From Alteromonadales bacterium alter-6D02 (GTDB lineage Bacteria; Pseudomonadota; Gammaproteobacteria; Enterobacterales; Psychrobiaceae): a stretch of 64,000 nt of DNA. Below are positions 1-64,000 of the stretch, one piece after another; the stretch's first letter is position 1; the number at the start of each line of letters is the position of its first letter. The DNA is taken from positions 1 through 64,000 of the forward strand of contig PIZK01000027.1 of the NCBI GenBank assembly GCA_002835545.1. The letters run 5' to 3'. The translations under genes were made by a program, and so were the position numbers. A model generated the notes under the pieces. That model saw only the letters and a program-made list of their open reading frames with translations. It was not told the origin of the DNA and did no database searches.

Positions 1-2
1 CG

Positions 3-119
3 GTTGGACTTGACCAGAATACAGAAGGGCAAAGTGAAGCTTTAATATTTAAGCCTGTCCTCTTTCTCTTTTTTCATCAACGCATAAATAGCAAAATCAT
101 TTTAAAAGGACTTAAGTAA
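3..119 (+). CDS. C-terminal tail of a gene entering from the left edge (partial)
   Basis: A reading frame is open from the left edge and stops with TAA at 117-119, sharing its last base with the ATG of the serine hydrolase (TAATG arrangement). The first residues (VGLDQNTEGQSEALIFK) resemble the final strand of the domain that often follows beta-lactamase-like serine hydrolases, but the stretch is too short for a family call. The repeat motif at 51-60 lies inside it, and the residues after it look unlike the start, so the natural end may have been replaced when the repeat arrived. Seen: the frame and the overlap. Inferred: that it is a real, possibly damaged, gene end. Confidence 0.3.
   Translation, partial: VGLDQNTEGQSEALIFKPVLFLFFHQRINSKIILKGLK
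51..60 (+). repeat. Short dispersed repeat AAGCCTGTCC, copy 1
   Basis: The ten bases AAGCCTGTCC recur in direct orientation at 1907-1916 and inverted (GGACAGGCTT) at 1835-1844, so copies bracket the serine hydrolase gene. From memory, an AAGGACAGGC-type core is common in REP-like palindromes mobilised by Y1 (RAYT) transposases. No transposase gene is present here. Confidence 0.5.
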
Positions 120-1627
120 TGAAAGTTTTTCCCCTTCTAGTGTCGTTGTCTATTTGGGCAAGTAACTCTTATGCTATGGATGATTTCTCTGCCATTGATA
201 ACTATGTAAACGCAGCGAAAAAGGAAATAGGCTTGCCTTCTGGCACCGCTATTGCTGTTGTTAAAGACGGTGAAATTGTTTATGAAGGGTATTTTGGTTA
301 CGCTAACATCAAAGAAAACAAGAAAGTAACTGCTGAAACAGCATTCTATATTGCCTCAATTACAAAACCTATGTTCGCTTTGTCGGCTTTACTGATGGAA
401 CACAATGGAGATATTAAAGACAGCACTACAATGGCTGAAATGTTCCCAAAGCAAGACTTGTTGAATATTGATGCAGATAAAGTTCAATTAAAACACTTAA
501 TGTCGTGTTCAGCAGGCATAGAGAATGATGCGCTTGTCAATGCGTTAGCTTTTACGGGCAATCATAACCTTCAACAACGTCAAACTCTTTTAAGTGCTTC
601 GGTTAAAAATGAAAGAAACCCTTTGGGGCAATTTGAATATACCAATCTTGGTTTTAATATTGTTAGTGTATGGGTTGATAACTTTTACTCGCAAGACTGG
701 CAAAAGATATTATCAGAGACAATTTATCAACCACTTGGCATGAATCATACTAGCTCCTACATGAGTGATGCCGCTAAAAAACGTATTGAGGTAGCTCGTC
801 CTTATGGATTAACAGGTGAAGATCCTACAGCAATTTTACCGTTTGAAAAAAGCGATATAACTATGCATGCTGCCGGTGGAACTATTGCAACTGCATCTGA
901 TCTTGGACTATTTTTAATCGCGCAGCTCAATCAGGGAAAAGTCAATGGCAAACAAGTGTTCCCTGCTTCAGTCATTAAAAAGTCTCACCAACAATTAGTC
1001 TCACACGATGCAAGTTATCTTGATTTTAAACGTACTGGTTATGCATGGGGTTGGCAAATAGGCCCATACAAAGGAAGAAAAATGCTTCATCATTTTGGTG
1101 GTGTTGCTGGCACTCATACCCACAGCTCTTTTATTCCAGAGCATAATATTGGTTTAGTCGTATTGAATAATGAAAGTCAAATTAGTCAATATTTAACCAA
1201 TGCCATAAGTGATATCGCTTATAGTATTTTACTTGATGATGGTGACGCCAATAAAAAGGCAGAAAAGCATATTTTATCGATGCGAGTAAGAGCTTCTGAA
1301 GTGAAAACAAACATTAAAAAATGGAATGATGTAAGTGCAAAAAAAGCATCCTCTAGAGTTATGCAACTGAGTCTGGATAAACAAAAATATGTTGGCGTAT
1401 TTCATCATCCTCTTTGGGGGCAATTAAATATTAAACTGCTTAAGTCAGGGAATTTTGAAGTGAGATTAGGTGAAATTAGCACAATAGCAACAGCTTTTAC
1501 TAAATTGGATACAATGAGGGTCGAGTTCTCTGCAATGAATGAGGGAGGAAAAGTTTTAACATATAAAATAAAAGATGGTGAAGTTAAAGAATTATCGCTT
1601 TTCGGAGAAAAATTTAACAAGGTATAA
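119..1627 (+). CDS. Secreted beta-lactamase-family serine hydrolase
   Basis: Serine hydrolase of the class C beta-lactamase / penicillin-binding-protein-like superfamily (Beta-lactamase, PF00144), 502 aa. The N-terminus is a signal peptide ending near SNSYA, so it acts in the periplasm or outside. Active-site motifs are visible: S-x-x-K as SITK around residue 80, Y-x-N as YTN around residue 179, and an HFGG segment near residue 323 in place of the KTG box. A C-terminal beta-rich domain of about 100 residues follows (YVGVFHHPLWGQ...), as in many family members of unknown substrate. The start follows AAAGGA with good spacing and overlaps the stop of the partial upstream frame. Short repeats flank the gene and a broken peptidase gene lies downstream, so it may be part of a rearranged segment. 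The substrate (peptide, ester or beta-lactam) cannot be told. Confidence 0.85.
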   Translation: MKVFPLLVSLSIWASNSYAMDDFSAIDNYVNAAKKEIGLPSGTAIAVVKDGEIVYEGYFGYANIKENKKVTAETAFYIASITKPMFALSALLMEHNGDIKDSTTMAEMFPKQDLLNIDADKVQLKHLMSCSAGIENDALVNALAFTGNHNLQQRQTLLSASVKNERNPLGQFEYTNLGFNIVSVWVDNFYSQDWQKILSETIYQPLGMNHTSSYMSDAAKKRIEVARPYGLTGEDPTAILPFEKSDITMHAAGGTIATASDLGLFLIAQLNQGKVNGKQVFPASVIKKSHQQLVSHDASYLDFKRTGYAWGWQIGPYKGRKMLHHFGGVAGTHTHSSFIPEHNIGLVVLNNESQISQYLTNAISDIAYSILLDDGDANKKAEKHILSMRVRASEVKTNIKKWNDVSAKKASSRVMQLSLDKQKYVGVFHHPLWGQLNIKLLKSGNFEVRLGEISTIATAFTKLDTMRVEFSAMNEGGKVLTYKIKDGEVKELSLFGEKFNKV

Positions 1628-1916
1628 CTAAAAAAGCGGCATAAAACCAACTAATACCTATAAGCCATAACTGAGTTAATCAGCATGAGTTACTTATTTG
1701 GCGACATCTTGTCGTCAAACTAAAATCAATAAACAAAATTGTCGCATCCCCTTGTCGGTTACTCGTTAATATCATTTCCGACCAACACAGATTGCGGCTC
1801 TGTTATTGTTGTCTCAGCAAGGAAGAAAATAAAAGGACAGGCTTCAATATGAGGGCATAATTTGCTTAATTAGAAAAAGCTTAAAAGTTTAAGCCCGAAA
1901 AAGTCTAAGCCTGTCC
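1628..1916. repeat. Intergenic segment with short inverted repeats and REP-like motif copies 2 and 3
   Basis: No gene is visible here. The segment holds GGACAGGCTT at 1835-1844 and its reverse complement AAGCCTGTCC at 1907-1916, forming an inverted pair about 60 bases apart. Smaller dyads lie between and before them: GCTTAA-AAGT-TTAAGC near 1879, and CGACA-TCT-TGTCG near 1702. The right-hand copy sits at the exact point where recognisable S41 peptidase coding sequence begins, so it marks a rearrangement junction. Confidence 0.5.
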
Positions 1917-2260
1917 AGTTTTTCACTGCTGCCGAAGCGTTTGCTTATGATCTACAAAGCCTTAAACGGGCAATCATTGTAGGCGAAACAACCTTGGGCG
2001 GCGCACATCCGGTGCGCTTTATTGATTTTGGTGATGGTTTTGTCGCAGGTATTCCTTATGGAAAGGCAATCAATCCAATAACAAAGAGTAATTGGGAGTG
2101 GGTTGGCGTCACTCCAGATATTGAAACCTCAACAGACAATGCCTTTGAAACTGCATATCACGCAGCATTAAATAAGCTATTAAATGTAACTCGTGATAAA
2201 TATCACAGGGCTGATATACAAAACGAGCTCAATGCTTTAAGCCCTCGTTTAACACAATAA
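1917..2260 (+). pseudogene. C-terminal remnant of an S41 (tail-specific/IRBP-like) peptidase
   Basis: The frame from about 1919 to the stop at 2260 encodes the end of an S41-family serine peptidase. It contains TAAEAFAYDLQSLKRA, then IVGETTLGGAHPV, then GIPYGKAINPITKSNWEWVGVTPDI, matching the typical order FSAAEEFAYDL...IVGETTGGGAHP...VGV.PD. The N-terminal two thirds are missing, and the nucleophile position (Ser in the family's F-S-A-A-E) reads Thr. Homology stops abruptly at the AAGCCTGTCC repeat. An internal ATG at 1994 would give 88 aa with no active site. I therefore call this a relic; the missing part may have been displaced by the serine hydrolase segment. Confidence 0.75.
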
Positions 2261-2392
2261 TAAGAACAAGGCGTATCTCGTCATGTCATATAACAAACAA
2301 ATCAACGAAGGACTTGAAAGCTTGGCTTAAGCTTTTTCGTACTAAATTTTACCAATTATTGTAAACCAGAGATCAGGACGTTAGGGGAACTT

Positions 2393-2731
2393 ATGGATAA
2401 GCATCACTTCAGATTAAAATGGCTGTTTATGGGATTAGGAAGCTTAGGGCTACTATTGAGCGTATTTGTGCTCCCACAGATCTTGACTCTTTTTGAAGAA
2501 GTTTGGCTAGCTATGCCTGACCAACAATCAAATATACCTATTGTACTTAGCTCAGTATTCACTGCGATTATGGCGATGTGTCTTATCGGCGGTATTTTAT
2601 TGGCACGCAAACAGCGATTAGCACACACCGTTCTGCCAGTTGTTTCTGTGTTGCTGTTGTTGTCATTTCCCGTTGGTACTTGTCTGGGGTGTTATTATTT
2701 TTGGTATAAAATAAAAGTGGTGAATAATTAA
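2393..2731 (+). CDS. Small membrane protein of unknown function (3 TM)
   Basis: A 112-aa protein with about three hydrophobic helices (residues 9-33, 47-68 and 76-103) separated by short polar loops. A Cys-rich patch (GTCLGCYYF) lies near the end of the third helix. An AGGGGAAC ribosome site lies just before the ATG. I do not recognise the family. It belongs to a run of unrelated small genes on the same strand between the S41 relic and the LysR gene, with long non-coding gaps between them, which is usual for accessory DNA. Confidence 0.55.
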   Translation: MDKHHFRLKWLFMGLGSLGLLLSVFVLPQILTLFEEVWLAMPDQQSNIPIVLSSVFTAIMAMCLIGGILLARKQRLAHTVLPVVSVLLLLSFPVGTCLGCYYFWYKIKVVNN

Positions 2732-3111
2732 GTTACCGCAACAAACAAGTAGAGGTGTGGTGCGGCTGTCACTGCGCTGTCTAGTTGATGTTGCTCAATG
2801 AGTGGTTTGAAGATAAATACTCAATGGTACGGTGGATTACCGGAGTCGGTGTTTAGCATTAATGACTAATGGCCTTTACTTGATAATCACAGGTAGGTAA
2901 GGTATTGTTAATAAAGTGTTTAAATATTGTTGTTCGGCAGCTTTTATCATGAACCAACAACACTCGTCACGTCGATTTAGAACAACCCTATTAGTCAGTG
3001 AAGTGGGCATGACAACCTAGCGTAAATATCAACGCTAACGTTAATACCAATTCAAATACTGTAGGAATAGCTGGCTAGATAGAAAATTTTTATTAAAAAG
3101 GAATCATTACT
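2732..3111. other. 380-bp gap without a recognisable gene
   Basis: I see no convincing ORF, RNA or terminator on either strand. The stretch is mildly AT-rich, and AAAAAGGAA shortly before 3112 serves as ribosome site for the next gene. I checked it for integron attC ends and found none. Confidence 0.5.
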
Positions 3112-3420
3112 ATGAAAAGGAAGTCTTTCACAATCGCATCATTACTGTTTATTACGGCATGCTCATCGACCGTAGTCCCCTTAGGCGATGACACTTACAG
3201 AATAACCGTAGTCCCCTTAGGCGATGACACTTACAGAATAACTAAAGTCGCTAACGAAGCGTTAAAAACCAAAACTTCACTGCAAGCATCATTGAACCAA
3301 GAGGCTAGTGAGTTTTGTCAAAGTGAAAAGAGTAGCACAAACTTAAAAACCATCATGACCAGTTCCACTGTCAATCATAAGAATCAACTAATAAGGGCTG
3401 AGTTAGAATTTAGCTGCTAA
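3112..3420 (+). CDS. Small lipoprotein with a duplicated 12-residue segment
   Basis: A 102-aa predicted lipoprotein: the signal peptide ends in a lipobox (ITAC, Cys17), so the mature chain should be lipid-anchored. Directly after the Cys comes VVPLGDDTYRIT twice in a row, encoded by a perfect 36-bp tandem repeat. In the small lipoprotein family it resembles, a single V-P-x-G-x-D-T-Y block near the N-terminus is usual, so the second copy looks like a recent duplication. The rest is polar and helical with two Cys residues (FCQS, and Cys at the C-terminus) that could form a disulfide. Function unknown. AAAAAGGAATC precedes the ATG. Confidence 0.65.
   Translation: MKRKSFTIASLLFITACSSTVVPLGDDTYRITVVPLGDDTYRITKVANEALKTKTSLQASLNQEASEFCQSEKSSTNLKTIMTSSTVNHKNQLIRAELEFSC
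3171..3242 (+). repeat. Perfect 36-bp in-frame tandem duplication
   Basis: Bases 3171-3206 and 3207-3242 are identical and adjacent. Each unit begins CGTAGTCCCC and ends AGAATAAC, and is 12 codons long, so the reading frame is kept. The lack of any difference between copies points to a very recent event or to ongoing slippage. Confidence 0.95.
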
Positions 3421-3642
3421 TTGACTCTTGGGGCACATCAATTTACGAGGGTGAAACAATACGTTGTTTTGCTCCTGTTTCGCGACTTAAGTATCAGCCA
3501 CAAACTCGGCTTACTGACGTTACTTTTAGTTGGAAATAACAATGTTTATTGTTGATAAGCTTCGCCAAGTCACCTTAATAAAGGGGTTACGGTTCTCGCT
3601 AAAAAATGGGCGTTGCCATGCTGCAAATCAAGAAAAACATAC

Positions 3643-4056
3643 ATGGAAAAAATTGTATTAAGGCTATTATGTCTGTGTTTAATAGTCGCTGGCTCGACGC
3701 ATGTGTTCGATAATATCTATTACGGTTTATTTCCATATCAATTTGTTCCTACTTGGATAAATATCTATTGGTCTTTACTCGGTGTTCTAGATTATTGTGT
3801 GGTTTTGCTATTACTTAAATATCGCAAAATAGGTTTAGTGGCTGTATTAGTGTTGATGGCCACAAATGTGGCGATTAACTCATTTGTGCTTTATTCCCTT
3901 GAAGCACTCGAGTCCAGTATTGCGCTTCAAACTCAAACGTTATTTCTTGGTTTCTGTATTGGGGTTGTGCCTTGGCTTTGGAAAACTCCGTTGCAATTGT
4001 CAACAGTGGCTAAGGCTGATGCGAATGGAGAAATCAGCACCAGAATAACCGAATAA
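3643..4056 (+). CDS. Small integral membrane protein of unknown function (4 TM)
   Basis: About 137 aa from the ATG at 3643. A TTG at 3613 would add ten residues (PCCKSRKTY and the initiator) that look non-membrane, so I prefer the ATG. Four hydrophobic helices are visible, covering roughly residues 5-25, 37-60, 64-84 and 95-115, followed by a polar C-terminal tail. The topology resembles small DoxX-like or SdpI-like proteins, but no diagnostic motif is seen. No operon partner lies close by. Confidence 0.55.
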   Translation: MEKIVLRLLCLCLIVAGSTHVFDNIYYGLFPYQFVPTWINIYWSLLGVLDYCVVLLLLKYRKIGLVAVLVLMATNVAINSFVLYSLEALESSIALQTQTLFLGFCIGVVPWLWKTPLQLSTVAKADANGEISTRITE

Positions 4057-4336
4057 AACGCTGTAACACTATCCTACTCAGTGCTTATATTGGAGAGTCA
4101 TGACCCCTTATGATCGTGATTTTCGCTGTTGCTGTGGGATAAGTATCAAGGGCTTAACGTTCATGAAGTTGTCTTTTTAAAATACGAAAGGCATATCCAA
4201 TGAGCAGGGGCTTATGGCGCTATGTTAACTGCTCCTGAGAGAAGTCGTTAAAAAATAGTTGTTTATGTGGCTAGCATGCTTGAGAAGTCTGAGTTTGACC
4301 ACATTACAATAACAGGAGAACGAATCAGGACTAACC

Positions 4337-4759
4337 ATGCAAAGAACTCTACCGATATTTGGAACAAAGCCCACGAGTCACACCATTGCACTATGTGTAC
4401 TGACGTGCGGACTGTATGTCATCTATCGATTATATACACTGACGTTGCAAACGAACCCGCATATTAAAAATCCAATAGCCACGTGGTTTGTCGTCGCCGC
4501 GGTCGTTATTCATTTGCTCTCATTTATCAGTCTGGCTTATTTTATCCTCGCCAGTGGCTCTCAGCAGTTATTACTTTTTTCTAAAGTAATGCATGTGATT
4601 TCGTCTATTTCACACCTTATATGGATTGGGAAGCTTAGAAATAGAATTCATCGTCTATTGGGGGCAGAAAAGGGGAGCAGCGCGTGGCTAAACCCTTTCC
4701 TTAGCACTTTCTTACATGTTATTTATATTCAATACAAAATCAATCTAGCGGTTCTGTAA
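4337..4759 (+). CDS. Membrane protein, DUF4234-like
   Basis: 140 aa with three or four hydrophobic segments. The first part (LCVLTCGLYVIYRLYTL) resembles the opening helix of DUF4234 membrane proteins, which typically read T-x-G-x-Y-x-x-Y-W. The ATG at 4337 has AGGA a few bases upstream. A second frame (4267-4467) overlaps its start but shows no protein-like pattern. Function is unknown and the family call is tentative. Confidence 0.5.
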   Translation: MQRTLPIFGTKPTSHTIALCVLTCGLYVIYRLYTLTLQTNPHIKNPIATWFVVAAVVIHLLSFISLAYFILASGSQQLLLFSKVMHVISSISHLIWIGKLRNRIHRLLGAEKGSSAWLNPFLSTFLHVIYIQYKINLAVL

Positions 4760-4798
4760 AGCAATAACCGATTGAGCAGAACCTTGATAAACCAGTCA

Positions 4799-5719
4799 CT
4801 ATTGCCCACTGGGGTGGGGTGGGGGACTCAAATGACAGCGTTTAATTTCTTCAATCAACGCTTGAGCCAATGGTGAAGTGACGGCATTCTTGGATGTAAT
4901 GAGTGTCACGGGGATTTCGTAAGAATATTTTTTCGGAAGAATCGACTTAAATAACCCTTTTTCAACCCAATGACTCGCGTAATGCTCAGGTAAGTAGCCG
5001 ATAAACGCACCAGATAGAATCAGTTGAGCGATGCCTTCATCATGGTATGCGGTGGCGCTATTTTGATAGTTTAAGCCATCGTTTCGCACTTCTTTATCTC
5101 GCATATAGTTACTGGTGATCACTTCGGATTCTTCTAGTAGCGATACCACTTCCTTTGGTTCACACTCAAATAGTGGGTGACCTTGGGCGCAGTACAAATA
5201 GTTCGTTTCGTTGTGTAGTGGTAAATAATCTAGCCCGCGTAGATGGTGGCGACTCACACCAAACCCGACAAGAGAGCGGCCATTGACCACCGACGTTTCC
5301 ACTTCCCGAGCTTCACATACATTAATATCAAATTGAATATTATCCCCACGAGCTTTGAGCGCCGAAATGACACGGGCAACTCCACAACGAGGATCGCTCA
5401 CTAATGTATCAATGGTCGCGATAGTGACCCGGCCAGATAACTCACTTTTGGCACTGGCGACCGTCGTCATGAAGGCGTCACATTGTTGCAAAAGCTCTAA
5501 CGATGCTTGATAAGTCACTCGCCCCGGCTCGGTTAACTCAAAACCACTACGACCCCGTTTACATAGCTTGATACCTAAGCGCACCTCTAGATCAGATAAG
5601 TGTGAGCTGATGGTTGAGCGACCAATGTTCAAACGTGATTCAGCGGCTGATAAACCGCCGCATTCTACAATGGCAACAAATATTCTGAGTAAACGTAAAT
5701 CAACGTCATGGATTTGCAT
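4799..5719 (-). CDS. LysR-family transcriptional regulator, divergent from hutH
   Basis: LysR-type regulator of 306 aa. The N-terminal winged helix-turn-helix (LRIFVAIVECGGLSAAESRL, then IGRSTISSHLSDLEVRLG) is followed by a periplasmic-binding-like effector domain (about residues 90-295). I start it at the ATG at 5719, because the upstream 25 codons of the longer frame run through the promoter region and lack family features. It is transcribed away from hutH-hutU, the classical arrangement for a LysR protein controlling the divergent operon. A 7-bp perfect dyad lies in the shared 147-bp gap. A histidine or urocanate effector is an inference from position; the usual hut regulator HutC (GntR family) is not in this window. 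Confidence 0.85.
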   Translation of the reverse strand: MQIHDVDLRLLRIFVAIVECGGLSAAESRLNIGRSTISSHLSDLEVRLGIKLCKRGRSGFELTEPGRVTYQASLELLQQCDAFMTTVASAKSELSGRVTIATIDTLVSDPRCGVARVISALKARGDNIQFDINVCEAREVETSVVNGRSLVGFGVSRHHLRGLDYLPLHNETNYLYCAQGHPLFECEPKEVVSLLEESEVITSNYMRDKEVRNDGLNYQNSATAYHDEGIAQLILSGAFIGYLPEHYASHWVEKGLFKSILPKKYSYEIPVTLITSKNAVTSPLAQALIEEIKRCHLSPPPHPSGQ

Positions 5720-5743
5720 TATTTCACCGTCTGTTAGTTCGAT

Positions 5744-5767
5744 ATAATCGGAATGAATTACGATTAT
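5744..5767. promoter_or_regulatory. Candidate operator between the LysR gene and hutH
   Basis: ATAATCG-N10-CGATTAT is a perfect 7-bp dyad 24 bp long. It starts 25 bp upstream of the LysR start and ends 100 bp before the hutH start. LysR proteins commonly bind such interrupted dyads in divergent promoters, though the spacing differs from the textbook T-N11-A. Confidence 0.5.
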
Positions 5768-5866
5768 TATGCATCTGTAAAACAACAGCAGCAAGTTATA
5801 ATTAACAAACTGTTTAGTAGTTTTCTTAAAAAATATAAGAATATAGAAATATTTAGGAGTATTTAT

Positions 5867-7360
5867 ATGACATTTAATTATGGTATCGATCGCTTAGATT
5901 TAGATCTAGTGAACGCGATTGCTAACGGCGACATCAAAGCAGTACTGAGCCAAGAAGCGATTGATAAAATTAATACCAGTCGTCAACGTGTTGAAAAGAT
6001 GGCGGCATCAGATGAGCCTGTTTATGGAATCAATACTGGCTTTGGTCCGTTATGTGACACACAAATCACCCCTGAAGAAACCAATTTATTACAAAAAAAC
6101 TTACTAATCACTCATGCTGTTGGTGTTGGTGAGCCCATTGCTAAAGCCATTTCTAAATTAATGCTTATCACTAAAGTACACGCATTAAGTCAGGGTTTTT
6201 CAGGTATTCGTCTAGAAACTGTTGAAAGAATGCTAGCGTTTATCGAGCTAGACTTAATTCCAGTTGTCCCAGAGCAAGGCTCTGTTGGTGCGTCAGGCGA
6301 TTTAGCACCGCTATCACATTTATTCTTACCATTACTCGGCGAAGGTGAGTTCTGGCACGGTGATAGCATGATCCCAGCAGCCCAAGCGTTAAAAGAGCAT
6401 GGGTTAGAGCCAATGGATCTACACGCTAAAGAAGGTCTTGCACTCATTAATGGTACGCAGTTTATCTTGTCGCACGCGATTACGGCGTTAACTAAGATGC
6501 GTTACTTATTAGACTTAGCAGATATTACAGGCGCAATGAGCATCGAAGGGATGCAGGGCAGTGAGTCTCCGTTTAGAGAAGAGCTTCATGCAACTCGTCC
6601 GTTTCCAGGCAACCTTGAAGTCGCTGCTCGCATGAGACGTTTCTTTAAAGACTCTCAAAACATGGCTGATCATGAAGAGTGTGACCGTGTTCAAGATCCG
6701 TACTCACTACGTTGTATTCCACAAGTTCACGGTGCATCACGTAATGCTTACGCTCATTTATATGAGCTTGCTGAAATTGAAATGAATTCAGTGACTGATA
6801 ACCCAATCGTAATTAGCAGTGAGGAAGCAATCTCAGGTGGTAGCTTCCACGGTCAACCGCTGGCTATGGTACTTGACTATGCATCAATCGCTGCGGCTGA
6901 ATTAGGTAATATCTCTGACCGTCGCTGTTACTTATTATTAGAAGGTTTACACGGCTTACCACGTTTATTGACAACATCAGGCGGTTTGAACTCTGGCATG
7001 ATGATCCCACAATATGCAACAGCAGCATTAGTGACAGAGAATAAATCACTGTGTTTCCCACCATCAGCTGATAGTGTACCAACATCGATGGGTCAAGAAG
7101 ATCACGTATCAATGGGTAGTATCTCTAGCCGTAAACTAAATCAAATCTTGGGTAACTTAGAAAAGATTTTTGCAATCGAGTTAATGTATGCAGCGCAAGC
7201 GATTGAATTTAGACGCCCTAACAAATGCTCAGATATTATTGAGCACAACTTTGACGTAATTAGAGCAAAAGTCGCTAAGCTTGAAGAAGACAGACTGTTA
7301 AAGCCAGACATCGATGCATTGATTACATTAGTTAAGACACAAGCCTTCAAAGTAAACTAA
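5867..7360 (+). CDS. hutH: Histidine ammonia-lyase
   Basis: Converts L-histidine to trans-urocanate and ammonia, the first step of histidine degradation (cytoplasm). 497 aa, normal for the family. The A-S-G triad that cyclises to the MIO prosthetic group is at residues 142-144 in GSVGASGDLAPLSH, the same numbering as in Pseudomonas HutH. Other family segments are YGINTGFGPL, NGTQ, and QDPYSLRCIPQVHGA. The start at 5867 follows TAGGAG; an earlier in-frame ATG-like extension (from 5753) would read through the promoter. hutU follows after 13 bases, so the two are co-transcribed. Tyrosine or phenylalanine lyases share the fold, but hutU next door settles the role. Confidence 0.95.
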   Translation: MTFNYGIDRLDLDLVNAIANGDIKAVLSQEAIDKINTSRQRVEKMAASDEPVYGINTGFGPLCDTQITPEETNLLQKNLLITHAVGVGEPIAKAISKLMLITKVHALSQGFSGIRLETVERMLAFIELDLIPVVPEQGSVGASGDLAPLSHLFLPLLGEGEFWHGDSMIPAAQALKEHGLEPMDLHAKEGLALINGTQFILSHAITALTKMRYLLDLADITGAMSIEGMQGSESPFREELHATRPFPGNLEVAARMRRFFKDSQNMADHEECDRVQDPYSLRCIPQVHGASRNAYAHLYELAEIEMNSVTDNPIVISSEEAISGGSFHGQPLAMVLDYASIAAAELGNISDRRCYLLLEGLHGLPRLLTTSGGLNSGMMIPQYATAALVTENKSLCFPPSADSVPTSMGQEDHVSMGSISSRKLNQILGNLEKIFAIELMYAAQAIEFRRPNKCSDIIEHNFDVIRAKVAKLEEDRLLKPDIDALITLVKTQAFKVN

Positions 7361-7373
7361 GGGGATACCAACA

Positions 7374-9374
7374 ATGAATTTTCAAGACATTATCAAACAA
7401 GGTATTCCTAGTGAATTGCCACCGGCACGACCTTACCCAGAGAATGCCAACCGTGCGCCAAAGCGTAAAGACATTCTAACGGTTGAAGAAAAACAACTGG
7501 CGGTTAGAAATGCATTACGTTATTTCCCAAAGGCATGGCATCAAGAGTTGGCTACAGAGTTTGCACAAGAGCTTAAAGACTTCGGCCGAATTTATATGTA
7601 TCGCTTTAAGCCGAGCTACCACATGCTAGCGCGCTCTATCAGCGATTACCCTGCAAAATGTGAACAAGCAGCGGCTATCATGCTGATGGTTGATAACAAC
7701 CTAGATCCTGCTGTAGCACAGCACCCTGAAGAATTGATCACTTATGGTGGTAACGGTGCGGTATTCCAAAACTGGGCGCAATACTTGTTAGCAATGAAGT
7801 ATTTAAGCGAAATGGAAAGTGACCAAACATTACATATCTATTCAGGGCATCCAATGGGATTGTTCCCGTCATCGGTTGACGCTCCGCGTGTTGTTGTTAC
7901 TAATGGTATGATGATCCCGAACTACTCTAAACCAGATGACTGGGAGAAGTTCAATGCGTTGGGTGTGACACAATACGGTCAGATGACGGCTGGTTCATTC
8001 ATGTATATTGGGCCACAAGGCATTGTTCATGGCACGACTATCACGGTGATGAATGCATTCCGTAAAGTGCTTGAAAAAGGCCAGACGTCAAAAGGTAAAA
8101 TCTTCCTCACCGCTGGTTTAGGTGGTATGAGTGGCGCACAGCCAAAAGCGGGTAACATAGCCAACTGTATTACTGTTTGTGCTGAGGTCAATGCTAACGC
8201 GGCCACTAAGCGTCACCAACAAGGTTGGGTCGATGAGCTCATTGATAACATGGATGAGTTGATTGCACGTGTTCGAAGCGCTCAAGCTAACGAAGAAGTG
8301 GTTTCAATCGCTTACATCGGCAACGTGGTTGATGTGTGGGAAGCATTTTATGAGCAAGAAATCTTTGTTCATTTAGGCTCAGACCAAACGTCACTACATA
8401 ACCCATGGTCAGGCGGTTATTACCCAGTTGATATCAGCTATGAAGAGTCGAACCGTTTAATTCGTGAAGAGCCTGAGTTATTTAAAGAAAAAGTACAATC
8501 GACACTAAAACGTCATGCTGATGCAGTAAATAAACATACTGCCCGTGGTACGTATTTCTTTGATTACGGCAACGCATTCTTACTCGAAGCCTCTCGCGCT
8601 GGTGGTGATGTTATGGCTGAGAACGGTATTGATTTTAAATACCCATCTTATGTTCAAGATATCTTAGGTCCAATGTGCTTTGATTACGGCTTTGGTCCAT
8701 TCCGCTGGGTCTGTGCTTCTGGTAAATCAGAAGATTTAGATAAGACTGATGCGATTGCAGCCAAGGTTCTGAACAAGATCATGCAAGAGTCACCTGAAGA
8801 AATTCAGCAGCAAATGCAAGATAACATCACGTGGATTAATGACGCTAAGCAAAACAAATTAGTGGTTGGGTCACAAGCACGTATTCTTTATGCCGATGCA
8901 CAAGGCCGTATGGAAATTGCTAAAGCGTTTAACGATGCCATCAATAGCGGTGAAATTGGCCCTGTTGTATTAGGTCGTGACCATCATGATGTGAGTGGTA
9001 CCGATTCACCGTTCCGCGAAACGTCAAACATCTATGATGGCAGTCGCTTCACTGCGGATATGGCAATTCATAACGTGATTGGTGATAGTTTCCGCGGCGC
9101 AACTTGGGTATCTATTCATAACGGCGGCGGTGTTGGTTGGGGTGAAGTAACTAATGGCGGTTTTGGTATGTTGCTTGACGGAACAGACGCTGCCGAAAGA
9201 CGTTTAAAATCAATGTTATTATTTGATGTTAATAATGGTATTGCTCGTCGTAGCTGGGCTCGAAATGAGGAAGCAAATTTTGCGATAAAACGCGAAATGG
9301 AACGTACGCCTAAGCTGAAAGTGACTTTAGCGAACTTGGTTGAAGATGATATTTTAGATAACTTATCGCTTTAA
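7374..9374 (+). CDS. hutU: Urocanate hydratase, long form
   Basis: Urocanase: NAD+-dependent hydration of urocanate to imidazolonepropionate, the second step of histidine degradation. Urocanase features include ITYGGNGAVFQNWAQY near residues 122-137 (the family's T-G-G-N-G-x-V-F-x-N-W), YSGHPMGLFPS, GLGGMSGAQPKAG, and the C-terminal GRDHHD and HNGGGVGWGE regions. At 666 aa it is about 110 residues longer than the common bacterial HutU (about 556 aa) and matches the longer class otherwise known from animals (UROC1, about 676 aa) and some bacteria. A strong hairpin terminator follows the stop. The later enzymes HutI and HutG are not in this window; the ureohydrolase at 11551 sits with polyamine genes and is not a convincing HutG. 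Confidence 0.93.
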   Translation: MNFQDIIKQGIPSELPPARPYPENANRAPKRKDILTVEEKQLAVRNALRYFPKAWHQELATEFAQELKDFGRIYMYRFKPSYHMLARSISDYPAKCEQAAAIMLMVDNNLDPAVAQHPEELITYGGNGAVFQNWAQYLLAMKYLSEMESDQTLHIYSGHPMGLFPSSVDAPRVVVTNGMMIPNYSKPDDWEKFNALGVTQYGQMTAGSFMYIGPQGIVHGTTITVMNAFRKVLEKGQTSKGKIFLTAGLGGMSGAQPKAGNIANCITVCAEVNANAATKRHQQGWVDELIDNMDELIARVRSAQANEEVVSIAYIGNVVDVWEAFYEQEIFVHLGSDQTSLHNPWSGGYYPVDISYEESNRLIREEPELFKEKVQSTLKRHADAVNKHTARGTYFFDYGNAFLLEASRAGGDVMAENGIDFKYPSYVQDILGPMCFDYGFGPFRWVCASGKSEDLDKTDAIAAKVLNKIMQESPEEIQQQMQDNITWINDAKQNKLVVGSQARILYADAQGRMEIAKAFNDAINSGEIGPVVLGRDHHDVSGTDSPFRETSNIYDGSRFTADMAIHNVIGDSFRGATWVSIHNGGGVGWGEVTNGGFGMLLDGTDAAERRLKSMLLFDVNNGIARRSWARNEEANFAIKREMERTPKLKVTLANLVEDDILDNLSL

Positions 9375-9391
9375 CATTTGCTTAAAAGGAC

Positions 9392-9436
9392 AGCCGCTCC
9401 TGACTATATTGGTCACGAGCGGCTTTTTTTATTTTT
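9392..9436 (+). terminator. Rho-independent terminator after hutU
   Basis: AGCCGCTC and GAGCGGCT form an 8-bp stem around a 17-base loop (9392-9424), followed by a long T-run. It closes the hutHU operon. Confidence 0.85.
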
Positions 9437-9512
9437 AAACTGGATAGTAGGCTATTCTTGCAACAGTCTCTGTCAAAAATTAGCGCCTCGGTAATTTTAG
9501 GCTAAGGTCAGG

Positions 9513-10373
9513 TCAGTCGTTATCAATTAAGCCCGCTAGACCGTTTCTTACAAAATTAGGCAGTGCAAAGGCTGCACTGTGCAAGTTTGCGTTATAGTAG
9601 TCAAAAGATAAGCCACTATTTGTTACTCTGTTAACATCTAAATCGTTGATGGGGTGATGTTTTTTTGTAGCAAATGTAAAGCTCCACAGCCCGCCCGGAT
9701 AGGTTAAATTACTAAAACTATAGAGATAGGTTTGTGGAAAAACAGCATTTAAAACGGTCAATAATGACTGTTGGATATCCAATGCATACCAAGAAGACTC
9801 CCCTTGTGAGACTACAATACCATCATCACTTAAACAGTCGTACACATCTCGATAGAATGCTTCACCAAATAACGGCTGAGCAGGGCCGATTGGGTCAGTG
9901 CTATCGACAATAATGACGTCAAATTTTTCAGTGGTGTTCTTTACAAACTCGACGCCGTCACCAATGATCAATGTTAATTTGTCGTGGTCAAGATCTTTGG
10001 CCGTTTGCGGAATAAATTCTTTGCAAGCATCAACAACCATACTGTCAATCTCGACCATGGTACATTTCTCAACACTACAATGGCGTAGAACTTCACGGGC
10101 TGTACCTCCGTCACCGCCACCAATAATTAATACATTTTTTGGTGCTGGGTGGGTAAATAATGGCACGTGAGAAATCATGTCATGATAGGCAAATTCATCG
10201 CGCTCGGTTACCATCACTAACCCATCATTGAGCAGCATTTTGCCATGCCCTTTGGTTTCAACGATGTCAACAGTTTGATATTCACTCTTGCCAGAGAATA
10301 ATACTTTTTCTACTTTAAATTTAAGACCTAAAAAGTCTTCAAATTTTTCTTCTATCCATAAATTAGAGTTCAT
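9513..10373 (-). CDS. speE: Spermidine synthase (polyamine aminopropyltransferase)
   Basis: Transfers the aminopropyl group of decarboxylated AdoMet to putrescine, giving spermidine and methylthioadenosine (cytoplasm). 286 aa from the ATG at 10373, which has GGAGAAAACC just upstream; the longer frame only extends into speD. Signature segments are SGKSEYQTVDIVET, NDGLVMVTERDEFAYHDMISH, the glycine-rich AdoMet site NVLIIGGGDGGTAREVLRH, and DVIIVDSTDPIGPAQPLF with the catalytic Asp. Its 5' end overlaps the last 11 bases of speD, so the two enzymes are translationally coupled. Confidence 0.95.
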   Translation of the reverse strand: MNSNLWIEEKFEDFLGLKFKVEKVLFSGKSEYQTVDIVETKGHGKMLLNDGLVMVTERDEFAYHDMISHVPLFTHPAPKNVLIIGGGDGGTAREVLRHCSVEKCTMVEIDSMVVDACKEFIPQTAKDLDHDKLTLIIGDGVEFVKNTTEKFDVIIVDSTDPIGPAQPLFGEAFYRDVYDCLSDDGIVVSQGESSWYALDIQQSLLTVLNAVFPQTYLYSFSNLTYPGGLWSFTFATKKHHPINDLDVNRVTNSGLSFDYYNANLHSAAFALPNFVRNGLAGLIDND

Positions 10374-11325
10374 GGTTTTCTCCGTCGACTTCAAACACTG
10401 TGGCTTGAGTAAATTGTTGTGTTGGTAAAATATAATTTGCAAAATTAACTAAAAAACCGTTGGTTAATTTTTGTTGTACTAGTGATTGACTAACATAGTC
10501 TTGAGGGACACTTTTATCGGTAAGTGTCTGAAATTGCGTTTCGTTATAGCAGAGTAAATCAAATGATGACGGTTTTAGGACGTCGAGAATGATTGGCAAT
10601 AAATCAATTAAATTCACATTAGACTCAAAGCTGATATAACTACTATCTGCTTGCGGTGTCACATGAATAGTGAGGTATTGACGGCCACGAATGGCATTAA
10701 CCGAATAGCCATAAGGTTGAAATACAAAGTCGTCTAACTGAAAATCAGGAATAAGTTGTTCAAGCTTTAAAAACTCTCGGATATCGTTGGCTGCTAATCC
10801 GTGACGAGTTAGATGATTTGAAGCGTCATGACATATTTGATATGCAAATATTTCATAGGTTTTATCATCGGTGGCTGCTTTAAAGTCGTTATCTTGATGA
10901 AAAATAAAGTTGTGGTGACTGTCCATCGCACCGAACCGCATGGCTTTACCTGGAATGTATTTGGTTAACCGCTTTACATCATCGCCAAAGCAACTAGGTT
11001 GTGCATGAGCATAGTATTCATTTTTGCGTTGATAAGTTAAGTGCTTAATTGTATCTACACCTAGTTGTTCAATAAAGTACTCGACTGAATTGACAAGGTT
11101 GGTTTCACCGCAGGTCAATATAAGGAAGTAGTTATCCCAAACAAATAAACTCGACTCTGATAACAAAAACGCCTTGCACTCTGCATTGCGAATACTTGAG
11201 AGTATTTTTGCATTACACCGAATGACGAGCTCCGCCCAAAAGGCGTCACTGACATCGTTAAGCAATGACAACTTTTCGTTGTGCACGAGAATTTCAACTT
11301 TTTTTTCAGAACCTTCAAAAAACAC
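10363..11325 (-). CDS. speD: S-adenosylmethionine decarboxylase, eukaryotic type
   Basis: Pyruvoyl enzyme that makes decarboxylated AdoMet for SpeE. At 320 aa it is of the eukaryotic class, unlike the E. coli (264 aa) or short archaeal/Bacillus forms. Residues matching the human enzyme: FFEGSEK at the N-terminus (human E8/E11 region), the self-cleavage site LSES-SLFV where the second Ser of the pair becomes pyruvate (human S68 context), LTCGET (human C82 region), YSVNA and TIHVTP (around the processing Ser and His). It should be made as a proenzyme that cleaves between Glu and Ser into beta and alpha chains. It is the first gene of the minus-strand speD-speE pair and diverges from the agmatinase gene. 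Confidence 0.93.
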   Translation of the reverse strand: MFFEGSEKKVEILVHNEKLSLLNDVSDAFWAELVIRCNAKILSSIRNAECKAFLLSESSLFVWDNYFLILTCGETNLVNSVEYFIEQLGVDTIKHLTYQRKNEYYAHAQPSCFGDDVKRLTKYIPGKAMRFGAMDSHHNFIFHQDNDFKAATDDKTYEIFAYQICHDASNHLTRHGLAANDIREFLKLEQLIPDFQLDDFVFQPYGYSVNAIRGRQYLTIHVTPQADSSYISFESNVNLIDLLPIILDVLKPSSFDLLCYNETQFQTLTDKSVPQDYVSQSLVQQKLTNGFLVNFANYILPTQQFTQATVFEVDGENHEL

Positions 11326-11550
11326 TGGCTTTCCTAAATAGAGTTTGACTAAAACTACAAGTTAACTATAACGTCATTGTGCAGGATACCCAGACACAAA
11401 AAATCGCGCTATTTTACAAAAAAAAGTGTAGATTTCAAGATAAAAATAATCAAATGATGAGTTAGTTTATTTACTGCTAAAAAGACTATACTTTATGGCA
11501 ATTTTAAGCATAATGCGACCTAAAAACTCCCATGACTAACATGGTATTTT
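11326..11550. promoter_or_regulatory. Divergent promoter region of the polyamine genes
   Basis: 225 bp between speD (leftward) and the agmatinase gene (rightward). A rightward promoter-like pair TTGACT (11345-11350) and TATAAC (11367-11372) is spaced 16 bp apart. Just before the agmatinase start lies CCATG-N5-CATGG (11530-11544), which could fold in the mRNA leader next to the ribosome site. Confidence 0.45.
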
Positions 11551-12513
11551 ATGATGAATAACAACGACGAAATGATAAACAAACAGAATAAAGTCTGCGA
11601 TTTGGTGGTCAACTTTATCGAGCCTGATATACGATTTGAGTGTGCAAAAACACCCGATGGAATTTACCCTGATTCTGTTCACCTGCTCGGTTTTGAGTTT
11701 GATGGCACGGCTTGCTTTAGAAAAGGAACAAAAGCTGGGCCAAATGCCTTACGCGGGGTGTCGGATGGTATAGAGTCTTATTCACCTTACCTTGATGATG
11801 ACATTGATGATATCGTTTTTTACGATCTAGGTAATTTGTCGACTGAGGCTAAACTGAGCGACAATCAACACAAAAACATTGAGCAGCAATGGCAAGTTGC
11901 CACCGATGACTACATTGCACAATTTAGTCCTGAGTCGATTAGTCAGCATTGCATAAAGACCTTAACACTAGGTGGTGAGCATTCTATTTCCTACGCCCCT
12001 ATCGTAACGTACTTAAAAGCCTATGATGACTTAGTATTATTACATTTAGATGCCCATGCTGATTTAAGAGATGGTTATTTAGGCTTTCATTACTCACACG
12101 CTTCGATTATTAAACGTGTTTCTGATCATTTTTCAGGGCAGCATCAATTAATTCAGTACGGGATCCGCTCAGGCACAAAAGACGAGTATCAATGGATGCG
12201 TTCAAATAACACGTTAATCAATTCGCGTGAGGAATTTTTACAAAGCGTTGCCGATTTAGATGACAGTCGACCTATCTATTTAACCTTGGATCTTGATTAT
12301 TTTGATCCGAGTTTCTTTCCGGGAACGGGGACGCCAGAACCCGGTGGTGAAGACTTTCATTCTTTTGTCAGCCTCTGCAAAATTTTAAAAAACAAGAACT
12401 TTGTCGGCTGCGATGTTGTTGAACTCTCGCCAGAGATTGACGCTACGGGCAATAGTGATGTTTTCGCTGCTAAAGTTGTCCGAGAACTGATTATTTGTTT
12501 AAACACTAAATAG
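11551..12513 (+). CDS. speB: Agmatinase (ureohydrolase family)
   Basis: Manganese ureohydrolase of 320 aa; hydrolyses agmatine to putrescine and urea. The metal-binding motifs are complete: GGEHSISY, LHLDAHADLRD, and LDLDYFDPSFFPGTGTPEPGG. Arginase, guanidinobutyrase and formiminoglutamase share these motifs, but speA begins four bases after the stop, which makes agmatine the natural substrate. Two adjacent ATG codons (11551, 11554) are possible starts. The Shine-Dalgarno is weak, and the only structured element is the CCATG/CATGG dyad, so translation may be controlled. Confidence 0.9.
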   Translation: MMNNNDEMINKQNKVCDLVVNFIEPDIRFECAKTPDGIYPDSVHLLGFEFDGTACFRKGTKAGPNALRGVSDGIESYSPYLDDDIDDIVFYDLGNLSTEAKLSDNQHKNIEQQWQVATDDYIAQFSPESISQHCIKTLTLGGEHSISYAPIVTYLKAYDDLVLLHLDAHADLRDGYLGFHYSHASIIKRVSDHFSGQHQLIQYGIRSGTKDEYQWMRSNNTLINSREEFLQSVADLDDSRPIYLTLDLDYFDPSFFPGTGTPEPGGEDFHSFVSLCKILKNKNFVGCDVVELSPEIDATGNSDVFAAKVVRELIICLNTK

Positions 12514-12517
12514 AGAA

Positions 12518-14452
12518 ATGCGCTTGAAAACTGTATTAACACCATGGTCAATTGATGACGCTGAAAATACCTATCATGTAAAACGCTGGGGCAATGGCTA
12601 TTTTGATATCGGCGAAAGTGGCGATATTCAAGTTATTCCACGTTATGACCAGCCGAACCTAAAGATTAACTTAAAAGAAGTGATTGACGAAATGCAGAGT
12701 AAGGGCATTCAGTTTCCTGCTGTCATTCGCTTTCACGATATTCTGCGCTCACAAGTTGAACTGCTCAATAAGACATTTAGAAATACCATTGAAGATGCAA
12801 ACTACCAAGGGCAGTACTTTGGTGTCTTTCCTGTGAAAGTTAACCAAATGCGTGAAGTCATTGAAGAAATAGTCAGTGCTGGAAGTCGTTATAATTATGG
12901 ACTGGAAGCGGGCTCTAAGCCGGAGCTAATTGCTGCACTTGCCTACAATACCAATAAGAATTCATTAACGATTTTGAACGGTTACAAAGATGATGAGTAT
13001 TTACGCTTGGCTTTGTTAGGGTTGAAAATTGATAGAAAAGTGATCGTGGTTATTGAAAAGTATAGTGAGCTGATTAAGTTAATCGACCTTGCTAAGCAAC
13101 TCAAAATAAAGCCGATTATCGGTTTACGCGTCAAAATGATGGTTAAAGGACGTGGTAAATGGGAACATTCTAGTGGTGAACGCGCAAAATTTGGTTTAAG
13201 CATTGCTGAAATCCTCAATGCTGTAACCTATTTAGAATCCGAAGGTTTAATCGACTGTGTTAAGTTATTGCATTTTCATATCGGCAGTCAATTAACAGAT
13301 ATTCGTGCCATTAAAGAAGCCGTTCAAGAAGCATCTCTGGTTTACAGTAAGTTGTTCAAGTTAGGTGTGCCACTGGAATATATTGATGTCGGTGGCGGGC
13401 TAGCGATTGACTATGACGGCTCACAATCAACAAACGATTCATCTTGTAATTACAATCTATCAGAGTATGTCTCTGACATTGTCTATGGCTTTAAACAAAA
13501 TTGTGATCTTGAGTCAGTACCTCATCCACATATTGTCAGTGAAAGTGGGCGAGCGATGACGGCTCATCATTCGTGCGTGATAACCAATGTTATTGGTGAA
13601 ATACACCCAAGCGGTACACAGTATTTCACGGGGAAAGCAACGGGCGAACACATCATAGTTAGCAATATTCGTGAATTGGAAAAAAACTTAGCGGTAACTG
13701 ACAGAAATGACAATCAGCAAGAGATTTATAATGACGCCGTGCAATTAAAATCTCAAGCAATGCAGGCTTTCAAACTGGGTATATTGAGTCTGGATGATCT
13801 TGCCAAAGTGGAAACAATGTATTGGCGCATTCTTAATGAGATTGAGCAGCAAATGCAACATCTTGACTTTGTTCCGGAAGCATTGAATGATATTTCTCAA
13901 TTGTTGTCATCACAATATTTAGCCAATTTCTCAGTTTTCCAGTCTGCTGCTGATTCTTGGGCAATTGATCAGGTTTTGCCTATCGTACCGGTTTCACGCT
14001 TAAACGAGGCACCGACTAAGTTGTGTAGCTTGGTCGATATCACCTGCGATAGCGATGGTAAAATAGATAAATTCATCGGTAATGATACAGTTGCAAACAA
14101 CATTCCGTTGCACACACTCAACCCCGCTGATGATTACTTCATCGGTATCTTTCTAACTGGAGCTTATCAAGATGTTATGGGAGATATGCACAACCTATTT
14201 GGTCGTTTAAACGAAGTTCATATTGTCAGTTATGACGATGATCCTAAGGACTTCTACATTGAAGAGGTGATTAAGGGGTCGTCAGTTGATAATGTTCTTT
14301 CTACCATGCAATACACCCCGGCAATTATGGCGCAAATAATCAAAAAAGAAATCGATGATCAAATCGCTCGAGGTAAAATTAAACCACGTGAAGGTGTCAA
14401 TTTGATTGATTTTTATGAGGATTGTTTGGACGGTTACACCTATTTGAAGTAA
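12518..14452 (+). CDS. speA: Biosynthetic arginine decarboxylase
   Basis: PLP enzyme converting arginine to agmatine, 644 aa (E. coli SpeA 658). The PLP-lysine motif is FPVKVNQ near residues 107-113. HFHIGSQLTDI and YIDVGGGLAIDYDG belong to the TIM-barrel cofactor site, and VSESGRAMTAHHS to the second domain. The C-terminal beta domain ends with INLIDFYE-like sequence (GVNLIDFYEDCLDGY). It starts four bases after the agmatinase stop, so the pair forms one operon giving arginine to agmatine to putrescine; speD-speE across the promoter then give spermidine. Confidence 0.95.
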   Translation: MRLKTVLTPWSIDDAENTYHVKRWGNGYFDIGESGDIQVIPRYDQPNLKINLKEVIDEMQSKGIQFPAVIRFHDILRSQVELLNKTFRNTIEDANYQGQYFGVFPVKVNQMREVIEEIVSAGSRYNYGLEAGSKPELIAALAYNTNKNSLTILNGYKDDEYLRLALLGLKIDRKVIVVIEKYSELIKLIDLAKQLKIKPIIGLRVKMMVKGRGKWEHSSGERAKFGLSIAEILNAVTYLESEGLIDCVKLLHFHIGSQLTDIRAIKEAVQEASLVYSKLFKLGVPLEYIDVGGGLAIDYDGSQSTNDSSCNYNLSEYVSDIVYGFKQNCDLESVPHPHIVSESGRAMTAHHSCVITNVIGEIHPSGTQYFTGKATGEHIIVSNIRELEKNLAVTDRNDNQQEIYNDAVQLKSQAMQAFKLGILSLDDLAKVETMYWRILNEIEQQMQHLDFVPEALNDISQLLSSQYLANFSVFQSAADSWAIDQVLPIVPVSRLNEAPTKLCSLVDITCDSDGKIDKFIGNDTVANNIPLHTLNPADDYFIGIFLTGAYQDVMGDMHNLFGRLNEVHIVSYDDDPKDFYIEEVIKGSSVDNVLSTMQYTPAIMAQIIKKEIDDQIARGKIKPREGVNLIDFYEDCLDGYTYLK

Positions 14453-14840
14453 GTAGTCAGTTTGAAATAAATAGTCAGTAATTACATTCCAGTCTGACGG
14501 ATTATTGTGTCTTGCATGGTAGACCTACCTAAGGGGGAGCTCTATGTGCCAGTGATTATCCATGTTCTTATAAGGGGCCTTGGATACGATAGCTGGGGCA
14601 GGCTGGCAATGAATCCATTGGCTTTAACAACGGTAAATCCCTCAAGTGATTACAAGAAAGGATGACGACTTTAGTAGAACTGATTTGGTGGTATAAGAAC
14701 GATATGATGAGTCAACGATTCTTTAGTGTCTACATAACATGTTGATTGAGTGTAGGGTTGTTTGACATTTTTAGTCAAAATGTCAATGAGTTCCTGAAGC
14801 GATACACACCAAATTAGGCGACACCAGACAAGGCAAGCTC
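14453..14840. other. 388-bp gap after speA; contains one strong dyad
   Basis: No gene or clear terminator is visible. An 8-base direct repeat (TAGTCAGT) occurs right after the speA stop (14455 and 14472 area). The notable element is the perfect dyad at 14762-14786 listed separately. Confidence 0.5.
14762..14786. promoter_or_regulatory. Perfect 10-bp dyad upstream of the alpha/beta hydrolase
   Basis: TTGACATTTT-TAGTC-AAAATGTCAA: two 10-base arms with no mismatch and a 5-base centre, ending 54 bp before the hydrolase start. With no T-run after it, an operator for a dimeric repressor is more likely than a terminator. The left arm begins with TTGACA, a consensus -35 box, so binding would block a promoter. 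Confidence 0.5.
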
Positions 14841-15533
14841 ATGCGCAAGAAGTTATTCTTTATTCCCGGCACAATGTGTACCGATAAACTGTGGACGGAA
14901 GTGCTACCACATTTGGCAAAAGATTTTGAACCTGTTTTGTTGAATATCCCTCAGGGAAAGAGTTTTGATGAACTTGCAGCATATTACGACAATTTATTTG
15001 GTGATAAGCCTGTTCATGTGATTGGCTTTTCACTGGGTGGTTACATCGCTGCTTATTACGCCATGCGATATCCACACAACGTTGCCAAATTATTTGTGAT
15101 ATCTAATAGCCCGACCGCGCTTCCAACACTTGAGTATACTCAACGTAGTAAGGTTCTTGAGTTTGCTAAAATTCATGGATATAAAGGGATTAGCCGCAAA
15201 AAAGCTGCTGGCTTATTAGACCGTGGTGTTCTATCAGATTCAGTTGTTGATCTGATTATTGAGATGGATAAAGAAAGTGGTGAAGAACAATTCTTTAGTC
15301 AATACCAATGTACCTTAGAACGAGAAGACCTCAGAGTAGCTATTAGCGACTTTCCATTTCCGACACATTTTTATTATAGTGAAGACGACGCTGTGGTTAA
15401 TTCACAGTGGCTAAGTAATTTAGAGGGGCTTAATATGAGACTATCACTTTATAGCACGGCTGGTAGTGGCCACATGTTGCCCCTTGAAAAACCTCATGAG
15501 TTGGCAACACAAATCAACCGATGGGCACAATGA
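14841..15533 (+). CDS. Alpha/beta-fold hydrolase
   Basis: 230-aa cytoplasmic alpha/beta hydrolase. The nucleophile elbow is GFSLGG around residue 62, the acidic residue lies in YYSEDDAVV, and the catalytic His in GSGHMLPLEKP near the C-terminus. The oxyanion region is FIPGTMC. The substrate is unknown; the short size and lid suggest a small ester or thioester. It stands alone after a 10-bp palindrome that could control it. Confidence 0.8.
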   Translation: MRKKLFFIPGTMCTDKLWTEVLPHLAKDFEPVLLNIPQGKSFDELAAYYDNLFGDKPVHVIGFSLGGYIAAYYAMRYPHNVAKLFVISNSPTALPTLEYTQRSKVLEFAKIHGYKGISRKKAAGLLDRGVLSDSVVDLIIEMDKESGEEQFFSQYQCTLEREDLRVAISDFPFPTHFYYSEDDAVVNSQWLSNLEGLNMRLSLYSTAGSGHMLPLEKPHELATQINRWAQ

Positions 15534-15748
15534 TAGACACTGGCTAACTAAATGGCACTGTTAGCGACTTAGAGCAAAGTTACGTACACAACATCAATCA
15601 AAACTGATGTACGATTTTATTCCTTATTTTCTAGCGATTGCGATTTTTTTTGTTATAAACCACTTAAATATTATTTTACACTTGAGCCGTTGTGTTTAAC
15701 ACGAGAAGAAAATATATTTAATGTAAGCATTCGTAGGAGGGGTACGAT

Positions 15749-15913
15749 TTGAAAACGTTACTAAAGTGGCTACTACTGCTAGGTTTGTTGTTCGCTGCGT
15801 TAATTTCTTATAGTTATGGTTTTTCAAACGGTGTAGTGTTCTTTATCGTTTTGGGGGCTGCTTTAGAGCTGTCAGTTTGGATAGTTGCTCTAAGAAAAAG
15901 GACAAAAAAATAA
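15749..15913 (+). CDS. Small membrane protein with TTG start (54 aa)
   Basis: A strong ribosome site (GTAGGAGGGG, 15734-15742) is followed at good spacing by TTG and a 54-codon frame ending in TAA. The product begins KTLLKWLLLLGLLFAAL and has two hydrophobic segments (about residues 5-22 and 27-47) with a basic tail, RKRTKK, giving an inside-positive hairpin. It is too short for routine ORF cut-offs. I do not recognise the family. The excellent Shine-Dalgarno and clean membrane pattern argue that it is real. Confidence 0.6.
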   Translation: MKTLLKWLLLLGLLFAALISYSYGFSNGVVFFIVLGAALELSVWIVALRKRTKK

Positions 15914-16116
15914 TAACGCTATGAGCCTCCTATCCAGCAGGTCATGTTTTTTGCCTATCAAAACACCACAGTTACTTTCTGTTGGTTCTTATGTGTGAAG
16001 ATGCTACATTAATTTTACAAATGCTCGTTAACAGGTTTAGACTTATACCCTGTTAACGCGCTCTAACACCGTTAATTGTTTGTTGATTTAAATACGAATG
16101 TCTAGGATGTCGATTT

Positions 16117-17112
16117 ATGCAAGAAACCATCGAATCTCTCCTTCAAGAAAATGCGGCACTGAAATCTGCATTAACCGATCTTAAAAAGAATAAACATGAA
16201 TTAGAACTTGTTATTGAAAATACCGGTGTCGGCATTTGGGATTGGAATGTTCAAACCGGTGAGACGATATTTAATGAACGCTGGGCAAATATCATTGGCT
16301 ACACGTTAGCTGAGTTAGGTGAACTCAGTATTAAAACGTGGCTTAAATTCGCACATCCTGATGACTTGCAAGAGTCAGAGCGTCTGCTTAAGGCGCATTG
16401 GTCAGGTGAGTCAGAGTATTATTTATTCGAATCTCGAATGAAGCATAAAAAGGGCCATTGGATTTGGGTTTATGATACAGGCCGGGTGGTGGAATGGGAA
16501 AGTGAAGGTGTGCCAAAGCGGATGATTGGAACGCATCTCGATATCACCGATAAAAAAGTCGCAATTGCCAATCTTGATGCAGCAAACAAACAACTTAAAA
16601 AACTGAGTTATATTGATGCACTAACACAGATCCCAAATCGTCGTGCTTATGAAGAAAAGATTAAAACGGAAATTAGTGTGGCTCGTCGTGCCAACTCATT
16701 TTTAGCAATTTTGATGATAGATATAGATAATTTTAAGGAGTTTAATGACACTTATGGGCACGACAAAGGCGATGAGGTTTTACTACAAGTCTCGCAATTA
16801 ATTAAAACAGCATTGCCAAGAAAAACCGATTTTGTCGCGCGGTATGGTGGTGAAGAAATTGCAATTATTCTACCTTTTACCCAGCTTAATGGTGCAATCA
16901 ACATTGCAAAAACAATAGTTGAGCAAGTCTTTTCCTCGGCAATTGAACATCAACACTCCTGTTATGATAAGAGTGTAACGGTTAGTGTGGGTGTCGCTTG
17001 TTCTGATAGTTCTTATGAAAAGTTGATGCACTTTGCCGATGAAGCGCTGTATGAGGCAAAACGTAAAGGACGAAATCGCTACGAGGTACATACCACAGAG
17101 ACTATTACGTGA
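16117..17112 (+). CDS. PAS-GGDEF diguanylate cyclase
   Basis: 331 aa, soluble. A short N-terminal coiled coil (residues 1-28) leads into a PAS domain (about 28-150, with the PAS/PAC end GTHLDITDKK) and a GGDEF domain (about 165-325). The active site reads GGEEI at residues 244-248, compatible with cyclase activity, and an inhibitory I-site RxxD (RKTD, 235-238) lies five residues before it, as in c-di-GMP-feedback-inhibited enzymes. The DIDNFKEFNDTYGH metal/GTP segment is intact. It likely makes c-di-GMP in response to a small-molecule or redox cue sensed by PAS. No partner gene lies nearby; gene relics follow. Confidence 0.92.
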   Translation: MQETIESLLQENAALKSALTDLKKNKHELELVIENTGVGIWDWNVQTGETIFNERWANIIGYTLAELGELSIKTWLKFAHPDDLQESERLLKAHWSGESEYYLFESRMKHKKGHWIWVYDTGRVVEWESEGVPKRMIGTHLDITDKKVAIANLDAANKQLKKLSYIDALTQIPNRRAYEEKIKTEISVARRANSFLAILMIDIDNFKEFNDTYGHDKGDEVLLQVSQLIKTALPRKTDFVARYGGEEIAIILPFTQLNGAINIAKTIVEQVFSSAIEHQHSCYDKSVTVSVGVACSDSSYEKLMHFADEALYEAKRKGRNRYEVHTTETIT

Positions 17113-17143
17113 GTTGGCTAGACTAATAATCACGTATCAGCCT

Positions 17144-17401
17144 CTAAAGGGGGATGCGCAAATCAAAGCGCGCTCCACCAAGGTGCGATTGGCTAATGGA
17201 GATTTCTGCCTTAATTTTTTTACAGGCCCCTTTCGTAATCGCTAAACCAACTCCTAAGCCGCCGGTTTTTCGACTACGGCTTTTATCTAATCGAGTAAAG
17301 GGTATGAAAACGGTTTGATAATCCTTAGGGTCGATTCCTTGACCGTCATCACTTACCATGACACAAACTATTATAATAGCGATGCAGCTTTTGCGGCTCA
17401 T
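17144..17401 (-). pseudogene. Relic of a sensor histidine kinase (HATPase end)
   Basis: The minus-strand frame reads VSDDGQGIDPKDYQTVF, then PFTRLDKSRSRKTGGLG, then VGLAI, which are the G1, F and G2 boxes of a histidine-kinase ATPase domain, and ends normally (FDLRIPL). Everything before the G1 box (sensor, dimerisation domain with the phospho-His, N box) is absent; the first dozen residues of the frame are not kinase-like. Homology begins at about 17370. This is the last 70-75 residues of a decayed kinase. Confidence 0.8.
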
Positions 17402-17404
17402 TAG

Positions 17405-17620
17405 CCTTTTTATAGTACTGGTGCGAGTGCGCTCTTTCTCTTAAAACAAAAAGGGTATGATCTTAAAAAGATTGAGCAGGGTATATTACCGTATGAGGCA
17501 GCATTAAAGGTAACTGGCTTGGATGAAGTGGAGCGTATGCAACGCTTAAATGATATTTATCAAAGCACTGAGTGGAAAAGCGCACAAGAAGCAGCGAGTC
17601 GCTATGTGAAGTTACTGTAA
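17405..17620 (+). pseudogene. C-terminal remnant of an unidentified protein
   Basis: From just after an in-frame TAG (17402-17404) to TAA at 17620 there is a well-formed protein-like frame: FYSTGASALFLLKQKGYD, then IEQGILPYEAALKVTG, then YQSTEWKSAQEAASRYVKLL. It has no start codon or ribosome site and is opened by a stop, so it is the tail of a lost gene. I do not recognise the parent. It abuts the kinase relic, and the junction lies between about 17370 and 17405. Confidence 0.55.
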
Positions 17621-17719
17621 GAGACACATTCATTGGACCTAGATAAAAGCCAGCTATAACCAGCTAAAGTCTCAATAAAGTATTATGATTAAAGAGTGTC
17701 ATCAAAACTACGGTTAAAC

Positions 17720-18076
17720 ATGAGTAAACGGAGCCTTGATCTTATTCACCTGCTTTTAGCTGGTCTGACAATTGTTGGTTGGGGGGTACTGTTTTATGCA
17801 CTCGTTGTGTTCCACCAAGCACGACCAGAAATGAGTACGATTATTACACTTCATCATGAGATTGCCGTTAGGACAACTTGGCTACTGAGAGTTTATGAGC
17901 GTTTGATGTTTTTATTATGGTTTTGCGCTGGGGTAAGCTTCGCATCGATTGTGGTCAATTGGTACCTACGCATACAACAACAGGATACTTATTGGTTTCC
18001 CGCATTACTATTGGGGGCTGTGTCGAGTGTGGGCGCCTTAGTCTTAACTATTTGGCGTCCATTAATGAATAGCTAA
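17720..18076 (+). CDS. Small integral membrane protein (3 TM)
   Basis: 118 aa from the ATG at 17720; a GTG at 17696 would add eight residues, and neither start has a strong ribosome site. Three hydrophobic helices lie near residues 8-30, 58-80 and 90-110, with a conserved-looking HHEIAVRTTW segment between the first two. No family recognised. Its 3' end overlaps the convergent nudL stop by 15 bases. Confidence 0.5.
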   Translation: MSKRSLDLIHLLLAGLTIVGWGVLFYALVVFHQARPEMSTIITLHHEIAVRTTWLLRVYERLMFLLWFCAGVSFASIVVNWYLRIQQQDTYWFPALLLGAVSSVGALVLTIWRPLMNS

Positions 18077-18631
18077 GCGAAACTGCTCGATGATAGCTGC
18101 TGTAGCGCCCCAGATGGGCCAGCCGTCGGTCGGCTTAAAATAGACAGGGTAGATGCCATCATGCCGGCAGATATCGATATTGAAATGGCTTTCATCATTA
18201 AACAATTGCGCAAGTGGCAGCTCTATGACCTCAGCAACTTCATCTAAGTTGGGGGTAAAGATAATATCTGGTTCAATAAACCCAATGTACGGCTTGATGG
18301 TAAAACCTGTAACGGTCTGGTAAGCGGGTAATTGACCAAAGATACTTACTTTGTGATGCTCAACACCTAGCTCTTCAAAATTTTCTCGTAGGGCTGTTTC
18401 CATTAATGAGCTGTCTGTTAGATCGAATTTACCACCGGGGAAACTAATTTGATTTGGGTGGTGCCTAAGGTGACTGGCTCGCTGGGTCAGCACCATATAG
18501 ATCTGCCCATGACGTTCGACTAAAGGAATAAGAACGGCGCTAGGGGTGAGGTGCCCACTCATGGGAATTTGAGCTAACACTTTTTTAAAACTATTCATTT
18601 GAAAAAGTGTAATGAGTTGCTCTCTATTCAT
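18062..18631 (-). CDS. nudL: CoA pyrophosphatase, Nudix family
   Basis: Nudix hydrolase of 189 aa of the NudL type, cleaving CoA to 3',5'-ADP and phosphopantetheine. The upstream NudL signature LTQRASHLRHHPNQISFPGG is present, followed by the Nudix box GGKFDLTDSSLMETALRENF-EELGV. The box lacks the first Glu, as in E. coli NudL as I recall it. It starts 22 bases after pabB on the same strand, an arrangement also known in enterobacteria, so the two are co-transcribed. Confidence 0.9.
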   Translation of the reverse strand: MNREQLITLFQMNSFKKVLAQIPMSGHLTPSAVLIPLVERHGQIYMVLTQRASHLRHHPNQISFPGGKFDLTDSSLMETALRENFEELGVEHHKVSIFGQLPAYQTVTGFTIKPYIGFIEPDIIFTPNLDEVAEVIELPLAQLFNDESHFNIDICRHDGIYPVYFKPTDGWPIWGATAAIIEQFRLAIH

Positions 18632-18653
18632 CAGTGTCTCCCAAGTGTTACAT

Positions 18654-20054
18654 TTACTCTCCCGCTAAGAGTGGAAGTATCGAGGCTACTTTATCAAAAC
18701 ATTCTTGGTATTCAGCATCGACTTGTGAGTCAGCTACAATTCCGCCGCCGGCCCAACAAAAAATTTCCTTCTCTTGCTCTGTCTTATTTAAGCATAGCAA
18801 GGTTCTGATGGTTATATTGGTGTCCATTTGATTATCTGCACTAATATAGCCAATTGAACCACAATAGATGGAACGGCGATGGGGTTCAAGTTGATCAATG
18901 ATATTCATTGCATTAATTTTCGGGGCTCCAGTAATTGAACCGCCAGGAAAAGCGTTCTTGAGTAACCCTACCGTGGTGACATCGCTGCTTAGTTCAGCAG
19001 TGACAGTACTAACAAGATGATGAACATTTTTAAAACTTTCAATATCAAACAACTTTGGGACTTGGACACTCCCTGGCTTTGCGCTACGGCCAAGATCGTT
19101 TCTTAAAAGGTCAACGATCATGAGGTTTTCACTTTGATCTTTCTCGCTATCTCTTAATTCTTGCGCTAATAACAGATCATGCTCGACATCTTGACTACGA
19201 GGGCGTGTTCCCTTAATTGGTTTAGTTTCTACAAAGCCTTGGTGACACTGTATGAAACGTTCGGGTGAAACACTTAAGATTGCACCTTGTTCAAGTCGAA
19301 TAAACGCACTAAAAGGCGTATTGTTTTGATCGGCTAGTGTTAAATAGGCTTGGTATTCATCACCTTGATAATTAGCTTCAAAGCGTTGGGTTAAATTGAT
19401 TTGATAACAGTTACCAGCACGCAAATGGCGCTGGACTTGTTGAAATTTGTTGTCGTATTGCTCTCGAGTTAACTGGTTACGCCAAGCACCTCTTAGTTGA
19501 AATTGTTGAGGGGATTGATGTTGCTTAGCCGTGGCAAGCAACGTATTGACCTGGGTTAATGCCTGTTGGTGTTGATCCGCTGTACCGCGAGTTGTTAGTA
19601 ATACCTCATTAGTTGCACGGTTAAACACAATGCCACTACGATAAATCCCTACGGCCATGACAGGGAGGTCGATGTCTTTGGCAGCGATTTGGTCGATGCG
19701 CTCACAATGTCGGCCTAGGTCGTAACTAAAATGTCCTAGCGCTCCACCAGTGAAAGGTAGCTGGTGGCCTTCATCACTTAACTCTGCCAAAGCAAGTATT
19801 TGTTCAAGGACATCAAAAGGGTTGTCATATGAATAGGTTTGCTCATTTGTTTTACAGTCTGTGATTAGCGTCTTCTCGTCATCACTTTGTAAGGTATATA
19901 AAGGGTCAAACACCATAATGTCGTACTTTGCGTCGATATGGGCGCTAGCTCCGGAGTCTAGCAACATAGCCCATGGGTGCATGGCCACTGTTGAAAATAA
20001 CTCTCGGCAAGTTAAGCTGGTGGAAAGTGATGAGCAATGAACGAGTGAAGACAT
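18654..20054 (-). CDS. pabB: Aminodeoxychorismate synthase component I
   Basis: 466 aa; with the glutaminase PabA it converts chorismate to 4-amino-4-deoxychorismate for folate synthesis. The chorismate-binding domain shows FSAFIRLEQGAILSVSPERF, the PIKGTRPRS loop with the PabB-specific Lys, NLMIVDLLRNDLGR, and the C-terminal GSITGAPKINAMNIIDQLEP. The PIKGT motif separates it from anthranilate synthase (TrpE, PIAGT). It is first in an operon with nudL and diverges from the fumarase gene. Confidence 0.92.
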   Translation of the reverse strand: MSSLVHCSSLSTSLTCRELFSTVAMHPWAMLLDSGASAHIDAKYDIMVFDPLYTLQSDDEKTLITDCKTNEQTYSYDNPFDVLEQILALAELSDEGHQLPFTGGALGHFSYDLGRHCERIDQIAAKDIDLPVMAVGIYRSGIVFNRATNEVLLTTRGTADQHQQALTQVNTLLATAKQHQSPQQFQLRGAWRNQLTREQYDNKFQQVQRHLRAGNCYQINLTQRFEANYQGDEYQAYLTLADQNNTPFSAFIRLEQGAILSVSPERFIQCHQGFVETKPIKGTRPRSQDVEHDLLLAQELRDSEKDQSENLMIVDLLRNDLGRSAKPGSVQVPKLFDIESFKNVHHLVSTVTAELSSDVTTVGLLKNAFPGGSITGAPKINAMNIIDQLEPHRRSIYCGSIGYISADNQMDTNITIRTLLCLNKTEQEKEIFCWAGGGIVADSQVDAEYQECFDKVASILPLLAGE

Positions 20055-20218
20055 TTTAACCTATTAATTTGTTGGACGTTGGTAGCACTTGGCTAGTGAC
20101 ATTTAAGCAAGGTATTATATACTCAAACGCAACTTGGATGCATCGAGTTTGATCGCTGCACCACAATAATAAAATATAAGTTGTATTTGCAATAGTTTGA
20201 TTCCGAAAGGGGATATTG

Positions 20219-21733
20219 ATGACCGTAATTAAAAAAGCAGATTTTATTGAAAGTATTGAAGATTCACTTCAATACATTTCATATTACCATCCTAAAGATT
20301 TTATTGATGCGATGGAAAAAGCCTATAACACCGAACAAAGCAGTGCTGCGAAAGATGCAATTGCACAGATTTTAATTAACTCACGCATGTCTGCAGAAGG
20401 TCACCGTCCGCTATGTCAAGATACGGGCATTGTTACTTGTTTCGTTAAAATCGGTATGAATGTACGTTGGGATTCCGACTTAACAGTTCAAGAAATGGTA
20501 GATGAAGGTGTTCGTCGAGCTTATAACAATCCAGATAACCCGCTACGCGCTTCTATCGTTGCTGACCCAGCAGGATCACGTAAAAACACTAAAGATAACA
20601 CACCTGCGGTTGTTCATATCGATATGGTTGCAGGCGATGAAGTTGAAGTTATGATCGCTGCAAAGGGTGGCGGTAGTGAAAACAAATCGAAAATGGTCAT
20701 GTTAAACCCGTCTGATTCAATTACCGATTGGGTATTGAAAACAGTACCAACTATGGGTGCAGGCTGGTGTCCACCGGGTATGTTAGGTATAGGTATTGGC
20801 GGTACAGCTGAAAAAGCGGCAGTGATGGCTAAAGAGTCATTAATGGAAAGTATCGATATTAATGAAATCATTGAGAATGGTCCTCAATCAGGTGAAGAAG
20901 AACTACGTTTAGAAATATTCAACGAAGTTAATAAGTTAGGTATTGGTGCGCAGGGTCTTGGTGGTGTTAATACTGTACTTGATATTAAAATCAAGTCAGC
21001 ACCGACACACGCTGCATCAAAACCTGTTGTAATGATCCCTAACTGTGCTGCAACACGTCACGTACATTTTCATCTCAATGGCAGCGGTCCGGCAAATTTA
21101 TTGCCGCCGAAGCTAGAAGATTGGCCTGAGATCACTTGGGAAGTAGGCGATAACGTGCGCCGAGTCAACGTAGATAATTTATCTAAAGAAGACATCTCTG
21201 AGTGGAAAACAGGAGAAACTGTTTTACTTAGCGGTAAAATCTTAACTGGTCGCGACGCTGCACATAAGAAAATTCAAGAACTCTTAGCAAGTGGTCAAGG
21301 TTTACCTGCAGGTGTAGATTTCAACGGTAAATTTATCTATTACGTTGGCCCTGTTGACGCTGTAGGCGATGAAGTTGTTGGTCCTGCTGGCCCTACAACA
21401 TCAACTCGTATGGATAAATTCACTAAGATGATGCTTGAAGAAACTGGCTTGTTGGGCACCATTGGTAAAGCTGAACGTGGACCTGCGACAGTTGAAGTCA
21501 TTAAAAATAATAAGTCTGTTTATTTAATGGCTGTTGGTGGCGCTGCTTATTTAGTGTCTAAAGCCATTAAGAAGTCACGTGTTGTTGCATTCCCTGAATT
21601 AGGTATGGAAGCAATTTATGAGTTTGAAGTTGAAGATATGCCCGTAACTGTAGCGGTTGATTCAACAGGCGAAAACGCTCATGACACTGGCCCAAGTACT
21701 TGGCGCGTCAAGCTACAAGACCCATCGGCTTAA
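20219..21733 (+). CDS. fumA: Fumarate hydratase, class I (iron-sulfur)
   Basis: Oxygen-sensitive [4Fe-4S] fumarase of the TCA cycle (fumarate + water to malate), 504 aa. Cluster Cys residues appear in LCQDTG, WCPPG and NCAATR. The N-terminal (alpha) and C-terminal (beta) domains are fused, with the KILTGRDAAHKKI and YYVGPVDAVGDEVVGPAGPTT segments in the beta part. The start is the ATG at 20219, six bases after AAAGGGG; the TTG just before it is not needed. E. coli FumA/FumB are about 548 aa, so A versus B cannot be assigned. A perfect 11-bp stem-loop follows the stop. Confidence 0.9.
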   Translation: MTVIKKADFIESIEDSLQYISYYHPKDFIDAMEKAYNTEQSSAAKDAIAQILINSRMSAEGHRPLCQDTGIVTCFVKIGMNVRWDSDLTVQEMVDEGVRRAYNNPDNPLRASIVADPAGSRKNTKDNTPAVVHIDMVAGDEVEVMIAAKGGGSENKSKMVMLNPSDSITDWVLKTVPTMGAGWCPPGMLGIGIGGTAEKAAVMAKESLMESIDINEIIENGPQSGEEELRLEIFNEVNKLGIGAQGLGGVNTVLDIKIKSAPTHAASKPVVMIPNCAATRHVHFHLNGSGPANLLPPKLEDWPEITWEVGDNVRRVNVDNLSKEDISEWKTGETVLLSGKILTGRDAAHKKIQELLASGQGLPAGVDFNGKFIYYVGPVDAVGDEVVGPAGPTTSTRMDKFTKMMLEETGLLGTIGKAERGPATVEVIKNNKSVYLMAVGGAAYLVSKAIKKSRVVAFPELGMEAIYEFEVEDMPVTVAVDSTGENAHDTGPSTWRVKLQDPSA

Positions 21734-21744
21734 GTCATTACTCA

Positions 21745-21775
21745 TTGAACATTAGTCTAGTTGGCTAATGTTCAA
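21745..21775 (+). terminator. Stem-loop after the fumarase gene
   Basis: TTGAACATTAG and CTAATGTTCAA form a perfect 11-bp stem with a 9-base loop. No T-run follows, so this may be an mRNA-stabilising 3' hairpin rather than a strong terminator. Confidence 0.5.
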
Positions 21776-21834
21776 CTGTTGTTCAGCTTATCTCTGTTAC
21801 GATTAACAAATCATAAATTTACGGAAAACATAAC

Positions 21835-22239
21835 ATGAAAAAGATTTCTCTCGCACTTATGACTGCAGCATTACTTGCCGGTTGTGGTGAGCAAGCTAAA
21901 GAAGAGACAAAAGATACATCTAAAGAAACGAAAAGTGCCGTTTCACAAATGGTATCTGATGCTAAAGAAACGGCGACTAATTCATTGTCTGAAGCAAAAG
22001 AAACGGCAAGCAGCAGCCTAGCAGATGCAAAAGAGGCGGCTTCAACTAAACTTGACCAAGCGAAACAAGAAGCATCTAGTAAATTGGAAGCTGCAAAAGC
22101 CGAAGCAAGTGAGCAGTATCAAAATGCTAAAACTCAAGCGGCAGATAAAGTAGAGGCAGCGAAAAAAGCTGCTGATGATTTACTGAAAAAAGAGAAAGAA
22201 GAAAAAGAGCAAAAACTAAAGGAAGCAATTAAGCTATAA
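21835..22239 (+). CDS. Lipoprotein with Ala/Lys/Glu-rich helical repeats
   Basis: 134-aa predicted lipoprotein (lipobox LLAGC, Cys17). The mature part is almost entirely a low-complexity amphipathic helix built on a loose 11-residue pattern (SxAKETAxxxL, DAKEAASTKLD, QAKQEASSKLE and so on), like LEA-type and apolipophorin-like stress proteins. It should form a long envelope-anchored helix or coiled coil. Function unknown; a membrane-stress role is only analogy. It stands alone with its own terminator. Confidence 0.8.
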   Translation: MKKISLALMTAALLAGCGEQAKEETKDTSKETKSAVSQMVSDAKETATNSLSEAKETASSSLADAKEAASTKLDQAKQEASSKLEAAKAEASEQYQNAKTQAADKVEAAKKAADDLLKKEKEEKEQKLKEAIKL

Positions 22240-22260
22240 TTTAGACTATTGTTTAATTAA

Positions 22261-22287
22261 GCCCCAGTTTTTACTGGGGCTTTTTTG
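22261..22287 (+). terminator. Rho-independent terminator after the lipoprotein
   Basis: GCCCCAGT-TTTT-ACTGGGGC stem-loop (22261-22280) followed by TTTTTT. Confidence 0.9.
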
Positions 22288-22341
22288 TTTGTGCTGGTAT
22301 GATAATCGCAAAAATATAGATAAAAATATAAAGGTTATTTA

Positions 22342-24408
22342 ATGCAGTATTCATTAAGCAAATTATCGCTAGGGGTTATAAAAGCCAGCGCTGTCATTTC
22401 GTGTTTAGGTTTAACCGCTGCTGTATCAGCAAAAGGTTTTGATGTTGAAACACTGACTAAATTAAATAGTGTCCATTCTGCGAGTGTTTCACCTAATGGC
22501 GAATTCTTAATCTATGGCCATAAAAAGGTAAATAAAGACACCAAAGTGTCTAACTTATACTTACGCAACCTTAATGATATTAAACAACCGATTAAACAAT
22601 TAACTGCGCATAAAACAACAGAGCATGACGTTGTTTGGAGTAACGATAATAAAACCATCTATTTCATTTCAGCTAGAAGTGGTTCTGCACAAGTATGGTC
22701 ATTAGCATTAGATGGCGGTGAAGCGCGGCAAGTGACGGACTTACCCATTCCAGTCAACGGTATCAAATTATCACCCGATAACAAAAAAATCGCTTTGGCC
22801 TTAACCGTTTTTCCAGAGTGTAAGACAATACAATGTACTGCTGATAAGAAAAAAACGTTATCAGAGAAACCAAACCAAGGGCGCGAATACACCCAGCTAA
22901 TGGTTCGTCATTGGGACACTTGGAAAGACCATAGTTACAATCACGTGTTTGTTGCTGACTTAACGAATAACCAAGCCAAGAATCTCGTTGATATCCATAA
23001 AGGCCTTAAAACCGATGTTCCTGCGAAACCATTTTCGGGCATGGAAGAGGTGAGTTTTACACCTGACAGTGCAAGCATTGTTTATTCTGCTAAATTAGGT
23101 GATCACACCCAGTCTTGGCACACCAACTACGATTTATGGCAAGTGCCTGTGACAGGTGGTAAAGCAAGTAACTTAACGGCAGCTAATACGGCATGGGATT
23201 CACAACCTGTATTTTCAAATGACGGGCGCTATATGGCCTATGCTGCTATGAGTAAACCTGCGGCCGAGTCCGATCGATTTGCAATTATGCTAAAAGATCT
23301 TGTAACGGGTAATGTAAAAGAGGTTGCTCCATTATGGGATCGCTCAGTTCGTTCAATTAAGTTTGCGCCAGACAGCCGTAATTTATATGTGACCGCTCAA
23401 GATCTAGGGCAGGTATCTGTTTTTGCCATAAACATTCAATTTGGTGACGTTAAAACATTACATAATGAAGGTAGTTCTTCTATCATCGGTGTTAGTGGTG
23501 ATAACGTTATTATTAGTAAGAAAGACTTATCAAGCCCAGGTGACTTATATTCGTTAAGTAATGACGGCACGAGTCTAGAAACATTAACCAATGTTAACAA
23601 AGACGTTTTAGCCGATGTGGATTTTGGTGAATACTCACAATTCACCTTTAAAGGGTGGAACGATGAAACTGTTCACGGTTATTGGGTAAAGCCTGCGGAC
23701 TTTAAGCAAGGTGAAAAGTACCCTATAGCATTCTTAATTCACGGCGGTCCACAAGGCTCATTCGGTAATAGCTTTTCAACACGTTGGAATCCACAACTGT
23801 GGGCCGGGGCTGGCTATGGTGTTGTTATGATAGACTTTCATGGTTCAACAGGTTATGGCCAGCAATTTACCGACTCTATCAACCAAGACTGGGGTGGCAA
23901 GCCGCTAGAAGACCTTCAAAAGGGCCTCGCTGCTGTAACCAAGCAACAACCTTGGTTAGACGGTGATAATGCGTGTGCGTTAGGAGGATCTTATGGGGGT
24001 TACATGGTTAACTGGATTGCGGGTAACTGGAGTAAACAATTTAAATGTCTAGTAAATCATGCTGGTTTATTTGACATGAGAATGTTCTACAATGTGACTG
24101 AAGAGTTATGGTTTCCTGAGCAGGACTTTGGTGGTAGTTACTTAAACGTTAAAGAAAACTACGAGAAGTTTAATCCAGCAAACTTCGTTCAGAATTGGCA
24201 AACACCTATGCTAGTTATCCACGGGGAAAAAGATTTCCGTGTACCTTATGGCCAAGGCTTAGCAGCGTTTACTGTCTTGCAACGCAAAGGGATTGATTCC
24301 AAGTTATTAATGTTTCCTTCGGAAAACCACTGGATTTTAACCAATGACAACAAAAAGCAGTGGTATAAAAACGTGTTGGATTGGATGGATAAATACACCG
24401 CTAAGTAA
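22342..24408 (+). CDS. Secreted S9-family prolyl oligopeptidase-like peptidase
   Basis: 688 aa with a signal peptide (ending near AAVSAKG), an N-terminal beta-propeller of WD40/TolB-like repeats (about residues 35-420, e.g. SVSPNGEFLIYG, SPDNKKIALA, FAPDSRNLYV), and a C-terminal alpha/beta hydrolase domain. The catalytic triad is visible: Ser550 in GGSYGGYM, Asp in VIHGEKDFRVPYGQ, and His in SENHW. It resembles dipeptidyl-peptidase/acylaminoacyl-peptidase S9 enzymes (DPP IV or S9C) of marine bacteria that digest peptides in the periplasm. Monocistronic. Confidence 0.9.
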   Translation: MQYSLSKLSLGVIKASAVISCLGLTAAVSAKGFDVETLTKLNSVHSASVSPNGEFLIYGHKKVNKDTKVSNLYLRNLNDIKQPIKQLTAHKTTEHDVVWSNDNKTIYFISARSGSAQVWSLALDGGEARQVTDLPIPVNGIKLSPDNKKIALALTVFPECKTIQCTADKKKTLSEKPNQGREYTQLMVRHWDTWKDHSYNHVFVADLTNNQAKNLVDIHKGLKTDVPAKPFSGMEEVSFTPDSASIVYSAKLGDHTQSWHTNYDLWQVPVTGGKASNLTAANTAWDSQPVFSNDGRYMAYAAMSKPAAESDRFAIMLKDLVTGNVKEVAPLWDRSVRSIKFAPDSRNLYVTAQDLGQVSVFAINIQFGDVKTLHNEGSSSIIGVSGDNVIISKKDLSSPGDLYSLSNDGTSLETLTNVNKDVLADVDFGEYSQFTFKGWNDETVHGYWVKPADFKQGEKYPIAFLIHGGPQGSFGNSFSTRWNPQLWAGAGYGVVMIDFHGSTGYGQQFTDSINQDWGGKPLEDLQKGLAAVTKQQPWLDGDNACALGGSYGGYMVNWIAGNWSKQFKCLVNHAGLFDMRMFYNVTEELWFPEQDFGGSYLNVKENYEKFNPANFVQNWQTPMLVIHGEKDFRVPYGQGLAAFTVLQRKGIDSKLLMFPSENHWILTNDNKKQWYKNVLDWMDKYTAK

Positions 24409-24611
24409 TTAATAGTTAAGTCGGAAAAGTCAGGAACAAGCAAGTCTTCATTGTCTTGTAAGCTTCTGACTTTTTGTTATCTCTTGTTTGATTATTACGC
24501 ACTAACATTTGTGAGTAAATAACCTAAGATTAAGAGTTATAACATGTTATTTAATTTTATCGCGACTATTCGAGATGCCACTTGACAGCGCGAACCAAAG
24601 CGTTATATTTA

Positions 24612-24623
24612 AAACGTTCGTTT
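24612..24623. promoter_or_regulatory. PsrA-type operator upstream of psrA
   Basis: AAAC-GTTC-GTTT (AAAC-N4-GTTT) is a perfect match to the core of the palindrome reported for PsrA in Pseudomonas (AAAC-N2-4-GTTT). It lies 17 bp before the psrA start, which suggests autorepression. Confidence 0.65.
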
Positions 24624-24640
24624 ATCAAAGGATTTTAAAA

Positions 24641-25279
24641 GTGCAAAAGGTCGATACAAAAACAAAAATATTAAATGCGGCTGAACAACTGTTTGCTGAA
24701 CGAGGGTATGCAGATACATCGTTGCGCTTAATAACAAGTCAAGCAGAGGTTAATTTAGCATCAGTTAATTATCACTTTGGTTCTAAAAAAGAATTGATTC
24801 AAGCTGTGCTTGCACGATATTTAGAAGTGTGTGCACCTAGCCTTGAGCAGTCACTTGCTGTCCTTAATAAGAGCGATGTGCCTTTTACCCAGCATGATGT
24901 CTTTAATTGTTTGTTAGCGCCTTTACTGGAATTAAACACCTTTCGCCATCGCGGCACATCAATATTCCTACAGTTGTTAGGCCGTGGCTATATTGAGAAC
25001 CAAGGTCACCTTCGCTGGTTCATCACGACACATTACGGCAAAGTGCTAACTGCATTTAATAAAGCCGTTCAAGATGCTAACCCAGACTTATCTAAAGAAG
25101 AGATTTTCTGGCGTCTACATTTTACACTCGGCACTGTAGTCTTTACGATGGCCTCAAGTAAGGCACTTATTGATATCGCCAAAGCTGATTTTGACGTTGA
25201 TGTGGATATTGAAGGGCTAATTAAGCGCGTCGTACCTTTCATTTCATCGGGTGTCAGCGCTGGTGGTACCTTGCCCTAA
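24641..25279 (+). CDS. psrA: TetR-family regulator PsrA
   Basis: 212-aa TetR-family regulator. The N-terminal HTH region (ILNAAEQLFAERGYADTSLR, then LITSQAEVNLASVNYHFGSK, then KELIQAVLARYL) is almost the same as that of Pseudomonas PsrA, a long-chain-fatty-acid-responsive repressor of beta-oxidation genes that also activates rpoS there. The start is the GTG at 24641, eight bases after AAAGGA; the longer frame from 24575 would place the operator inside the gene. It carries its own PsrA box and is followed by a strong terminator. The targets in this organism are not in the window as far as I can see. Confidence 0.85.
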   Translation: MQKVDTKTKILNAAEQLFAERGYADTSLRLITSQAEVNLASVNYHFGSKKELIQAVLARYLEVCAPSLEQSLAVLNKSDVPFTQHDVFNCLLAPLLELNTFRHRGTSIFLQLLGRGYIENQGHLRWFITTHYGKVLTAFNKAVQDANPDLSKEEIFWRLHFTLGTVVFTMASSKALIDIAKADFDVDVDIEGLIKRVVPFISSGVSAGGTLP

Positions 25280-25310
25280 AGCATGGCACCACAATACAGT
25301 CTATAATCAA

Positions 25311-25338
25311 ACAAGCCACATTTTTGTGGCTTGTTTTA
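25311..25338 (+). terminator. Rho-independent terminator after psrA
   Basis: ACAAGCCACA-TTTT-TGTGGCTTGT stem of 10 bp, followed by TTTTA. Confidence 0.9.
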
Positions 25339-25384
25339 TATTGGTGCTAATTTAGCCGCATCCATGTAATTAACCAGAAATATT

Positions 25385-25430
25385 GGATAAATTATCCTAT
25401 GGTGCTTAATTGTTAGCTTGATTTAAGCTA
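25385..25430. promoter_or_regulatory. Two small dyads in the promoter of the AGCS symporter
   Basis: GGATAA-A-TTATCC (25385-25397) and TAGCTT-GATTT-AAGCTA (25414-25430) are perfect inverted repeats within 95 bp of the symporter start. Either could be a regulator site. No riboswitch-like aptamer was recognised. Confidence 0.35.
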
Positions 25431-25478
25431 TCATCGCACCACTCATTACATAATAACTATAAAACTAAGGAATTTGGT

Positions 25479-27137
25479 GTGGAATCAATTAATAATTTCC
25501 TTCTGCTACTAGATAGCTATCTAGGCTCAGCAGGTTACTTTCCCTTTCTTCTGTTAGGAACGGGTCTGTTTTTTACTCTTTATTTGGGTTTTCCCCAAGT
25601 TCGCTATTTCAAGCACGCATGGAACGTGGTTACTGGTAAGTACGCTAAGCCAGAAGATAAAGGTGATACTACTCACTTTCAAGCGTTAGCAACTGCATTA
25701 TCAGGTACTGTAGGTACTGGTAACATCGGTGGCGTTGCTTTTGCATTATTTCTAGGTGGTCCTGCGGCATTATTCTGGATGTGGGCAACGGCTTTCTTTG
25801 GTATGACTACCAAGTTTGTCGAGGTGACCTTATCGCATAAATATCGTGACCAAGTTGAAGATGGCACGATGGCCGGTGGCCCGATGTACTACATGGACAA
25901 GGGCCTGAATATGAAATGGCTCGCCGTAATTTTCGCGCTCGCGACTATTATCAGTTCATTTGGTACTGGTAACATGCCACAAGTAAATAATATTGCTGTT
26001 GGTATGCAAGATACTTTTGGTATCGAGCCAATGCTTACAGGTGGTGTATTAGCCATTATTCTAGCTTTAGTTATTCTTGGTGGTATCTCTCGCATTGCGA
26101 AAGTGACGTCAACGATTGTACCTGCTATGTCAGTAATTTATATCGTTGGTGCTTTAGCGGTTATATTCTATAACATTGAAAATTTGGTTCCTTCTTTCTT
26201 ATCAGTATTTGAATACGCCTTTACTGGTTCAGCGGCTGTTGGCGGCTTCTTAGGGGCAAGTTTTGCTTATGCATTTAATCGTGGTGTTAACCGTGGTTTA
26301 TTCTCAAACGAAGCGGGTCAGGGTAGTGCACCTATTGCCCATGCATCTGCGAAAACTGATCAGCCAGTGGCTGAGGGTATGGTATCAATCTTAGAACCAT
26401 TTATTGATACTATAATCATCTGTACTTTAACTGGTATGGTGATCTTGTCGTCAGGTGTATGGAATCAAAAGTTTGAAAATGAATTCCAACGTTCGGATAT
26501 GATCTATCTAGCTGGTGAGTACTCGGATAAAAATGAAGATGACCGTCAAGCACTGTACAAATATCTTAACCGTTATGAAAGTGATGTAGCCCCATTTAGT
26601 GGTCAAGTCCAAGTAATCGATGGTAAAGTAAATGATAGTCGTTTCACCCTAATGAATGCTCGTTCAGTTGCTGAAGATACTATTTACCGTATTGAAGACC
26701 AGCCATTTAACGGACAAATTGAGATTATCGACGGTAAGCTTACTAACGATGCAATTATTGTTGAAGGTAAATCTCTTGTTCATTCCGCCAAACTTACGAC
26801 AATAGCTTTTAAACAAGGTTATTTCGGTGAGTATGGTCAATACATTGTATCGATTGGTTTATTACTTTTTGCGTTCTCGACTGCTATTGCCTGGTCATAC
26901 TATGGTGATCGCGCGGTAACTTATTTATTTGGTAATAAGTGGGTTAAAACCTACCGTGTTTTCTATGTTGCAGGCTTTTTCTGGGCATCGTTTGCCGACA
27001 CCACTTTAGTATGGACTCTAGCTGCTGTTGCAATTGTATTGATGACTATACCTAACTTAATTGGTATTCTGCTACTTGCAAAAGAGATGAAAACGACCGT
27101 TAAAGATTATTGGAAAAACTTTACCCCAAATGATTAA
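25479..27137 (+). CDS. Alanine/glycine:cation symporter (AGCS family) with repeated loop insertion
   Basis: Inner-membrane sodium-coupled amino-acid carrier. The family signatures are clear: [29 protein letters not shown] near the second helix, MAGGPMYYM, and [19 protein letters not shown]. At 552 aa it is longer than usual (about 450-490). The excess lies between the helix ending [10 protein letters not shown] and the one beginning YIVSIGLLL (about residues 330-445), a polar loop expected outside the membrane. The loop holds two 37-residue copies starting [12 protein letters not shown] (residue 372) and [12 protein letters not shown] (residue 409). The start is GTG with AAGGAA upstream. Confidence 0.9.
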
Positions 27138-27171
27138 CCATTAGTGGTTTCTAGTTTGAGCATTGATAAAG

Positions 27172-27202
27172 GCACCGACTTGTTTTAGCGGTGCTTTTTT
27201 TT
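27172..27202 (+). terminator. Rho-independent terminator after the symporter
   Basis: GCACCG and CGGTGC pair around an 11-base loop, then eight T residues. Confidence 0.85.
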
Positions 27203-27238
27203 GTAAAATGAATTAAATATTTTTTATGGGAGCCTGTA

Positions 27239-27562
27239 ATGGCAATTATTTCTTGCCCCTCGTGTCAAAAGCAAATCTCTGATAAAGCGTCTATGTGTAT
27301 GCACTGTGACGCAACCATTGGGCCGATATCAAAAGAGTCGATGGAGTCTTCTGCTCGTGTTCATAAAATAAAACAAGCTCAGGGAATACAAATACAAACC
27401 TTTCTTGCCCTTATCCTGTTTCTTGCCGGTTTTACAATCTGGTATTGGGATGATAAGCCTGATGAATACTGGTTTAATATAATCGGTCAGGGTATGATTG
27501 CTGTCGGTTTTTTTTGGTATCTACTCAATCGAGTAAGATTAATATTACTCAAACGTTCGTAA
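27239..27562 (+). CDS. Zinc-ribbon membrane protein
   Basis: 107 aa. An N-terminal four-Cys zinc ribbon (CPSCQ...CMHCD, residues 5-26) is joined to two hydrophobic helices (about residues 52-69 and 80-98). Such proteins are common and uncharacterised. GGGAG precedes the ATG. yeaC follows 15 bases after the stop, so the two probably share a transcript. Confidence 0.7.
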   Translation: MAIISCPSCQKQISDKASMCMHCDATIGPISKESMESSARVHKIKQAQGIQIQTFLALILFLAGFTIWYWDDKPDEYWFNIIGQGMIAVGFFWYLLNRVRLILLKRS

Positions 27563-27577
27563 GTCGTAGAGGTTAAC

Positions 27578-27847
27578 GTGCAAATAGAACATTTAATCAA
27601 TAATATGTCGCCAGCTGTTTATGAAGTGATTAAGCAGGGCGTTGAGATTGGTCGTTGGCCGAACGGTGAACCATTGACTGAAGAACAACGTGATATGGCT
27701 TCTCAAGCCATGATGTTGTATCAAGGAACTCACCTTGAGCAAACTGATCATATGACCGTTGCAAAAGGTGGCACGCTCAATCAGCATAGTAAATCACAAT
27801 TGCGTAATCAGTTTAATAACGACGAGATCACGCGTAGCAAGGTCTAA
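27578..27847 (+). CDS. yeaC: YeaC-family (DUF1315) protein
   Basis: 89-aa cytoplasmic protein of the YeaC/DUF1315 family, recognised by MSPAVYEVIKQGVEIGRWPNG, LTEEQRDMASQAMM and HMTVAKGG. GTG start with GAGG upstream. The biochemical function is unknown. A bidirectional terminator separates it from convergent ansA; in E. coli yeaC lies in the same general neighbourhood as ansA-sppA. Confidence 0.8.
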   Translation: MQIEHLINNMSPAVYEVIKQGVEIGRWPNGEPLTEEQRDMASQAMMLYQGTHLEQTDHMTVAKGGTLNQHSKSQLRNQFNNDEITRSKV

Positions 27848-27863
27848 TTAGTCTCTGTGAGAC

Positions 27864-27904
27864 CAAAAAAAGGGGCTGACAACGATGTGTCAGCCCCTTT
27901 TTTG
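27864..27904. terminator. Bidirectional terminator between yeaC and ansA
   Basis: AAAAGGGGCTGACA and TGTCAGCCCCTTTT form a 14-bp stem with a short loop. An A-run on the left and T-run on the right let it serve both convergent genes. Confidence 0.93.
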
Positions 27905-27918
27905 TTAGTAGCGGAAAA

Positions 27919-28941
27919 CTAGCTAAGTTCGCCCGCAATGTTTTCCTGCATAATTTGCTTAATCTCATCAAAAGGCAAGTTTTTACTTAATAACCAATGA
28001 AGCTTTGTTAAAGCAGCTTCAATGGTCATATCACTGCCACTGATAACGCCACAGCGTTGTAGTGAGTTACCTGTGGCATAACCAGACATATTCACCTTTC
28101 CGCGCTGACACTGGCTAAGGTTTACAATCACTATGCCAGAGTCACTTGCTTGAGTTAGCACATCTAAAAGGGCTTGATCCTGCGGTGCATTGCCTACTCC
28201 GTAACTGAGCATTATTAGTGCTTTTACGGGCTGCTTGATGATATTGGATACCACAGTTGCATCAATACCTGGATAAAGCATAATTACACCGACAGGCTGT
28301 TCAGTGATGCTGTCGATAGAGAATGTATGTGTTTTTTGCGCGTCAACTTTAGGTGAGGTTAGTACGCCATCAACTAACTCAATATTAATGCCGACATTAA
28401 TTAGTTCTGGCAAATTAGGGGATTCGAACGCATTGAAACCATCGGCATAAGCTTTGGTCGAACGATTTCCACGCAGTAGCTTGTTATTAAAAAACAAGCT
28501 AACTTCATTGATTGGGTAAAAGGCTGCCAAAAACAGTGCGTTTTGCAGGTTTGACTGACCATCAGACCGCATTTGAGCGAATGGGATTTGTGAGCCAGTG
28601 ACAATGACAGGTTTATTTAACCCTTGAAGCATGAATGAAAGCGCTGACGCAGTATAAGCCATGGTATCGGTGCCATGTAGAATGACAAACCCATCATAGT
28701 CATCATAATGTTGTTCAATGTCCTGTGCGATCCGCTGCCAATCTTTTGGTCGCATATTTGACGAATCGATCAAAGGAAAATATTCATTAATCGAATATTC
28801 AGGCATTTCTGGTCTAGCAAATTCAGGATTGTTTCTGACACAATCAGTCAAGAAACCCGTCTGTGGAATATAGCCTTCAGGTGAAGGAGTCATGCCAATT
28901 GTTCCGCCCGTATAGGCGATATATATTTTTTTTCTATTCAT
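27919..28941 (-). CDS. ansA: Cytoplasmic L-asparaginase I
   Basis: Type I asparaginase, 340 aa (E. coli AnsA 338), hydrolysing asparagine to aspartate and ammonia. Catalytic motifs: YTGGTIGMT near residues 9-17 (first Thr), and VILHGTDTMAYTASAL near 86-101 (second Thr and Asp). There is no signal peptide, which separates it from periplasmic AnsB. It lies downstream of sppA, the same order as in enterobacteria; a terminator between them limits read-through. Confidence 0.93.
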   Translation of the reverse strand: MNRKKIYIAYTGGTIGMTPSPEGYIPQTGFLTDCVRNNPEFARPEMPEYSINEYFPLIDSSNMRPKDWQRIAQDIEQHYDDYDGFVILHGTDTMAYTASALSFMLQGLNKPVIVTGSQIPFAQMRSDGQSNLQNALFLAAFYPINEVSLFFNNKLLRGNRSTKAYADGFNAFESPNLPELINVGINIELVDGVLTSPKVDAQKTHTFSIDSITEQPVGVIMLYPGIDATVVSNIIKQPVKALIMLSYGVGNAPQDQALLDVLTQASDSGIVIVNLSQCQRGKVNMSGYATGNSLQRCGVISGSDMTIEAALTKLHWLLSKNLPFDEIKQIMQENIAGELS

Positions 28942-28951
28942 GTTACACCAT

Positions 28952-28975
28952 AAAAAAGTCCGGCTGAGCCGGACT
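28952..28975 (-). terminator. Terminator between sppA and ansA
   Basis: AGTCCGGCT-G-AGCCGGACT with a T-run on the minus strand (A-run at 28952-28957). It ends the sppA transcript just before ansA. Confidence 0.85.
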
Positions 28976-28983
28976 AATCATTG

Positions 28984-30828
28984 CTATTGCTCACACTCTA
29001 GGCAATAGAGATAAAGATGTTGAGGATCATCAAATTCAGATAACTGGGACAGCTGTGAATCGACATTCGCGAGTAACTGTGCAATTGCACTTGGTCGACG
29101 AGGTTCAAGATCAAGCGAGGATACCGCCCCTTGTAGTAGGTCTCGATATAGTTCCTGCATTGGTGTAAGTTGCTTTTCAAGGACGCGTGTCGTGTAGTTT
29201 TCAAGCTTCGCGATTTTAGCAGCCTCAGTGATTGCGGTATTCAAATCACCGAGTTGGTCAACTAAACCAAGTTCCTTTGCTTTTGCACCTGACCAGACAC
29301 GCCCTTGGGCAATGCTATCTACTTCTTCGATTGATAAGTTTCTTGCTTCACTTACTAGGGTTAAAAACTCACCATAGCCATGCTCAATATAAGATTGCAT
29401 TAGTTGCTTGAATTCAATAGGTAAGTCACGAGTGACTGTAATACCTGCAAATTTCTTCGTTGCTACACCATCAGTGTGGATGCCGATTGAAGCCAATGAG
29501 TCCTCAAAAGTATTAATCATACCGAAAATACCAATTGAGCCTGTGATAGTGGTTGGCTGTGCAATGATTTGATCCGCATTGGCAGCAATCCAATAGCCAC
29601 CAGAAGCAGCGACACTACCCATTGATGCAATGACTGGTTTGCCAGCTGCTTGAAGTGCAATAACTTCATTACGAATTTGCTCAGAAGCATAAGCACTACC
29701 ACCACCAGAGTCTATTCTTAATACAACAGCTTTAATATCTTCGTTTAATCGTGCTTTCCTTAACAGCATTGATGTACTTGAACCACCAATTGTACCTTTT
29801 GGCTGATGGCCGTTAAGGATTGTGCCTTTGGCTACAATGATGGCAATATTAGCGGATTTATCTTGAGGTAGTTGCGGAGATATTAACGCTAAGTAATTAT
29901 TCAGCGAGATTTTATTGTAGCTTAACTTATTTTTTGATTCGCCTACGATATCCACTAGTAATTTTGTTAAGTTGATATTGTTATCAACAACATCGACTAA
30001 GCCGAGATCTACTGCAACTTGAGTGATGTTACCATTAGCGGCTTCGACAGCAGCGAGGTAAGCTGTTGCATTGATATCAAAAGCTTGTGGTGTGATATTT
30101 CTTTGCTCTGCTACATCATTAACATATGACTGCCATAGGTCGTTTAACCAAGATTGATTTGCTGTTTTTGCCGCTGTAGACATATCATTTCTAAGGTAGG
30201 GTTCTAAAGCCGACTTATAAGTACCAACACGGAAAATGTGTGAGTTAATTTTTAACTTTTCAAACAACTCTTGATGATAGATACGATAGCGAGCAAAACC
30301 TTCTATTGAAACCATGCCCTTGTTGTTCATTAGGATTTTGTCGGCATAACTGGCAAGGTAATACTGTGCTTGGTTATAGCTACCGCCAACAGCATAAACG
30401 GGCTTGTTACTTTCTTTAAATGTGGTAATTGCTTTACCAATATCTTGTAACTTAGCGAGCGACCCTTTGGCCATGCCACTTGAGTCAATTACCAACATTT
30501 TAATATTACTGTCAGTAGTTGCATGATTAATCGCTGTTAGGACGTCACTGAGTAACGTTTCTAATTGTTTAGGCTGACCGTAGGCATCTTGGGTTAATTG
30601 ATCGATAGGATTAATAGCTTCCTTTTGATCGACCAGCGTGCCTTGAATATTGATGACTAACGCTGCATTTTGAGCAGGGGTAACAGTTTTGTCTTGGCTT
30701 GCAATGACGCCAATAAAGGCGATTATTAAGCCAAAGACTAATAAGTTTAGTAATAATTTTCGCGTATTATTGATAATGGACCATAGGAGTCTAATAATGC
30801 GGAATACAATGTTGGGCTTTTTTTGCAT
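28984..30828 (-). CDS. sppA: Signal peptide peptidase SppA, 67 kDa type
   Basis: 614 aa, membrane-anchored Ser/Lys protease that degrades cleaved signal peptides on the periplasmic side. An N-terminal TM helix lies around residues 22-43 (LLLNLLVFGLIIAFIGVIA). Two S49 domains follow; the C-terminal one holds the nucleophile Ser in SVAASGGYWIAANAD and the N-terminal one supplies the Lys. The length fits the long (E. coli, 618 aa) form. I start at the ATG at 30828; the longer frame adds nine residues with no support. Confidence 0.93.
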   Translation of the reverse strand: MQKKPNIVFRIIRLLWSIINNTRKLLLNLLVFGLIIAFIGVIASQDKTVTPAQNAALVINIQGTLVDQKEAINPIDQLTQDAYGQPKQLETLLSDVLTAINHATTDSNIKMLVIDSSGMAKGSLAKLQDIGKAITTFKESNKPVYAVGGSYNQAQYYLASYADKILMNNKGMVSIEGFARYRIYHQELFEKLKINSHIFRVGTYKSALEPYLRNDMSTAAKTANQSWLNDLWQSYVNDVAEQRNITPQAFDINATAYLAAVEAANGNITQVAVDLGLVDVVDNNINLTKLLVDIVGESKNKLSYNKISLNNYLALISPQLPQDKSANIAIIVAKGTILNGHQPKGTIGGSSTSMLLRKARLNEDIKAVVLRIDSGGGSAYASEQIRNEVIALQAAGKPVIASMGSVAASGGYWIAANADQIIAQPTTITGSIGIFGMINTFEDSLASIGIHTDGVATKKFAGITVTRDLPIEFKQLMQSYIEHGYGEFLTLVSEARNLSIEEVDSIAQGRVWSGAKAKELGLVDQLGDLNTAITEAAKIAKLENYTTRVLEKQLTPMQELYRDLLQGAVSSLDLEPRRPSAIAQLLANVDSQLSQLSEFDDPQHLYLYCLECEQ

Positions 30829-31007
30829 GTAAATTCTCTGTTTGACAGTATACATTGTTACTTTAACGAATAACGCTTTATTGCGTAAGTGCGAAATTGT
30901 AACAGTTTTTTCTAAATAGCATCTAAAAGTTTAACTAAATTATTTATCAAAAAGGTGATTAACCCTATAATGTCGGCAACTTATTCTTTATATGTACCTA
31001 ATTTGAT

Positions 31008-31742
31008 ATGACACCAAGTAAACCTATCGACTCATGGCAGACGCTAAAAGTAGGCTTCTCCTTAACTAAACGTAATTTTATCGCTTATTTACCGGTGCTT
31101 CTCATTGGGGTAGTTGCTTCTTATTTTGCAGTAATGCAGGTGATTGAGTACTTAGGCGTTACTCACGAACAGTTGATGGAATCGTCGGGCGGTGTGAAAG
31201 GTGACTCAATAAACCCTGAAGTATTATCACAGTTGCAGTTCGGGTTCTTTCTTGTGACGTTAGTATTTGCACCACTTGAGGTCGGTTTAATGATGATGGG
31301 TTTGAAAGCTGCTCGAGGTGGAAAGTTAGCCGCCAGTGACATTTTACACATTGTGTCTGATAGCGCGCGAATCATTATTTTATCAGTTTTCACTATCTCG
31401 CTTATCCAATTAGGCTCAATGTTGTTTTTATTGCCTGGACTATTTCTGATGATTGTTTTGTCTATGGCGCAAATGCTGATGTGCGATGGGAAAGCAACAT
31501 TACTACAAGCGATCCCAATGTCCTTTAAAGCGTTAACTAAGCATTGGGCTGCCTGTTTGCTTGTTTATATTATCTTAATTGGACTACTTTTATTATCAGC
31601 AGTTATGACACTGGGTGTCGCGTTAATTTTAACTATTCCTTTTTATATGAATGTAAAAGGGCAGCTTTACCATGTCATTTTCGACAACACTTGTGAAGAA
31701 CCACAAGATAACAACCATTCAGGTAATGAATTCGAGGCGTAA
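31008..31742 (+). CDS. Multi-pass membrane protein of unknown function
   Basis: 244 aa with about five hydrophobic helices (near residues 24-45, 77-100, 122-145, 147-165 and 185-215) and a polar tail. The layout resembles uncharacterised membrane proteins with a GLMMMGLKAARGGK-type basic loop. It ends two bases before bax, and DUF2987 follows bax directly, so the three form an operon of envelope proteins. No function can be given. Confidence 0.7.
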   Translation: MTPSKPIDSWQTLKVGFSLTKRNFIAYLPVLLIGVVASYFAVMQVIEYLGVTHEQLMESSGGVKGDSINPEVLSQLQFGFFLVTLVFAPLEVGLMMMGLKAARGGKLAASDILHIVSDSARIIILSVFTISLIQLGSMLFLLPGLFLMIVLSMAQMLMCDGKATLLQAIPMSFKALTKHWAACLLVYIILIGLLLLSAVMTLGVALILTIPFYMNVKGQLYHVIFDNTCEEPQDNNHSGNEFEA

Positions 31743-31744
31743 TA

Positions 31745-32545
31745 ATGAGATTTGGATATCTAGCAAGAGTTATCACGGCATTAGCACTACTAGTACTTGC
31801 AGTGTTTACTCTTAAAGTTTTTTTTCATCAACCAGTGACTGTTGTTGATCCTCATGTTGTGGGTAAACAAGCCTTACCACAAAAAGCTTTGTTACCAGAT
31901 TTTGCGGCAATTAGTGATATTAGAGAAAAGAAGCGGGCGTTCTTTGACTTTATTCGACCAGGTGTCCGTGCCGCTAATCGTGACATCGCTTTAAATCGTC
32001 AATTTCTACTGGATTTACAGCATAAATTGAAAATCGAAGAAAACTTTGAGATTTCACCAAGTAGTTATCAGCGCTATAGTGAACTCGCACAATACTACCA
32101 GCATAAAAGTAATGACGTAAATGCTGATTCAATCGCTAAGCTATTAAGTCGTGTTGACATTATTCCTGAAGAGTTAGTGATGGTGCAAGCTGCAAATGAG
32201 TCTGGCTGGGGCACATCTCGCTTTGCAAGACTTGGCCTTAATTTTTTTGGCCAATGGTGCTTCACGCAAGGCTGTGGTTTAATTCCCCAATCTAGAAATG
32301 AAGGGGCTAATCATGAAGTGCGCGTTTTTGACTCTGTTGATCAATCAATTGCTAGTTACCTTCGAAATTTAAACACTCACCCGGCATATCAACACTTACG
32401 TGAGATACGATTAGAGTTGCGTCAGAATAATTTAGAAGTTAACCCAGAGCATTTAGCGCCAGGATTACTCAATTACTCAGAACGCCAACACGACTATGTC
32501 ATCGAGTTATTACAAATGTTAAGACACAATAAGGCTTTCCTTTAA
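31745..32545 (+). CDS. bax: Bax-type glucosaminidase-domain protein
   Basis: 266 aa with one N-terminal membrane anchor (residues 7-24) and a periplasmic glucosaminidase-fold domain. Very close to E. coli Bax motifs: MVQAANESGWGTSRFARLG (candidate catalytic Glu in NES), NFFGQWCF, GCGLIP, and NLNTHPAYQHLR. The family cleaves or binds peptidoglycan glycan strands; the exact activity of Bax is not established. Middle gene of a three-gene operon. Confidence 0.88.
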   Translation: MRFGYLARVITALALLVLAVFTLKVFFHQPVTVVDPHVVGKQALPQKALLPDFAAISDIREKKRAFFDFIRPGVRAANRDIALNRQFLLDLQHKLKIEENFEISPSSYQRYSELAQYYQHKSNDVNADSIAKLLSRVDIIPEELVMVQAANESGWGTSRFARLGLNFFGQWCFTQGCGLIPQSRNEGANHEVRVFDSVDQSIASYLRNLNTHPAYQHLREIRLELRQNNLEVNPEHLAPGLLNYSERQHDYVIELLQMLRHNKAFL

Positions 32546-33211
32546 ATGAAAAAAAGATTTGCGACATTAGCAACAGTATTACTACTGTCTGGTACAGTGC
32601 AGGCAGACGTTGAAACATCCTTTACCTATGGTGGGATTTATAAGAGCCTGAAAACCGCACAAAGCTCTGAGTTTTCACAGTTGTCTCTTAATTTTGTGTT
32701 ATTAGAAAACACGACTAAAACATTATGCCCAACCTCAGATGTCTATCTCAGTGATGGTGAAAACAGATATGATATTAGTATGTCTGATGATGGTGAGCTG
32801 TTAATACCTTTAGACAAAAAATTAAAAAAAGATCGTGCAACTATTACTTTAAAGACACCTAAAGCAAATATGTGTCACCTATCGATGCAAATTGAGGTAG
32901 CGGAGTTTGAGCTTGAAAATACATCATCACGCAATGTTAAATCATGGGTGAAACAATTAAACGGCCTTTATGAAACATTAGCGGGTTGGCCTGGTAAATA
33001 TTTTATGCCAGAGCTAACGGGGTTAGTACTCGAATTTGAGGCAAATGGCACTTCAGCAGTCTATCGTTCAGTGACGGGAGATCAGACATTTAAAGTGGAC
33101 AGTGATGGCAAACTAAACTTGAGTGTCGACACGATTAATGCACTTGATACATCTGGCAAGTTTGTATTTAGTCAGTCAGTGGTTGCAGCCAAACCGATTC
33201 TTGAAAAATAA
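32546..33211 (+). CDS. DUF2987-like exported protein
   Basis: 221 aa with a signal peptide (ending QADVE near residue 20). The mature part begins with a TYGGIYKSLKTAQSSEF pattern and paired Cys residues (LCPT, MCHL), typical of the DUF2987 periplasmic family of Shewanella and Vibrio relatives. The ATG directly follows the bax stop with no gap, so translation is coupled. Function unknown. The family call is from remembered pattern. Confidence 0.6.
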   Translation: MKKRFATLATVLLLSGTVQADVETSFTYGGIYKSLKTAQSSEFSQLSLNFVLLENTTKTLCPTSDVYLSDGENRYDISMSDDGELLIPLDKKLKKDRATITLKTPKANMCHLSMQIEVAEFELENTSSRNVKSWVKQLNGLYETLAGWPGKYFMPELTGLVLEFEANGTSAVYRSVTGDQTFKVDSDGKLNLSVDTINALDTSGKFVFSQSVVAAKPILEK

Positions 33212-33214
33212 CAC

Positions 33215-33238
33215 AAGCACCCAATAGGGTGCTTTTAG
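33215..33238 (+). terminator. Terminator after the bax operon
   Basis: AAGCACCC-AATA-GGGTGCTT followed by TTAG; short but clear. Confidence 0.75.
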
Positions 33239-33255
33239 TTATTTACTGCAGTGCA

Positions 33256-34158
33256 TTAGCTTAATTCTACGATTTGAACATCAGAATTACTGGCAGCAGA
33301 TTGTTTGACTACTGGCTGATCAAATGCGGTATCTCCACCCTCTATCAATGCGTCAGCAGTGATCTCTTTAAAGTTAAATAGGTCACTATCAGCAAGGTGG
33401 GAAGGAACGACATTTTGCATTGCTGTAAACATTGACTCAATACGTCCAGGGAAACGTTGAGACCAGTCGTTAAGCATCGCTTTAACTGCCTGGCGTTGCA
33501 GATTTTCTTGCGAGCCACACAAATTACAAGGAATTATCGGAAACTGCTTTAACTGAGCAAACTTTGCAATATCTGATTCAACACAATAGGCGAGGGGACG
33601 AATAATAATGTGTTCGCCATTATCACTGCCAAGCTTTGGTGGCATCGATTTTAACTTACCGCTGTAAAACATATTGAGCATCATTGTTTCAAGCATATCA
33701 TCTCGATGATGACCCAGTGCAATCTTTGTGGCCCCAAGCTCTTTGGCAGTTCGATATAAAATTCCACGACGCATTCGTGAACACAGTGAGCAAGTTGTTT
33801 TTCCAGGCTCTATCTTATCCATGACAATTGAATAAGTATCTTCCTCGACTATTTTATAGTCGACACCGATACTATCCAGATAGGTTGGTAATACATGTTC
33901 AGGAAAACCTGGTTGTTTTTGATCAAGGTTAACAGCAACGATATCAAAATGGATTGGTGCTCGCTTTTTTAATGAGCACAAAATATCTAATAGCGCGTAA
34001 CTGTCTTTACCACCAGATAAACAGACCATGACTTTATCGCCGTCTTCAATCATATTAAAATCACTGATGGCTTTACCAACATGACGAGAAAGACGTTTAT
34101 CTAACTTCTTTAGTTTAGCTTTATCTTGAGTTGATTGTTGTTCAGGGCTTGATTGCAT
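33256..34158 (-). CDS. ttcA: tRNA 2-thiocytidine synthetase TtcA
   Basis: 300-aa ATP-dependent tRNA thiolase making 2-thiocytidine at position 32. PP-loop SGGKDS at about residues 49-54 ([15 protein letters not shown]), and two CxxC pairs (CSLC in [12 protein letters not shown], and CNLCG) that hold the [4Fe-4S] cluster. E. coli TtcA is 311 aa. It is the last gene of the fnr-uspE-ttcA block, whose order is shared with E. coli and Shewanella. Confidence 0.95.
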
Positions 34159-34254
34159 TTATCTAGGTACCACGGCGTTAAAAAGGCCGCTATTATAATG
34201 CGACCTAGTTCAGTAATGCAAAATTACCGCTTAAATAAACGGATTGTTACGATA

Positions 34255-35181
34255 TTAATCACTTTGTACTGGCGAAACAAAACCATCGGGTTTGATAGCC
34301 AGTAAGTCACAGTCGATCTGATCAATGATATGCTCTGCAGTATTGCCTATAAACGCGGCTGATAATCCCGTTCGGCCTATTGTGCCGATAATCACTAATT
34401 CAGCATCAAGTTCTTTAGCTACTTCGGGAATCACATCCTCTGCTAAACCTTCTTTGATGATACAACAGCTTGTTGCAAGGTCATACTGTTGCGCCAATTG
34501 TTCTGTTGCTTGTAAGTGATGCTTATAGACCGAGCTATTATATTCTTGGGTGTTAAATTCAGGGATTTCAATTGCTATGTTGACTGGGGTTCCTGGAAAG
34601 CTATTGACAACTTTGACGTTGCCATTGATGACTTTCCCAAGATCAGTTGCATGCTGCATGACTTTTTGGTTGAGATAAATATGATCTTCATCTTCTGATA
34701 CGGCATTAATTGCTGTGACAATTTGGCCGTCTTCGGGCCAGTCATGCTCTTTAACTAACAAGACGTCGCATGGTGATTTGCGTAACAAGTGCCAATCTGT
34801 AGGTGTGAAAATCACAGACTTTAATTTGTCATGCTTATGCGTTGATTTGACGAGTAAGTCAATTTGATGCTGTTGAACGTGCTTAATAGCGGCTTCGAAA
34901 GGGCGATTAAACCAAGAAACCGTTGTTTCGATCGTCAAATCATCATACTGTGCAGCTAATTCCAGAAGCCATTGTCTTTGCTGTTCTACAACACCGCTAC
35001 GCATTGCTTCACGTTCATCTTGTGACAACATAGAGGTCATCTCATACGAAAGATCATAGATACATAGGAATAATGATATCTTCGCACCATAACTTCTGGC
35101 TAAGAATGCGGCTCGTGCAAGGCTTGGTTGTTCTTGTTTGCTTGGATCAACCATCACCAATATATTCTTGTATTCCATCAT
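34255..35181 (-). CDS. uspE: Universal stress protein E (tandem Usp)
   Basis: 308 aa built of two Usp domains (about residues 1-145 and 155-300). The second shows the nucleotide-binding-like motif VIGTIGRTGLSAAFIGNTAEHI; the first has LVKSTHKHDKL in the equivalent place. UspE affects stress survival, motility and aggregation in E. coli. Two adjacent ATG codons can start it. The position between fnr and ttcA supports the identity. Confidence 0.92.
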   Translation of the reverse strand: MMEYKNILVMVDPSKQEQPSLARAAFLARSYGAKISLFLCIYDLSYEMTSMLSQDEREAMRSGVVEQQRQWLLELAAQYDDLTIETTVSWFNRPFEAAIKHVQQHQIDLLVKSTHKHDKLKSVIFTPTDWHLLRKSPCDVLLVKEHDWPEDGQIVTAINAVSEDEDHIYLNQKVMQHATDLGKVINGNVKVVNSFPGTPVNIAIEIPEFNTQEYNSSVYKHHLQATEQLAQQYDLATSCCIIKEGLAEDVIPEVAKELDAELVIIGTIGRTGLSAAFIGNTAEHIIDQIDCDLLAIKPDGFVSPVQSD

Positions 35182-35273
35182 AAGACTACCAATAGTTTAT
35201 TTTAATATACTATTGATAATAGCTTGAATCGTTACTAAGACAATATGGTTTAGGTCAAATTTTTGTTAAATAG

Positions 35274-35301
35274 ACAAAAAAAGCCAGCGAGGCTGGCTTT
35301 T
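35274..35301 (-). terminator. Terminator after fnr
   Basis: AAGCCAGC-GAG-GCTGGCTT with a T-run on the minus strand. It separates fnr from uspE. Confidence 0.85.
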
Positions 35302-35314
35302 GGCGAAGAGATAT

Positions 35315-36046
35315 TTATGAAGAGGTTGTCACACCACTCAGTTGAGCGAGAGCTTGTTTGTCAACAATCGTTATGTACTTACCTTGGACTTCAATCAGGT
35401 TATTCTTTTGAAAGCGCCCTAATAAGCGAGAGATAGTTTCAACAGTTAAACCAAGGTAGTTACCGATGTCTCCACGTGTCATCGTTAAGCGAAACTCTTT
35501 AGAAGAAAGACCTCGTTCACCATGACGGTCACCAAGACTATCGATGAATGTTGCTAAGCGCTCTTCAGCACTCCGCTTGCTAAGTAGCATCAACATGGTT
35601 TGATCGTTAAGAATTTCATCACTCATTAGGCGTAGCATCTGTTGACGTAGACGGGGCATACGACCTGAGAGTTGATCTACTGTATCAAATGGGATTTCAC
35701 AAACCATTGAAGTTTCTAAAGCGACGGCAAAGCTTTGGTGTATTTCACGGCCGATGCTATCAAACCCAACAATATCACCCGCTAGATTAAACGACGTGAC
35801 TTGCTCATGGCCATCAGGTGTTATTATATAGCTTTTAAAACTTCCAGAACGAATAGCATAAAGAGAACTTAATGGTTCACCTGCACTACAGATCAGTTCA
35901 CCTTTTTGAATCGGTTTTTTTCGCTCGATGATGTTATCAAGCTGTCCCATTTCTGTATCATTTAATGTAAATGGAATACATAAATCAGCCATACTGCAGT
36001 TTTGACAGTGAATGCTATTGCTTCCAGAACAAGATTGAGAACTCAT
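35315..36046 (-). CDS. fnr: Anaerobic regulator FNR
   Basis: 243-aa CRP/FNR-family oxygen sensor. The N-terminal cluster ligands are Cys14, Cys17 and Cys23 ([11 protein letters not shown]), with a fourth in [12 protein letters not shown], as in E. coli FNR. The HTH ([20 protein letters not shown]) is identical in key residues (E-SR) to those that read TTGAT-N4-ATCAA. It activates microaerobic and anaerobic respiration; the ccoNOQP operon upstream carries a perfect site. A near-perfect FNR box precedes its own start, so autoregulation is likely. Called etrA in Shewanella. Confidence 0.96.
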
Positions 36047-36105
36047 AATTTACTAGATTTCCGATTTACAATTGAGTTGACAGGATAGTACCATTTATTA
36101 ATCGA

Positions 36106-36119
36106 TTGAGCGAGATCAA
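36106..36119. promoter_or_regulatory. FNR box upstream of fnr
   Basis: TTGAG-CGAG-ATCAA differs from the consensus TTGAT-N4-ATCAA at one base. It is centred about 66 bp before the fnr start and overlaps the stop codon of the gene in front. Confidence 0.7.
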
Positions 36120-36811
36120 TTTATTAACATATTTAGACTTGTAATTGTGATATTAAGCCCATAACAGATTATTAACAAAGCACCAACAGTTCGAAACCAA
36201 ACATGGCTAAGTAATTGATTAAGGTAGGTTGAGAATAGACCTAGAGCAAACAAGGCTGGCAACGTGCCAAGTCCAAAACCCAGCATGATCTGAGCGCCAG
36301 ACGTGGCGTTCGCTGAAGCAGCTGCCCAAGTAAGAGTGGTATACACAAGCCCGCATGGTAACCATCCCCAAATAACACCAAAAGGAAATGCAGAAAGTGG
36401 TGTTGAAAAAGGGATGAATCGCTTGCCCAATGGCATAATCAGTGGCCAGATAAGTTTACCAATAACTTCTGTTTTTTGAACCAAATTAAGCCAACGCCCG
36501 ATATAAAGACCTATGACGACCAACATCAGACCTGAGAAAAGTTTGATGATTTGCAAAAAAATCGCTGATTTAAGCGCGAAAAAGCCAAAGGAATAGCCGA
36601 TTAAAGCACCGGCTATACAATAGCTTACGATTCGGCCACAGTTATAACTTAATATGTAGAGTAACTTATACTTAAGTGCATGCTGGTGATGTAAAGGCAG
36701 ATTATTAGAAAAGGCACCTACGATGCCGCCACACATGCCAAAGCAATGACCCGCGCTAAACAGCCCGACAATAACAGCGGCATAAAAGTCATATTCAGTA
36801 GCATCAAACAT
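36116..36811 (-). CDS. TauE/SafE-like membrane protein of the cbb3 assembly block (DsbD_2 type)
   Basis: About 231 aa from the ATG at 36811 (a longer frame from 36871 would overlap ccoS by 50 bases). Six or seven TM helices. The first carries AGHCFGMCGGIVGAF, whose H-C-x-x-x-C-G-G pattern suggests metal (copper) or thiol handling; later come FGVIWGWLPCGLVYTTL and GTLPALF. This DsbD_2/'sulfite exporter TauE' family member regularly follows ccoS in gammaproteobacteria and is thought to help copper delivery to the oxidase. It begins ten bases after ccoS. Confidence 0.75.
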   Translation of the reverse strand: MFDATEYDFYAAVIVGLFSAGHCFGMCGGIVGAFSNNLPLHHQHALKYKLLYILSYNCGRIVSYCIAGALIGYSFGFFALKSAIFLQIIKLFSGLMLVVIGLYIGRWLNLVQKTEVIGKLIWPLIMPLGKRFIPFSTPLSAFPFGVIWGWLPCGLVYTTLTWAAASANATSGAQIMLGFGLGTLPALFALGLFSTYLNQLLSHVWFRTVGALLIICYGLNITITSLNMLIN

Positions 36812-36821
36812 AGCAGTTACA

Positions 36822-36998
36822 TTAGCGTTTAGGGTTGTCTGTTTTATTAGACGATGTGTCGTCTTCATCAAATAGGATATTTGAACCTTGACGGTCTAAA
36901 TCTTCAAACTGGTCACTCTTGACTGCCCAGAAAAAGAAATAAATCGCAATAACGACGATGATCAAAGCAACAGGGATTAAAAGTAGAATAATATTCAT
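36822..36998 (-). CDS. ccoS: Cbb3 oxidase maturation protein CcoS
   Basis: 58 aa, below usual ORF cut-offs. The sequence starts MNIILLLIPVALIIVVIAIY, a single TM helix, followed by FWAVKSDQFEDLDRQG, the hallmark of CcoS/FixS. It is needed for cofactor insertion into the cbb3 oxidase. Its ATG overlaps the ccoI stop (ATGA), the standard ccoI-ccoS coupling. Confidence 0.93.
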   Translation of the reverse strand: MNIILLLIPVALIIVVIAIYFFFWAVKSDQFEDLDRQGSNILFDEDDTSSNKTDNPKR

Positions 36999-39394
36999 GA
37001 TTTAACCTTTAATAAACGTAACGAGTTAACTACTACGATGAGTGAACTAAGTGACATACCTAAGGCAGCTAACCAAGGAGGTAATAATCCAATCAAAGCA
37101 AAAGGGACTGCGGTTAGGTTGTAACCTAATGCCCAGCAAAAGTTTTGGATGATGATACGTTTGACTTTCTTTGCGAGGTCTATGGCATCAGCAACCTTTG
37201 AAAGGTCGTCGTGCAATAAGACAATATCAGCACTAGACTTTGCAATATCTGAACCTGTACCCATAGCGAATGAGAGTGGTGCACCTGCAAGGACAGGAGC
37301 GTCATTAACACCGTCGCCAAACATCGCAACCACTTTTTTCGGGTTTGTCTGTAATGTATTGAGATAATTTAGTTTCTGACTAGGTGTATTACCTCGTTCA
37401 ACCTGGTTAACACCTAACTTATCGCCAACAAACAATGCATGGGTAGAATTATCACCAGTGAGTAATGTTGTTTCAATATTGTGACTTGAGAGGTAGGTAA
37501 TTAGCGGCTCGCTCGCCTCACGGATATCGTCTTCTAGATAACAAGTTGCTATATGTTCGTCATTTTTACTGAGGTAGATAACCACGCGTTGTTGCTGTTC
37601 TTTATCATCAACGGATGAGAGTCCAATAAAACCGTTATGGCCGAGTTTGTAGTGATCGCCGTCAATATCACCCTCAATGCCAGCGCCAGAAATACTCTTG
37701 ACATTGATAGCGCGAAGATCATTATTGAAATATTGACTGAAAGCGGCTGCAATAGGGTGTTGAGACTCAGCTTCAAGTGCTGCAATTAACGAAAGAACTT
37801 GTGTGCGCTCTAGTGCTGTGTCTAACTGACTGACCCGAAATTTACCAGTGGTTAACGTACCCGTTTTGTCAAAGCAGATGTGGTTAACTTTAGTCAGAGT
37901 ATCTAAGGCATTACCACGCTTTAATAGCATGCCTAACTTGGTCATAGCAGATCCAGCGGCTGTATAAGCAGAAGGGGTTGCCAAGCTTAGAGCACAAGGG
38001 CAGGTTGCAACGAGAACAGCTAACGCAATCCAAAAGGCATCAGGGTTCCCAGCAAGGCTCCATCCTATGTAAGCAAAAGAAGCGAGCAAAAGAATACCAA
38101 CAACAACATATTGGGATAACCGATCTGCGAGTGTAGCTAGATAAGGCTTATCTTGTGATGCTTGCTCTTGTAAACGAATGATCTGTGTGATGAGTTGGTT
38201 ACTTCGTTCAACTTTAACTTCAAAACGAATGGGACTATCTATATTAATAGTACTGGCGTAAACCCAATCATTGATTTGTTTACTGACTGGCATTTGTTCA
38301 CCAGTGAGCACAGCCTCATCACTGTGAGATTGTCCTGCAACGATTTGACCATCAGCGGGAATTGTTTGACCAGGCTTTACAAGAATTATGTCTCCGGGTT
38401 GTAGTGTTTTAGCAGGGACATCAATGAAGTCCTCATCAACGAGTTTAAGTGCCGTTGCAGGAATCAATTTCAATAAATTTGAACTAGACTCAGCAGCCTT
38501 CTTTTTTGCTCGTTGTTCGAAGAATCGACCCAGTAGCAAGAAAAAGGCGAACATACAGACAGACTCGAAATAAACTTCGCCAGCATTGGTATAAGTCGCC
38601 CAAGCACTCGCAAAGAATGCCAACAGTATCGCAATGGACACAGGTACATCCATATTGAGTCTTTTGGCACCCAGTGCGGATATAGAATTTTGATAGAAGG
38701 GTAAGCTTGAGTAAAAAACAACAGGTACAGCAAGAATCAAACTTATCCAGCGGAAATAGTCATTGAGACCATCACTTAATGTACCTAGCGCGTCAAAATA
38801 TGAAGCGATAGCAAACATCATCACTTGCATGGTCGCAAGGCCAGCAACGATTAGCTTTCTTAGATAGGCTTTGGTTGTTTCAACTTCTTGCTGTTCAGCT
38901 TTATCTGGCTGGAATGGGTATGCTTTATAGCCAATTTTAGCAATGGCTAAAAGGATCTCAGATAATTTAAGTTTACTGCCATCCCATGTCAGTGAAATTC
39001 GAGACGTTGTTGTATTGACATTACACTTAATCAGTCCGTCTAGCTTGACTAGTTGTCCTTCAATTAACCAAGCACAAGCGGCACAAGTGACATTCTCAAC
39101 GGTCAGTAAAACTTCTTTAGTCTCACCTGAACTGAAAGTGAACTCTTGTTCAATTTCGGTTATATCATAGGATTGTAATTGGCGAAGCTGTTCAGGGACT
39201 AATTCCGTGGCTTGAACACCTTTTTCGGTGCGATGTTTATAGTAGTTTACCAATCCATTATCAACAATTGACTGTGCAACGGCTTCACAACCTATGCAAC
39301 ACATCTGTTGTGTAATGTCGTTGATAGTGACATTAAAGTCACTATCAACGGGGATAGCTTCACCACAATGGAAGCAATCATGAGGTGATGTCAT
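36995..39394 (-). CDS. ccoI: Copper P1B-type ATPase CcoI
   Basis: 799-aa heavy-metal P-type ATPase that exports copper for cbb3 oxidase assembly. The N-terminus has a zinc-finger-like FHCGEAIP...CCIGCEAVA and an HMA domain with CAAC (VTCAACAWLIEG). The membrane part has CPC in VATCPCALSLATPSA. The phosphorylation site is DKTGTLT, and the hinge is GDGVNDAPVLAGA. Membrane Cys-Pro-Cys and the context mark the CcoI/FixI/CopA2 group. Encoded after ccoH, eight bases away. Confidence 0.95.
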   Translation of the reverse strand: MTSPHDCFHCGEAIPVDSDFNVTINDITQQMCCIGCEAVAQSIVDNGLVNYYKHRTEKGVQATELVPEQLRQLQSYDITEIEQEFTFSSGETKEVLLTVENVTCAACAWLIEGQLVKLDGLIKCNVNTTTSRISLTWDGSKLKLSEILLAIAKIGYKAYPFQPDKAEQQEVETTKAYLRKLIVAGLATMQVMMFAIASYFDALGTLSDGLNDYFRWISLILAVPVVFYSSLPFYQNSISALGAKRLNMDVPVSIAILLAFFASAWATYTNAGEVYFESVCMFAFFLLLGRFFEQRAKKKAAESSSNLLKLIPATALKLVDEDFIDVPAKTLQPGDIILVKPGQTIPADGQIVAGQSHSDEAVLTGEQMPVSKQINDWVYASTINIDSPIRFEVKVERSNQLITQIIRLQEQASQDKPYLATLADRLSQYVVVGILLLASFAYIGWSLAGNPDAFWIALAVLVATCPCALSLATPSAYTAAGSAMTKLGMLLKRGNALDTLTKVNHICFDKTGTLTTGKFRVSQLDTALERTQVLSLIAALEAESQHPIAAAFSQYFNNDLRAINVKSISGAGIEGDIDGDHYKLGHNGFIGLSSVDDKEQQQRVVIYLSKNDEHIATCYLEDDIREASEPLITYLSSHNIETTLLTGDNSTHALFVGDKLGVNQVERGNTPSQKLNYLNTLQTNPKKVVAMFGDGVNDAPVLAGAPLSFAMGTGSDIAKSSADIVLLHDDLSKVADAIDLAKKVKRIIIQNFCWALGYNLTAVPFALIGLLPPWLAALGMSLSSLIVVVNSLRLLKVKS

Positions 39395-39402
39395 TGTGTC
39401 AC

Positions 39403-39894
39403 CTAACGATCAAATGAATCTAAAAGTGTATCTATCGATGATGGATAGGTGTCAACCGTTTGAATGCGCCAATGACCATCAAATGACTCGAGTTGTACGG
39501 TCCATTTCCCTTGTAATGGTTTCTCTAATGCAAGGGTGTAATCACCACTACCATTAGCGGTAATCATTTGTTCAAAATCTTTCGCTTCTTGAGTACGGTG
39601 AATAAATCGTACTTTTAGTGCTGCCGTCTGAGGCTCACCGAACGTTTGTTTAACTGTTAAGCTATCATCAGTGACTGTTAAGCGGAATTTAAGTGCAAGC
39701 TTGTACGCATTTTCTAGTCGCGTTAAATCTACGTCAATGGCTTTACCTTTCTTATAGTAGTCTTCAACAACCATATCCGGTTTGTTGTCGATGGCTATAA
39801 AGAGGGTAGTGACACTTGCAACTACTGCGCATCCAGGAAGGAAAATTAAGACCCAAGGCCAGAACTGTTTATACCAAGGTTGAATCGTTTCCAC
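39403..39894 (-). CDS. ccoH: Cbb3 oxidase assembly protein CcoH
   Basis: 163-aa FixH family protein: one N-terminal TM helix (PWVLIFLPGCAVVASVTTLF), then VEDYYKKGKAID, the usual FixH motif, and a periplasmic beta-sandwich. It stabilises the cbb3 assembly intermediate. First gene of ccoH-ccoI-ccoS, separated from ccoP by a terminator. Confidence 0.93.
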   Translation of the reverse strand: METIQPWYKQFWPWVLIFLPGCAVVASVTTLFIAIDNKPDMVVEDYYKKGKAIDVDLTRLENAYKLALKFRLTVTDDSLTVKQTFGEPQTAALKVRFIHRTQEAKDFEQMITANGSGDYTLALEKPLQGKWTVQLESFDGHWRIQTVDTYPSSIDTLLDSFDR

Positions 39895-39974
39895 AAAAAC
39901 TCCAATGTTTAAATTTATATTTGTTAACTTATACTTATGTAAGTAAAAGCTAATAGAAATAAACTTATAACAAA

Positions 39975-40001
39975 AATAAGGCTCCTTTACGGAGCCTTAT
40001 T
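39975..40001 (-). terminator. Terminator between ccoP and ccoH
   Basis: AATAAGGCTCC and GGAGCCTTATT form an 11-bp stem with a 5-base loop and a T-run on the minus strand, ending the ccoNOQP transcript. Confidence 0.9.
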
Positions 40002-40020
40002 GATAATTACCCGAAGATAA

Positions 40021-40971
40021 TTATTTATTAGATAAGCTGTAAACGTATGCAGAGATAACGTGAACTTTGTCATTACCTAAAATGTCTTGCCAAGCTGGCA
40101 TTACGCCGGCACGACCGTTTGCAACTGAATCAGTAATCGCAGCAGTAGAACCGCCGTATAACCAAATGTTATCAGTTAGGTTAGGTGCACCCATCATTTG
40201 GTTACCAGAACCGTCAGCACCGTGACAAGCCATACATAAACCAAACTTAGCTTGACCTGCAGCTGCTTGCTTAGCATTAACTTTACGGCCACTTAAACTA
40301 CGAACGTATGCAACAACTTCTTCAACACCTTGGTCGCCGCCTAACGCGTCTTTCCAAGGCATCATGCCAACAGCCGTACGACCGATCATGATAGATTCTT
40401 TGATTTTATCAAAGCTACCACCATATAACCAATCTTTATCAGACAGGTTAGGGAAGCCGTGTTGACCACGAGCATCACTACCGTGACACTGAGCACAGTT
40501 TTGAATAAATAGGCGTTGACCTACTTTCAGTGCTTCAGGATCTTCTAGTAATTCTGCTACTGGCTTAGCTGCATAGTTTGCGTACGTTTTACCGTAAACT
40601 TCATCAGCAATTTGCATTTCCGCGTTGTACTGAACGATATCACCGTCTTCAATAGACTTTTTAATCGCTGCGCGAGATTCTTCTAAAGAATAGACTTCTT
40701 TATTTGCACTCTTCCAATCTAGTACACCACCAAAGTTTGCTAATCCGTATATCGCAAGGTAGCCAAGGCCCCATACGATACTGATTGCGAACATAATGGT
40801 CCACCATTTTGGTAGCGGATTATTGATTTCTACAATGCCGTCAAAGCTATGCGGCATTTCTTCGCCTTCTTTACCCATAGTATCAACGATAACCATGCGT
40901 AAAAGGTAGGCACTGCCCAAGATCACAATCAATGTACCGATGATGATCCATGCACTCCAGAAGGTACTCAT
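40021..40971 (-). CDS. ccoP: Cbb3 oxidase subunit III, dihaem cytochrome c CcoP
   Basis: 316 aa. Two N-terminal TM helices (about residues 7-27 and 57-76), with the FixP-type HSFDGIVEINNPLPKWW segment between them, then two class I cytochrome c domains with CAQCH and CMACH haem sites and GMMPWKD / GVMPAWQD Met ligands. It passes electrons from soluble cytochromes c to CcoO. Its ATG overlaps the ccoQ stop (ATGA). Confidence 0.96.
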   Translation of the reverse strand: MSTFWSAWIIIGTLIVILGSAYLLRMVIVDTMGKEGEEMPHSFDGIVEINNPLPKWWTIMFAISIVWGLGYLAIYGLANFGGVLDWKSANKEVYSLEESRAAIKKSIEDGDIVQYNAEMQIADEVYGKTYANYAAKPVAELLEDPEALKVGQRLFIQNCAQCHGSDARGQHGFPNLSDKDWLYGGSFDKIKESIMIGRTAVGMMPWKDALGGDQGVEEVVAYVRSLSGRKVNAKQAAAGQAKFGLCMACHGADGSGNQMMGAPNLTDNIWLYGGSTAAITDSVANGRAGVMPAWQDILGNDKVHVISAYVYSLSNK

Positions 40972-41144
40972 TTGGACTCTTCTCCTGCTATTTTATTGTC
41001 ATGATTTTGTTCATCAGCAAATACAAGATTTGCTGCTTCATCGAATGACTTTTTGCGGCGTGAGCTATATGCCCAGGCGTAAATGCCGATAAACAGAATC
41101 AGCATTCCCACCGTTGATATGCCACGAAATGTAGCGTAATCCAT
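40968..41144 (-). CDS. ccoQ: Cbb3 oxidase subunit IV CcoQ
   Basis: 58 aa, missed by length cut-offs. It starts MDYATFRGISTVGMLILF and has one TM helix followed by YAWAYSSRRKKSFDEAA, the FixQ/CcoQ pattern. It stabilises the CcoP interaction. It lies between ccoO (eight bases upstream) and ccoP (4-base overlap). Confidence 0.95.
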   Translation of the reverse strand: MDYATFRGISTVGMLILFIGIYAWAYSSRRKKSFDEAANLVFADEQNHDNKIAGEESK

Positions 41145-41152
41145 GGGAACTC

Positions 41153-41767
41153 CTATTTTAAGTTAGTGCCAAGTGATTGTAGGTAAGCAACAAGTGCTTC
41201 AAGCTCAGTTTTACCTTTAACGGCATCTGTAGCCCCTGCAATATCAGCATCAGTATATGGAACGTCGAAGCTATTCTTGAAGATAGATAACTTCTTAGGC
41301 GTTAATTCGCCGTCTAATTTGTTCTCAGCTAACCAAGGGAAGCCAGGCATATTAGACTCAGGAACAACCGCACGTGGGTCGATTAAATGGGCAACATGCC
41401 ATGCATCGCTGTAGCGACCACCAACACGAGCCAAATCTGGACCGGTACGCTTAGAACCCCATAAGAATGGGTGATCCCATACTGATTCACCAGCTAATGA
41501 GTAATGACCATAACGCTCAGTTTCGTGACGGAATGGACGGATCATTTGCGAGTGACACTGAACACAACCTTCACGAATGTAGATATCGCGGCCTTCAAAC
41601 TGCAATGCAGTTAACGGCTTCATACCTTTCATTGGCGTGTTAGTTTCTTCTAAGAATAACTGTGGTGTAATTTCAACTAACGTACCGAAACTAATCGCTA
41701 CGATAGCTAGTACACCTAATAGGCCAGCATTCTTTTCAACTGCTTCATGATTTAATTTTTTAAACAT
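41153..41767 (-). CDS. ccoO: Cbb3 oxidase subunit II, monohaem cytochrome c CcoO
   Basis: 204 aa. N-terminal TM anchor (about residues 16-36), then the haem site [12 protein letters not shown], with [15 protein letters not shown] and the distal Met in [10 protein letters not shown]. It relays electrons from CcoP to CcoN. Second gene of the operon, twelve bases after ccoN. Confidence 0.96.
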
Positions 41768-41779
41768 TTCAGCGACCCC

Positions 41780-43204
41780 TTACAATGCTTGCTTTTCAGT
41801 TAGTGAACCTTTAGGCGCTTGGATAGTTTTGATCACGTTGTATAACATGATAACCATACCAGCTACGAAGAACACACCACCGATAGTACGCATTAAGTAG
41901 AATGGGTAAGATGCTTGTAACGACTCAACGAAACTATAAGTTAATGTACCGTCAGCGTTAACAGCACTCCACATCAAGCCTTGCATTACACCAGAAATCC
42001 ACATTGCAACAATATACAATACAGTACCGATGGTAGCTAACCAGAAGTGAGTGTTAATTAATTTTGTGCTATACATTTGGGTGTTGCCGTATAGACGTGG
42101 AATCATGTGGTATAAAGCACCAACAGATACCATAGCAACCCAACCAAGTGCACCAGAATGTACGTGACCAACAGTCCAGTCAGTGTAATGCGATAGAGCG
42201 TTAACTGTTTTAATCGCCATCATTGGACCTTCGAAGGTAGACATACCGTAGAAAGAAAGTGAAACGATTAAGAAACGTAGAATAGGGTCAGTTCGTAGCT
42301 TATGCCAAGCACCAGAAAGTGTCATGATACCGTTAATCATACCACCCCAAGAAGGCGCGAATAGAATAACAGACATAACCATACCTACAGTTTGCGTCCA
42401 ATCAGGAAGCGCTGTGTAGTGAAGGTGATGTGGGCCAGCCCAAATATATAATGCGATAAGGGCCCAGAAGTGAACAATAGATAAACGGTAAGAGTATACT
42501 GGACGCTCAGCTTGTTTTGGTACGAAGTAGTACATCATACCTAAGAAACCAGCCGTTAGTAGGAAACCTACGGCATTGTGACCGTACCACCATTGCACCA
42601 TTGCATCGGTTGCACCACTGTAAACAGAGTAAGATTTCAACCAATCTACAGGTATAGCTGCACTATTTACTAAATGTAAAATAGCAACAACTAAGATGAA
42701 TGAACCATAGAACCAGTTAGCAACATAGATATGTGATGTCTTACGTTGGAATAACGTTCCGAAGAAGTTAATCGCGTAGGCAACCCATACGATGGTGATA
42801 AGGATATCAATTGGCCATTCTAGCTCAGCGTATTCTTTAGACGAGGTATAACCAAGTGGTAAAGTTACTACTGCAGATATGATTACTGCCTGCCAACCCC
42901 AAAAGGTAAAGCTTGCGAGTTTATCGCTAAACAGTCTTGTTTGACATGTGCGTTGAACAACGTAATAAGACGTTGCAAAGAGGGCGCTAGTACCAAATGC
43001 AAAAATTACTGCATTAGTATGTAGCGGACGTAAACGGCTAAAGGTTAACCACGGTGTATCAAAGTTTAATTGTGGCCAGTATAGCTGTGCTGCGATAAAT
43101 ACACCTACTGTCATGCCGATAATACCCCAAATTACTGTGGTAATAGCGAACTGACGAATAACAGTGTAGTTATAATCAGCGTGTGATGGACTAGTGTGAG
43201 TCAT
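41780..43204 (-). CDS. ccoN: Cbb3 oxidase catalytic subunit I CcoN
   Basis: 474-aa haem-copper oxidase core, about twelve TM helices, reducing oxygen to water at high affinity. Metal-site His residues are visible in [11 protein letters not shown] (low-spin haem), [20 protein letters not shown] and [15 protein letters not shown] (CuB), and [10 protein letters not shown] (haem b3). First gene of ccoNOQP; a perfect FNR box lies about 170 bp upstream, so expression should rise when oxygen falls. Confidence 0.97.
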
Positions 43205-43371
43205 CTTTCTGCTTCCAGTGCTTACATTTGCTTGTGAAAACCGATTTAGAAGATTCTAAATCAGCGAAAAACCTATTTACAAAAAGCGTAAATAGGACCC
43301 TTGCTACATTTAACTTTATTGATGTTAAATTTAAGCGGTATTATCATACGATAAATCGGGTCTATTGTAGC

Positions 43372-43385
43372 TTGATTTAGATCAA
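43372..43385. promoter_or_regulatory. Perfect FNR box between ccoN and a divergent lipoprotein gene
   Basis: TTGAT-TTAG-ATCAA matches the FNR consensus exactly. It lies 168 bp before ccoN and 142 bp before the lipoprotein gene on the other strand, so it could serve either or both. Confidence 0.85.
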
Positions 43386-43526
43386 AGATGAAATTTGATA
43401 AATGAGAAAATGGAAATAAATTTCATAACTTTAGTTGAATGGTCAATTAATATGCATGGCTTTTAGTCATTTCATTTACATTAACGTCAAAAGCCATACT
43501 TTTGAAGGGGAAAGGTGTACAACTTT

Positions 43527-43937
43527 ATGGTTAAGAAAATAGTTTTATTATCTATTTTAGCGTTATTAGGCTGCCAAGAATCGGCTAAGAATAGTCCTAT
43601 TAACAAAATGGGGCAAGACAGTACCGTGACATTTATGTCAGAACATTTAACGATGACTGTACCAAAGCAAATGAACGCAGAAACTTTATTCCCGGTGAGT
43701 TTACATTTTTCACAACCGGTCAGGGATGTCAAAGCAAAACTCATTAGTATCAATATGGATATGGGGACGATGCCGATTATATTCTCGGCGCAAGAAAATG
43801 GGCATCTTCAAGATTACCATTCTCAAGTGATAGTCGGAAGTTGTACAGAGCCTTCTATGGAGTGGCGAATGCTAATCACTTGGCTGCAAGGAGAACAACG
43901 AATGCAGCACAGCCAAATAATTGAAATTAAACGCTAA
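43527..43937 (+). CDS. Met-rich lipoprotein divergent from ccoN
   Basis: 136-aa predicted lipoprotein (lipobox LALLGC). I start at the ATG at 43527, about eleven bases after GGGGAAAGG; a GTG at 43515 overlaps that ribosome site. The mature domain is beta-rich with a striking NMDMGTMPIIF segment and later GSCTEPSMEWRM, which put several Met residues and a Cys close together. A similar family sits near cbb3 genes in related bacteria, from memory. A role in copper handling for the oxidase is plausible but unproven. The shared upstream FNR box supports a respiratory link. Confidence 0.6.
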   Translation: MVKKIVLLSILALLGCQESAKNSPINKMGQDSTVTFMSEHLTMTVPKQMNAETLFPVSLHFSQPVRDVKAKLISINMDMGTMPIIFSAQENGHLQDYHSQVIVGSCTEPSMEWRMLITWLQGEQRMQHSQIIEIKR

Positions 43938-43948
43938 TGTGGAAGTGC

Positions 43949-44215
43949 TTACTCATCTGATTTGGTTAGAAGATAATCAAGAGACTCACGAACAGCTTTT
44001 CTTGATTCTTCAACCATCGATGTTCGCTGTTCGACGCTTAGGTAAAATGCCATATCAACTTCATGACGAATATAACGAGCTGGTAGTTTACTTAGTGCTA
44101 GGCAACAGAGATCGGCTAGAAACTCCTTGTCATATGATTTGTATAGATTATCTTCGTGCAACCGCTCAACGACTAAATGTTCATAGTAGTTGTGAATATC
44201 AAGTTCTAAATGCAT
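43949..44215 (-). CDS. ComFB-family protein
   Basis: 88 aa. The pattern DIHNYYEHLVVERL...FLADLCCLALSKLPARYIRHEVDMAF fits the ComFB family (named from the Bacillus late-competence operon) as found in gammaproteobacteria. Two adjacent Cys (LCC) are present. ComFB-domain proteins have recently been linked to cyclic-di-nucleotide binding in cyanobacteria; whether that holds here is unknown. Convergent with the Met-rich lipoprotein. A longer + strand frame over the same bases has no protein-like features. Confidence 0.7.
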   Translation of the reverse strand: MHLELDIHNYYEHLVVERLHEDNLYKSYDKEFLADLCCLALSKLPARYIRHEVDMAFYLSVEQRTSMVEESRKAVRESLDYLLTKSDE

Positions 44216-44286
44216 ACCTACCGTCCTTTAAATGCTAGATACTATTAGTAAAGATTAAATTTCATTCAGTTGCAATGAATATTTTA

Positions 44287-44937
44287 TTAATCTAATGGCT
44301 GATCTTCATCCCATTCTTCGTCGTCATTAACTTCTTCATCATACAAACCCGTGCTTAATGCGGCATGCTCAACTAAACTGGCATACTCAGGTGCTAACTC
44401 ATTGATCATCTGAAACATTAGAGGAGAGAAAAGATTAATATTACTTTCATCTTGATTATCTACAACTTCTTGAGCAATGTCGCGATCAGCAAAAAACGTC
44501 ATTGCCATTATCGCTAAAGAGAATGACTCGGTAATCTCCCCTTGTTCAGGCATGTTATCAAGGAGTTTATTGGAATAAAAATTAACGCCACAAGCAAAAC
44601 CCAAGCACCACTCATGCAGAGGGTGGCCACTTAGAAAGTTCGCTTCAATCATGTCAGAGCACTCAACTACTTCAGGCAACGTATAGCCTGTGTCGAACAC
44701 TTGATCACTGGTCGCATTATAAAGCTGTGCTAATGAGAGTGTTATTTCATCTGGTAAGTCATTAGTTTGGTTGTTAAAGATGACGGGAAGCCATTGACTG
44801 ACGTCAATTGGATCAGGGGAAGCAATTAAGGCAAAAAAATACCCTTTAACAGCGTTGAGACTTAATGTGTTGCTGGGTGCTTTATCGAGCAGCCAACTAG
44901 AAAGTTGCTGCTCTTGTTCATTTGATAATGCTTGCAC
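44287..44937 (-). CDS. UPF0149 (YecA/YgfB-like) protein
   Basis: 216-aa mostly helical cytoplasmic protein. The family segments are LNAVKGYFFALIASPDPIDVSQWLPVIF and HPLHEWCLGFACGVNF. It lacks the C-terminal SEC-C zinc motif found in YecA; the tail is instead very acidic (EEVNDDEEWDEDQ). Function unknown. Confidence 0.75.
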   Translation of the reverse strand: MQALSNEQEQQLSSWLLDKAPSNTLSLNAVKGYFFALIASPDPIDVSQWLPVIFNNQTNDLPDEITLSLAQLYNATSDQVFDTGYTLPEVVECSDMIEANFLSGHPLHEWCLGFACGVNFYSNKLLDNMPEQGEITESFSLAIMAMTFFADRDIAQEVVDNQDESNINLFSPLMFQMINELAPEYASLVEHAALSTGLYDEEVNDDEEWDEDQPLD

Positions 44938-45004
44938 GGATGATTTCCTTTAAATGTTATAAAGTTATTATCGCGTTTTTTAGTCAATTTTTAAAGCTAT
45001 GCCT

Positions 45005-46105
45005 TTATTTGGTTGCGAATAAATACAGATATTTGTCATATCCTTGCTTTGTAAGTTCGGCAACTGGGATAAATCGTAGGGACGCCGAGTTAATGCAATA
45101 ACGTTGGCCTGTTGGTTGTGGACCGTCGGAAAACAAGTGTCCTAAGTGTGAATCGGCCTCACTGCTTCTAAGTTCGATTCGTGTCATAAACCACGATTTA
45201 TCTATCTTGTGTACTACATTTTTTTCGTCGATTGCCTGGTAAAAACTTGGCCAGCCACTACCCGACTTAAATTTATGGGTTGAACTAAATAATGCTTGCC
45301 CTGACACGATATCAACATAGATACCCTCTCGTTTGTTGTCCCAATACTTGTTATTAAATGCTGGTTCAGTCGCATCTTCTTGAGTCACTTTATACTGTAA
45401 TGGGGTTAGGGTCTTCTTAAGCATGGCTTTATCAAACCGGTGATTATTCATTTGCTTGTTTTGATCAATCATCGCTTTGTATTTTGGTGAGGACTTTCGA
45501 TCTTTCCCCCAAATTTTATCTAAATAATTATCACGCCCTGATCGGGAGCGGTAATACTTATAACGCAGTGGGTTTTTGCGGTAATAATCCTGATGGTAAT
45601 CCTCGGCTTTATAAAAAGTTGTGAATGGGCTAATTTCAAGTGTGATAGGCTTTGGGTAACGGCCAGTTTCTGTGTACGAAACTAGACTCTTTTTAGCCAG
45701 TTTTTCTTGTTCAGGATTATGAAAGTAAATAACGGGTCTGTAATGTGCACCACGATCAACAAAGGATCCCTTATTATCAGTTGGATCTATTTGACGCCAA
45801 TAAATGTCTAATAATTGTTGGTAATTCACTTTACTAGAATCAAAGTGCACCTGTACAGCTTCAACATGATTGGTCTTACCCGATGCAACTTGCTTATAGG
45901 CAGGGTTAACTGTTGTGCCGCCAGCGTAGCCTGAAGTCGCTGCACTTACACCTTCAATTTTTTCAAAAGGATGTTCCATACACCAAAAACATCCACCAGC
46001 GAAAGTTGCAACGCTGGGCTTTTGAGCATAAGTGTTGGCTGAAAAACCAGAGACAAAAACAAAGGGGATAAACGATATAGACTTAAAAAAGGATGATAGG
46101 GACAT
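45005..46105 (-). CDS. msrAB: Periplasmic MsrA-MsrB fusion, methionine sulfoxide reductase
   Basis: 366 aa from the ATG at 46105 (GGAG seven bases upstream; the GTG at 46117 is less likely). A signal peptide (ending NTYAQ) sends it to the envelope. The MsrA domain has the catalytic Cys in [13 protein letters not shown]. The MsrB domain has [15 protein letters not shown] and the catalytic Cys in [13 protein letters not shown]. The CxxC zinc pairs of E. coli MsrB are absent, as in the Neisseria PilB type (YVDIVSG region). It repairs oxidised Met in exported proteins, reducing both sulfoxide epimers. Confidence 0.92.
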
Positions 46106-46239
46106 GAGCGACTCCACAAGGTTAACTTAGGTTATTACTCAATGTACAATGTGGCGCGAAGGGAATCTTCGCGCGCACATCAATTAACTATAACAAATTT
46201 ATCACACGGTTTTAAAAGTAATATAGTTATCTAAAAAAA

Positions 46240-46746
46240 TTAATAGTTAGTTAAAAGCTCACGCTTATAATCATCGGTCGACACTTTAAGGTTATTTTGG
46301 GCTAGTAAACCTGCAAGCTGTTGCTCTTTAATGGTTAAGCTATCGATTGAGATCGTATTGTCATCAAGTGTCCATAATTGACGTGATGCGTGATAAAAGA
46401 AATTCATGATTACAAATGCTGCATGTTGTTGACTTTCTATCCCTTGTTCAACGTGGCGCAATTTTCTATTAATATGGTTTATTTCCATCTTTAATTGCCA
46501 TACATAATAAACTTCAGTCATAAAAGGGTGATGTTTAAACGCGCTCAATGTCATTAGGATGCTAACCAGTGTTAATACGACCCCCATCAAATTGAAATAG
46601 AAATTATCAGCATCGGGCTGACTCAGTAATAAAATTAGCATTTGAGAAATGCCAATCGAGCCTAGGAGTAAAGCGACAATACATACAATTATAATTTTGT
46701 TTAAATGGCTGCGGTAACGCGTTTTATCTATATTTTTAATTTTCAC
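46240..46746 (-). CDS. DUF3087 membrane protein
   Basis: 168 aa with two TM helices (about residues 18-38 and 47-66) and a cytoplasmic helical domain. YYVWQLKMEINHINRKLR and FYHASRQLWTLDDNTISID match the DUF3087 pattern as I remember it. Function unknown. Single gene. Confidence 0.65.
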   Translation of the reverse strand: MKIKNIDKTRYRSHLNKIIIVCIVALLLGSIGISQMLILLLSQPDADNFYFNLMGVVLTLVSILMTLSAFKHHPFMTEVYYVWQLKMEINHINRKLRHVEQGIESQQHAAFVIMNFFYHASRQLWTLDDNTISIDSLTIKEQQLAGLLAQNNLKVSTDDYKRELLTNY

Positions 46747-46869
46747 TGTATATCCAAGCAGAGACTTTTTAATTAATTATGCGAATTTTATCATATTAAA
46801 CAGTTTATGACGTTAAATTTAATCCACTTGTGCGTATAATCAGCCTTTTTAAAATTTAGGCGATTCTCG

Positions 46870-47388
46870 ATGTCAAACTGCCAATTATCTGAGCAAGAGT
46901 TAGAAATTATTAAAACTCAATTAGGCCGTACACCACGCGGTATTGTAAAAATTGCTCATCAAACTCCTCAAGGTATTCCAACGGTACTTCAAACGCGTTC
47001 TTTAGTTGCTGATAAACCATTCCCAACAATGTATTGGTTATGTTCTAAAGATCTGCATAAAGCTATTAATGAGATTGAAACTTCAGGTTGGACTAAACTG
47101 ATTGAGCAACGCATCCTTGAAGATGATGAATTGAGAGAGACGTTTTACAAAAACCATCAACAATATGTGAAAGCTAGATGGTTAGCCATGTTCCCTGAAG
47201 ACAAGGCGCGCTTAGAAGCGCTAGGTTACATCGAGCTATTCGATAAATACGGTATCGGAGGCATTTCTCAATGGGACAAAGTTCGTTGTCTTCATATGCA
47301 GTATGCTCACCACCTATGTGGTGAGAACGTGATTGGCCAACTGATGGACCAAGAGTTCGAACTGAATAAATTGGCAATTAGTATCTAA
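46870..47388 (+). CDS. DUF501 family protein
   Basis: 172-aa cytoplasmic protein. It opens with IIKTQLGRTPRGIVKIAHQT, has PTVLQTRSLVADKPFPTMYW-L, then a helical half with RWLAMFPEDKARLEALGYIE and KVRCLHMQYAHHL, typical of DUF501. No known activity. Convergent with the TRIC-family gene with only eight bases between stops and no terminator. Confidence 0.8.
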   Translation: MSNCQLSEQELEIIKTQLGRTPRGIVKIAHQTPQGIPTVLQTRSLVADKPFPTMYWLCSKDLHKAINEIETSGWTKLIEQRILEDDELRETFYKNHQQYVKARWLAMFPEDKARLEALGYIELFDKYGIGGISQWDKVRCLHMQYAHHLCGENVIGQLMDQEFELNKLAISI

Positions 47389-47396
47389 TTATTTTA

Positions 47397-48038
47397 TTAA
47401 TTACGATTATGCTGCCCACGGTATGAGGGCAGTGATAATCCCCAGATAATCGCTGCACTTCGAAGGGTTAATGCAGCGATAAAACCACCTGCCACAGCAA
47501 TATTTTCTCCAATACCCAACCAGTGCAAGCCCAGGTAAACCGACGCACCTACCACTGCGGTTGTTACATAAAGCTCACGACTTCCAAGGACTAAGTCATA
47601 ACCACACAATACGTCTCGGAGAATACCACCAAAGGTTGCTGTAATGACTCCCATACAAACACAGATGAGTGGGGCTGCACCAATTTCTACAGCAATTTGT
47701 GCGCCAGTGACGCAAAAGAGTGATAAACCAAGCGCATCCATCCAAATTAAGGCTTTTTTTCGTGAGTCTAATTTAGGTGCAATAAAAAAAGTGATAAAGG
47801 ACATCAGTAAGCACAGACCAACAAAAGTAGCATCAATTGTCCAATAAACGGGTAAGCGCCCGAGCAACACATCTCTGACAGTACCGCCTCCTAATCCAGT
47901 GAGAGTACCAATCAACATGAAGCCTAAAATGTCCATGTGTTTACGGGCAGCATCAAGGGCACCTGAAACGGCAAACACTGCAATACCAAATAAACCGAGC
48001 CAGTTAACAAGGGCTGACAACTCTAGAGATTCATACAT
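47397..48038 (-). CDS. TRIC-family (UPF0126) membrane protein
   Basis: 213 aa, seven TM helices in two repeats. Each repeat carries the G-x-x-x-G-G family motif: GTLTGLGGGTVRDVLLGRLPVYW and GVITATFGGILRDVLCG. Related to E. coli YicG and to animal TRIC channels; it probably conducts monovalent cations or small solutes. Single gene upstream of the PQQ island. Confidence 0.88.
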   Translation of the reverse strand: MYESLELSALVNWLGLFGIAVFAVSGALDAARKHMDILGFMLIGTLTGLGGGTVRDVLLGRLPVYWTIDATFVGLCLLMSFITFFIAPKLDSRKKALIWMDALGLSLFCVTGAQIAVEIGAAPLICVCMGVITATFGGILRDVLCGYDLVLGSRELYVTTAVVGASVYLGLHWLGIGENIAVAGGFIAALTLRSAAIIWGLSLPSYRGQHNRN

Positions 48039-48142
48039 GTTAGTTAGAAGTTAAATAAAAAAGATAATAATAGCAACAGGATAAAAACGGAAGAAAAAAC
48101 GGCAAAATTAATCAAGATTCTACTATCTTTGATGTGAATTTA

Positions 48143-48158
48143 TCATCCTTTAGAATGA
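48143..48158. promoter_or_regulatory. Island motif, copy 1 (before the TonB receptor)
   Basis: TCATCCT-TT-AGAATGA, a 16-bp near-palindrome ending 105 bp before the receptor start. It differs from copy 2 (TCATCCT-AA-AGGATGA) at three positions, two of them in the central AA/TT. It belongs to a set of five in the alcohol-oxidation island. Confidence 0.6.
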
Positions 48159-48262
48159 GTACCCATGTCTAACAGACAAATTATGTCATTCGATGAATAC
48201 TTAGTAACAATAGCAAATGATCTATTTGTTTTTACTAATGTTATAGAAACTAAGGAAGTCGA

Positions 48263-50641
48263 ATGTTCTACCTCACAGTGCTGGCAACAGCAATGAATGT
48301 TGCAATGAATACGCCACCGACGCCAGGGGCACAAACCCCAGCACAAGAAGTCATCAAAGTGACTGGTCAAACCCCGTTAACAAATGACCAACAAGGTCCT
48401 TACCTTCTTGGCGTGGCGCAAAAGATAACCGCTGAAGAGATTGAACGTTCAAACGCAAAAACACTGACACAACAATTAAAGAATACGCTCGTTAGCGTAA
48501 ATATTAATGATGTTCAAAACAACCCGTTCCAGCCTGATGTTCAATACCGTGGATTTACTGCCTCACCATTGTTAGGCTTACCGCAAGGTATATCTGTCTA
48601 TCTAGATGGCATCCGCTTTAACGAACCTTTTGGTGACACCGTTAACTGGGATCTGATTGCACTAACCGCCATTGATAATGTTACTTTATACTCAGGATCG
48701 AACCCTGTTTTTGGTCAAAACACCCTGGGCGGCGCTTTAGCTTTATCTGTTAAAGATGGTTTCACTTATGATGGTCATGAATTATCGGCGCAAGCGGGTA
48801 GCTTTGGAGAGAAACAGCTTAATGTGCAAAGTGGTGGTACGAGTGGAAATTGGGGCTACTACCTTAACCTAAACCATTATGAAGAAGATGGTTGGCGAGA
48901 TGGCTCTCCAAGTGAGGTAAAGCAATACTTAGCAAACCTCAGCTATAAAACAGATGATTTAACCGCTGATTTATTGTTTGCAACCAACAATAATACCATG
49001 ATCGGTAATGGTACTGTGCCAATCGAACTGCTTGAGCAGGAGTCTTCAACAGCAATCTACACACAGCCGGATCAAACGAAGACCAACTTGAACATGCTTG
49101 GCTTGAATATCACGGCAGCGTTAACAGAGGATTCTTCATTGGCGGTCAATGCATATTATCGCAAAAATGAAATCAGCAGCATTAATGGCGATGACAGTGA
49201 CTATGATGAATGTGAATTTGGAACAGCTGTTACACTATGTGAAGGTGAAGACGACGATGATGATGAAATCGATGGTATTGAGTCACACGGCGATGACGAT
49301 GATGAGGGTGAAGAGATAGAGCCTGTTCACTTTGTTGGCTATAACGAAGGACAGTATTTATCAGACATCATGCCAGCACTCGATGCTGATGATATAGACG
49401 GTACTTATAATACGGGGGCCACTGATAATGAAAGCTTTGGCTTTAGTGCGCAATTAGTTACCCAATGGGGTAATGGCCATGAATTAATTATTGGTGGTGG
49501 TGCAGATAAAGCTGATATCTCATTTGCAAGTGACACGCAATTTGCTATTTTACATAATGATACAGCAGAAGATGACCGAAGCGTTACACCGATACCCGGC
49601 CTGTTTGATCAAGAATCAACGGTTCGTTTAGATACTGAGACTACACAGTATTATTTTTATCTAGCCAACCGTTTTAAATTAGCTTCTGATTTACATTTAG
49701 ACATTGCTGGTCGTTATCATGACTCAAACATCCTGATGAATGATTTAATTGACGACGGTGAAGGCTCTTTAGATGGTGATCATGATTTCTCACGTTTTAA
49801 TCCTGCGATTGGTTTAAGCTACCAAATCTCACCACAATTGACGGCTAAATTAAGCTACAGTGAGTCATCTCGTAACCCTAGTCCAGCAGAGTTGAGCTGT
49901 GCCGACGAAGACGATCCTTGTAAGCTACCTAATGGTTTTGTTTCAGATCCTCCGCTAAAACAGGTAGTGGTAAACACCGTTGAATTGAGTTTATTGGGTA
50001 AAGACGATAATTTAAATTATGGAGTAACGTTCTTTAGTACACAAAGCCAAGACGATATCATCTTTCAACAAGCCGGAGAGCACCCAGCTCGCGGTTACTT
50101 TGTCAATATTGATGAAACACAGCGTCGTGGTGTCGAGCTATCTGCAAGCTATCGCGGTGAGAGCTTTGATATTACCTCAAGCTATAACTATCTAGATGCG
50201 ACATTTGAATCTCCATTTGTTTCATTTAGCCCAGTTAATCCGTTAGGACCAAACCGTCAAGTGAGTCCAGGTGATACAATACCTGGGCAACCTCAGCATC
50301 AAATCAAATTAATTGGTCAATACCAAGCAACTGAAAGTTTCGATATTGGTTCTGAGCTTAGTTATGCATCTGAAAGCTATTATCGTGGAGATGAGGCTAA
50401 CGAGAACCAGCAAATTGGTTCACATACCGTGGTTAATTTATTTGCAAATTATCAAATTACCCAACAACTCGCGTTAGAATTACGGGTTGATAATGTGTTT
50501 GATCGCCAATACTTCACTTTTGGCGCATACGGTGAAGCAGATGAAGTATTAGAAAATGTCTACCCTGATATTGAAGACCCGTATTTTGTTGGACCAGCAA
50601 AACCAAGGTCAGTATCTGTAGAATTAAGCTACCAGTTCTAA
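48263..50641 (+). CDS. TonB-dependent outer-membrane receptor with acidic loop
   Basis: 792 aa. A short signal-like N-terminus, a possible TonB box (EVIKVTG), a plug domain (about residues 45-170, with VYLDGIRFNEPFGDTVNWD and GQNTLGGALALSVKDG), then a 22-strand barrel ending in a typical SVELSYQF. Residues 327-354 form an extreme acidic loop with 19 Asp or Glu in 28 positions, right after a Cys pair (ECEF...LCEG); a second acidic Cys loop is CADEDDPC. Such loops suit capture of hard cations. The position at the head of the PQQ-dehydrogenase island and the shared upstream motif suggest import of lanthanide, calcium chelate or PQQ. The ligand is inferred. Confidence 0.88.
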   Translation: MFYLTVLATAMNVAMNTPPTPGAQTPAQEVIKVTGQTPLTNDQQGPYLLGVAQKITAEEIERSNAKTLTQQLKNTLVSVNINDVQNNPFQPDVQYRGFTASPLLGLPQGISVYLDGIRFNEPFGDTVNWDLIALTAIDNVTLYSGSNPVFGQNTLGGALALSVKDGFTYDGHELSAQAGSFGEKQLNVQSGGTSGNWGYYLNLNHYEEDGWRDGSPSEVKQYLANLSYKTDDLTADLLFATNNNTMIGNGTVPIELLEQESSTAIYTQPDQTKTNLNMLGLNITAALTEDSSLAVNAYYRKNEISSINGDDSDYDECEFGTAVTLCEGEDDDDDEIDGIESHGDDDDEGEEIEPVHFVGYNEGQYLSDIMPALDADDIDGTYNTGATDNESFGFSAQLVTQWGNGHELIIGGGADKADISFASDTQFAILHNDTAEDDRSVTPIPGLFDQESTVRLDTETTQYYFYLANRFKLASDLHLDIAGRYHDSNILMNDLIDDGEGSLDGDHDFSRFNPAIGLSYQISPQLTAKLSYSESSRNPSPAELSCADEDDPCKLPNGFVSDPPLKQVVVNTVELSLLGKDDNLNYGVTFFSTQSQDDIIFQQAGEHPARGYFVNIDETQRRGVELSASYRGESFDITSSYNYLDATFESPFVSFSPVNPLGPNRQVSPGDTIPGQPQHQIKLIGQYQATESFDIGSELSYASESYYRGDEANENQQIGSHTVVNLFANYQITQQLALELRVDNVFDRQYFTFGAYGEADEVLENVYPDIEDPYFVGPAKPRSVSVELSYQF

Positions 50642-50661
50642 TATTAATTAATAATTTACTC

Positions 50662-50697
50662 AAAGGCATAAAGCAGTGATGTTTTATGCCTTTTTTT
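50662..50697 (+). terminator. Terminator after the TonB receptor
   Basis: AAAGGCATAAA and TTTATGCCTTT form an 11-bp stem around a 10-base loop, running into a T-run. Confidence 0.9.
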
Positions 50698-51024
50698 GTT
50701 TTTACGCAGCTATCATTGGTTAATCTGGTGAAATGTGATTAGGGTATGAATGAAAGTGGTAAGCGTAATGGCGAGCATTTCTAACCATCATTGAGGTTAG
50801 TGGGAGAAGATCAGATCATTCATTTAGAGAGGCATCCGCGACCTAATTTGACAAGGGTTAAATCTGCTTATAAATAGGAAATCGTACGAGAGACCTATTC
50901 ACTTCTACAATCCTAATTTAATTAAACGATTAACTGCTCAAAGATAAGATTAAAAAAGACATAGAAACATGGGATACCTTCAGGGCAGTGACATTAAGTG
51001 TCAAGCCCTGAAAAAGCTTGATGA
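50698..51024. other. 327-bp convergent gap with a compound hairpin
   Basis: No gene is seen. Near the right end TTCAGGGC (50979-50986) pairs with GCCCTGAA (51005-51012), and inside it TGACA-TTAAG-TGTCA forms a second helix. It follows the ABC permease stop on the minus strand and may end that transcript, although no T-run follows. Confidence 0.5.
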
Positions 51025-51813
51025 CTACCGTCTACCACCTGATTTAGGACTAAAGCTTGCAAGAGCAAGGACAACAACAACGCAAGTGATTGGGATTAAC
51101 ACCATCAAAGTATCGGTATTAGCCTGCTCGTAGAGAGCGAACCGTAATAACTCGACACAGTAACTAAACGGATTGTAATGACAAATCCAGTATAACCACA
51201 AACTAGCTTCTTTCATTTTCCATAAAGGGTAAAGCGCACTGGATAGAAAAAACATTGGAAAAATAACAAAGTTCATCACGCCAGCAAAATTCTCTAATTG
51301 CTTAATGAGGTTTGATAGCATAAGCCCTAAAGCACCCAAAAATAGTGCAATTAAAAAGACAGCAGGGATAGCTGTTATATAACCCATAAAATCGATTTCA
51401 ACATCGACCAATTGGGCAAGTGCTAAAAAGATGTAGACTTGGATTAATGATAACAGCGCGGTCGCAAAGACCTTACAGAACAGCAAAAAAGGGCGGGGCA
51501 GTGGACTCATTAGTAAAACTTTCATACTTCCCATTTCTCTGTCATAGACCATAGACAGTGAGCTTTGCATTCCATTGAACAAGATAATCATGCAACACAA
51601 ACCAGGTGTAATGTAAGTTTGATAGGTAATATAAGTTCCATAAGGCTCCATGATGGAAACACCAAGCGCAGCCCTAAAACCAGCAGCAAAGACGACAAGC
51701 CAAAGCAGCGGTCTGATTAACGCACTGAGTAATCTGGTGCGTTGTTGGAAAAAACGGTGCAATTCACGTGATACGATCCCAAGAAAAGCGACATAGTAAT
51801 GTGACAGGTTCAT
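51025..51813 (-). CDS. ABC transporter permease of the PQQ-alcohol system (PedC type)
   Basis: 262-aa ABC-2 type permease with six TM helices. Segments VSRELHRFFQQRTRLLSALIRPLLWLVVF, YITYQTYITPG and DREMGSMKVLLMSPLPR fit ABC2 membrane proteins, including those found beside PQQ-dependent alcohol dehydrogenases in Pseudomonas (ped cluster). Last gene of a four-gene minus-strand operon: binding protein, propeller, ATPase, permease. ABC-2 folds usually export. In Pseudomonas putida the related transporter was reported to matter for lanthanide-dependent growth, so the true direction is open. Confidence 0.85.
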   Translation of the reverse strand: MNLSHYYVAFLGIVSRELHRFFQQRTRLLSALIRPLLWLVVFAAGFRAALGVSIMEPYGTYITYQTYITPGLCCMIILFNGMQSSLSMVYDREMGSMKVLLMSPLPRPFLLFCKVFATALLSLIQVYIFLALAQLVDVEIDFMGYITAIPAVFLIALFLGALGLMLSNLIKQLENFAGVMNFVIFPMFFLSSALYPLWKMKEASLWLYWICHYNPFSYCVELLRFALYEQANTDTLMVLIPITCVVVVLALASFSPKSGGRR

Positions 51814-51827
51814 ATAAAGCTCATTTG

Positions 51828-52568
51828 CTATATTTTATTGAATGCAAAAGCATCGGTTAACGCTGCGTATAATGCTTGCACATCATTCACTGCATACTGG
51901 GCTAAAAGTGTTGAGACTTGGCCTTGCTGTGCTACTCGCCCTTGGTTAAGCATGATCAAATAATCACTTGCGTTAATTTCATCAAGTAAATGTGTTGTCC
52001 AGAGCACAGCTAAACCCTCTTGCCTTACACATTGACGTAAGTAGTTGATGATCATGTGGCGACTTGGGTTATCAAGACCCACACTGGCCTCATCAAGTAA
52101 GAGTACTTTTGGTTTATGTAATAATGCTCTGACTAGCTCAACACGACGCCTATGACCGCCATTTAAACTTCGCACTTTGTCACCTAAACGAGATGATAGT
52201 TCAAACTCTTCAAGTAACGGCATAACGTTAGACAGGGATTGTTTTGCACTTAACCCATGTAAAGCGCCGTGATATACCAAATTTTGTTTAATTGATAAGT
52301 CCAAATCTAGGGTTGATTGTTGAAAAACAACCCCGAACAATCGCATTACTTTCGCAGTTTCTTTTTCAAGGTCAAAGCCATCGCAAAGAATGTTCCCGGA
52401 ATCGACTTTAGTTAATCTAGTTAACAAGGAAATCAGAGTACTTTTACCCGCTCCGTTAGGGCCAAGTAATACATTGAAACCAGGCTTGATCGCAAAGGTT
52501 ACTTTATCTAGGGCCTTTTTCGGACCATAATTGAAACTAATTTGATTGATTTCAAGTGTTGCAGTCAT
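51828..52568 (-). CDS. ABC transporter ATP-binding subunit of the PQQ-alcohol system
   Basis: 246 aa. Walker A is GPNGAGKST, the Q-loop lies in GVVFQQSTLD, and Walker B is VLLLDEASVGLD. The signature motif reads LNGGH followed by RRRVELVRALL instead of LSGGQ, which as I recall is a trait of this PQQ-associated subfamily. It energises the permease encoded 14 bases downstream. Confidence 0.9.
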   Translation of the reverse strand: MTATLEINQISFNYGPKKALDKVTFAIKPGFNVLLGPNGAGKSTLISLLTRLTKVDSGNILCDGFDLEKETAKVMRLFGVVFQQSTLDLDLSIKQNLVYHGALHGLSAKQSLSNVMPLLEEFELSSRLGDKVRSLNGGHRRRVELVRALLHKPKVLLLDEASVGLDNPSRHMIINYLRQCVRQEGLAVLWTTHLLDEINASDYLIMLNQGRVAQQGQVSTLLAQYAVNDVQALYAALTDAFAFNKI

Positions 52569-52582
52569 CTAAGTTCACCCCG

Positions 52583-53581
52583 TTATTTGCTTAGTTGACG
52601 GATTGCCACACCCCAAGGATAACGACCTACTTTGACAGAGCGAATAACCTTCTGCTTGGCTGTATCTATAACCGAAACATCGCCACTAACCCCATTCGTT
52701 GTCAGTAATAAAGACTGATCATGATTAAATGCAAGTTGCCAGACCCGACGGCCTACTAGGAGGTACTTAGTGACTTCTTGTGATTTAGTATCGATGATAG
52801 CGACATGGTTCGCTGGACCTAACGCAACATAAACAAAACGCTCGTTAGCCGTTAATTTAATCCCAACAGGTTGAATTCTATCTTTATGAATACCGTTAAG
52901 AGCAAAGTTGAATTTTTTAATAATTTTTTTGCTTGCGACATCAATTAACGAAACTGTACCACCAATCTCCGAGCTGACCCATAATTGAGAACCATCTTTG
53001 GTAAACTCTGCAGCACGAGGGCGCGAATCAACAAGTGTATTGGCAATATTAGTGTTTGTTTTGGTCTCTATCCAATGCACCATGTTAGTGGTCTCGGAGG
53101 TCACAATAGCAAGACTTCCATCTGGGCTTACAGCCAAGCCTTCAGGTTCTACACCAACGTCAACCTGACCAATAACACTACGTGATTCAATGTCAATGAT
53201 AGTCATCAATGCATCATCTTCATTGGCAGTATAGATTATCTTACCATGTGGGTGTAATGCGATAGTCTCAGGGTCAGCGCCAGAGGGCAGCTCTCCAATA
53301 ACTTGATCTGTCGCTAAATCAAGAATTTGTACGGTATCTGAATCACTAGCGCAAATATAAGCGAGAGTTTGCTCTTTATTGAAAATAATTCCCCTAGGAC
53401 GAAGACCAACTGGGATTTCTTTAACCACATCTAAACTAGCAAGATCAATTACTGAAATGTTGTTATCTTTTTCATTAGTGACATAAGCTAGCTCGGCACT
53501 GTGGGCTGCAAAGCTTAATAAGGCAAGCGCAAGACAACCAGATAATTTAGTTGTAATAGTATGTGAGATTTTATTAATCAT
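52583..53581 (-). CDS. YVTN beta-propeller protein of the PQQ-alcohol system
   Basis: 332 aa. Signal peptide (ending AAHSAEL), then seven YVTN/NHL-like blades (LAYVTNEKDNNISVIDLAS, GRRVWQLAFNHDQSLLLTTN and others), each about 42 residues, forming a periplasmic propeller. Known in PQQ-dependent catabolic clusters as an associated protein without assigned activity. I start at the ATG at 53581, eight bases after AAGGA; the longer frame begins with TTG at 53602 and lacks a ribosome site. Confidence 0.85.
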   Translation of the reverse strand: MINKISHTITTKLSGCLALALLSFAAHSAELAYVTNEKDNNISVIDLASLDVVKEIPVGLRPRGIIFNKEQTLAYICASDSDTVQILDLATDQVIGELPSGADPETIALHPHGKIIYTANEDDALMTIIDIESRSVIGQVDVGVEPEGLAVSPDGSLAIVTSETTNMVHWIETKTNTNIANTLVDSRPRAAEFTKDGSQLWVSSEIGGTVSLIDVASKKIIKKFNFALNGIHKDRIQPVGIKLTANERFVYVALGPANHVAIIDTKSQEVTKYLLVGRRVWQLAFNHDQSLLLTTNGVSGDVSVIDTAKQKVIRSVKVGRYPWGVAIRQLSK

Positions 53582-53592
53582 TGAGGGAGTCC

Positions 53593-54825
53593 TTATTGAC
53601 AAGTAGATTCTTTGTGATCGAAACCGAGTGTGTCAAGTTCCGTGACCGGGTGCAACATTCCTGCTTGTGGTGACTGCGAAATAAGTGCATTAGGTTGAAC
53701 AAGTGCTATTGGCATACGAAGTTGCTGGCTCCACGGACGGTATGAGAGTTTTCTACCTAAATACGCCGCCAATTCAAATTGATCTGATTTAATATGCCCC
53801 AATAACTTTGCAGGATCTGCTGAATTAGTTTTTGTAAGGGCTGATGCTAAAGTACGAATAGCCAAGTATCCGCTAAAGTCGACTTCATTCATTGCTCTAT
53901 TAGCAAGTTTAATAAAACGGTTTTGTAATTGCGTTGCTCCCCATTGTTCGATATTGCGATGCCAACCTAATGCTTCTAGCCCAGCAGAGCCAATCACAGG
54001 GCGCGGTAGGTAGGTATTAAATGGTAAATATTGAGCAAAGTCTTTATGTTTATCAGCGACAAATACAACATCATAATCTTTTCTTGTCTGGGTAAATAAA
54101 GGCATCTCTGCCCCGGCGCTACGACGTAAATCTGAATCAAAGTCCCAAGTTTTCTCTTTAATTAATTTGATCCCATAACGTTTTGCTGCACGTTTAAATG
54201 AACCTGTTAATTGCTTATCTTCTTCACGTTGACCTGTAACAACGAGCACGTCATTAAAGCGCCTTTTCAACAACCATTGAGCAAGGGCATCATTCTTCAT
54301 TGCGTAACTCGCAATGGTGTGTAACGTGTTGCTACTGCATTGTTGTTGTCGAAAAAAGTCATCTTGAAGGTTTATATTAAATAATATAACGGGCTTATCG
54401 CTTGCCCATTCTCTGGCAAGCTTTAAGCTGGCACGAGATAACTCGACTACAAAAAAACGACTACCTTGACTAAATTGCTGCTCTAAAGTAGAGATGATAG
54501 TTTGAGGTGTACTTATATCAACTTTATTTAATACTATCTTCTGATTTAAGAACTTGCCGGTGGTATTAGAATCATTAACGCCAAGTGTTGAACCCATAAA
54601 GCCACTGTCACTAGCAGGTTTAACCAAATTTGACAGCGTCGCGATAACAGGCTGTTTTTCTTTGATATAATCGACATCAAGGACGAGTTGTTCAGCAGAG
54701 ATAGGGATCAAAACAGATAAAACGGTTACGCACAGCGATGTTAATTTCGCAGGCTTGAATAAAATAGATAGTTTAGGCGCTGGTATAGCTGTAAATTTGG
54801 CTGCAAATTGTTGAAAATATTTCAT
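53593..54825 (-). CDS. Periplasmic binding protein of the PQQ-alcohol ABC system
   Basis: 410 aa. An N-terminal hydrophobic segment (LTSLCVTVLSVLIPISA) is a signal peptide with a long basic lead, followed by a type I periplasmic-binding fold similar to branched-chain amino-acid or amide binding proteins (ILFNINLQDDFFRQQQC, DVLVVTGQREEDKQLTGSF, DYDVVFVADKHKDFAQYL). The C-terminal part includes an INLDFSGYLAIRTLA-like helix (VDFSGYLAIRTLASAL). First gene of the minus-strand operon, diverging from the cytochrome gene across a motif-bearing promoter. The ligand is unknown. Confidence 0.8.
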   Translation of the reverse strand: MKYFQQFAAKFTAIPAPKLSILFKPAKLTSLCVTVLSVLIPISAEQLVLDVDYIKEKQPVIATLSNLVKPASDSGFMGSTLGVNDSNTTGKFLNQKIVLNKVDISTPQTIISTLEQQFSQGSRFFVVELSRASLKLAREWASDKPVILFNINLQDDFFRQQQCSSNTLHTIASYAMKNDALAQWLLKRRFNDVLVVTGQREEDKQLTGSFKRAAKRYGIKLIKEKTWDFDSDLRRSAGAEMPLFTQTRKDYDVVFVADKHKDFAQYLPFNTYLPRPVIGSAGLEALGWHRNIEQWGATQLQNRFIKLANRAMNEVDFSGYLAIRTLASALTKTNSADPAKLLGHIKSDQFELAAYLGRKLSYRPWSQQLRMPIALVQPNALISQSPQAGMLHPVTELDTLGFDHKESTCQ

Positions 54826-54971
54826 ATTATTTTTACTGTTCTAATTTTACATAAGCCGTAGCATATAATTAAAATGTGTTCTTTTGAAGAGTAGGTTATT
54901 TCATTAATTAAGGTTAAGTGGTTGATATATATACATTACGATGAGCTGCGCTGTTACTTTCAGTGTATTTT

Positions 54972-54987
54972 TCATCCTAAAGGATGA
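54972..54987. promoter_or_regulatory. Island motif, copy 2 (cytochrome/ABC divergon)
   Basis: TCATCCT-AA-AGGATGA, perfect 7-bp arms. It lies 85 bp before the cytochrome gene and 146 bp before the binding-protein gene, so one site can control both directions. The best copy of the five. Confidence 0.7.
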
Positions 54988-55072
54988 CTTTCAACCGAGC
55001 TAAAGTGGAATAAACAAGATTGCCGAGTACTTTTACAATGATCCTATTAAAAATATTAAAAGGTATTCGGTA

Positions 55073-55513
55073 ATGAACAAGTCGTCACTAAAAAACAAAA
55101 TATTTGCAGCTATGATCTGTGCAACACCATTTTTAGCATCAGCACACGGTGATGTAACGCCTCAATCGATTGATACATCGACTATCCCACAATTAGGGAC
55201 AGAGTGGGAAGAAACTAACCCTTACCGTGACCAAACAGGAAAAATGTTAGACGAAATTACTCGCATTGGTTCATCTGCTTACACGCAAAACTGTGCACGT
55301 TGTCATGGCTTGGAAGGTATTTCTGGAGGAATCGCACCTGACCTAAGAATGTTACCAGCAGACTATGATGGCGATGAATGGTTCGTTTACCGTGTTCAAA
55401 ACGGTGCTGTACGAAATGGTGCTGTTTATATGCCTAAAATGTCAGAACACCTTAGTCAAGAAGCACTTTGGGCAATTAGAACTTGGTTAGAGTCTGTAAG
55501 TGTTGCAGAGTAG
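55073..55513 (+). CDS. Cytochrome c (PedF/c550-like)
   Basis: 146 aa with a signal peptide (ending FLASAHG) and one haem site CARCHGLEG; the distal Met is likely in VYMPKMSEHLS. It is the probable direct electron acceptor of the quinoprotein alcohol dehydrogenase, as cytochrome c550 (ExaB/PedF) is in Pseudomonas. Its 3' end overlaps the next gene by 14 bases, so the two are coupled. Confidence 0.88.
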   Translation: MNKSSLKNKIFAAMICATPFLASAHGDVTPQSIDTSTIPQLGTEWEETNPYRDQTGKMLDEITRIGSSAYTQNCARCHGLEGISGGIAPDLRMLPADYDGDEWFVYRVQNGAVRNGAVYMPKMSEHLSQEALWAIRTWLESVSVAE

Positions 55514-56378
55514 AACTATATTATTGATAGCACTTCTAGTCGTAAGTGCTATTAGCAGTTTAGCGCAGGGTCGAACCTACGACGATATTATTGAAACTAA
55601 GCAGCTCATAGTTTCGGTGTATCGTGATTTTGCGCCTTTTTCATTTGAAAAGGACGGTAAAGCGCACGGTATCGATGTTGATATAGCTAAGCAGATTGCT
55701 AAGTCTCTGAACGTTGAACTTACTGTGCGTTTTACAACGGCCGACGAGAGTGTGGAAGATGATTTGAGAAACACCTTATGGAAGGGAGATTTTCAAACTA
55801 AAACCAAAAGCGACTTAATGATGCGCGTTCCTTATGATCGTGACTATTCACAGATGCGTGATGATATTGGTGAGTTGGTTCATGATAGAGTGCACATGTT
55901 TGCTCCTTATCATACTGAGTCTTGGCAAATTGCATTTAATAAAAATAAGATAGAAGAAGTGTCTACCATGGCGGTTTTTCAATACCATGATATTGGTGTT
56001 GAAGTTGATACCGTCCCGGCGTTTTATCTTACTGGTGCATTTCGAGGAACCATGACTAAACACACTCATCATTACCCAAATATCCGCTTGGCGCGCGATG
56101 CGATGCTCGCTGAAGAGGTCGATGCAATCATGGGATTGCGCAGTGAAGTCAGTCACCTGTTAGTGGAACAACCTGCTAACTTTGAACTAGCGACTAATGC
56201 ATTCCCTCTAATCGGTCGTCAACAATGGGATATTGGCATGGCAGTAAAAAGTGATTATCGCCAACTGAGTTATGCTATCGGTGATGTTGTTACTGAAATG
56301 GTAAAAAATGGCCAAATGGCTCGGATATTTGAGCAGTATGGTTCCATTTATCAACAGCCAACTTACTACAACCCATAA
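55500..56378 (+). CDS. Quinoprotein-associated periplasmic binding protein (PedG/MoxJ-like)
   Basis: 292 aa, GTG start overlapping the cytochrome gene. Signal peptide (ending SSLAQG), then a type II periplasmic-binding fold of the amino-acid-binding (SBP family 3) shape: LIVSVYRDFAPFSFEKDGKAHGIDVDIA, DIGVEVDTVPAFYLTG, QWDIGMAVKSDYRQLSYAIG. These proteins accompany methanol and alcohol PQQ dehydrogenases (MoxJ, XoxJ, PedG). Work on XoxJ suggests they help activate the apo-dehydrogenase rather than import a solute. Confidence 0.85.
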   Translation: MLQSRTILLIALLVVSAISSLAQGRTYDDIIETKQLIVSVYRDFAPFSFEKDGKAHGIDVDIAKQIAKSLNVELTVRFTTADESVEDDLRNTLWKGDFQTKTKSDLMMRVPYDRDYSQMRDDIGELVHDRVHMFAPYHTESWQIAFNKNKIEEVSTMAVFQYHDIGVEVDTVPAFYLTGAFRGTMTKHTHHYPNIRLARDAMLAEEVDAIMGLRSEVSHLLVEQPANFELATNAFPLIGRQQWDIGMAVKSDYRQLSYAIGDVVTEMVKNGQMARIFEQYGSIYQQPTYYNP

Positions 56379-56418
56379 AGAATTGAATCGTTATTTACTC
56401 TGCAAAATTTCCTTCTTG

Positions 56419-56447
56419 GGCGTGATTAATAATCACGCCTTTTTTTA
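56419..56447 (+). terminator. Terminator after the cytochrome-PedG pair
   Basis: GGCGTGATT-AAT-AATCACGCC with a T-run of seven. Confidence 0.93.
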
Positions 56448-56516
56448 TATTTGTAGATATTCCCAAGCTTGGAAATCTATAAATAATTGATACTTATCGG
56501 ACAAAACAAACCATTT

Positions 56517-56532
56517 TCATACTAAGTGATGA
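56517..56532. promoter_or_regulatory. Island motif, copy 3 (before the PQQ dehydrogenase)
   Basis: TCATACT-AA-GTGATGA. Matches copy 2 at 13 of 16 positions and ends 145 bp before the dehydrogenase start. Confidence 0.55.
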
Positions 56533-56677
56533 TGCGTTTACCTACCGCAGTGTTATGGGCAGTCGCTTTATTGATGCATACACTATAACTGTTCAAATAA
56601 TAACATGAACCAACGAATTGATTCATTTTAAATCACGTTGAGCAATCATTATAACTAAAGCCCGCGAGGAACATACA

Positions 56678-58441
56678 ATGATAAGTGCAGGTAAAACAAA
56701 GCTAAAAGCAGTAGCCGCTGTAATTGCTTTTACATTAGCAGCAGGTGCTAATGCAAAAGTAACAGATAAAGACATTATTAATGACCAAGCCACAACTAAC
56801 GATGTTGTATCAAATGGTTTAGGTCCTCGAGGGCAGCGCTTTAGCCCATTAACCCTAATTAACACTAAAACTGTAAAAGACATGCGTCCAGTATGGGGTT
56901 TTTCACTTGGTGGTGAGAAACAACGTGGTCAAGAGTCTCAACCAGTTGTTAAAGACGGTGTAATGTATATTACCGGTTCTTACTCACGTGTTTACGCAAT
57001 TGATGCAATTACAGGCGACGAGTTATGGCAATATGACGCACGTTTACCTGATGGCATCATGCCTTGTTGTGACGTTATCAACCGTGGTGTTGCACTTTAT
57101 GATGATTTAGTTATCTTCGGTACACTTGATGCAAAATTAGTCGCACTTAATAATAAGACAGGTAAGACTGTTTGGAAGAAAAAAGTAGAAGACTATAAAG
57201 CTGGTTACTCAATTACAGCAGCACCAATTGTTGTAAAAGGTAAAGTAATCACAGGTGTATCAGGTGGTGAATTTGGTATCGTTGGTAAAATTCGTGCGTA
57301 TGATGCAAAGACTGGTCAAATTGCATGGGAACGTCCAACAGTTGAAGGTCACATGGGTTATATCTGGAAAAACCGTAAGAAAATGGAAAACGGTATTTCA
57401 GGTGGCGAAGCTGGCAAAACATGGACTGGTGACTTATGGAAATCAGGTGGTGCTGCTCCGTGGCTAGGTGGTACATACGATCCAGAAGTTGATTTATTAT
57501 TCTTTGGTACAGGTAACCCAGCTCCATGGAACTCTCACTTACGTCCTGGCGATAACTACTTTTCTTCATCACGTCTAGGTATTGACCCTGACACGGGTAA
57601 AATTAAATGGCATTTCCAAACCACACCACATGATGGTTGGGATTACGACGGTGTAAACGAACTTATTCCATTTAACTACAAAGACGGTCGCAAGACAGTT
57701 AAAGCGGCGGCAACAGCTGATCGTAATGGTTTCTTCTATGTATTAAACCGTGAAAATGGTGATTTCATCCGAGGTTTCCCGTTTGTTGATAAGATCACTT
57801 GGGCTAAAGGCTTAGACGACAAAGGTCGTCCGATATTTAACGAGCCAGTTCGCCCTGGTAACCCAGCATTAAGTAAAGACGGTAAGAAAGGTTCTACTGT
57901 ACTTGCTGCACCTTCTTTCTTAGGTGGTAAAAACTGGATGCCTATGGCTTATAGTAAGGATACAGGGTTATTCTATGTTCCTTCTAACGAATGGGAAATG
58001 GATATCTGGAATGAGCCAACAGCATACAAAAAAGGTGCTGCTTACTTAGGTGCTGGTTTCACTATCAAATCAATTAACGAAGATTACATTGGTGTGTTAC
58101 GAGCCATTGACCCTAAAACGGGTAAAGAAGTTTGGAACCATAAGAACTACGCGCCATTATGGGGCGGTGTATTAGCGACAGCGGGTAATCTAGTATTTAT
58201 GGGTAACCCTGAAGGGTACTTAATGGCCTTTAATGCTAAGACTGGTGAAGTTGAATACAAGTTCAACACTGGCTCAGGTATCGTTGGTTCTCCAATCACT
58301 TGGAAAATGAATGGTGAACAATACGTGTCAATCTTATCAGGCTGGGGTGGTGCAGTTCCACTTTGGGGTGGTGAAGTTGCTAAGCGTGTTAAGAGCTTTA
58401 ACCAAGGTGGCATGGTTTGGACTTTCAAACTGCCAAAATAG
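56678..58441 (+). CDS. PQQ-dependent alcohol dehydrogenase, predicted lanthanide type
   Basis: 587 aa with a signal peptide (ending GANAKV); an eight-blade quinoprotein propeller that oxidises primary alcohols in the periplasm. PQQ-site marks: the adjacent-Cys disulfide in [10 protein letters not shown], blade motifs such as [12 protein letters not shown], and the Trp-docking repeats. Predicted metal ligands are Glu198 (GGEFG), Asn280 (TGNPAPWN) and the catalytic Asp322 in GWDYDG. Asp324, two residues on, is the extra carboxylate that distinguishes XoxF/ExaF/PedH-type lanthanide enzymes from calcium MxaF/ExaA (Ala or Ser there). The C-terminus ([12 protein letters not shown]) fits the ethanol-dehydrogenase branch. 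Own promoter with island motif; terminator after. Confidence 0.92.
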
Positions 58442-58493
58442 TTAATGTTCAAGCAAAGATAAATTAGTACGCTCTCTCTAATTTATCTTAATG

Positions 58494-58523
58494 AGTAAAA
58501 AAGCCAGCTTTGCTGGCTTTTTT
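58494..58523 (+). terminator. Terminator after the PQQ dehydrogenase
   Basis: AAGCCAGC-TTT-GCTGGCTT with flanking A-run and T-run. Confidence 0.92.
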
Positions 58524-58585
58524 ACGTACTACCTCATAAAAAAATCACATCTAACTCATTGTTATAAAGTAAATATCTAAGGTGT

Positions 58586-58601
58586 TCCTACTAAGGTATG
58601 A
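58586..58601. promoter_or_regulatory. Island motif, copy 4 (before the aldehyde dehydrogenase)
   Basis: TCCTACT-AA-GGTATGA, 13 of 16 identical to copy 3; its core TAC-TAAG-GTA is itself a dyad. It ends 143 bp before the aldehyde dehydrogenase start. Confidence 0.55.
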
Positions 58602-58744
58602 TGTTTTCCGTGCCAAGGGAGCATAGGTTTAACCAACACACTCACACTACTATTAATAAAACAAAAACGTTTGCGCTAGCAAACATATTACAACTAAAGC
58701 TACTTGGTATAAAATTCAAGTTAGCACTTTTATTGAGGTGTTCT

Positions 58745-60265
58745 ATGATCTATGCATATCCTGGCAGTGAAGGTTCTGTCGTTACTTTTAAACCACGTTA
58801 TGAAAACTTCATTGGCGGTGAGTGGGTTGCACCAGTAAACGGTAATTACTTTACCAATTCTACGCCAGTAACGGGCGAAGCATTTTGTGAAATCCCTCGT
58901 TCGTGTGAAAAAGACATTGAGCTAGCACTAGATGCTGCACACGCTGCAAAAGATGCTTGGGGCAAAACCTCTGTAGCAGAACGTTCAAATATCTTATTAA
59001 AAATTGCTGATGCAATCGAAGCTAACCTAGAAACGCTTGCTGTTGCAGAAACTTGGGATAATGGTAAAGCTGTTCGTGAAACATTAGCTGCTGATGTTCC
59101 ACTATGTGTTGATCACTTCCGCTACTACGCTGGTTGTATCCGTGCTCAAGAAGGCACACTTTCTCAAATCGATGATGACACTGTTGCTTACCACTTCAAC
59201 GAGCCGCTAGGTGTTGTTGGTCAAATTATTCCTTGGAACTTCCCATTACTAATGGCCGCTTGGAAACTGGCTCCAGCTTTAGCTGCCGGTAACTGTATCG
59301 TATTGAAACCTGCTGAACAAACACCAGTAAGTATTCTTGTTTTTGCTGAGATTATTGCAGATATCTTACCAGCGGGTACATTAAACATTGTTAATGGATT
59401 TGGTCGTGAAGCAGGTGAAGCATTAGCAACTAGCACTCGTATTGCGAAAATTGCATTTACAGGCTCTACTCCTGTAGGTAGCCACATCTTAAAATGTGCT
59501 GCTGAAAATCTAATCCCATCAACTGTTGAATTAGGTGGTAAGTCTCCTAATATCTACTTCAACGATGTTGTTGCTCACGAAGATGATTACCTAGAGAAGT
59601 GTGCTGAAGGTTTCGTTCTTGGTTTCTTTAACCAAGGTGAAGTATGTACCTGTCCATCTCGTGCATTAATTCAAGAAGACATCTTTGAAGAATTCATGGG
59701 ACACGTTATCGCTAAAGCTAAGAAGATTGTTCGTGGTAACCCACTTGATACAGAAACTATGGTTGGTGCTCAAGCTTCTAAAGAGCAATTCGACAAGATC
59801 ATGGGATATCTACAAGTTGGTGTTAACGAAGGCGCTGAAGTATTAACTGGTGGTGATAAAGAAACACTAGGTGATTCTTTCGATACTGGTTATTACATCC
59901 AACCGACTATTCTTAAAGGTAATAACTCAATGCGTATCTTCCAAGAAGAAATTTTTGGTCCAGTTATCGCTGTAACAACCTTTAAAGATGAAGCTGAAGC
60001 TCTAGAAATTGCAAACGATACAGCATACGGCCTAGGTGCTGGTGTATGGACTCGTGATACAAACAAAGCTTACAGAATGGGTCGTGGTATTGAAGCTGGT
60101 CGTGTTTGGACTAACTGTTACCATCTATATCCTGCTCACGCTGCATTTGGTGGCTACAAGAAATCTGGTATTGGTCGTGAGACTCATAAGATGATGCTTG
60201 GTCATTACCAACAAACTAAGAACTTATTAGTTAGCTACAGCACAAGCCCGTTAGGTTTCTTCTAA
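58745..60265 (+). CDS. exaC: NAD-dependent aldehyde dehydrogenase, ExaC type
   Basis: 506-aa cytoplasmic aldehyde dehydrogenase. Nearly every segment follows Pseudomonas ExaC/acetaldehyde dehydrogenase: [21 protein letters not shown] start, the general base Glu in VELGGKSPN, the catalytic Cys in [15 protein letters not shown], and the [14 protein letters not shown] end. It oxidises the aldehyde made by the PQQ enzyme to the acid (acetaldehyde to acetate if ethanol is the substrate). The start is the ATG at 58745 after GAGGTG; the longer frame would include the island motif. The NosR-like gene follows 34 bases later. Confidence 0.95.
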
Positions 60266-60299
60266 ACCCAGCTGACGTTGTATAATAAGGAGCTCTACT

Positions 60300-62390
60300 A
60301 TGCTGATTAATTCATTGAAAAGCATAGTAGGGCTTTTTCTGTTTTTAATAATCTCATTAGCCCAACCAGCAATCGCTTTTGTTGGAGAGCAGGGCGTAGT
60401 TACTACAATCCCCGTTGATGTTAAACAAGCATTTCCTAGCGCGACACGAGTAAAACGCGTCGAAAAAAATCCAAACATAACTGGTGTCTACCAGTTGAAC
60501 GAACTCATTGGTTATACTTTCGAGTCAGATCATTTTACCAATTTCATCGGTTTTTCCGGTAAAACAATAAACTTGTTTATTGCCCTTGATCCTCACGGGG
60601 TGATAACCAGTATCAAAGTGCTAGACCACCACGAACCCATTTTTATTCATGGGCTTGGTGAAAGGCCTATGATTCAATTTATCAAACAGTTTGAATCGCA
60701 TTCAATCAAAGAGCGCTTTATAGTTGACGCTCGAGACCGTCAGATGAAGGATGTGACTCACATTGATGGCGTAACAAAAGCGACAGTCTCAGCATTAGTG
60801 ATTAATGATACAATTATCGCGTCAGCGCTTAAAGTTGCTCGTACGATGCTCGAGGGTTTTGCACCTTTGAGTACAAAAGTTCTAGATGAAAACCTTTTCG
60901 AACCCTTGTCTTTCAACCAATTAGTCGAACGTGGAATGGTCGCTCACTGGTCATTGGCCAAGCAGGACACTATTCAAGCGTTTTCACACCTAGCTCAACC
61001 ATTAAGTGATTATGATGACGCTGGGCCTCTCATTGACCTATACATAGCTCCGATCACTGTTCCCATCGTTGGCAGAAACATTTTAGGTGATAATGAGTAT
61101 CGACGTTTAATTGATAGTATTGCGCCTGGCAGCAGTGCTTTAATGGTCATCGATAATGGAGAGTATGGCTTTATTAGTGATGATTTTATCCCCCAAACGG
61201 CGCCTGAGCGTTTTAAAGTAGGGCAGTCAGGGTTGCCACAAGATAGCCGAGATATCGATTTTTATAGTTTTAACGACCCATTTTTTAATAGCCCTTTGCC
61301 AATTCACAAGCGTTTGAAAGTATTAAACATCAAGTCTCAATCTGGATTTGAACTATCATCGCCAATAAATTTTGCTGTTACAGTTGATTATAGCCAATCA
61401 TTTTTAGTTAAAAATACAGAACACCTCACCTTTGATTTCACTTTACCTGATTCACTGTTTGTTGAGAATGCGGCTGCTCTTGAACCAAAACAACAACCGT
61501 TATGGCTGAAGTTATGGCAACAGCGCTGGTTGGAAGTCGTTATCACTATCCTCTACTTAGCTTTTGTCACGTTTATATTTTTAAACCCTGATAGATTTAG
61601 CACTAATACAACGATTAGGGTTTTGAACATCACCATTCAGGTACGTCATATTGCCTTGTGCTTCGTGATTGCGGTGATTGGCTTTTATAGCCAAGGTCAG
61701 CTTTCAGTCGTAAATATATACACATTGTTCCTTTCCATATATCAGGGATTTAATATAGAGGTATTCTTACTAGACCCTATTATTTTCATTCTTTGGTTGT
61801 TTGTATTTATTGCTACGATTTTATGGGGAAGAGGTGTTTTTTGCGGTTGGCTATGTCCGTTTGGTGCTTTACAAGAGTTTGCCACCACATTGGCCACTAA
61901 ACTAAAAATTAAGCAATATAAAATAAAACCTCACCACCATCAACGTGCTAGAGCAATCAAGTACATTCTTTTGCTTGGACTTGTTGGCAGTGCTTTTTAT
62001 TCGCTAACCCTTGCTGGTCAATTAGCTGAAGTTGAACCGTTCAAAACGGCTATTACTTTATACTTTGTGCGCTATTGGCCCTTTACAGTGTATGCAATTA
62101 TCCTTGTAATTCTGAGTTTAAAAATTCATAAGTTCTACTGTCGTTATCTATGTCCTTTAGGGGCTGGCTTTGGAGTACTTGGTCGTTTCCCGTTGCTTAA
62201 ATGGATACGCAGACGTCAAGAATGCGGCAATCCTTGCCAACTCTGCCAAAGCAAAAAATGTGGCATAGATGCTATTAATAAAACAGGAAGTATCAATTAC
62301 AGTGAATGTATTGGGTGTTTCGATTGTGTTGTAACCATCAACGACCCTAAGTTGTGTGTGATTGATAAATATAAGAAGAGAGTTAAATAG
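60300..62390 (+). CDS. NosR-like membrane flavo-iron-sulfur protein
   Basis: 696 aa, built as NosR: signal peptide (ending QPAIAF), periplasmic FMN-binding domain (about residues 70-185) with DGVTKATVS, whose Thr162 fits the ApbE flavinylation site, then about six TM helices from residue 410. A polyferredoxin with CGWLCPFG and CRYLCPLG loops in the membrane part and a C-terminal [4Fe-4S] region (CGNPCQLCQSKKCG, CIGCFDC) completes it. NosR proper serves nitrous oxide reductase; no nos gene is here. In this island it probably moves electrons across the membrane for the alcohol system or for PQQ/metal maturation. Co-transcribed with exaC. Confidence 0.8.
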   Translation: MLINSLKSIVGLFLFLIISLAQPAIAFVGEQGVVTTIPVDVKQAFPSATRVKRVEKNPNITGVYQLNELIGYTFESDHFTNFIGFSGKTINLFIALDPHGVITSIKVLDHHEPIFIHGLGERPMIQFIKQFESHSIKERFIVDARDRQMKDVTHIDGVTKATVSALVINDTIIASALKVARTMLEGFAPLSTKVLDENLFEPLSFNQLVERGMVAHWSLAKQDTIQAFSHLAQPLSDYDDAGPLIDLYIAPITVPIVGRNILGDNEYRRLIDSIAPGSSALMVIDNGEYGFISDDFIPQTAPERFKVGQSGLPQDSRDIDFYSFNDPFFNSPLPIHKRLKVLNIKSQSGFELSSPINFAVTVDYSQSFLVKNTEHLTFDFTLPDSLFVENAAALEPKQQPLWLKLWQQRWLEVVITILYLAFVTFIFLNPDRFSTNTTIRVLNITIQVRHIALCFVIAVIGFYSQGQLSVVNIYTLFLSIYQGFNIEVFLLDPIIFILWLFVFIATILWGRGVFCGWLCPFGALQEFATTLATKLKIKQYKIKPHHHQRARAIKYILLLGLVGSAFYSLTLAGQLAEVEPFKTAITLYFVRYWPFTVYAIILVILSLKIHKFYCRYLCPLGAGFGVLGRFPLLKWIRRRQECGNPCQLCQSKKCGIDAINKTGSINYSECIGCFDCVVTINDPKLCVIDKYKKRVK

Positions 62391-62442
62391 TTGATTTTTT
62401 GATGCTAATTAATATGTGTCCTCAACCAACGAACCGATATAT

Positions 62443-62458
62443 TCAATCCAAAGTATGA
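62443..62458. promoter_or_regulatory. Island motif, copy 5 (before pqqA)
   Basis: TCAATCCAAAGTATGA fits the degenerate consensus TCATMCTAARGKATGA at 13 of 16 positions; the weakest copy, 63 bp before pqqA. Confidence 0.4.
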
Positions 62459-62521
62459 TTTTGTTTGTTCTGCGGACAGCCTATAGTGAAACTCTAGCTA
62501 AAACTACAAAAGGAGAAAGCT

Positions 62522-62593
62522 ATGTGGACTAAGCCAAAGTTTGAAGAAATGCGTTTAGGTTTTGAAGTGACTCTGTATATCAGCAATCGCTAA
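62522..62593 (+). CDS. pqqA: PQQ precursor peptide PqqA
   Basis: 23-residue peptide MWTKPKFEEMRLGFEVTLYI plus SNR. Glu15 and Tyr19, spaced as in all PqqA peptides, are the residues crosslinked by PqqE to build pyrroloquinoline quinone. AAAGGAG precedes the ATG at ideal spacing. Far below ORF cut-offs but unmistakable. A stem-loop before pqqB may let pqqA be made in excess. Confidence 0.97.
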   Translation: MWTKPKFEEMRLGFEVTLYISNR

Positions 62594-62603
62594 GAAACAC
62601 CCT

Positions 62604-62627
62604 AAAGGCTACTTCTGTAGCCTTTTT
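62604..62627 (+). terminator. Attenuating stem-loop between pqqA and pqqB
   Basis: AAAGGCTAC-TTCT-GTAGCCTTT plus two further T residues. Probably a partial terminator that sets the ratio of pqqA to the enzyme genes. Confidence 0.75.
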
Positions 62628-62678
62628 ACCCTCCATTTTATCCTCAATTAAAATCACAACAAACGAGTATAAATAGCT

Positions 62679-63596
62679 ATGAAGATATTAGTTCTCGGAT
62701 CAGCTGCAGGTGGTGGATTTCCTCAATGGAACTGCCACTGCGCTAATTGTAAGGGCCTTAGAGAAGGCACTATAAAAGCAACACCTCGTACCCAGTCTTC
62801 AATTGCCGTTAGTCTTGATGGTAAAGATTGGGTGTTAATTAATGCATCCCCCGATTTAAGACAACAAATCAATCAGTCTCCACAGTTGTGGCCAGAAAAC
62901 CAAACACGTGGGACCAATATTCGTGGAGTCTTACTCTGTGATAGTCAGGTCGACCACACCACTGGGTTGTTAACTTTACGAGAAGGTCTACCACTCGATG
63001 TATATTGTACTAAAGAGGTACATCAAGATTTATCTACGACTTATCCCCTTTTTAACATGTTGTCTCATTGGCATGGGGGTCTTAGTTACAAGACAATAGG
63101 GACAGATCATACTCAAGCGTTTACTGTAACTGGTGTCAGTGGGCTAAGTTTTTATCCTGTTGTGCTAGAAAGTAATGCGCCGCCTTACTCAACGTATCGT
63201 GATGCCGTTGTCGATGGTAATAATATCGGACTAAAGATTGTCGACGAGAAAACCGGTAAATGGCTATTTTACGCACCTGGTATTGTTGAAACAAACCCAC
63301 TAGTGGAACAAATGTTAGATGGGGCCTCTTGTGCGCTTATTGATGGCACGTTATGGCTTGATGATGAAATGATCAGTCAAGGCGTTGGCGAAAAACTAGG
63401 GAGTGAAATGGGACACATGCCAGTTAATGGAGAGTTTGGTTCTGTATCATTGTTAAATCGATTTAACATTGATCGCAAAATTTTGATACATATCAATAAC
63501 ACCAATCCCATTTTGAATGAAGATTCTAAAGCACATCAATACGTTATTGAGAACGGTGTCGAGATTGCCACCGACGGTCTAGAAATCACGATTTAA
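62679..63596 (+). CDS. pqqB: PQQ biosynthesis protein PqqB
   Basis: 305 aa, normal length. Metallo-beta-lactamase fold with the PqqB zinc site GGFPQWNCHCANCKG near residues 13-27 and CDSQVDHTTGLLTLREG around 89-105. It is an iron-dependent hydroxylase acting on the Glu-Tyr derived diamino acid during PQQ synthesis, according to recent work. pqqC starts 12 bases after its stop. Confidence 0.96.
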   Translation: MKILVLGSAAGGGFPQWNCHCANCKGLREGTIKATPRTQSSIAVSLDGKDWVLINASPDLRQQINQSPQLWPENQTRGTNIRGVLLCDSQVDHTTGLLTLREGLPLDVYCTKEVHQDLSTTYPLFNMLSHWHGGLSYKTIGTDHTQAFTVTGVSGLSFYPVVLESNAPPYSTYRDAVVDGNNIGLKIVDEKTGKWLFYAPGIVETNPLVEQMLDGASCALIDGTLWLDDEMISQGVGEKLGSEMGHMPVNGEFGSVSLLNRFNIDRKILIHINNTNPILNEDSKAHQYVIENGVEIATDGLEITI

Positions 63597-63608
63597 GAGA
63601 GAGTTGCT

Positions 63609-64000
63609 ATGAGCCAGCCTTTAACAAAAGAACAATTCGAAAAACAGCTACGTGAGAAAGGGGCCTTGTATCATATATATCACCCATTCCACATCGCTAT
63701 GCATAACGGCGAATGCAGCAAAGAACAAATCCAAGGATGGGTAGCAAATCGATTTTATTATCAAGTCAACATACCAGTTAAAGACGCCGCTATTATGGCT
63801 AACTGTAGAGATATTAATACTCGCCGTCAGTGGATACAGCGTATTTTAGATCATGATGGCAGTGTTGGCGATGAAACGCTTGGCGGTATTGAGGCATGGT
63901 TACAATTAGGTGAAGCTGTTGGCCTCACTCGTGAACAACTATTGTCACAAGAGTTAGTGCTTCCCGGTGTTCGTTTCGCTGTTGATGCGTATGTAAATTT
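63609..64000 (+). CDS. pqqC: PQQ synthase PqqC (partial, runs off the right edge)
   Basis: The first 130 residues (of about 250) are in the window. [40 protein letters not shown], and [11 protein letters not shown] match PqqC, the cofactor-free oxidase that performs the last ring closure and oxidation of PQQ. pqqD and pqqE are expected just past the edge. Confidence 0.96.

Follow-up and report, generated by a model that had tools for sequence, protein, structure and literature searches.

The receptor gene studied here is a single open frame of 792 codons in the window, by which we mean the whole 64,000-nucleotide stretch of DNA that was analysed, and it adjoins the genes of a Lut/Ped-type ABC transporter (PedC, B, A2 and A1, 51025-54825), a neighbourhood by which LutH receptors are recognised. 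The features of the locus are collected in Table 1. The first-pass annotation had described the receptor as heading a predicted metal/PQQ uptake and oxidation system, which was not confirmed, as in the window it converges on pedC and forms its own transcription unit. Past the window, the genome continues with pqqD and pqqE (both assigned by family models), a peptidase-like frame, NosP, an NahK/ErcS-type hybrid kinase and a regulator that is nearest to ErdR but scores below its cut-off. The peptidase-like frame after pqqE, which has no match in NCBIfam, was taken as PqqF by its position only.

Table 1. Features of the receptor locus, in positions of the window
Feature	Position	Strand	Basis or remark
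Palindrome TCATCCTTTAGAATGA	48143-48158		One mismatch; 104 bases before receptor start codon
TonB-dependent receptor, 792 aa, LutH-type family (putative)	48263-50641	+	Pfam Plug and barrel, tree, AlphaFold2 model
TonB-box-like stretch EVIKVTG, residues 29-35	48347-48367	+	Sequence
Asp125 in plug, candidate metal ligand	48635-48637	+	Alignment; role inferred
N308-G-D-D-S-D ... C317-x8-C326, conserved start of outer loop L4	49184-49240	+	Alignment, model
Hyperacidic part of outer loop L4, residues 327-354, 18/28 Asp/Glu	49241-49324	+	Sequence, model
Second Cys loop SCADEDDPCKLPNGFVSDPPL, residues 545-565, predicted outer loop L7, family signature	49895-49957	+	Alignment, model
pedC/lutF-type ABC permease	51025-51813	-	TIGR03861 over cut-off
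pedB/lutE-type ABC ATPase	51828-52568	-	TIGR03864 over cut-off
pedA2/lutB-type beta-propeller protein	52583-53602	-	TIGR03866 over cut-off
pedA1/lutA-type binding protein	53593-54825	-	TIGR03863 over cut-off
Perfect palindrome TCATCCTAAAGGATGA	54972-54987		Between divergent pedA1 and pedF
Cytochrome c-550 PedF	55073-55513	+	TIGR04494 over cut-off
Family-3 periplasmic binding protein	55500-56378	+	PF00497
PQQ alcohol dehydrogenase, D-x-D lanthanide-type motif (WDYD)	56678-58441	+	TIGR03075 over cut-off; sequence
Acetaldehyde dehydrogenase ExaC	58598-60265	+	NF050026 over cut-off
NosR-like membrane flavin/iron-sulphur protein	60300-62390	+	NF046105 561.6 bits, under cut-off 1000
pqqB and start of pqqC	62679-63998	+	pqqB: match to annotated B. 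multivorans pqqB stretch; pqqC: family model

The dehydrogenase of the window is the only one in the genome that scores over the TIGR03075 cut-off. Its lanthanide-type ligands, as first annotated, are borne out by the extra Asp two residues past the catalytic Asp (WDYDGVNE), which forms the D-x-D motif described in PMC11996626. The motif occurs in 15 of the 16 dehydrogenases near receptors in which the site is covered (two partial matches were dropped) and in 29 of the 30 best-scoring PQQ dehydrogenases of our phylum sample. Being near universal, it is no special evidence, and we discarded it as uninformative about a lanthanide receptor.

In a congener (locus L120), pedF and the genes of the binding protein, the dehydrogenase, ExaC and the NosR-like protein directly follow the receptor gene on one strand without any pedABC gene in between, and the receptor's two neighbours on the opposite side match those of the window. 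The NosR-like flavin/iron-sulphur protein recurs near the receptor in 17 of 34 loci (the window; L006-L025, L067, L120); in Variovorax its gene is separated from that of the receptor relative by an FMN transferase gene.

A palindrome shared within the genome

The common operator of the first-pass annotation proved to be real. The shared 16-base palindrome, TCATCCTNNAGGATGA (TCATCCT-N2-AGGATGA), is present as a perfect copy and as a copy with one mismatch at the two sites of Table 1, and a search of the whole genome at up to one mismatch returned three sites, namely the two already mentioned, at the receptor and at pedA1/pedF, and one preceding an iron-dependent alcohol dehydrogenase gene, compared with none for a reversed control pattern. 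When two mismatches are allowed, the count rises to 14 sites, versus five for the reversed control. The third copy (G000 contig 6, 216960-216975; L151:6961-6976) sits at the very end of a LysR-type gene, about 103 bases before the gene of a YiaY-family iron alcohol dehydrogenase, and yiaY is described as part of the ped control system in Pseudomonas (PMC12997753).

Among 27 further loci (L004-L030), no palindrome with up to two mismatches was found before the receptor except TCATACTTTAGAATGA at L023:9757, which has two mismatches; the other matches in these loci are TCCTCCT-type palindromes just past the receptor or far off. A two-mismatch copy in the congener precedes the dehydrogenase, not the receptor, and no gene of the receptor/ped system was found near the sites with up to one mismatch in other congeners. 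As the palindrome is poorly conserved outside this genome, a regulon can be proposed locally, for this genome only.

Outer loops and conserved residues of the receptor

The receptor contains a plug domain (Pfam, residues 52-158) and a barrel domain (residues 231-745). An AlphaFold2 model built with 22 sequences (pLDDT 78.5, pTM 0.80) is predicted to have 22 barrel strands by our own count and the chain ends in Phe792, which together with the plug gives the architecture of a TonB-dependent receptor. The stretch EVIKVTG is presumably the TonB box, an assignment that we take from general knowledge of the family. The start of the gene (48263-48330) encodes a signal-like N-terminus with no basic residue close to Met1, and the open frame reaches only three codons upstream of Met1 (795 in total), both of which suggest that the true start of the receptor may be unusual. 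Loops were assigned to the two sides by our strand count from the plug, with long loops outside and short turns inside. On this basis the acidic loop would lie outside the barrel as L4 and the CADEDDPC sequence in outer loop L7, in agreement with a placement outside the barrel as first proposed.

Residues 327-354, EGEDDDDDEIDGIESHGDDDDEGEEIEP, contain 18 Asp or Glu in 28 positions, correcting an earlier count of 19, and are the most acidic stretch of that length in the receptor; in 10,000 residue shuffles the largest number reached was 15, and none reached 18. The Cys pair reported beside the stretch is present (C317/C326), and an NGDDSD-like motif together with this pair opens L4 in all 27 rows of the marine clade. 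In the model, strands 291-311 and 380-402 flank residues 329-350, whose pLDDT is below 50. For comparison we used control receptors from this and four other genomes (56 long frames, 40 of which match the family profile, giving 37 unique receptors out of at least 205 family matches, with per-genome counts of 34, 42, 51, 50 and 38). When the most acidic stretches of the 37 were ranked, the window receptor came highest (18), followed by a ZnuD-like His/Asp/Glu-rich receptor of the same genome (17), a Shewanella orthologue (14) and a second ZnuD-like receptor (13), and the remaining 33 had 10 Asp/Glu or fewer. The two ZnuD-like receptors of the window's genome (L248:2691-4901, minus strand; L255:2270-4687, plus strand) match the NCBIfam ZnuD model below its cut-off and carry very long His/Asp/Glu runs, for example EHDEHDEHDEHEHDEHEHDEHEHEHDEA, with His interspersed in the acidic runs of both.

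The acidic run is variable. Across orthologues of 45-61% identity its length varies between a few acidic residues and over 20, and it is down to a few in some that are 54-58% identical: after the L4 Cys pair the congener has only CDDDEE, two Glaciecola receptors only CDLEDDNE and a Shewanella receptor CDEDDE, while those of Alteromonas have more than 20 acidic residues. The net charge of L4 is -28 in the window receptor and between -8 and -38 in all 27 marine-clade rows, compared with 0 to +1 in six receptors that occupy the position of LutH in their gene clusters, -3 to -8 in ten f66 rows, -3 to -6 in six Burkholderia-clade rows, -1 to -5 in five methanotroph rows and 0 to -14 in 18 other rows. 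Absence of the acidic stretch from close orthologues, which the first-pass annotation had named as evidence against its reading, was therefore found in part, in the congener, the two Glaciecola receptors and the nearly uncharged loop of the LutH-positioned receptors. A run that varies in this way and is not a mark of the family is unlikely to be an essential site, and the proposal that the 28 residues form a capture site is left unsupported.

We put it at slightly under even odds that the run is simply a neutral low-complexity expansion in a tolerant loop, an explanation that concerns the loop only and is compatible with a lanthanide receptor. The variation in run length, the low pLDDT and one row with eight identical codons in succession (L014) are consistent with such an expansion. 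The acidic codons, however, are mixed in the 27 marine-clade rows (GAT 276, GAC 127, GAA 106, GAG 44), with a longest same-codon run of two to four in 26 of them, so that simple recent repeat slippage is insufficient as an explanation, except perhaps in L014. The uniformly negative L4 of the marine clade also argues against neutrality, as does the finding that among the 36 other control receptors comparable runs occur only in the two ZnuD-like receptors and the Shewanella orthologue. The hyperacidic part of L4 is a lineage-specific elaboration that, by analogy with ZnuD, whose His/Asp/Glu-rich loop is described as a fishing net for zinc (PMC4557270), may act as a metal net. The same analogy suggests that a run of acidic residues only would suit a hard ion. 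A plain acidic run should nevertheless fill with the calcium and magnesium of seawater, in which calcium is reported to be about a billion-fold above the lanthanides (PMC11996626). A correlation of loop acidity with lanthanide use was considered and found unsupported, the loop being near neutral in the LutH-positioned receptors and short in Burkholderia, where the short-loop relatives nonetheless adjoin D-x-D dehydrogenases (L063, L068). In the literature searched we came across no account of an acidic loop in receptors of the LutH type, which is not proof of absence.

The second acidic Cys loop was also recovered as annotated (C546-ADEDDP-C553), within predicted outer loop L7 (residues 538-567 of the model). 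Conservation was counted over 69 of 72 aligned rows (PqqU, L071 and L111 were dropped): E543, C546 and Asp562 are invariant in 69/69, and P552, C553, P563 and L565 are kept in at least 97%. In the plug, position 125 is Asp in all 69 homologues and aligns with Gln121 of PqqU, which contacts PQQ. Invariant Arg residues are found at 96, 118, 537 and 621, and Arg300 is kept in 65 of 69. Judged from these alignments, the family mark is the second Cys loop and not the acidic run.

Distribution and relatives

We searched 398 proteobacterial genomes, the window's own included, and found the receptor (E <= 1e-50) in 34, a TIGR03075 PQQ alcohol dehydrogenase over cut-off in 94, PedC over its cut-off in 55 and PqqC in 70. 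A PQQ alcohol dehydrogenase is present in each of the 34 receptor genomes, compared with 60 of the 364 others (Fisher p 2e-24, not corrected for kinship). Of the 34, 24 also have PedC over its cut-off, and 18 of those 24 carry it no more than 15 kb from the receptor gene. Among the 94 dehydrogenase genomes there is a weak excess of PedC with the receptor (24/34 versus 31/60 without it, p 0.085, kinship ignored). In a second set, reached through the receptor loci and including the window's genome, all 23 genomes have a dehydrogenase, with at least one D-x-D copy each. The full PedA1, A2, B and C set accompanies the receptor in 10 of 16 other loci checked, and in 12 of 34 receptor loci the examined stretch, of unequal flank length, showed no gene of the PQQ/ped system.

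One scan of genome contigs returned 28 relatives, from Alteromonas, Aestuariibacter, Glaciecola, Colwellia, Thalassotalea, Shewanella and methanotrophs, and the receptor is present in two of nine genomes of the window's own genus. Twenty-five plasmid records carry a relative, of which 10 were examined. PQQ dehydrogenase genes lie near the relatives of Sphingobium, Novosphingobium, Variovorax and Burkholderia multivorans and, recognised by sequence only in an unannotated record, on a B. cenocepacia plasmid; none was seen near those of Caballeronia, Methylocalor, Ideonella, M. nodulans and Agrobacterium. On the Ideonella plasmid (L066), the relative has as neighbours genes for an MbnP-type copper protein and an FMN transferase as well as one that is named MbnM, and these copper-gene neighbours make a change of substrate inside the receptor family possible.

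At locus L103 the gene order is PedA1-PedA2-PedB-PedC-receptor followed by a lanmodulin-like protein with four EF hands and DPDKDGT-type loops. The lut cluster published for Methylorubrum extorquens comprises lutA, lutB, lutE, lutF, lutG, lutH and lanmodulin (PMC7391723), a layout that places the L103 receptor in the position of LutH. Mutants in lutH are reported to be without La deposits, and an mxaF lutH mutant did not grow on methanol with La until acclimated (PMC7391723); an mxaF mutant of M. aquaticum 22A is described as depending on a receptor close to LutH to grow on methanol with La (PMC9301485). A LutH-like receptor, a response regulator and a lanmodulin-like EF-hand gene also stand in a row on plasmid pMNOD02 of Methylobacterium nodulans (L062), where the ABC genes are not adjacent.

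In a quick tree of 63 of the 72 rows (nine similar rows were dropped), the L103 receptor, which is the same gene as that of L085, clusters in a single clade with five relatives. The window's marine clade, of 19 rows and with support 99, joins the clade of LutH-positioned receptors with an SH-aLRT of 97, and this grouping stands apart from the Burkholderia and methanotroph rows. The label LutH rests on synteny, and by homology the grouping is with lanmodulin-adjacent receptors in the position of LutH. The window receptor is 31-32% identical to the LutH-positioned receptors, and TonB receptors that far apart can differ in substrate. For LanA of Methylotuvimicrobium buryatense, less than 20% identity to the M. 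extorquens receptors is reported (PMC6839425). In an ocean survey, 41 receptors of Alpha- and Gammaproteobacteria are reported to cluster with the proven lanthanide receptors of Methylobacteriaceae (PMC11996626).

Substrate of the receptor

Taken together, the best reading of these sequence comparisons, to which we assign a probability of about 0.7, is that the receptor is of the LutH type and imports lanthanides in a ped/lut alcohol-oxidation system. Like LutH of Methylorubrum extorquens AM1 and TonB_Ln of Methylobacterium aquaticum 22A, it is a TonB receptor encoded within or close to the PedABC/Lut ABC genes, in a genome that uses a D-x-D PQQ dehydrogenase. It also shares a family with the lanmodulin-adjacent receptors found here. 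It differs from the LutH-positioned receptors in the charge of L4 and from LutH and TonB_Ln in that the window has an ethanol-type alcohol system, and no lanmodulin-like gene was noticed among its neighbours. The charged outer loop is long, as in ZnuD, likewise a metal receptor (which the window receptor is predicted to be), although the acidic run has one His and the two belong to different sequence families; ZnuD is absent from the 12 NCBIfam families listed for the window receptor at 1e-5. The surrounding genes resemble the ped cluster of Pseudomonas putida, with PedA1A2BC, PedF, a D-x-D dehydrogenase, NosP/NahK-type sensors and an ErdR-like regulator. P. putida, in contrast to the window, is said to be without a LutH homologue (PMC6839425, PMC12997753); that it has PedA1A2BC and PedH but reportedly no close homologue of the known lanthanide receptors (PMC6839425) counts against the lanthanide reading, as do the modest identity to LutH-positioned receptors, the weak PedC excess, the near-universal D-x-D motif, the 12 loci in which no gene of the system was seen and the Ideonella relative beside copper genes. 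Free calcium, the other ion first proposed, would be implausible as a substrate in seawater. The first-pass idea thus survives as a receptor of the PQQ-alcohol-oxidation system, probably for lanthanides given its LutH-positioned kin beside lanmodulin, and is unsupported where the acidic run is taken as the capture site.

It is improbable, in our view, that the receptor takes up some other metal chelate used with the system, such as one of iron, copper or a similar metal, and that the acidic loop has no bearing on the substrate. In NCBIfam the receptor scores best, though below the cut-off, with the siderophore-receptor model TIGR01783; one relative lies by MbnP/MbnM copper genes (L066), an ApbE-type gene and an annotated 4Fe-4S protein gene stand beside the Variovorax relative, and the NosR-like protein of the window has a match in the Variovorax locus. 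Against another chelate stand the complete co-occurrence with PQQ alcohol dehydrogenases and the clustering with PedABC and lanmodulin genes.

About equally improbable is import of PQQ, or of a PQQ-metal complex, by a PqqU-like receptor. The best solved match of the model in Foldseek is PqqU with PQQ (9c4o, TM 0.84 by target), but in VIA-align BtuB, FecA, PqqU and FhuA all score Z 36-39, which leaves the fold silent on the substrate; the absence of ZnuD among 50 VIA-align rows is uninformative. The PqqU model NF041535 gives 110.9 bits, far from its curated cut-off of 1200 bits. The invariant Arg residues might bind an anionic ligand, and Arg300 is two positions away from the residue that aligns with Arg304 of PqqU; yet the published PqqU signature of Y99 (Y/F/W at 99), R304 and R365 (PMC12124388) is replaced by Leu104, Asn302 and Phe421, the first of these alignments agreeing in MAFFT and hhalign and those in the barrel being less sure. 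Every receptor genome holds a PQQ dehydrogenase, and seven of the 34 lack PqqC, a minority that could need external PQQ. Among the 94 dehydrogenase genomes, however, the receptor goes with PqqC (27/34 versus 30/60 without it, p 0.008, kinship ignored), the reverse of what a scavenger predicts, and with pqqC, D and E present the window's genome does not need to import PQQ. The window receptor thus shares the fold of PqqU (YncD) of E. coli without its PQQ-binding signature, in a genome with PQQ synthesis genes, which disfavours the PQQ alternative of the first-pass annotation.

For the preferred lanthanide reading, we infer both the substrate and the direction of transport: the receptor would import lanthanide ions, free or chelator-bound, into the periplasm, where they would serve the D-x-D PQQ alcohol dehydrogenase and from where the neighbouring PedA1A2BC (Lut-type) ABC transporter would carry them inward. 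The substrate site may lie near the invariant Cys loop of L7, the invariant Arg537 and Asp125 of the plug. If the acidic part of L4 has any role, it may, as in ZnuD, concentrate metal ions near the pore rather than form a specific site. A more far-reaching version, in which the marine clade would be a chelator-free lanthanide receptor whose Cys-closed loop and poly-acidic net gather Ln(III) despite its great scarcity in seawater and hand it to the L7 Cys loop/Asp125 site, appears doubtful to us.

Were this chelator-free version true, the net would be a hard-metal counterpart of the His-rich loop of ZnuD and would supply the outer-membrane step of the ped system, and the acidic loop poses the testable question of whether free lanthanide can be gathered from seawater despite the excess of calcium. 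Distant lanthanide receptors are described as hard to recognise because their ligand-binding residues are unknown (PMC11996626). Arg537, Cys546/Cys553, Asp562-Pro563 and plug Asp125 provide a searchable signature of the family and named residues to mutate.

Follow-up and report, generated by a model that had tools for sequence, protein, structure and literature searches.

The reading frame at positions 60300-62390 of the window, i.e. of the whole stretch of 64,000 nucleotides analysed, encodes a NosR-like membrane protein. It forms part of a separate branch whose flavin signature was found only in bacteria with lanthanide-type PQQ alcohol dehydrogenase (PQQ-ADH), and so it probably serves that system as a dedicated redox partner. 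Judged by alignment and phylogeny, this exa type is a NosR-like subfamily distinct from the NosR of nitrous oxide reduction. For the function of the protein, delivery of electrons to the periplasm for maturing or maintaining the dehydrogenase was favoured, with a probability of roughly 0.45.

The gene starts at 60300, 34 bp after the end of exaC (60265), and 131 bp separate it from pqqA, in agreement with the position given in the initial annotation. The features of the neighbourhood are the following:

48263..50641, forward strand: TonB-dependent receptor, possibly for a lanthanide or lanthanophore (two relatives have homologues in this neighbourhood)
51025..51813, reverse strand: ABC-2 permease PedC (TIGR03861, 448.8 bits, cut-off 241)
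51828..52568, reverse strand: PedA-like ABC ATPase (homologues at the equivalent place)
52583..53602, reverse strand: YVTN beta-propeller protein, member of the ABC module (annotated counterparts at the equivalent place; homologues adjoin TIGR03863)
53593..54825, reverse strand: ABC substrate-binding protein of the PQQ-ADH system (TIGR03863)
55073..55513, forward strand: cytochrome c550 PedF (TIGR04494, 193 bits, cut-off 122)
55500..56378, forward strand: PedG/MxaJ-like periplasmic binding protein (family search)
56678..58441, forward strand: lanthanide-type PQQ alcohol dehydrogenase (WDYDG with D322 and D324; vicinal Cys130-131)
58598..60265, forward strand: ExaC aldehyde dehydrogenase (NF050026, 955.7 bits, cut-off 900)
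60300..62390, forward strand: NosR-like flavin/Fe-S membrane protein of the exa ('KATxS') subfamily, 696 aa
62522..62593, forward strand: pqqA, 23 aa (read from the sequence)
62679..63596, forward strand: pqqB (TIGR02108)

The true start of ExaC is probably near 58745, since the NF050026 match begins at residue 54. Beyond pqqB follow pqqC, pqqD, pqqE and the genes of an M16 protease, a FIST protein and a histidine kinase. Between exaC and the NosR-like gene, the consensus scan found promoter-like sites not above chance and listed no terminator-like site. A hairpin followed by a T-run (AGGCTACTTCTGTAGCCTTTTT), not listed by the scan, was present at 62604-62630 between pqqA and pqqB, and it is likely an attenuator allowing excess pqqA. 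On the reverse strand at 35315-43204 there is a cbb3 oxidase cluster with CcoN, CcoO, CcoP, FixH, a CcoI-like P-type ATPase, a CcoH-like and an Fnr-like protein, the names being read from the sequences alone, with no space for ccoG between CcoP and FixH; the oxidase is a possible terminal acceptor for PedF.

The D-x-D motif has been taken as diagnostic for lanthanide use by PQQ-ADH (PMC11996626), and the window ADH has it in the form WDYDG, as in the lanthanide-dependent type 2b enzymes (PedH/ExaF). The divergent set of TIGR03863, YVTN and ABC-2 proteins was taken as the counterpart of PedA1A2BC, the lanthanide transporter of P. putida (PMC12997753). Because of the D-x-D motif and this transporter-like set, the system reads as lanthanide-type. 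Thus the PQQ alcohol-oxidation operon of the initial annotation stands, and its exa/ped label should read 'lanthanide-type PQQ-ADH operon' instead of the textbook Ca2+ exa system. A D-x-D ADH was present in every carrier of the NosR-like protein whose ADH was read. The literature search, with most subscription journals outside its coverage, found no paper tying a NosR-like protein to lanthanides, and a search combining lanthanide with polyferredoxin or 4Fe-4S binding gave no matches. Lanthanide-type alcohol oxidation has been reported to be abundant in the ocean (PMC11996626).

The frame of the NosR-like gene is intact. It matched FMN_bind (PF04205, 26.9 bits, cut-off 22) and Fer4_5 (PF12801, 69.3 bits, cut-off 22), and its best family match, the NosR model NF046105, aligned to residues 40-686 and scored 561.6 bits, below its curated cut-off of 1000, so that the protein is called NosR-like and not NosR. 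No solved structure matched it in the sequence search. The following parts were located, all on the forward strand:

60324..60380: N-terminal hydrophobic signal or anchor helix, residues 9-27 (hydropathy)
60555..60806: FMN_bind domain, residues 86-169 (PF04205)
60765..60794: predicted flavinylation motif DGVTKATVSA, residues 156-165
60783-60785: predicted flavin acceptor Thr162, within DGVTKATVSA
61842..61859: CxxxCP motif 1, CGWLCP, residues 515-520
62139..62156: CxxxCP motif 2, CRYLCP, residues 614-619
62223..62357: eight-cysteine C-terminal stretch, predicted to hold two [4Fe-4S] clusters on the cytoplasmic side

Thr162 and the Fe-S motifs were thus found intact, as initially annotated. Both CxxxCP motifs and the eight C-terminal cysteines (642, 646, 649, 654, 670, 673, 676 and 686) were conserved throughout the family, and a search of the family alignment for decayed or missing redox sites found none. 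Hydropathy and charge, including a positively charged C-terminal tail, suggest a signal helix, a periplasmic part (residues 28-409), TM helices numbering about five and, on the cytoplasmic side, the Fe-S tail, a layout matching that of NosR (PMC7660919).

Alignment of the flavin sites distinguished two types, which separated without exception among the proteins examined. The site of the exa type, from PQQ-ADH organisms, reads D-G-[VI]-[TSA]-[KRM]-[AG]-T-[VA]-S, and that of the NosZ- or NirS-linked proteins [ST]-G-A-T-[VI]-T; variants were DNVSKATVS in the G555 copy and SSATVT in one NosZ-linked row. The window protein has TKATVS in place of the NosR motif [ST]GAT[VI]T. The exa subfamily is recognised by the diagnostic residues K160 and S164, and F85, F115, P302 and Q465 are further group-specific residues. 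In the maximum-likelihood tree all exa-type proteins were placed to one side of a branch with 100/100 support and a length of 0.79; this is compatible with a single origin, which is unproven because the root was set at the midpoint.

When the proteins were sorted by flavin motif and the neighbourhood was checked second, 17 of the 23 distinct KATxS proteins (a count that leaves out row L226, a repeat of L163) had PQQ-ADH genes in their stretch and none had nosZ or nirS. The remaining six had no PQQ-ADH in the stretch, yet came from genomes with PedF/lanthanide-ADH. The 63 GAT[VI]T proteins included 53 with nosZ, seven with nirS and none with PQQ-ADH, and 16 additional rows checked later were all of the GAT type; nosZ was present in the stretch of 15 of them, and the other came from a short contig. 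Such a survey of gene neighbourhoods had been proposed in the initial annotation.

Also the genome surveys connected the protein with the alcohol dehydrogenase system. The order was covered by 395 genomes; eight had an exa-type NosR (a closely related protein, at least 43% identity), and precisely these eight had PedF above the cut-off (Fisher p ~1e-16, computed without lineage correction). In seven of them the gene was clustered with the ADH/PedF genes; in the carrier G214, exaC adjoins the NosR-like gene and the remaining genes lie about 14 kb off. Among 369 genomes of the class, all eight KATxS carriers belonged to the 16 PedF genomes (p ~2e-12). In five of them (G555, G538, G737, G695 and G454) the stretches seen showed no PQQ-ADH genes linked to the NosR-like gene, and adjacency is therefore not the sole basis of the co-occurrence. 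Altogether, PedF was present in 15 of 15 whole-genome carriers. The Methylorubrum and Variovorax loci were found through the NosR search; five alphaproteobacterial loci were chosen through the PQQ_ABC_bind search and therefore give no independent evidence for the link. In three roseobacter plasmids (L208, L209 and L212) a set of genes for a xanthine-dehydrogenase-like molybdenum enzyme lies between the NosR-like/apbE pair and pedF. A single search of genome contigs with the lone protein as query gave two distant matches only. An obligate pair of the NosR-like protein with PedA1A2BC, in analogy to NosR with NosDFY, was dropped, as a near-full-length PQQ_ABC_bind match was obtained in 19 class genomes and only eight of these have the exa-type NosR.

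Covalent FMN on the NosR-like protein is predicted from the motif. The initial annotation had proposed a search of the genome for apbE, and two ApbE genes were found, neither linked to the NosR-like gene and one directly after nqrABCDEF. The NosR of P. stutzeri is also served by an unlinked ApbE (PMC7660919). The FMN transferase gene apbE adjoins the NosR-like gene in Methylorubrum pME152, Variovorax, Phaeobacter, Pseudosulfitobacter, Tateyamaria, Shinella and strain SC52.

In the favoured mechanism, ApbE would attach FMN to Thr162, presumably the NQR-linked ApbE here and, in alpha- and betaproteobacteria, an ApbE dedicated to this task. The electrons would come from the quinol pool or from a donor in the cytoplasm, and by way of the cytoplasmic [4Fe-4S] clusters they would cross the membrane and arrive at the periplasmic FMN. 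The FMN would then reduce something required for maturation or continued activity of the dehydrogenase; candidate targets are the vicinal disulfide of the ADH, a mis-bound metal, or PQQ that is blocked or oxidised. PedF would remain the exit route for the alcohol electrons. A dehydrogenase would in this way receive the service that NosR gives to its periplasmic enzyme, upkeep of a redox state in which the enzyme works. The initial annotation had offered two functional options, outward delivery of electrons and their withdrawal from alcohol oxidation. Both stay candidates, and the retained PedF, the conserved cytoplasmic Fe-S clusters and the energetics of the flavin favour delivery over export.

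In electron export, the periplasmic FMN would take electrons from the ADH or PedF and pass them to the quinone pool, replacing cytochrome c or acting beside it. This was judged unlikely, if still a serious candidate. It has been proposed in print: Meheust et al. (2021, eLife, PMC8238504) described clusters of NapH-like proteins with the ethanol oxidase ExaA from 172 genomes, which by their inference arose independently several times. In their proposal the flavoprotein carries the electrons of the alcohol oxidase to the respiratory chain, where others use cytochrome c. The window protein combines PF12801 with an FMN-binding domain and has an ExaA-family ADH two genes upstream, as in those clusters, and the proteins of Meheust et al. 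very probably are the same group. The two sets share the NapH-like and FMN domains and the link to ExaA, but the flavoprotein was there given the role of cytochrome c, whereas the window family keeps PedF; the window family also has lanthanide-type ADH, an often unlinked apbE and a diagnostic motif. The initial annotation was right in describing a polyferredoxin of NosR-like type, probably flavinylated, with a tie to a PQQ operon that lacks nosZ; the tie had already been reported by Meheust et al.

Export also agrees with the NosR-like gene sharing an operon with the dehydrogenase. The presence of PedF in every whole-genome carrier indicates that the cytochrome has not been replaced, and the cytoplasmic Fe-S clusters would have no obvious use in transfer from PQQ to quinone. 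The redox potentials of PQQ and c550 are about +90 mV and +280 mV, respectively. The ApbE-type FMN domain of another protein was measured at -184 mV (PMC10339131), far below both, so that ADH would have to pass its electrons uphill to reach FMN. This value belongs to that other protein, however, and in the window protein the potential could be higher owing to Lys160 next to the flavin. The cluster on a Variovorax boronicumulans plasmid (L176), where a high-potential iron-sulfur protein stands beside the ADH and no PedF is present in the stretch, is the one case seen in which replacement of the cytochrome may be real, and it leaves export as an option for some lineages.

A metal-handling reductase for lanthanide acquisition or metallation, acting on Fe(III) or Cu(II) from a lanthanophore or a mis-metallated ADH, or on Ce(IV), is distinctly less probable than delivery to the dehydrogenase. 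The carriers have D-x-D ADH and mostly also the PedA1A2BC-like lanthanide transporter, and iron interferes with the lanthanide system (PMC12997753). Against this, the ABC module was frequently found without the NosR-like protein. Ln(III), Ce and Eu excepted, is not known to be reduced biologically, which also speaks against such a reductase. A redox sensor or regulator of the operon, the role in which NosR was first described, is improbable. NosR does affect nosZ transcription (PMC7660919), but the cluster already has a FIST protein, a histidine kinase and a LuxR-type regulator, and the full conservation of the flavin and Fe-S sites suggests electron transfer.

The reading as an ordinary NosR whose nitrous oxide reductase is encoded elsewhere, suggested by the NosR model being the best family match, is refuted for the genome as assembled, in which family searches found nosZ of neither clade, and by the separate clade and flavin motif of the protein. 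Within this genome the NosR-like protein matched only itself, with no second NosR homologue. Three congeners (G004, G005 and G008) hold both types, the exa type beside the PQQ-ADH genes and a second, canonical NosR directly before nosZ. The initial annotation had named two findings that would speak against its proposal, a nosZ operon just beyond the window using the gene and a scattered phylogeny without association to PQQ genes; neither applies, since the genome lacks nosZ and the tie to PQQ-ADH is evolutionarily conserved.

Of the known systems, NosR (Pseudomonas stutzeri, Paracoccus; NF046105) shares with the window family the full domain order, the periplasmic flavin domain, the CxxxCP motifs, the TM helices, the two C-terminal [4Fe-4S] sites and the ApbE partner. 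It differs in identity (31-38%, the window protein remaining below the NosR cut-off) and in having GAT[VI]T and NosZ as partner, in contrast to KAT[VA]S and PQQ-ADH. The NirI-type proteins beside nirS are 42-47% identical to the window protein over about 300 residues of the C-terminal membrane/Fe-S half, but have the flavin motif GATIT and the nirS neighbour and group with NosR in the tree. Four such NirI-like proteins of 500-580 aa (L108, L107, L103 and L109) stand before nirS, with a membrane half close to the window protein and a NosR-type flavin motif.

The quinoprotein relay of a SoxYZ-like carrier and a SoxH-like hydrolase (TIGR04557 and TIGR04558; PP_2677/PP_2678) is likewise a PQQ-ADH accessory, of putative function, accompanying ADHs with vicinal cysteines and found in PedF genomes without the NosR-like protein, but its proteins are unrelated to the NosR-like protein. 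Disulfide formation, cofactor stability or PQQ protection have been suggested as its roles (PMC12997753). The SoxYZ-like carrier was above the cut-off in seven of the eight PedF genomes without the NosR-like protein, the eighth being borderline, and in five of the 15 carriers. Strict mutual exclusion was rejected, as these five hold both. The complementarity had a p-value of 0.008 over 29 genomes, including the closely related order genomes, and of 0.14 in the class sample alone, because of which it is a weak lead only. The genomes of two loci, L163 (G657) and L159 (G737), have the exa-type NosR together with the SoxYZ-like/SoxH relay beside PedF and are useful for the question of redundancy. 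That lanthanide-dependent ADHs need reductive upkeep by a flavin/Fe-S membrane protein fed with quinol or cytoplasmic electrons, the SoxYZ-like/SoxH relay being an alternative solution, is a speculative generalisation that we hold to be rather doubtful.

The association of NapH-like proteins with ExaA is, in general form, already published (Meheust et al. 2021). What is new here is the motif at the flavin site, the connection with lanthanides, the co-occurrence also without linkage and the weak complementarity with the SoxYZ-like/SoxH relay. As a motif of a few residues separates the subfamily from nitrous-oxide NosR, automatic annotations as 'NosR/NirI' and the N2O reduction inferred from them can be corrected. 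An overlooked, conserved electron-transfer protein is now placed in lanthanide-type alcohol oxidation, and it offers a genetic handle on the maturation of lanthanide-type dehydrogenases and on the place of the SoxYZ-like relay.
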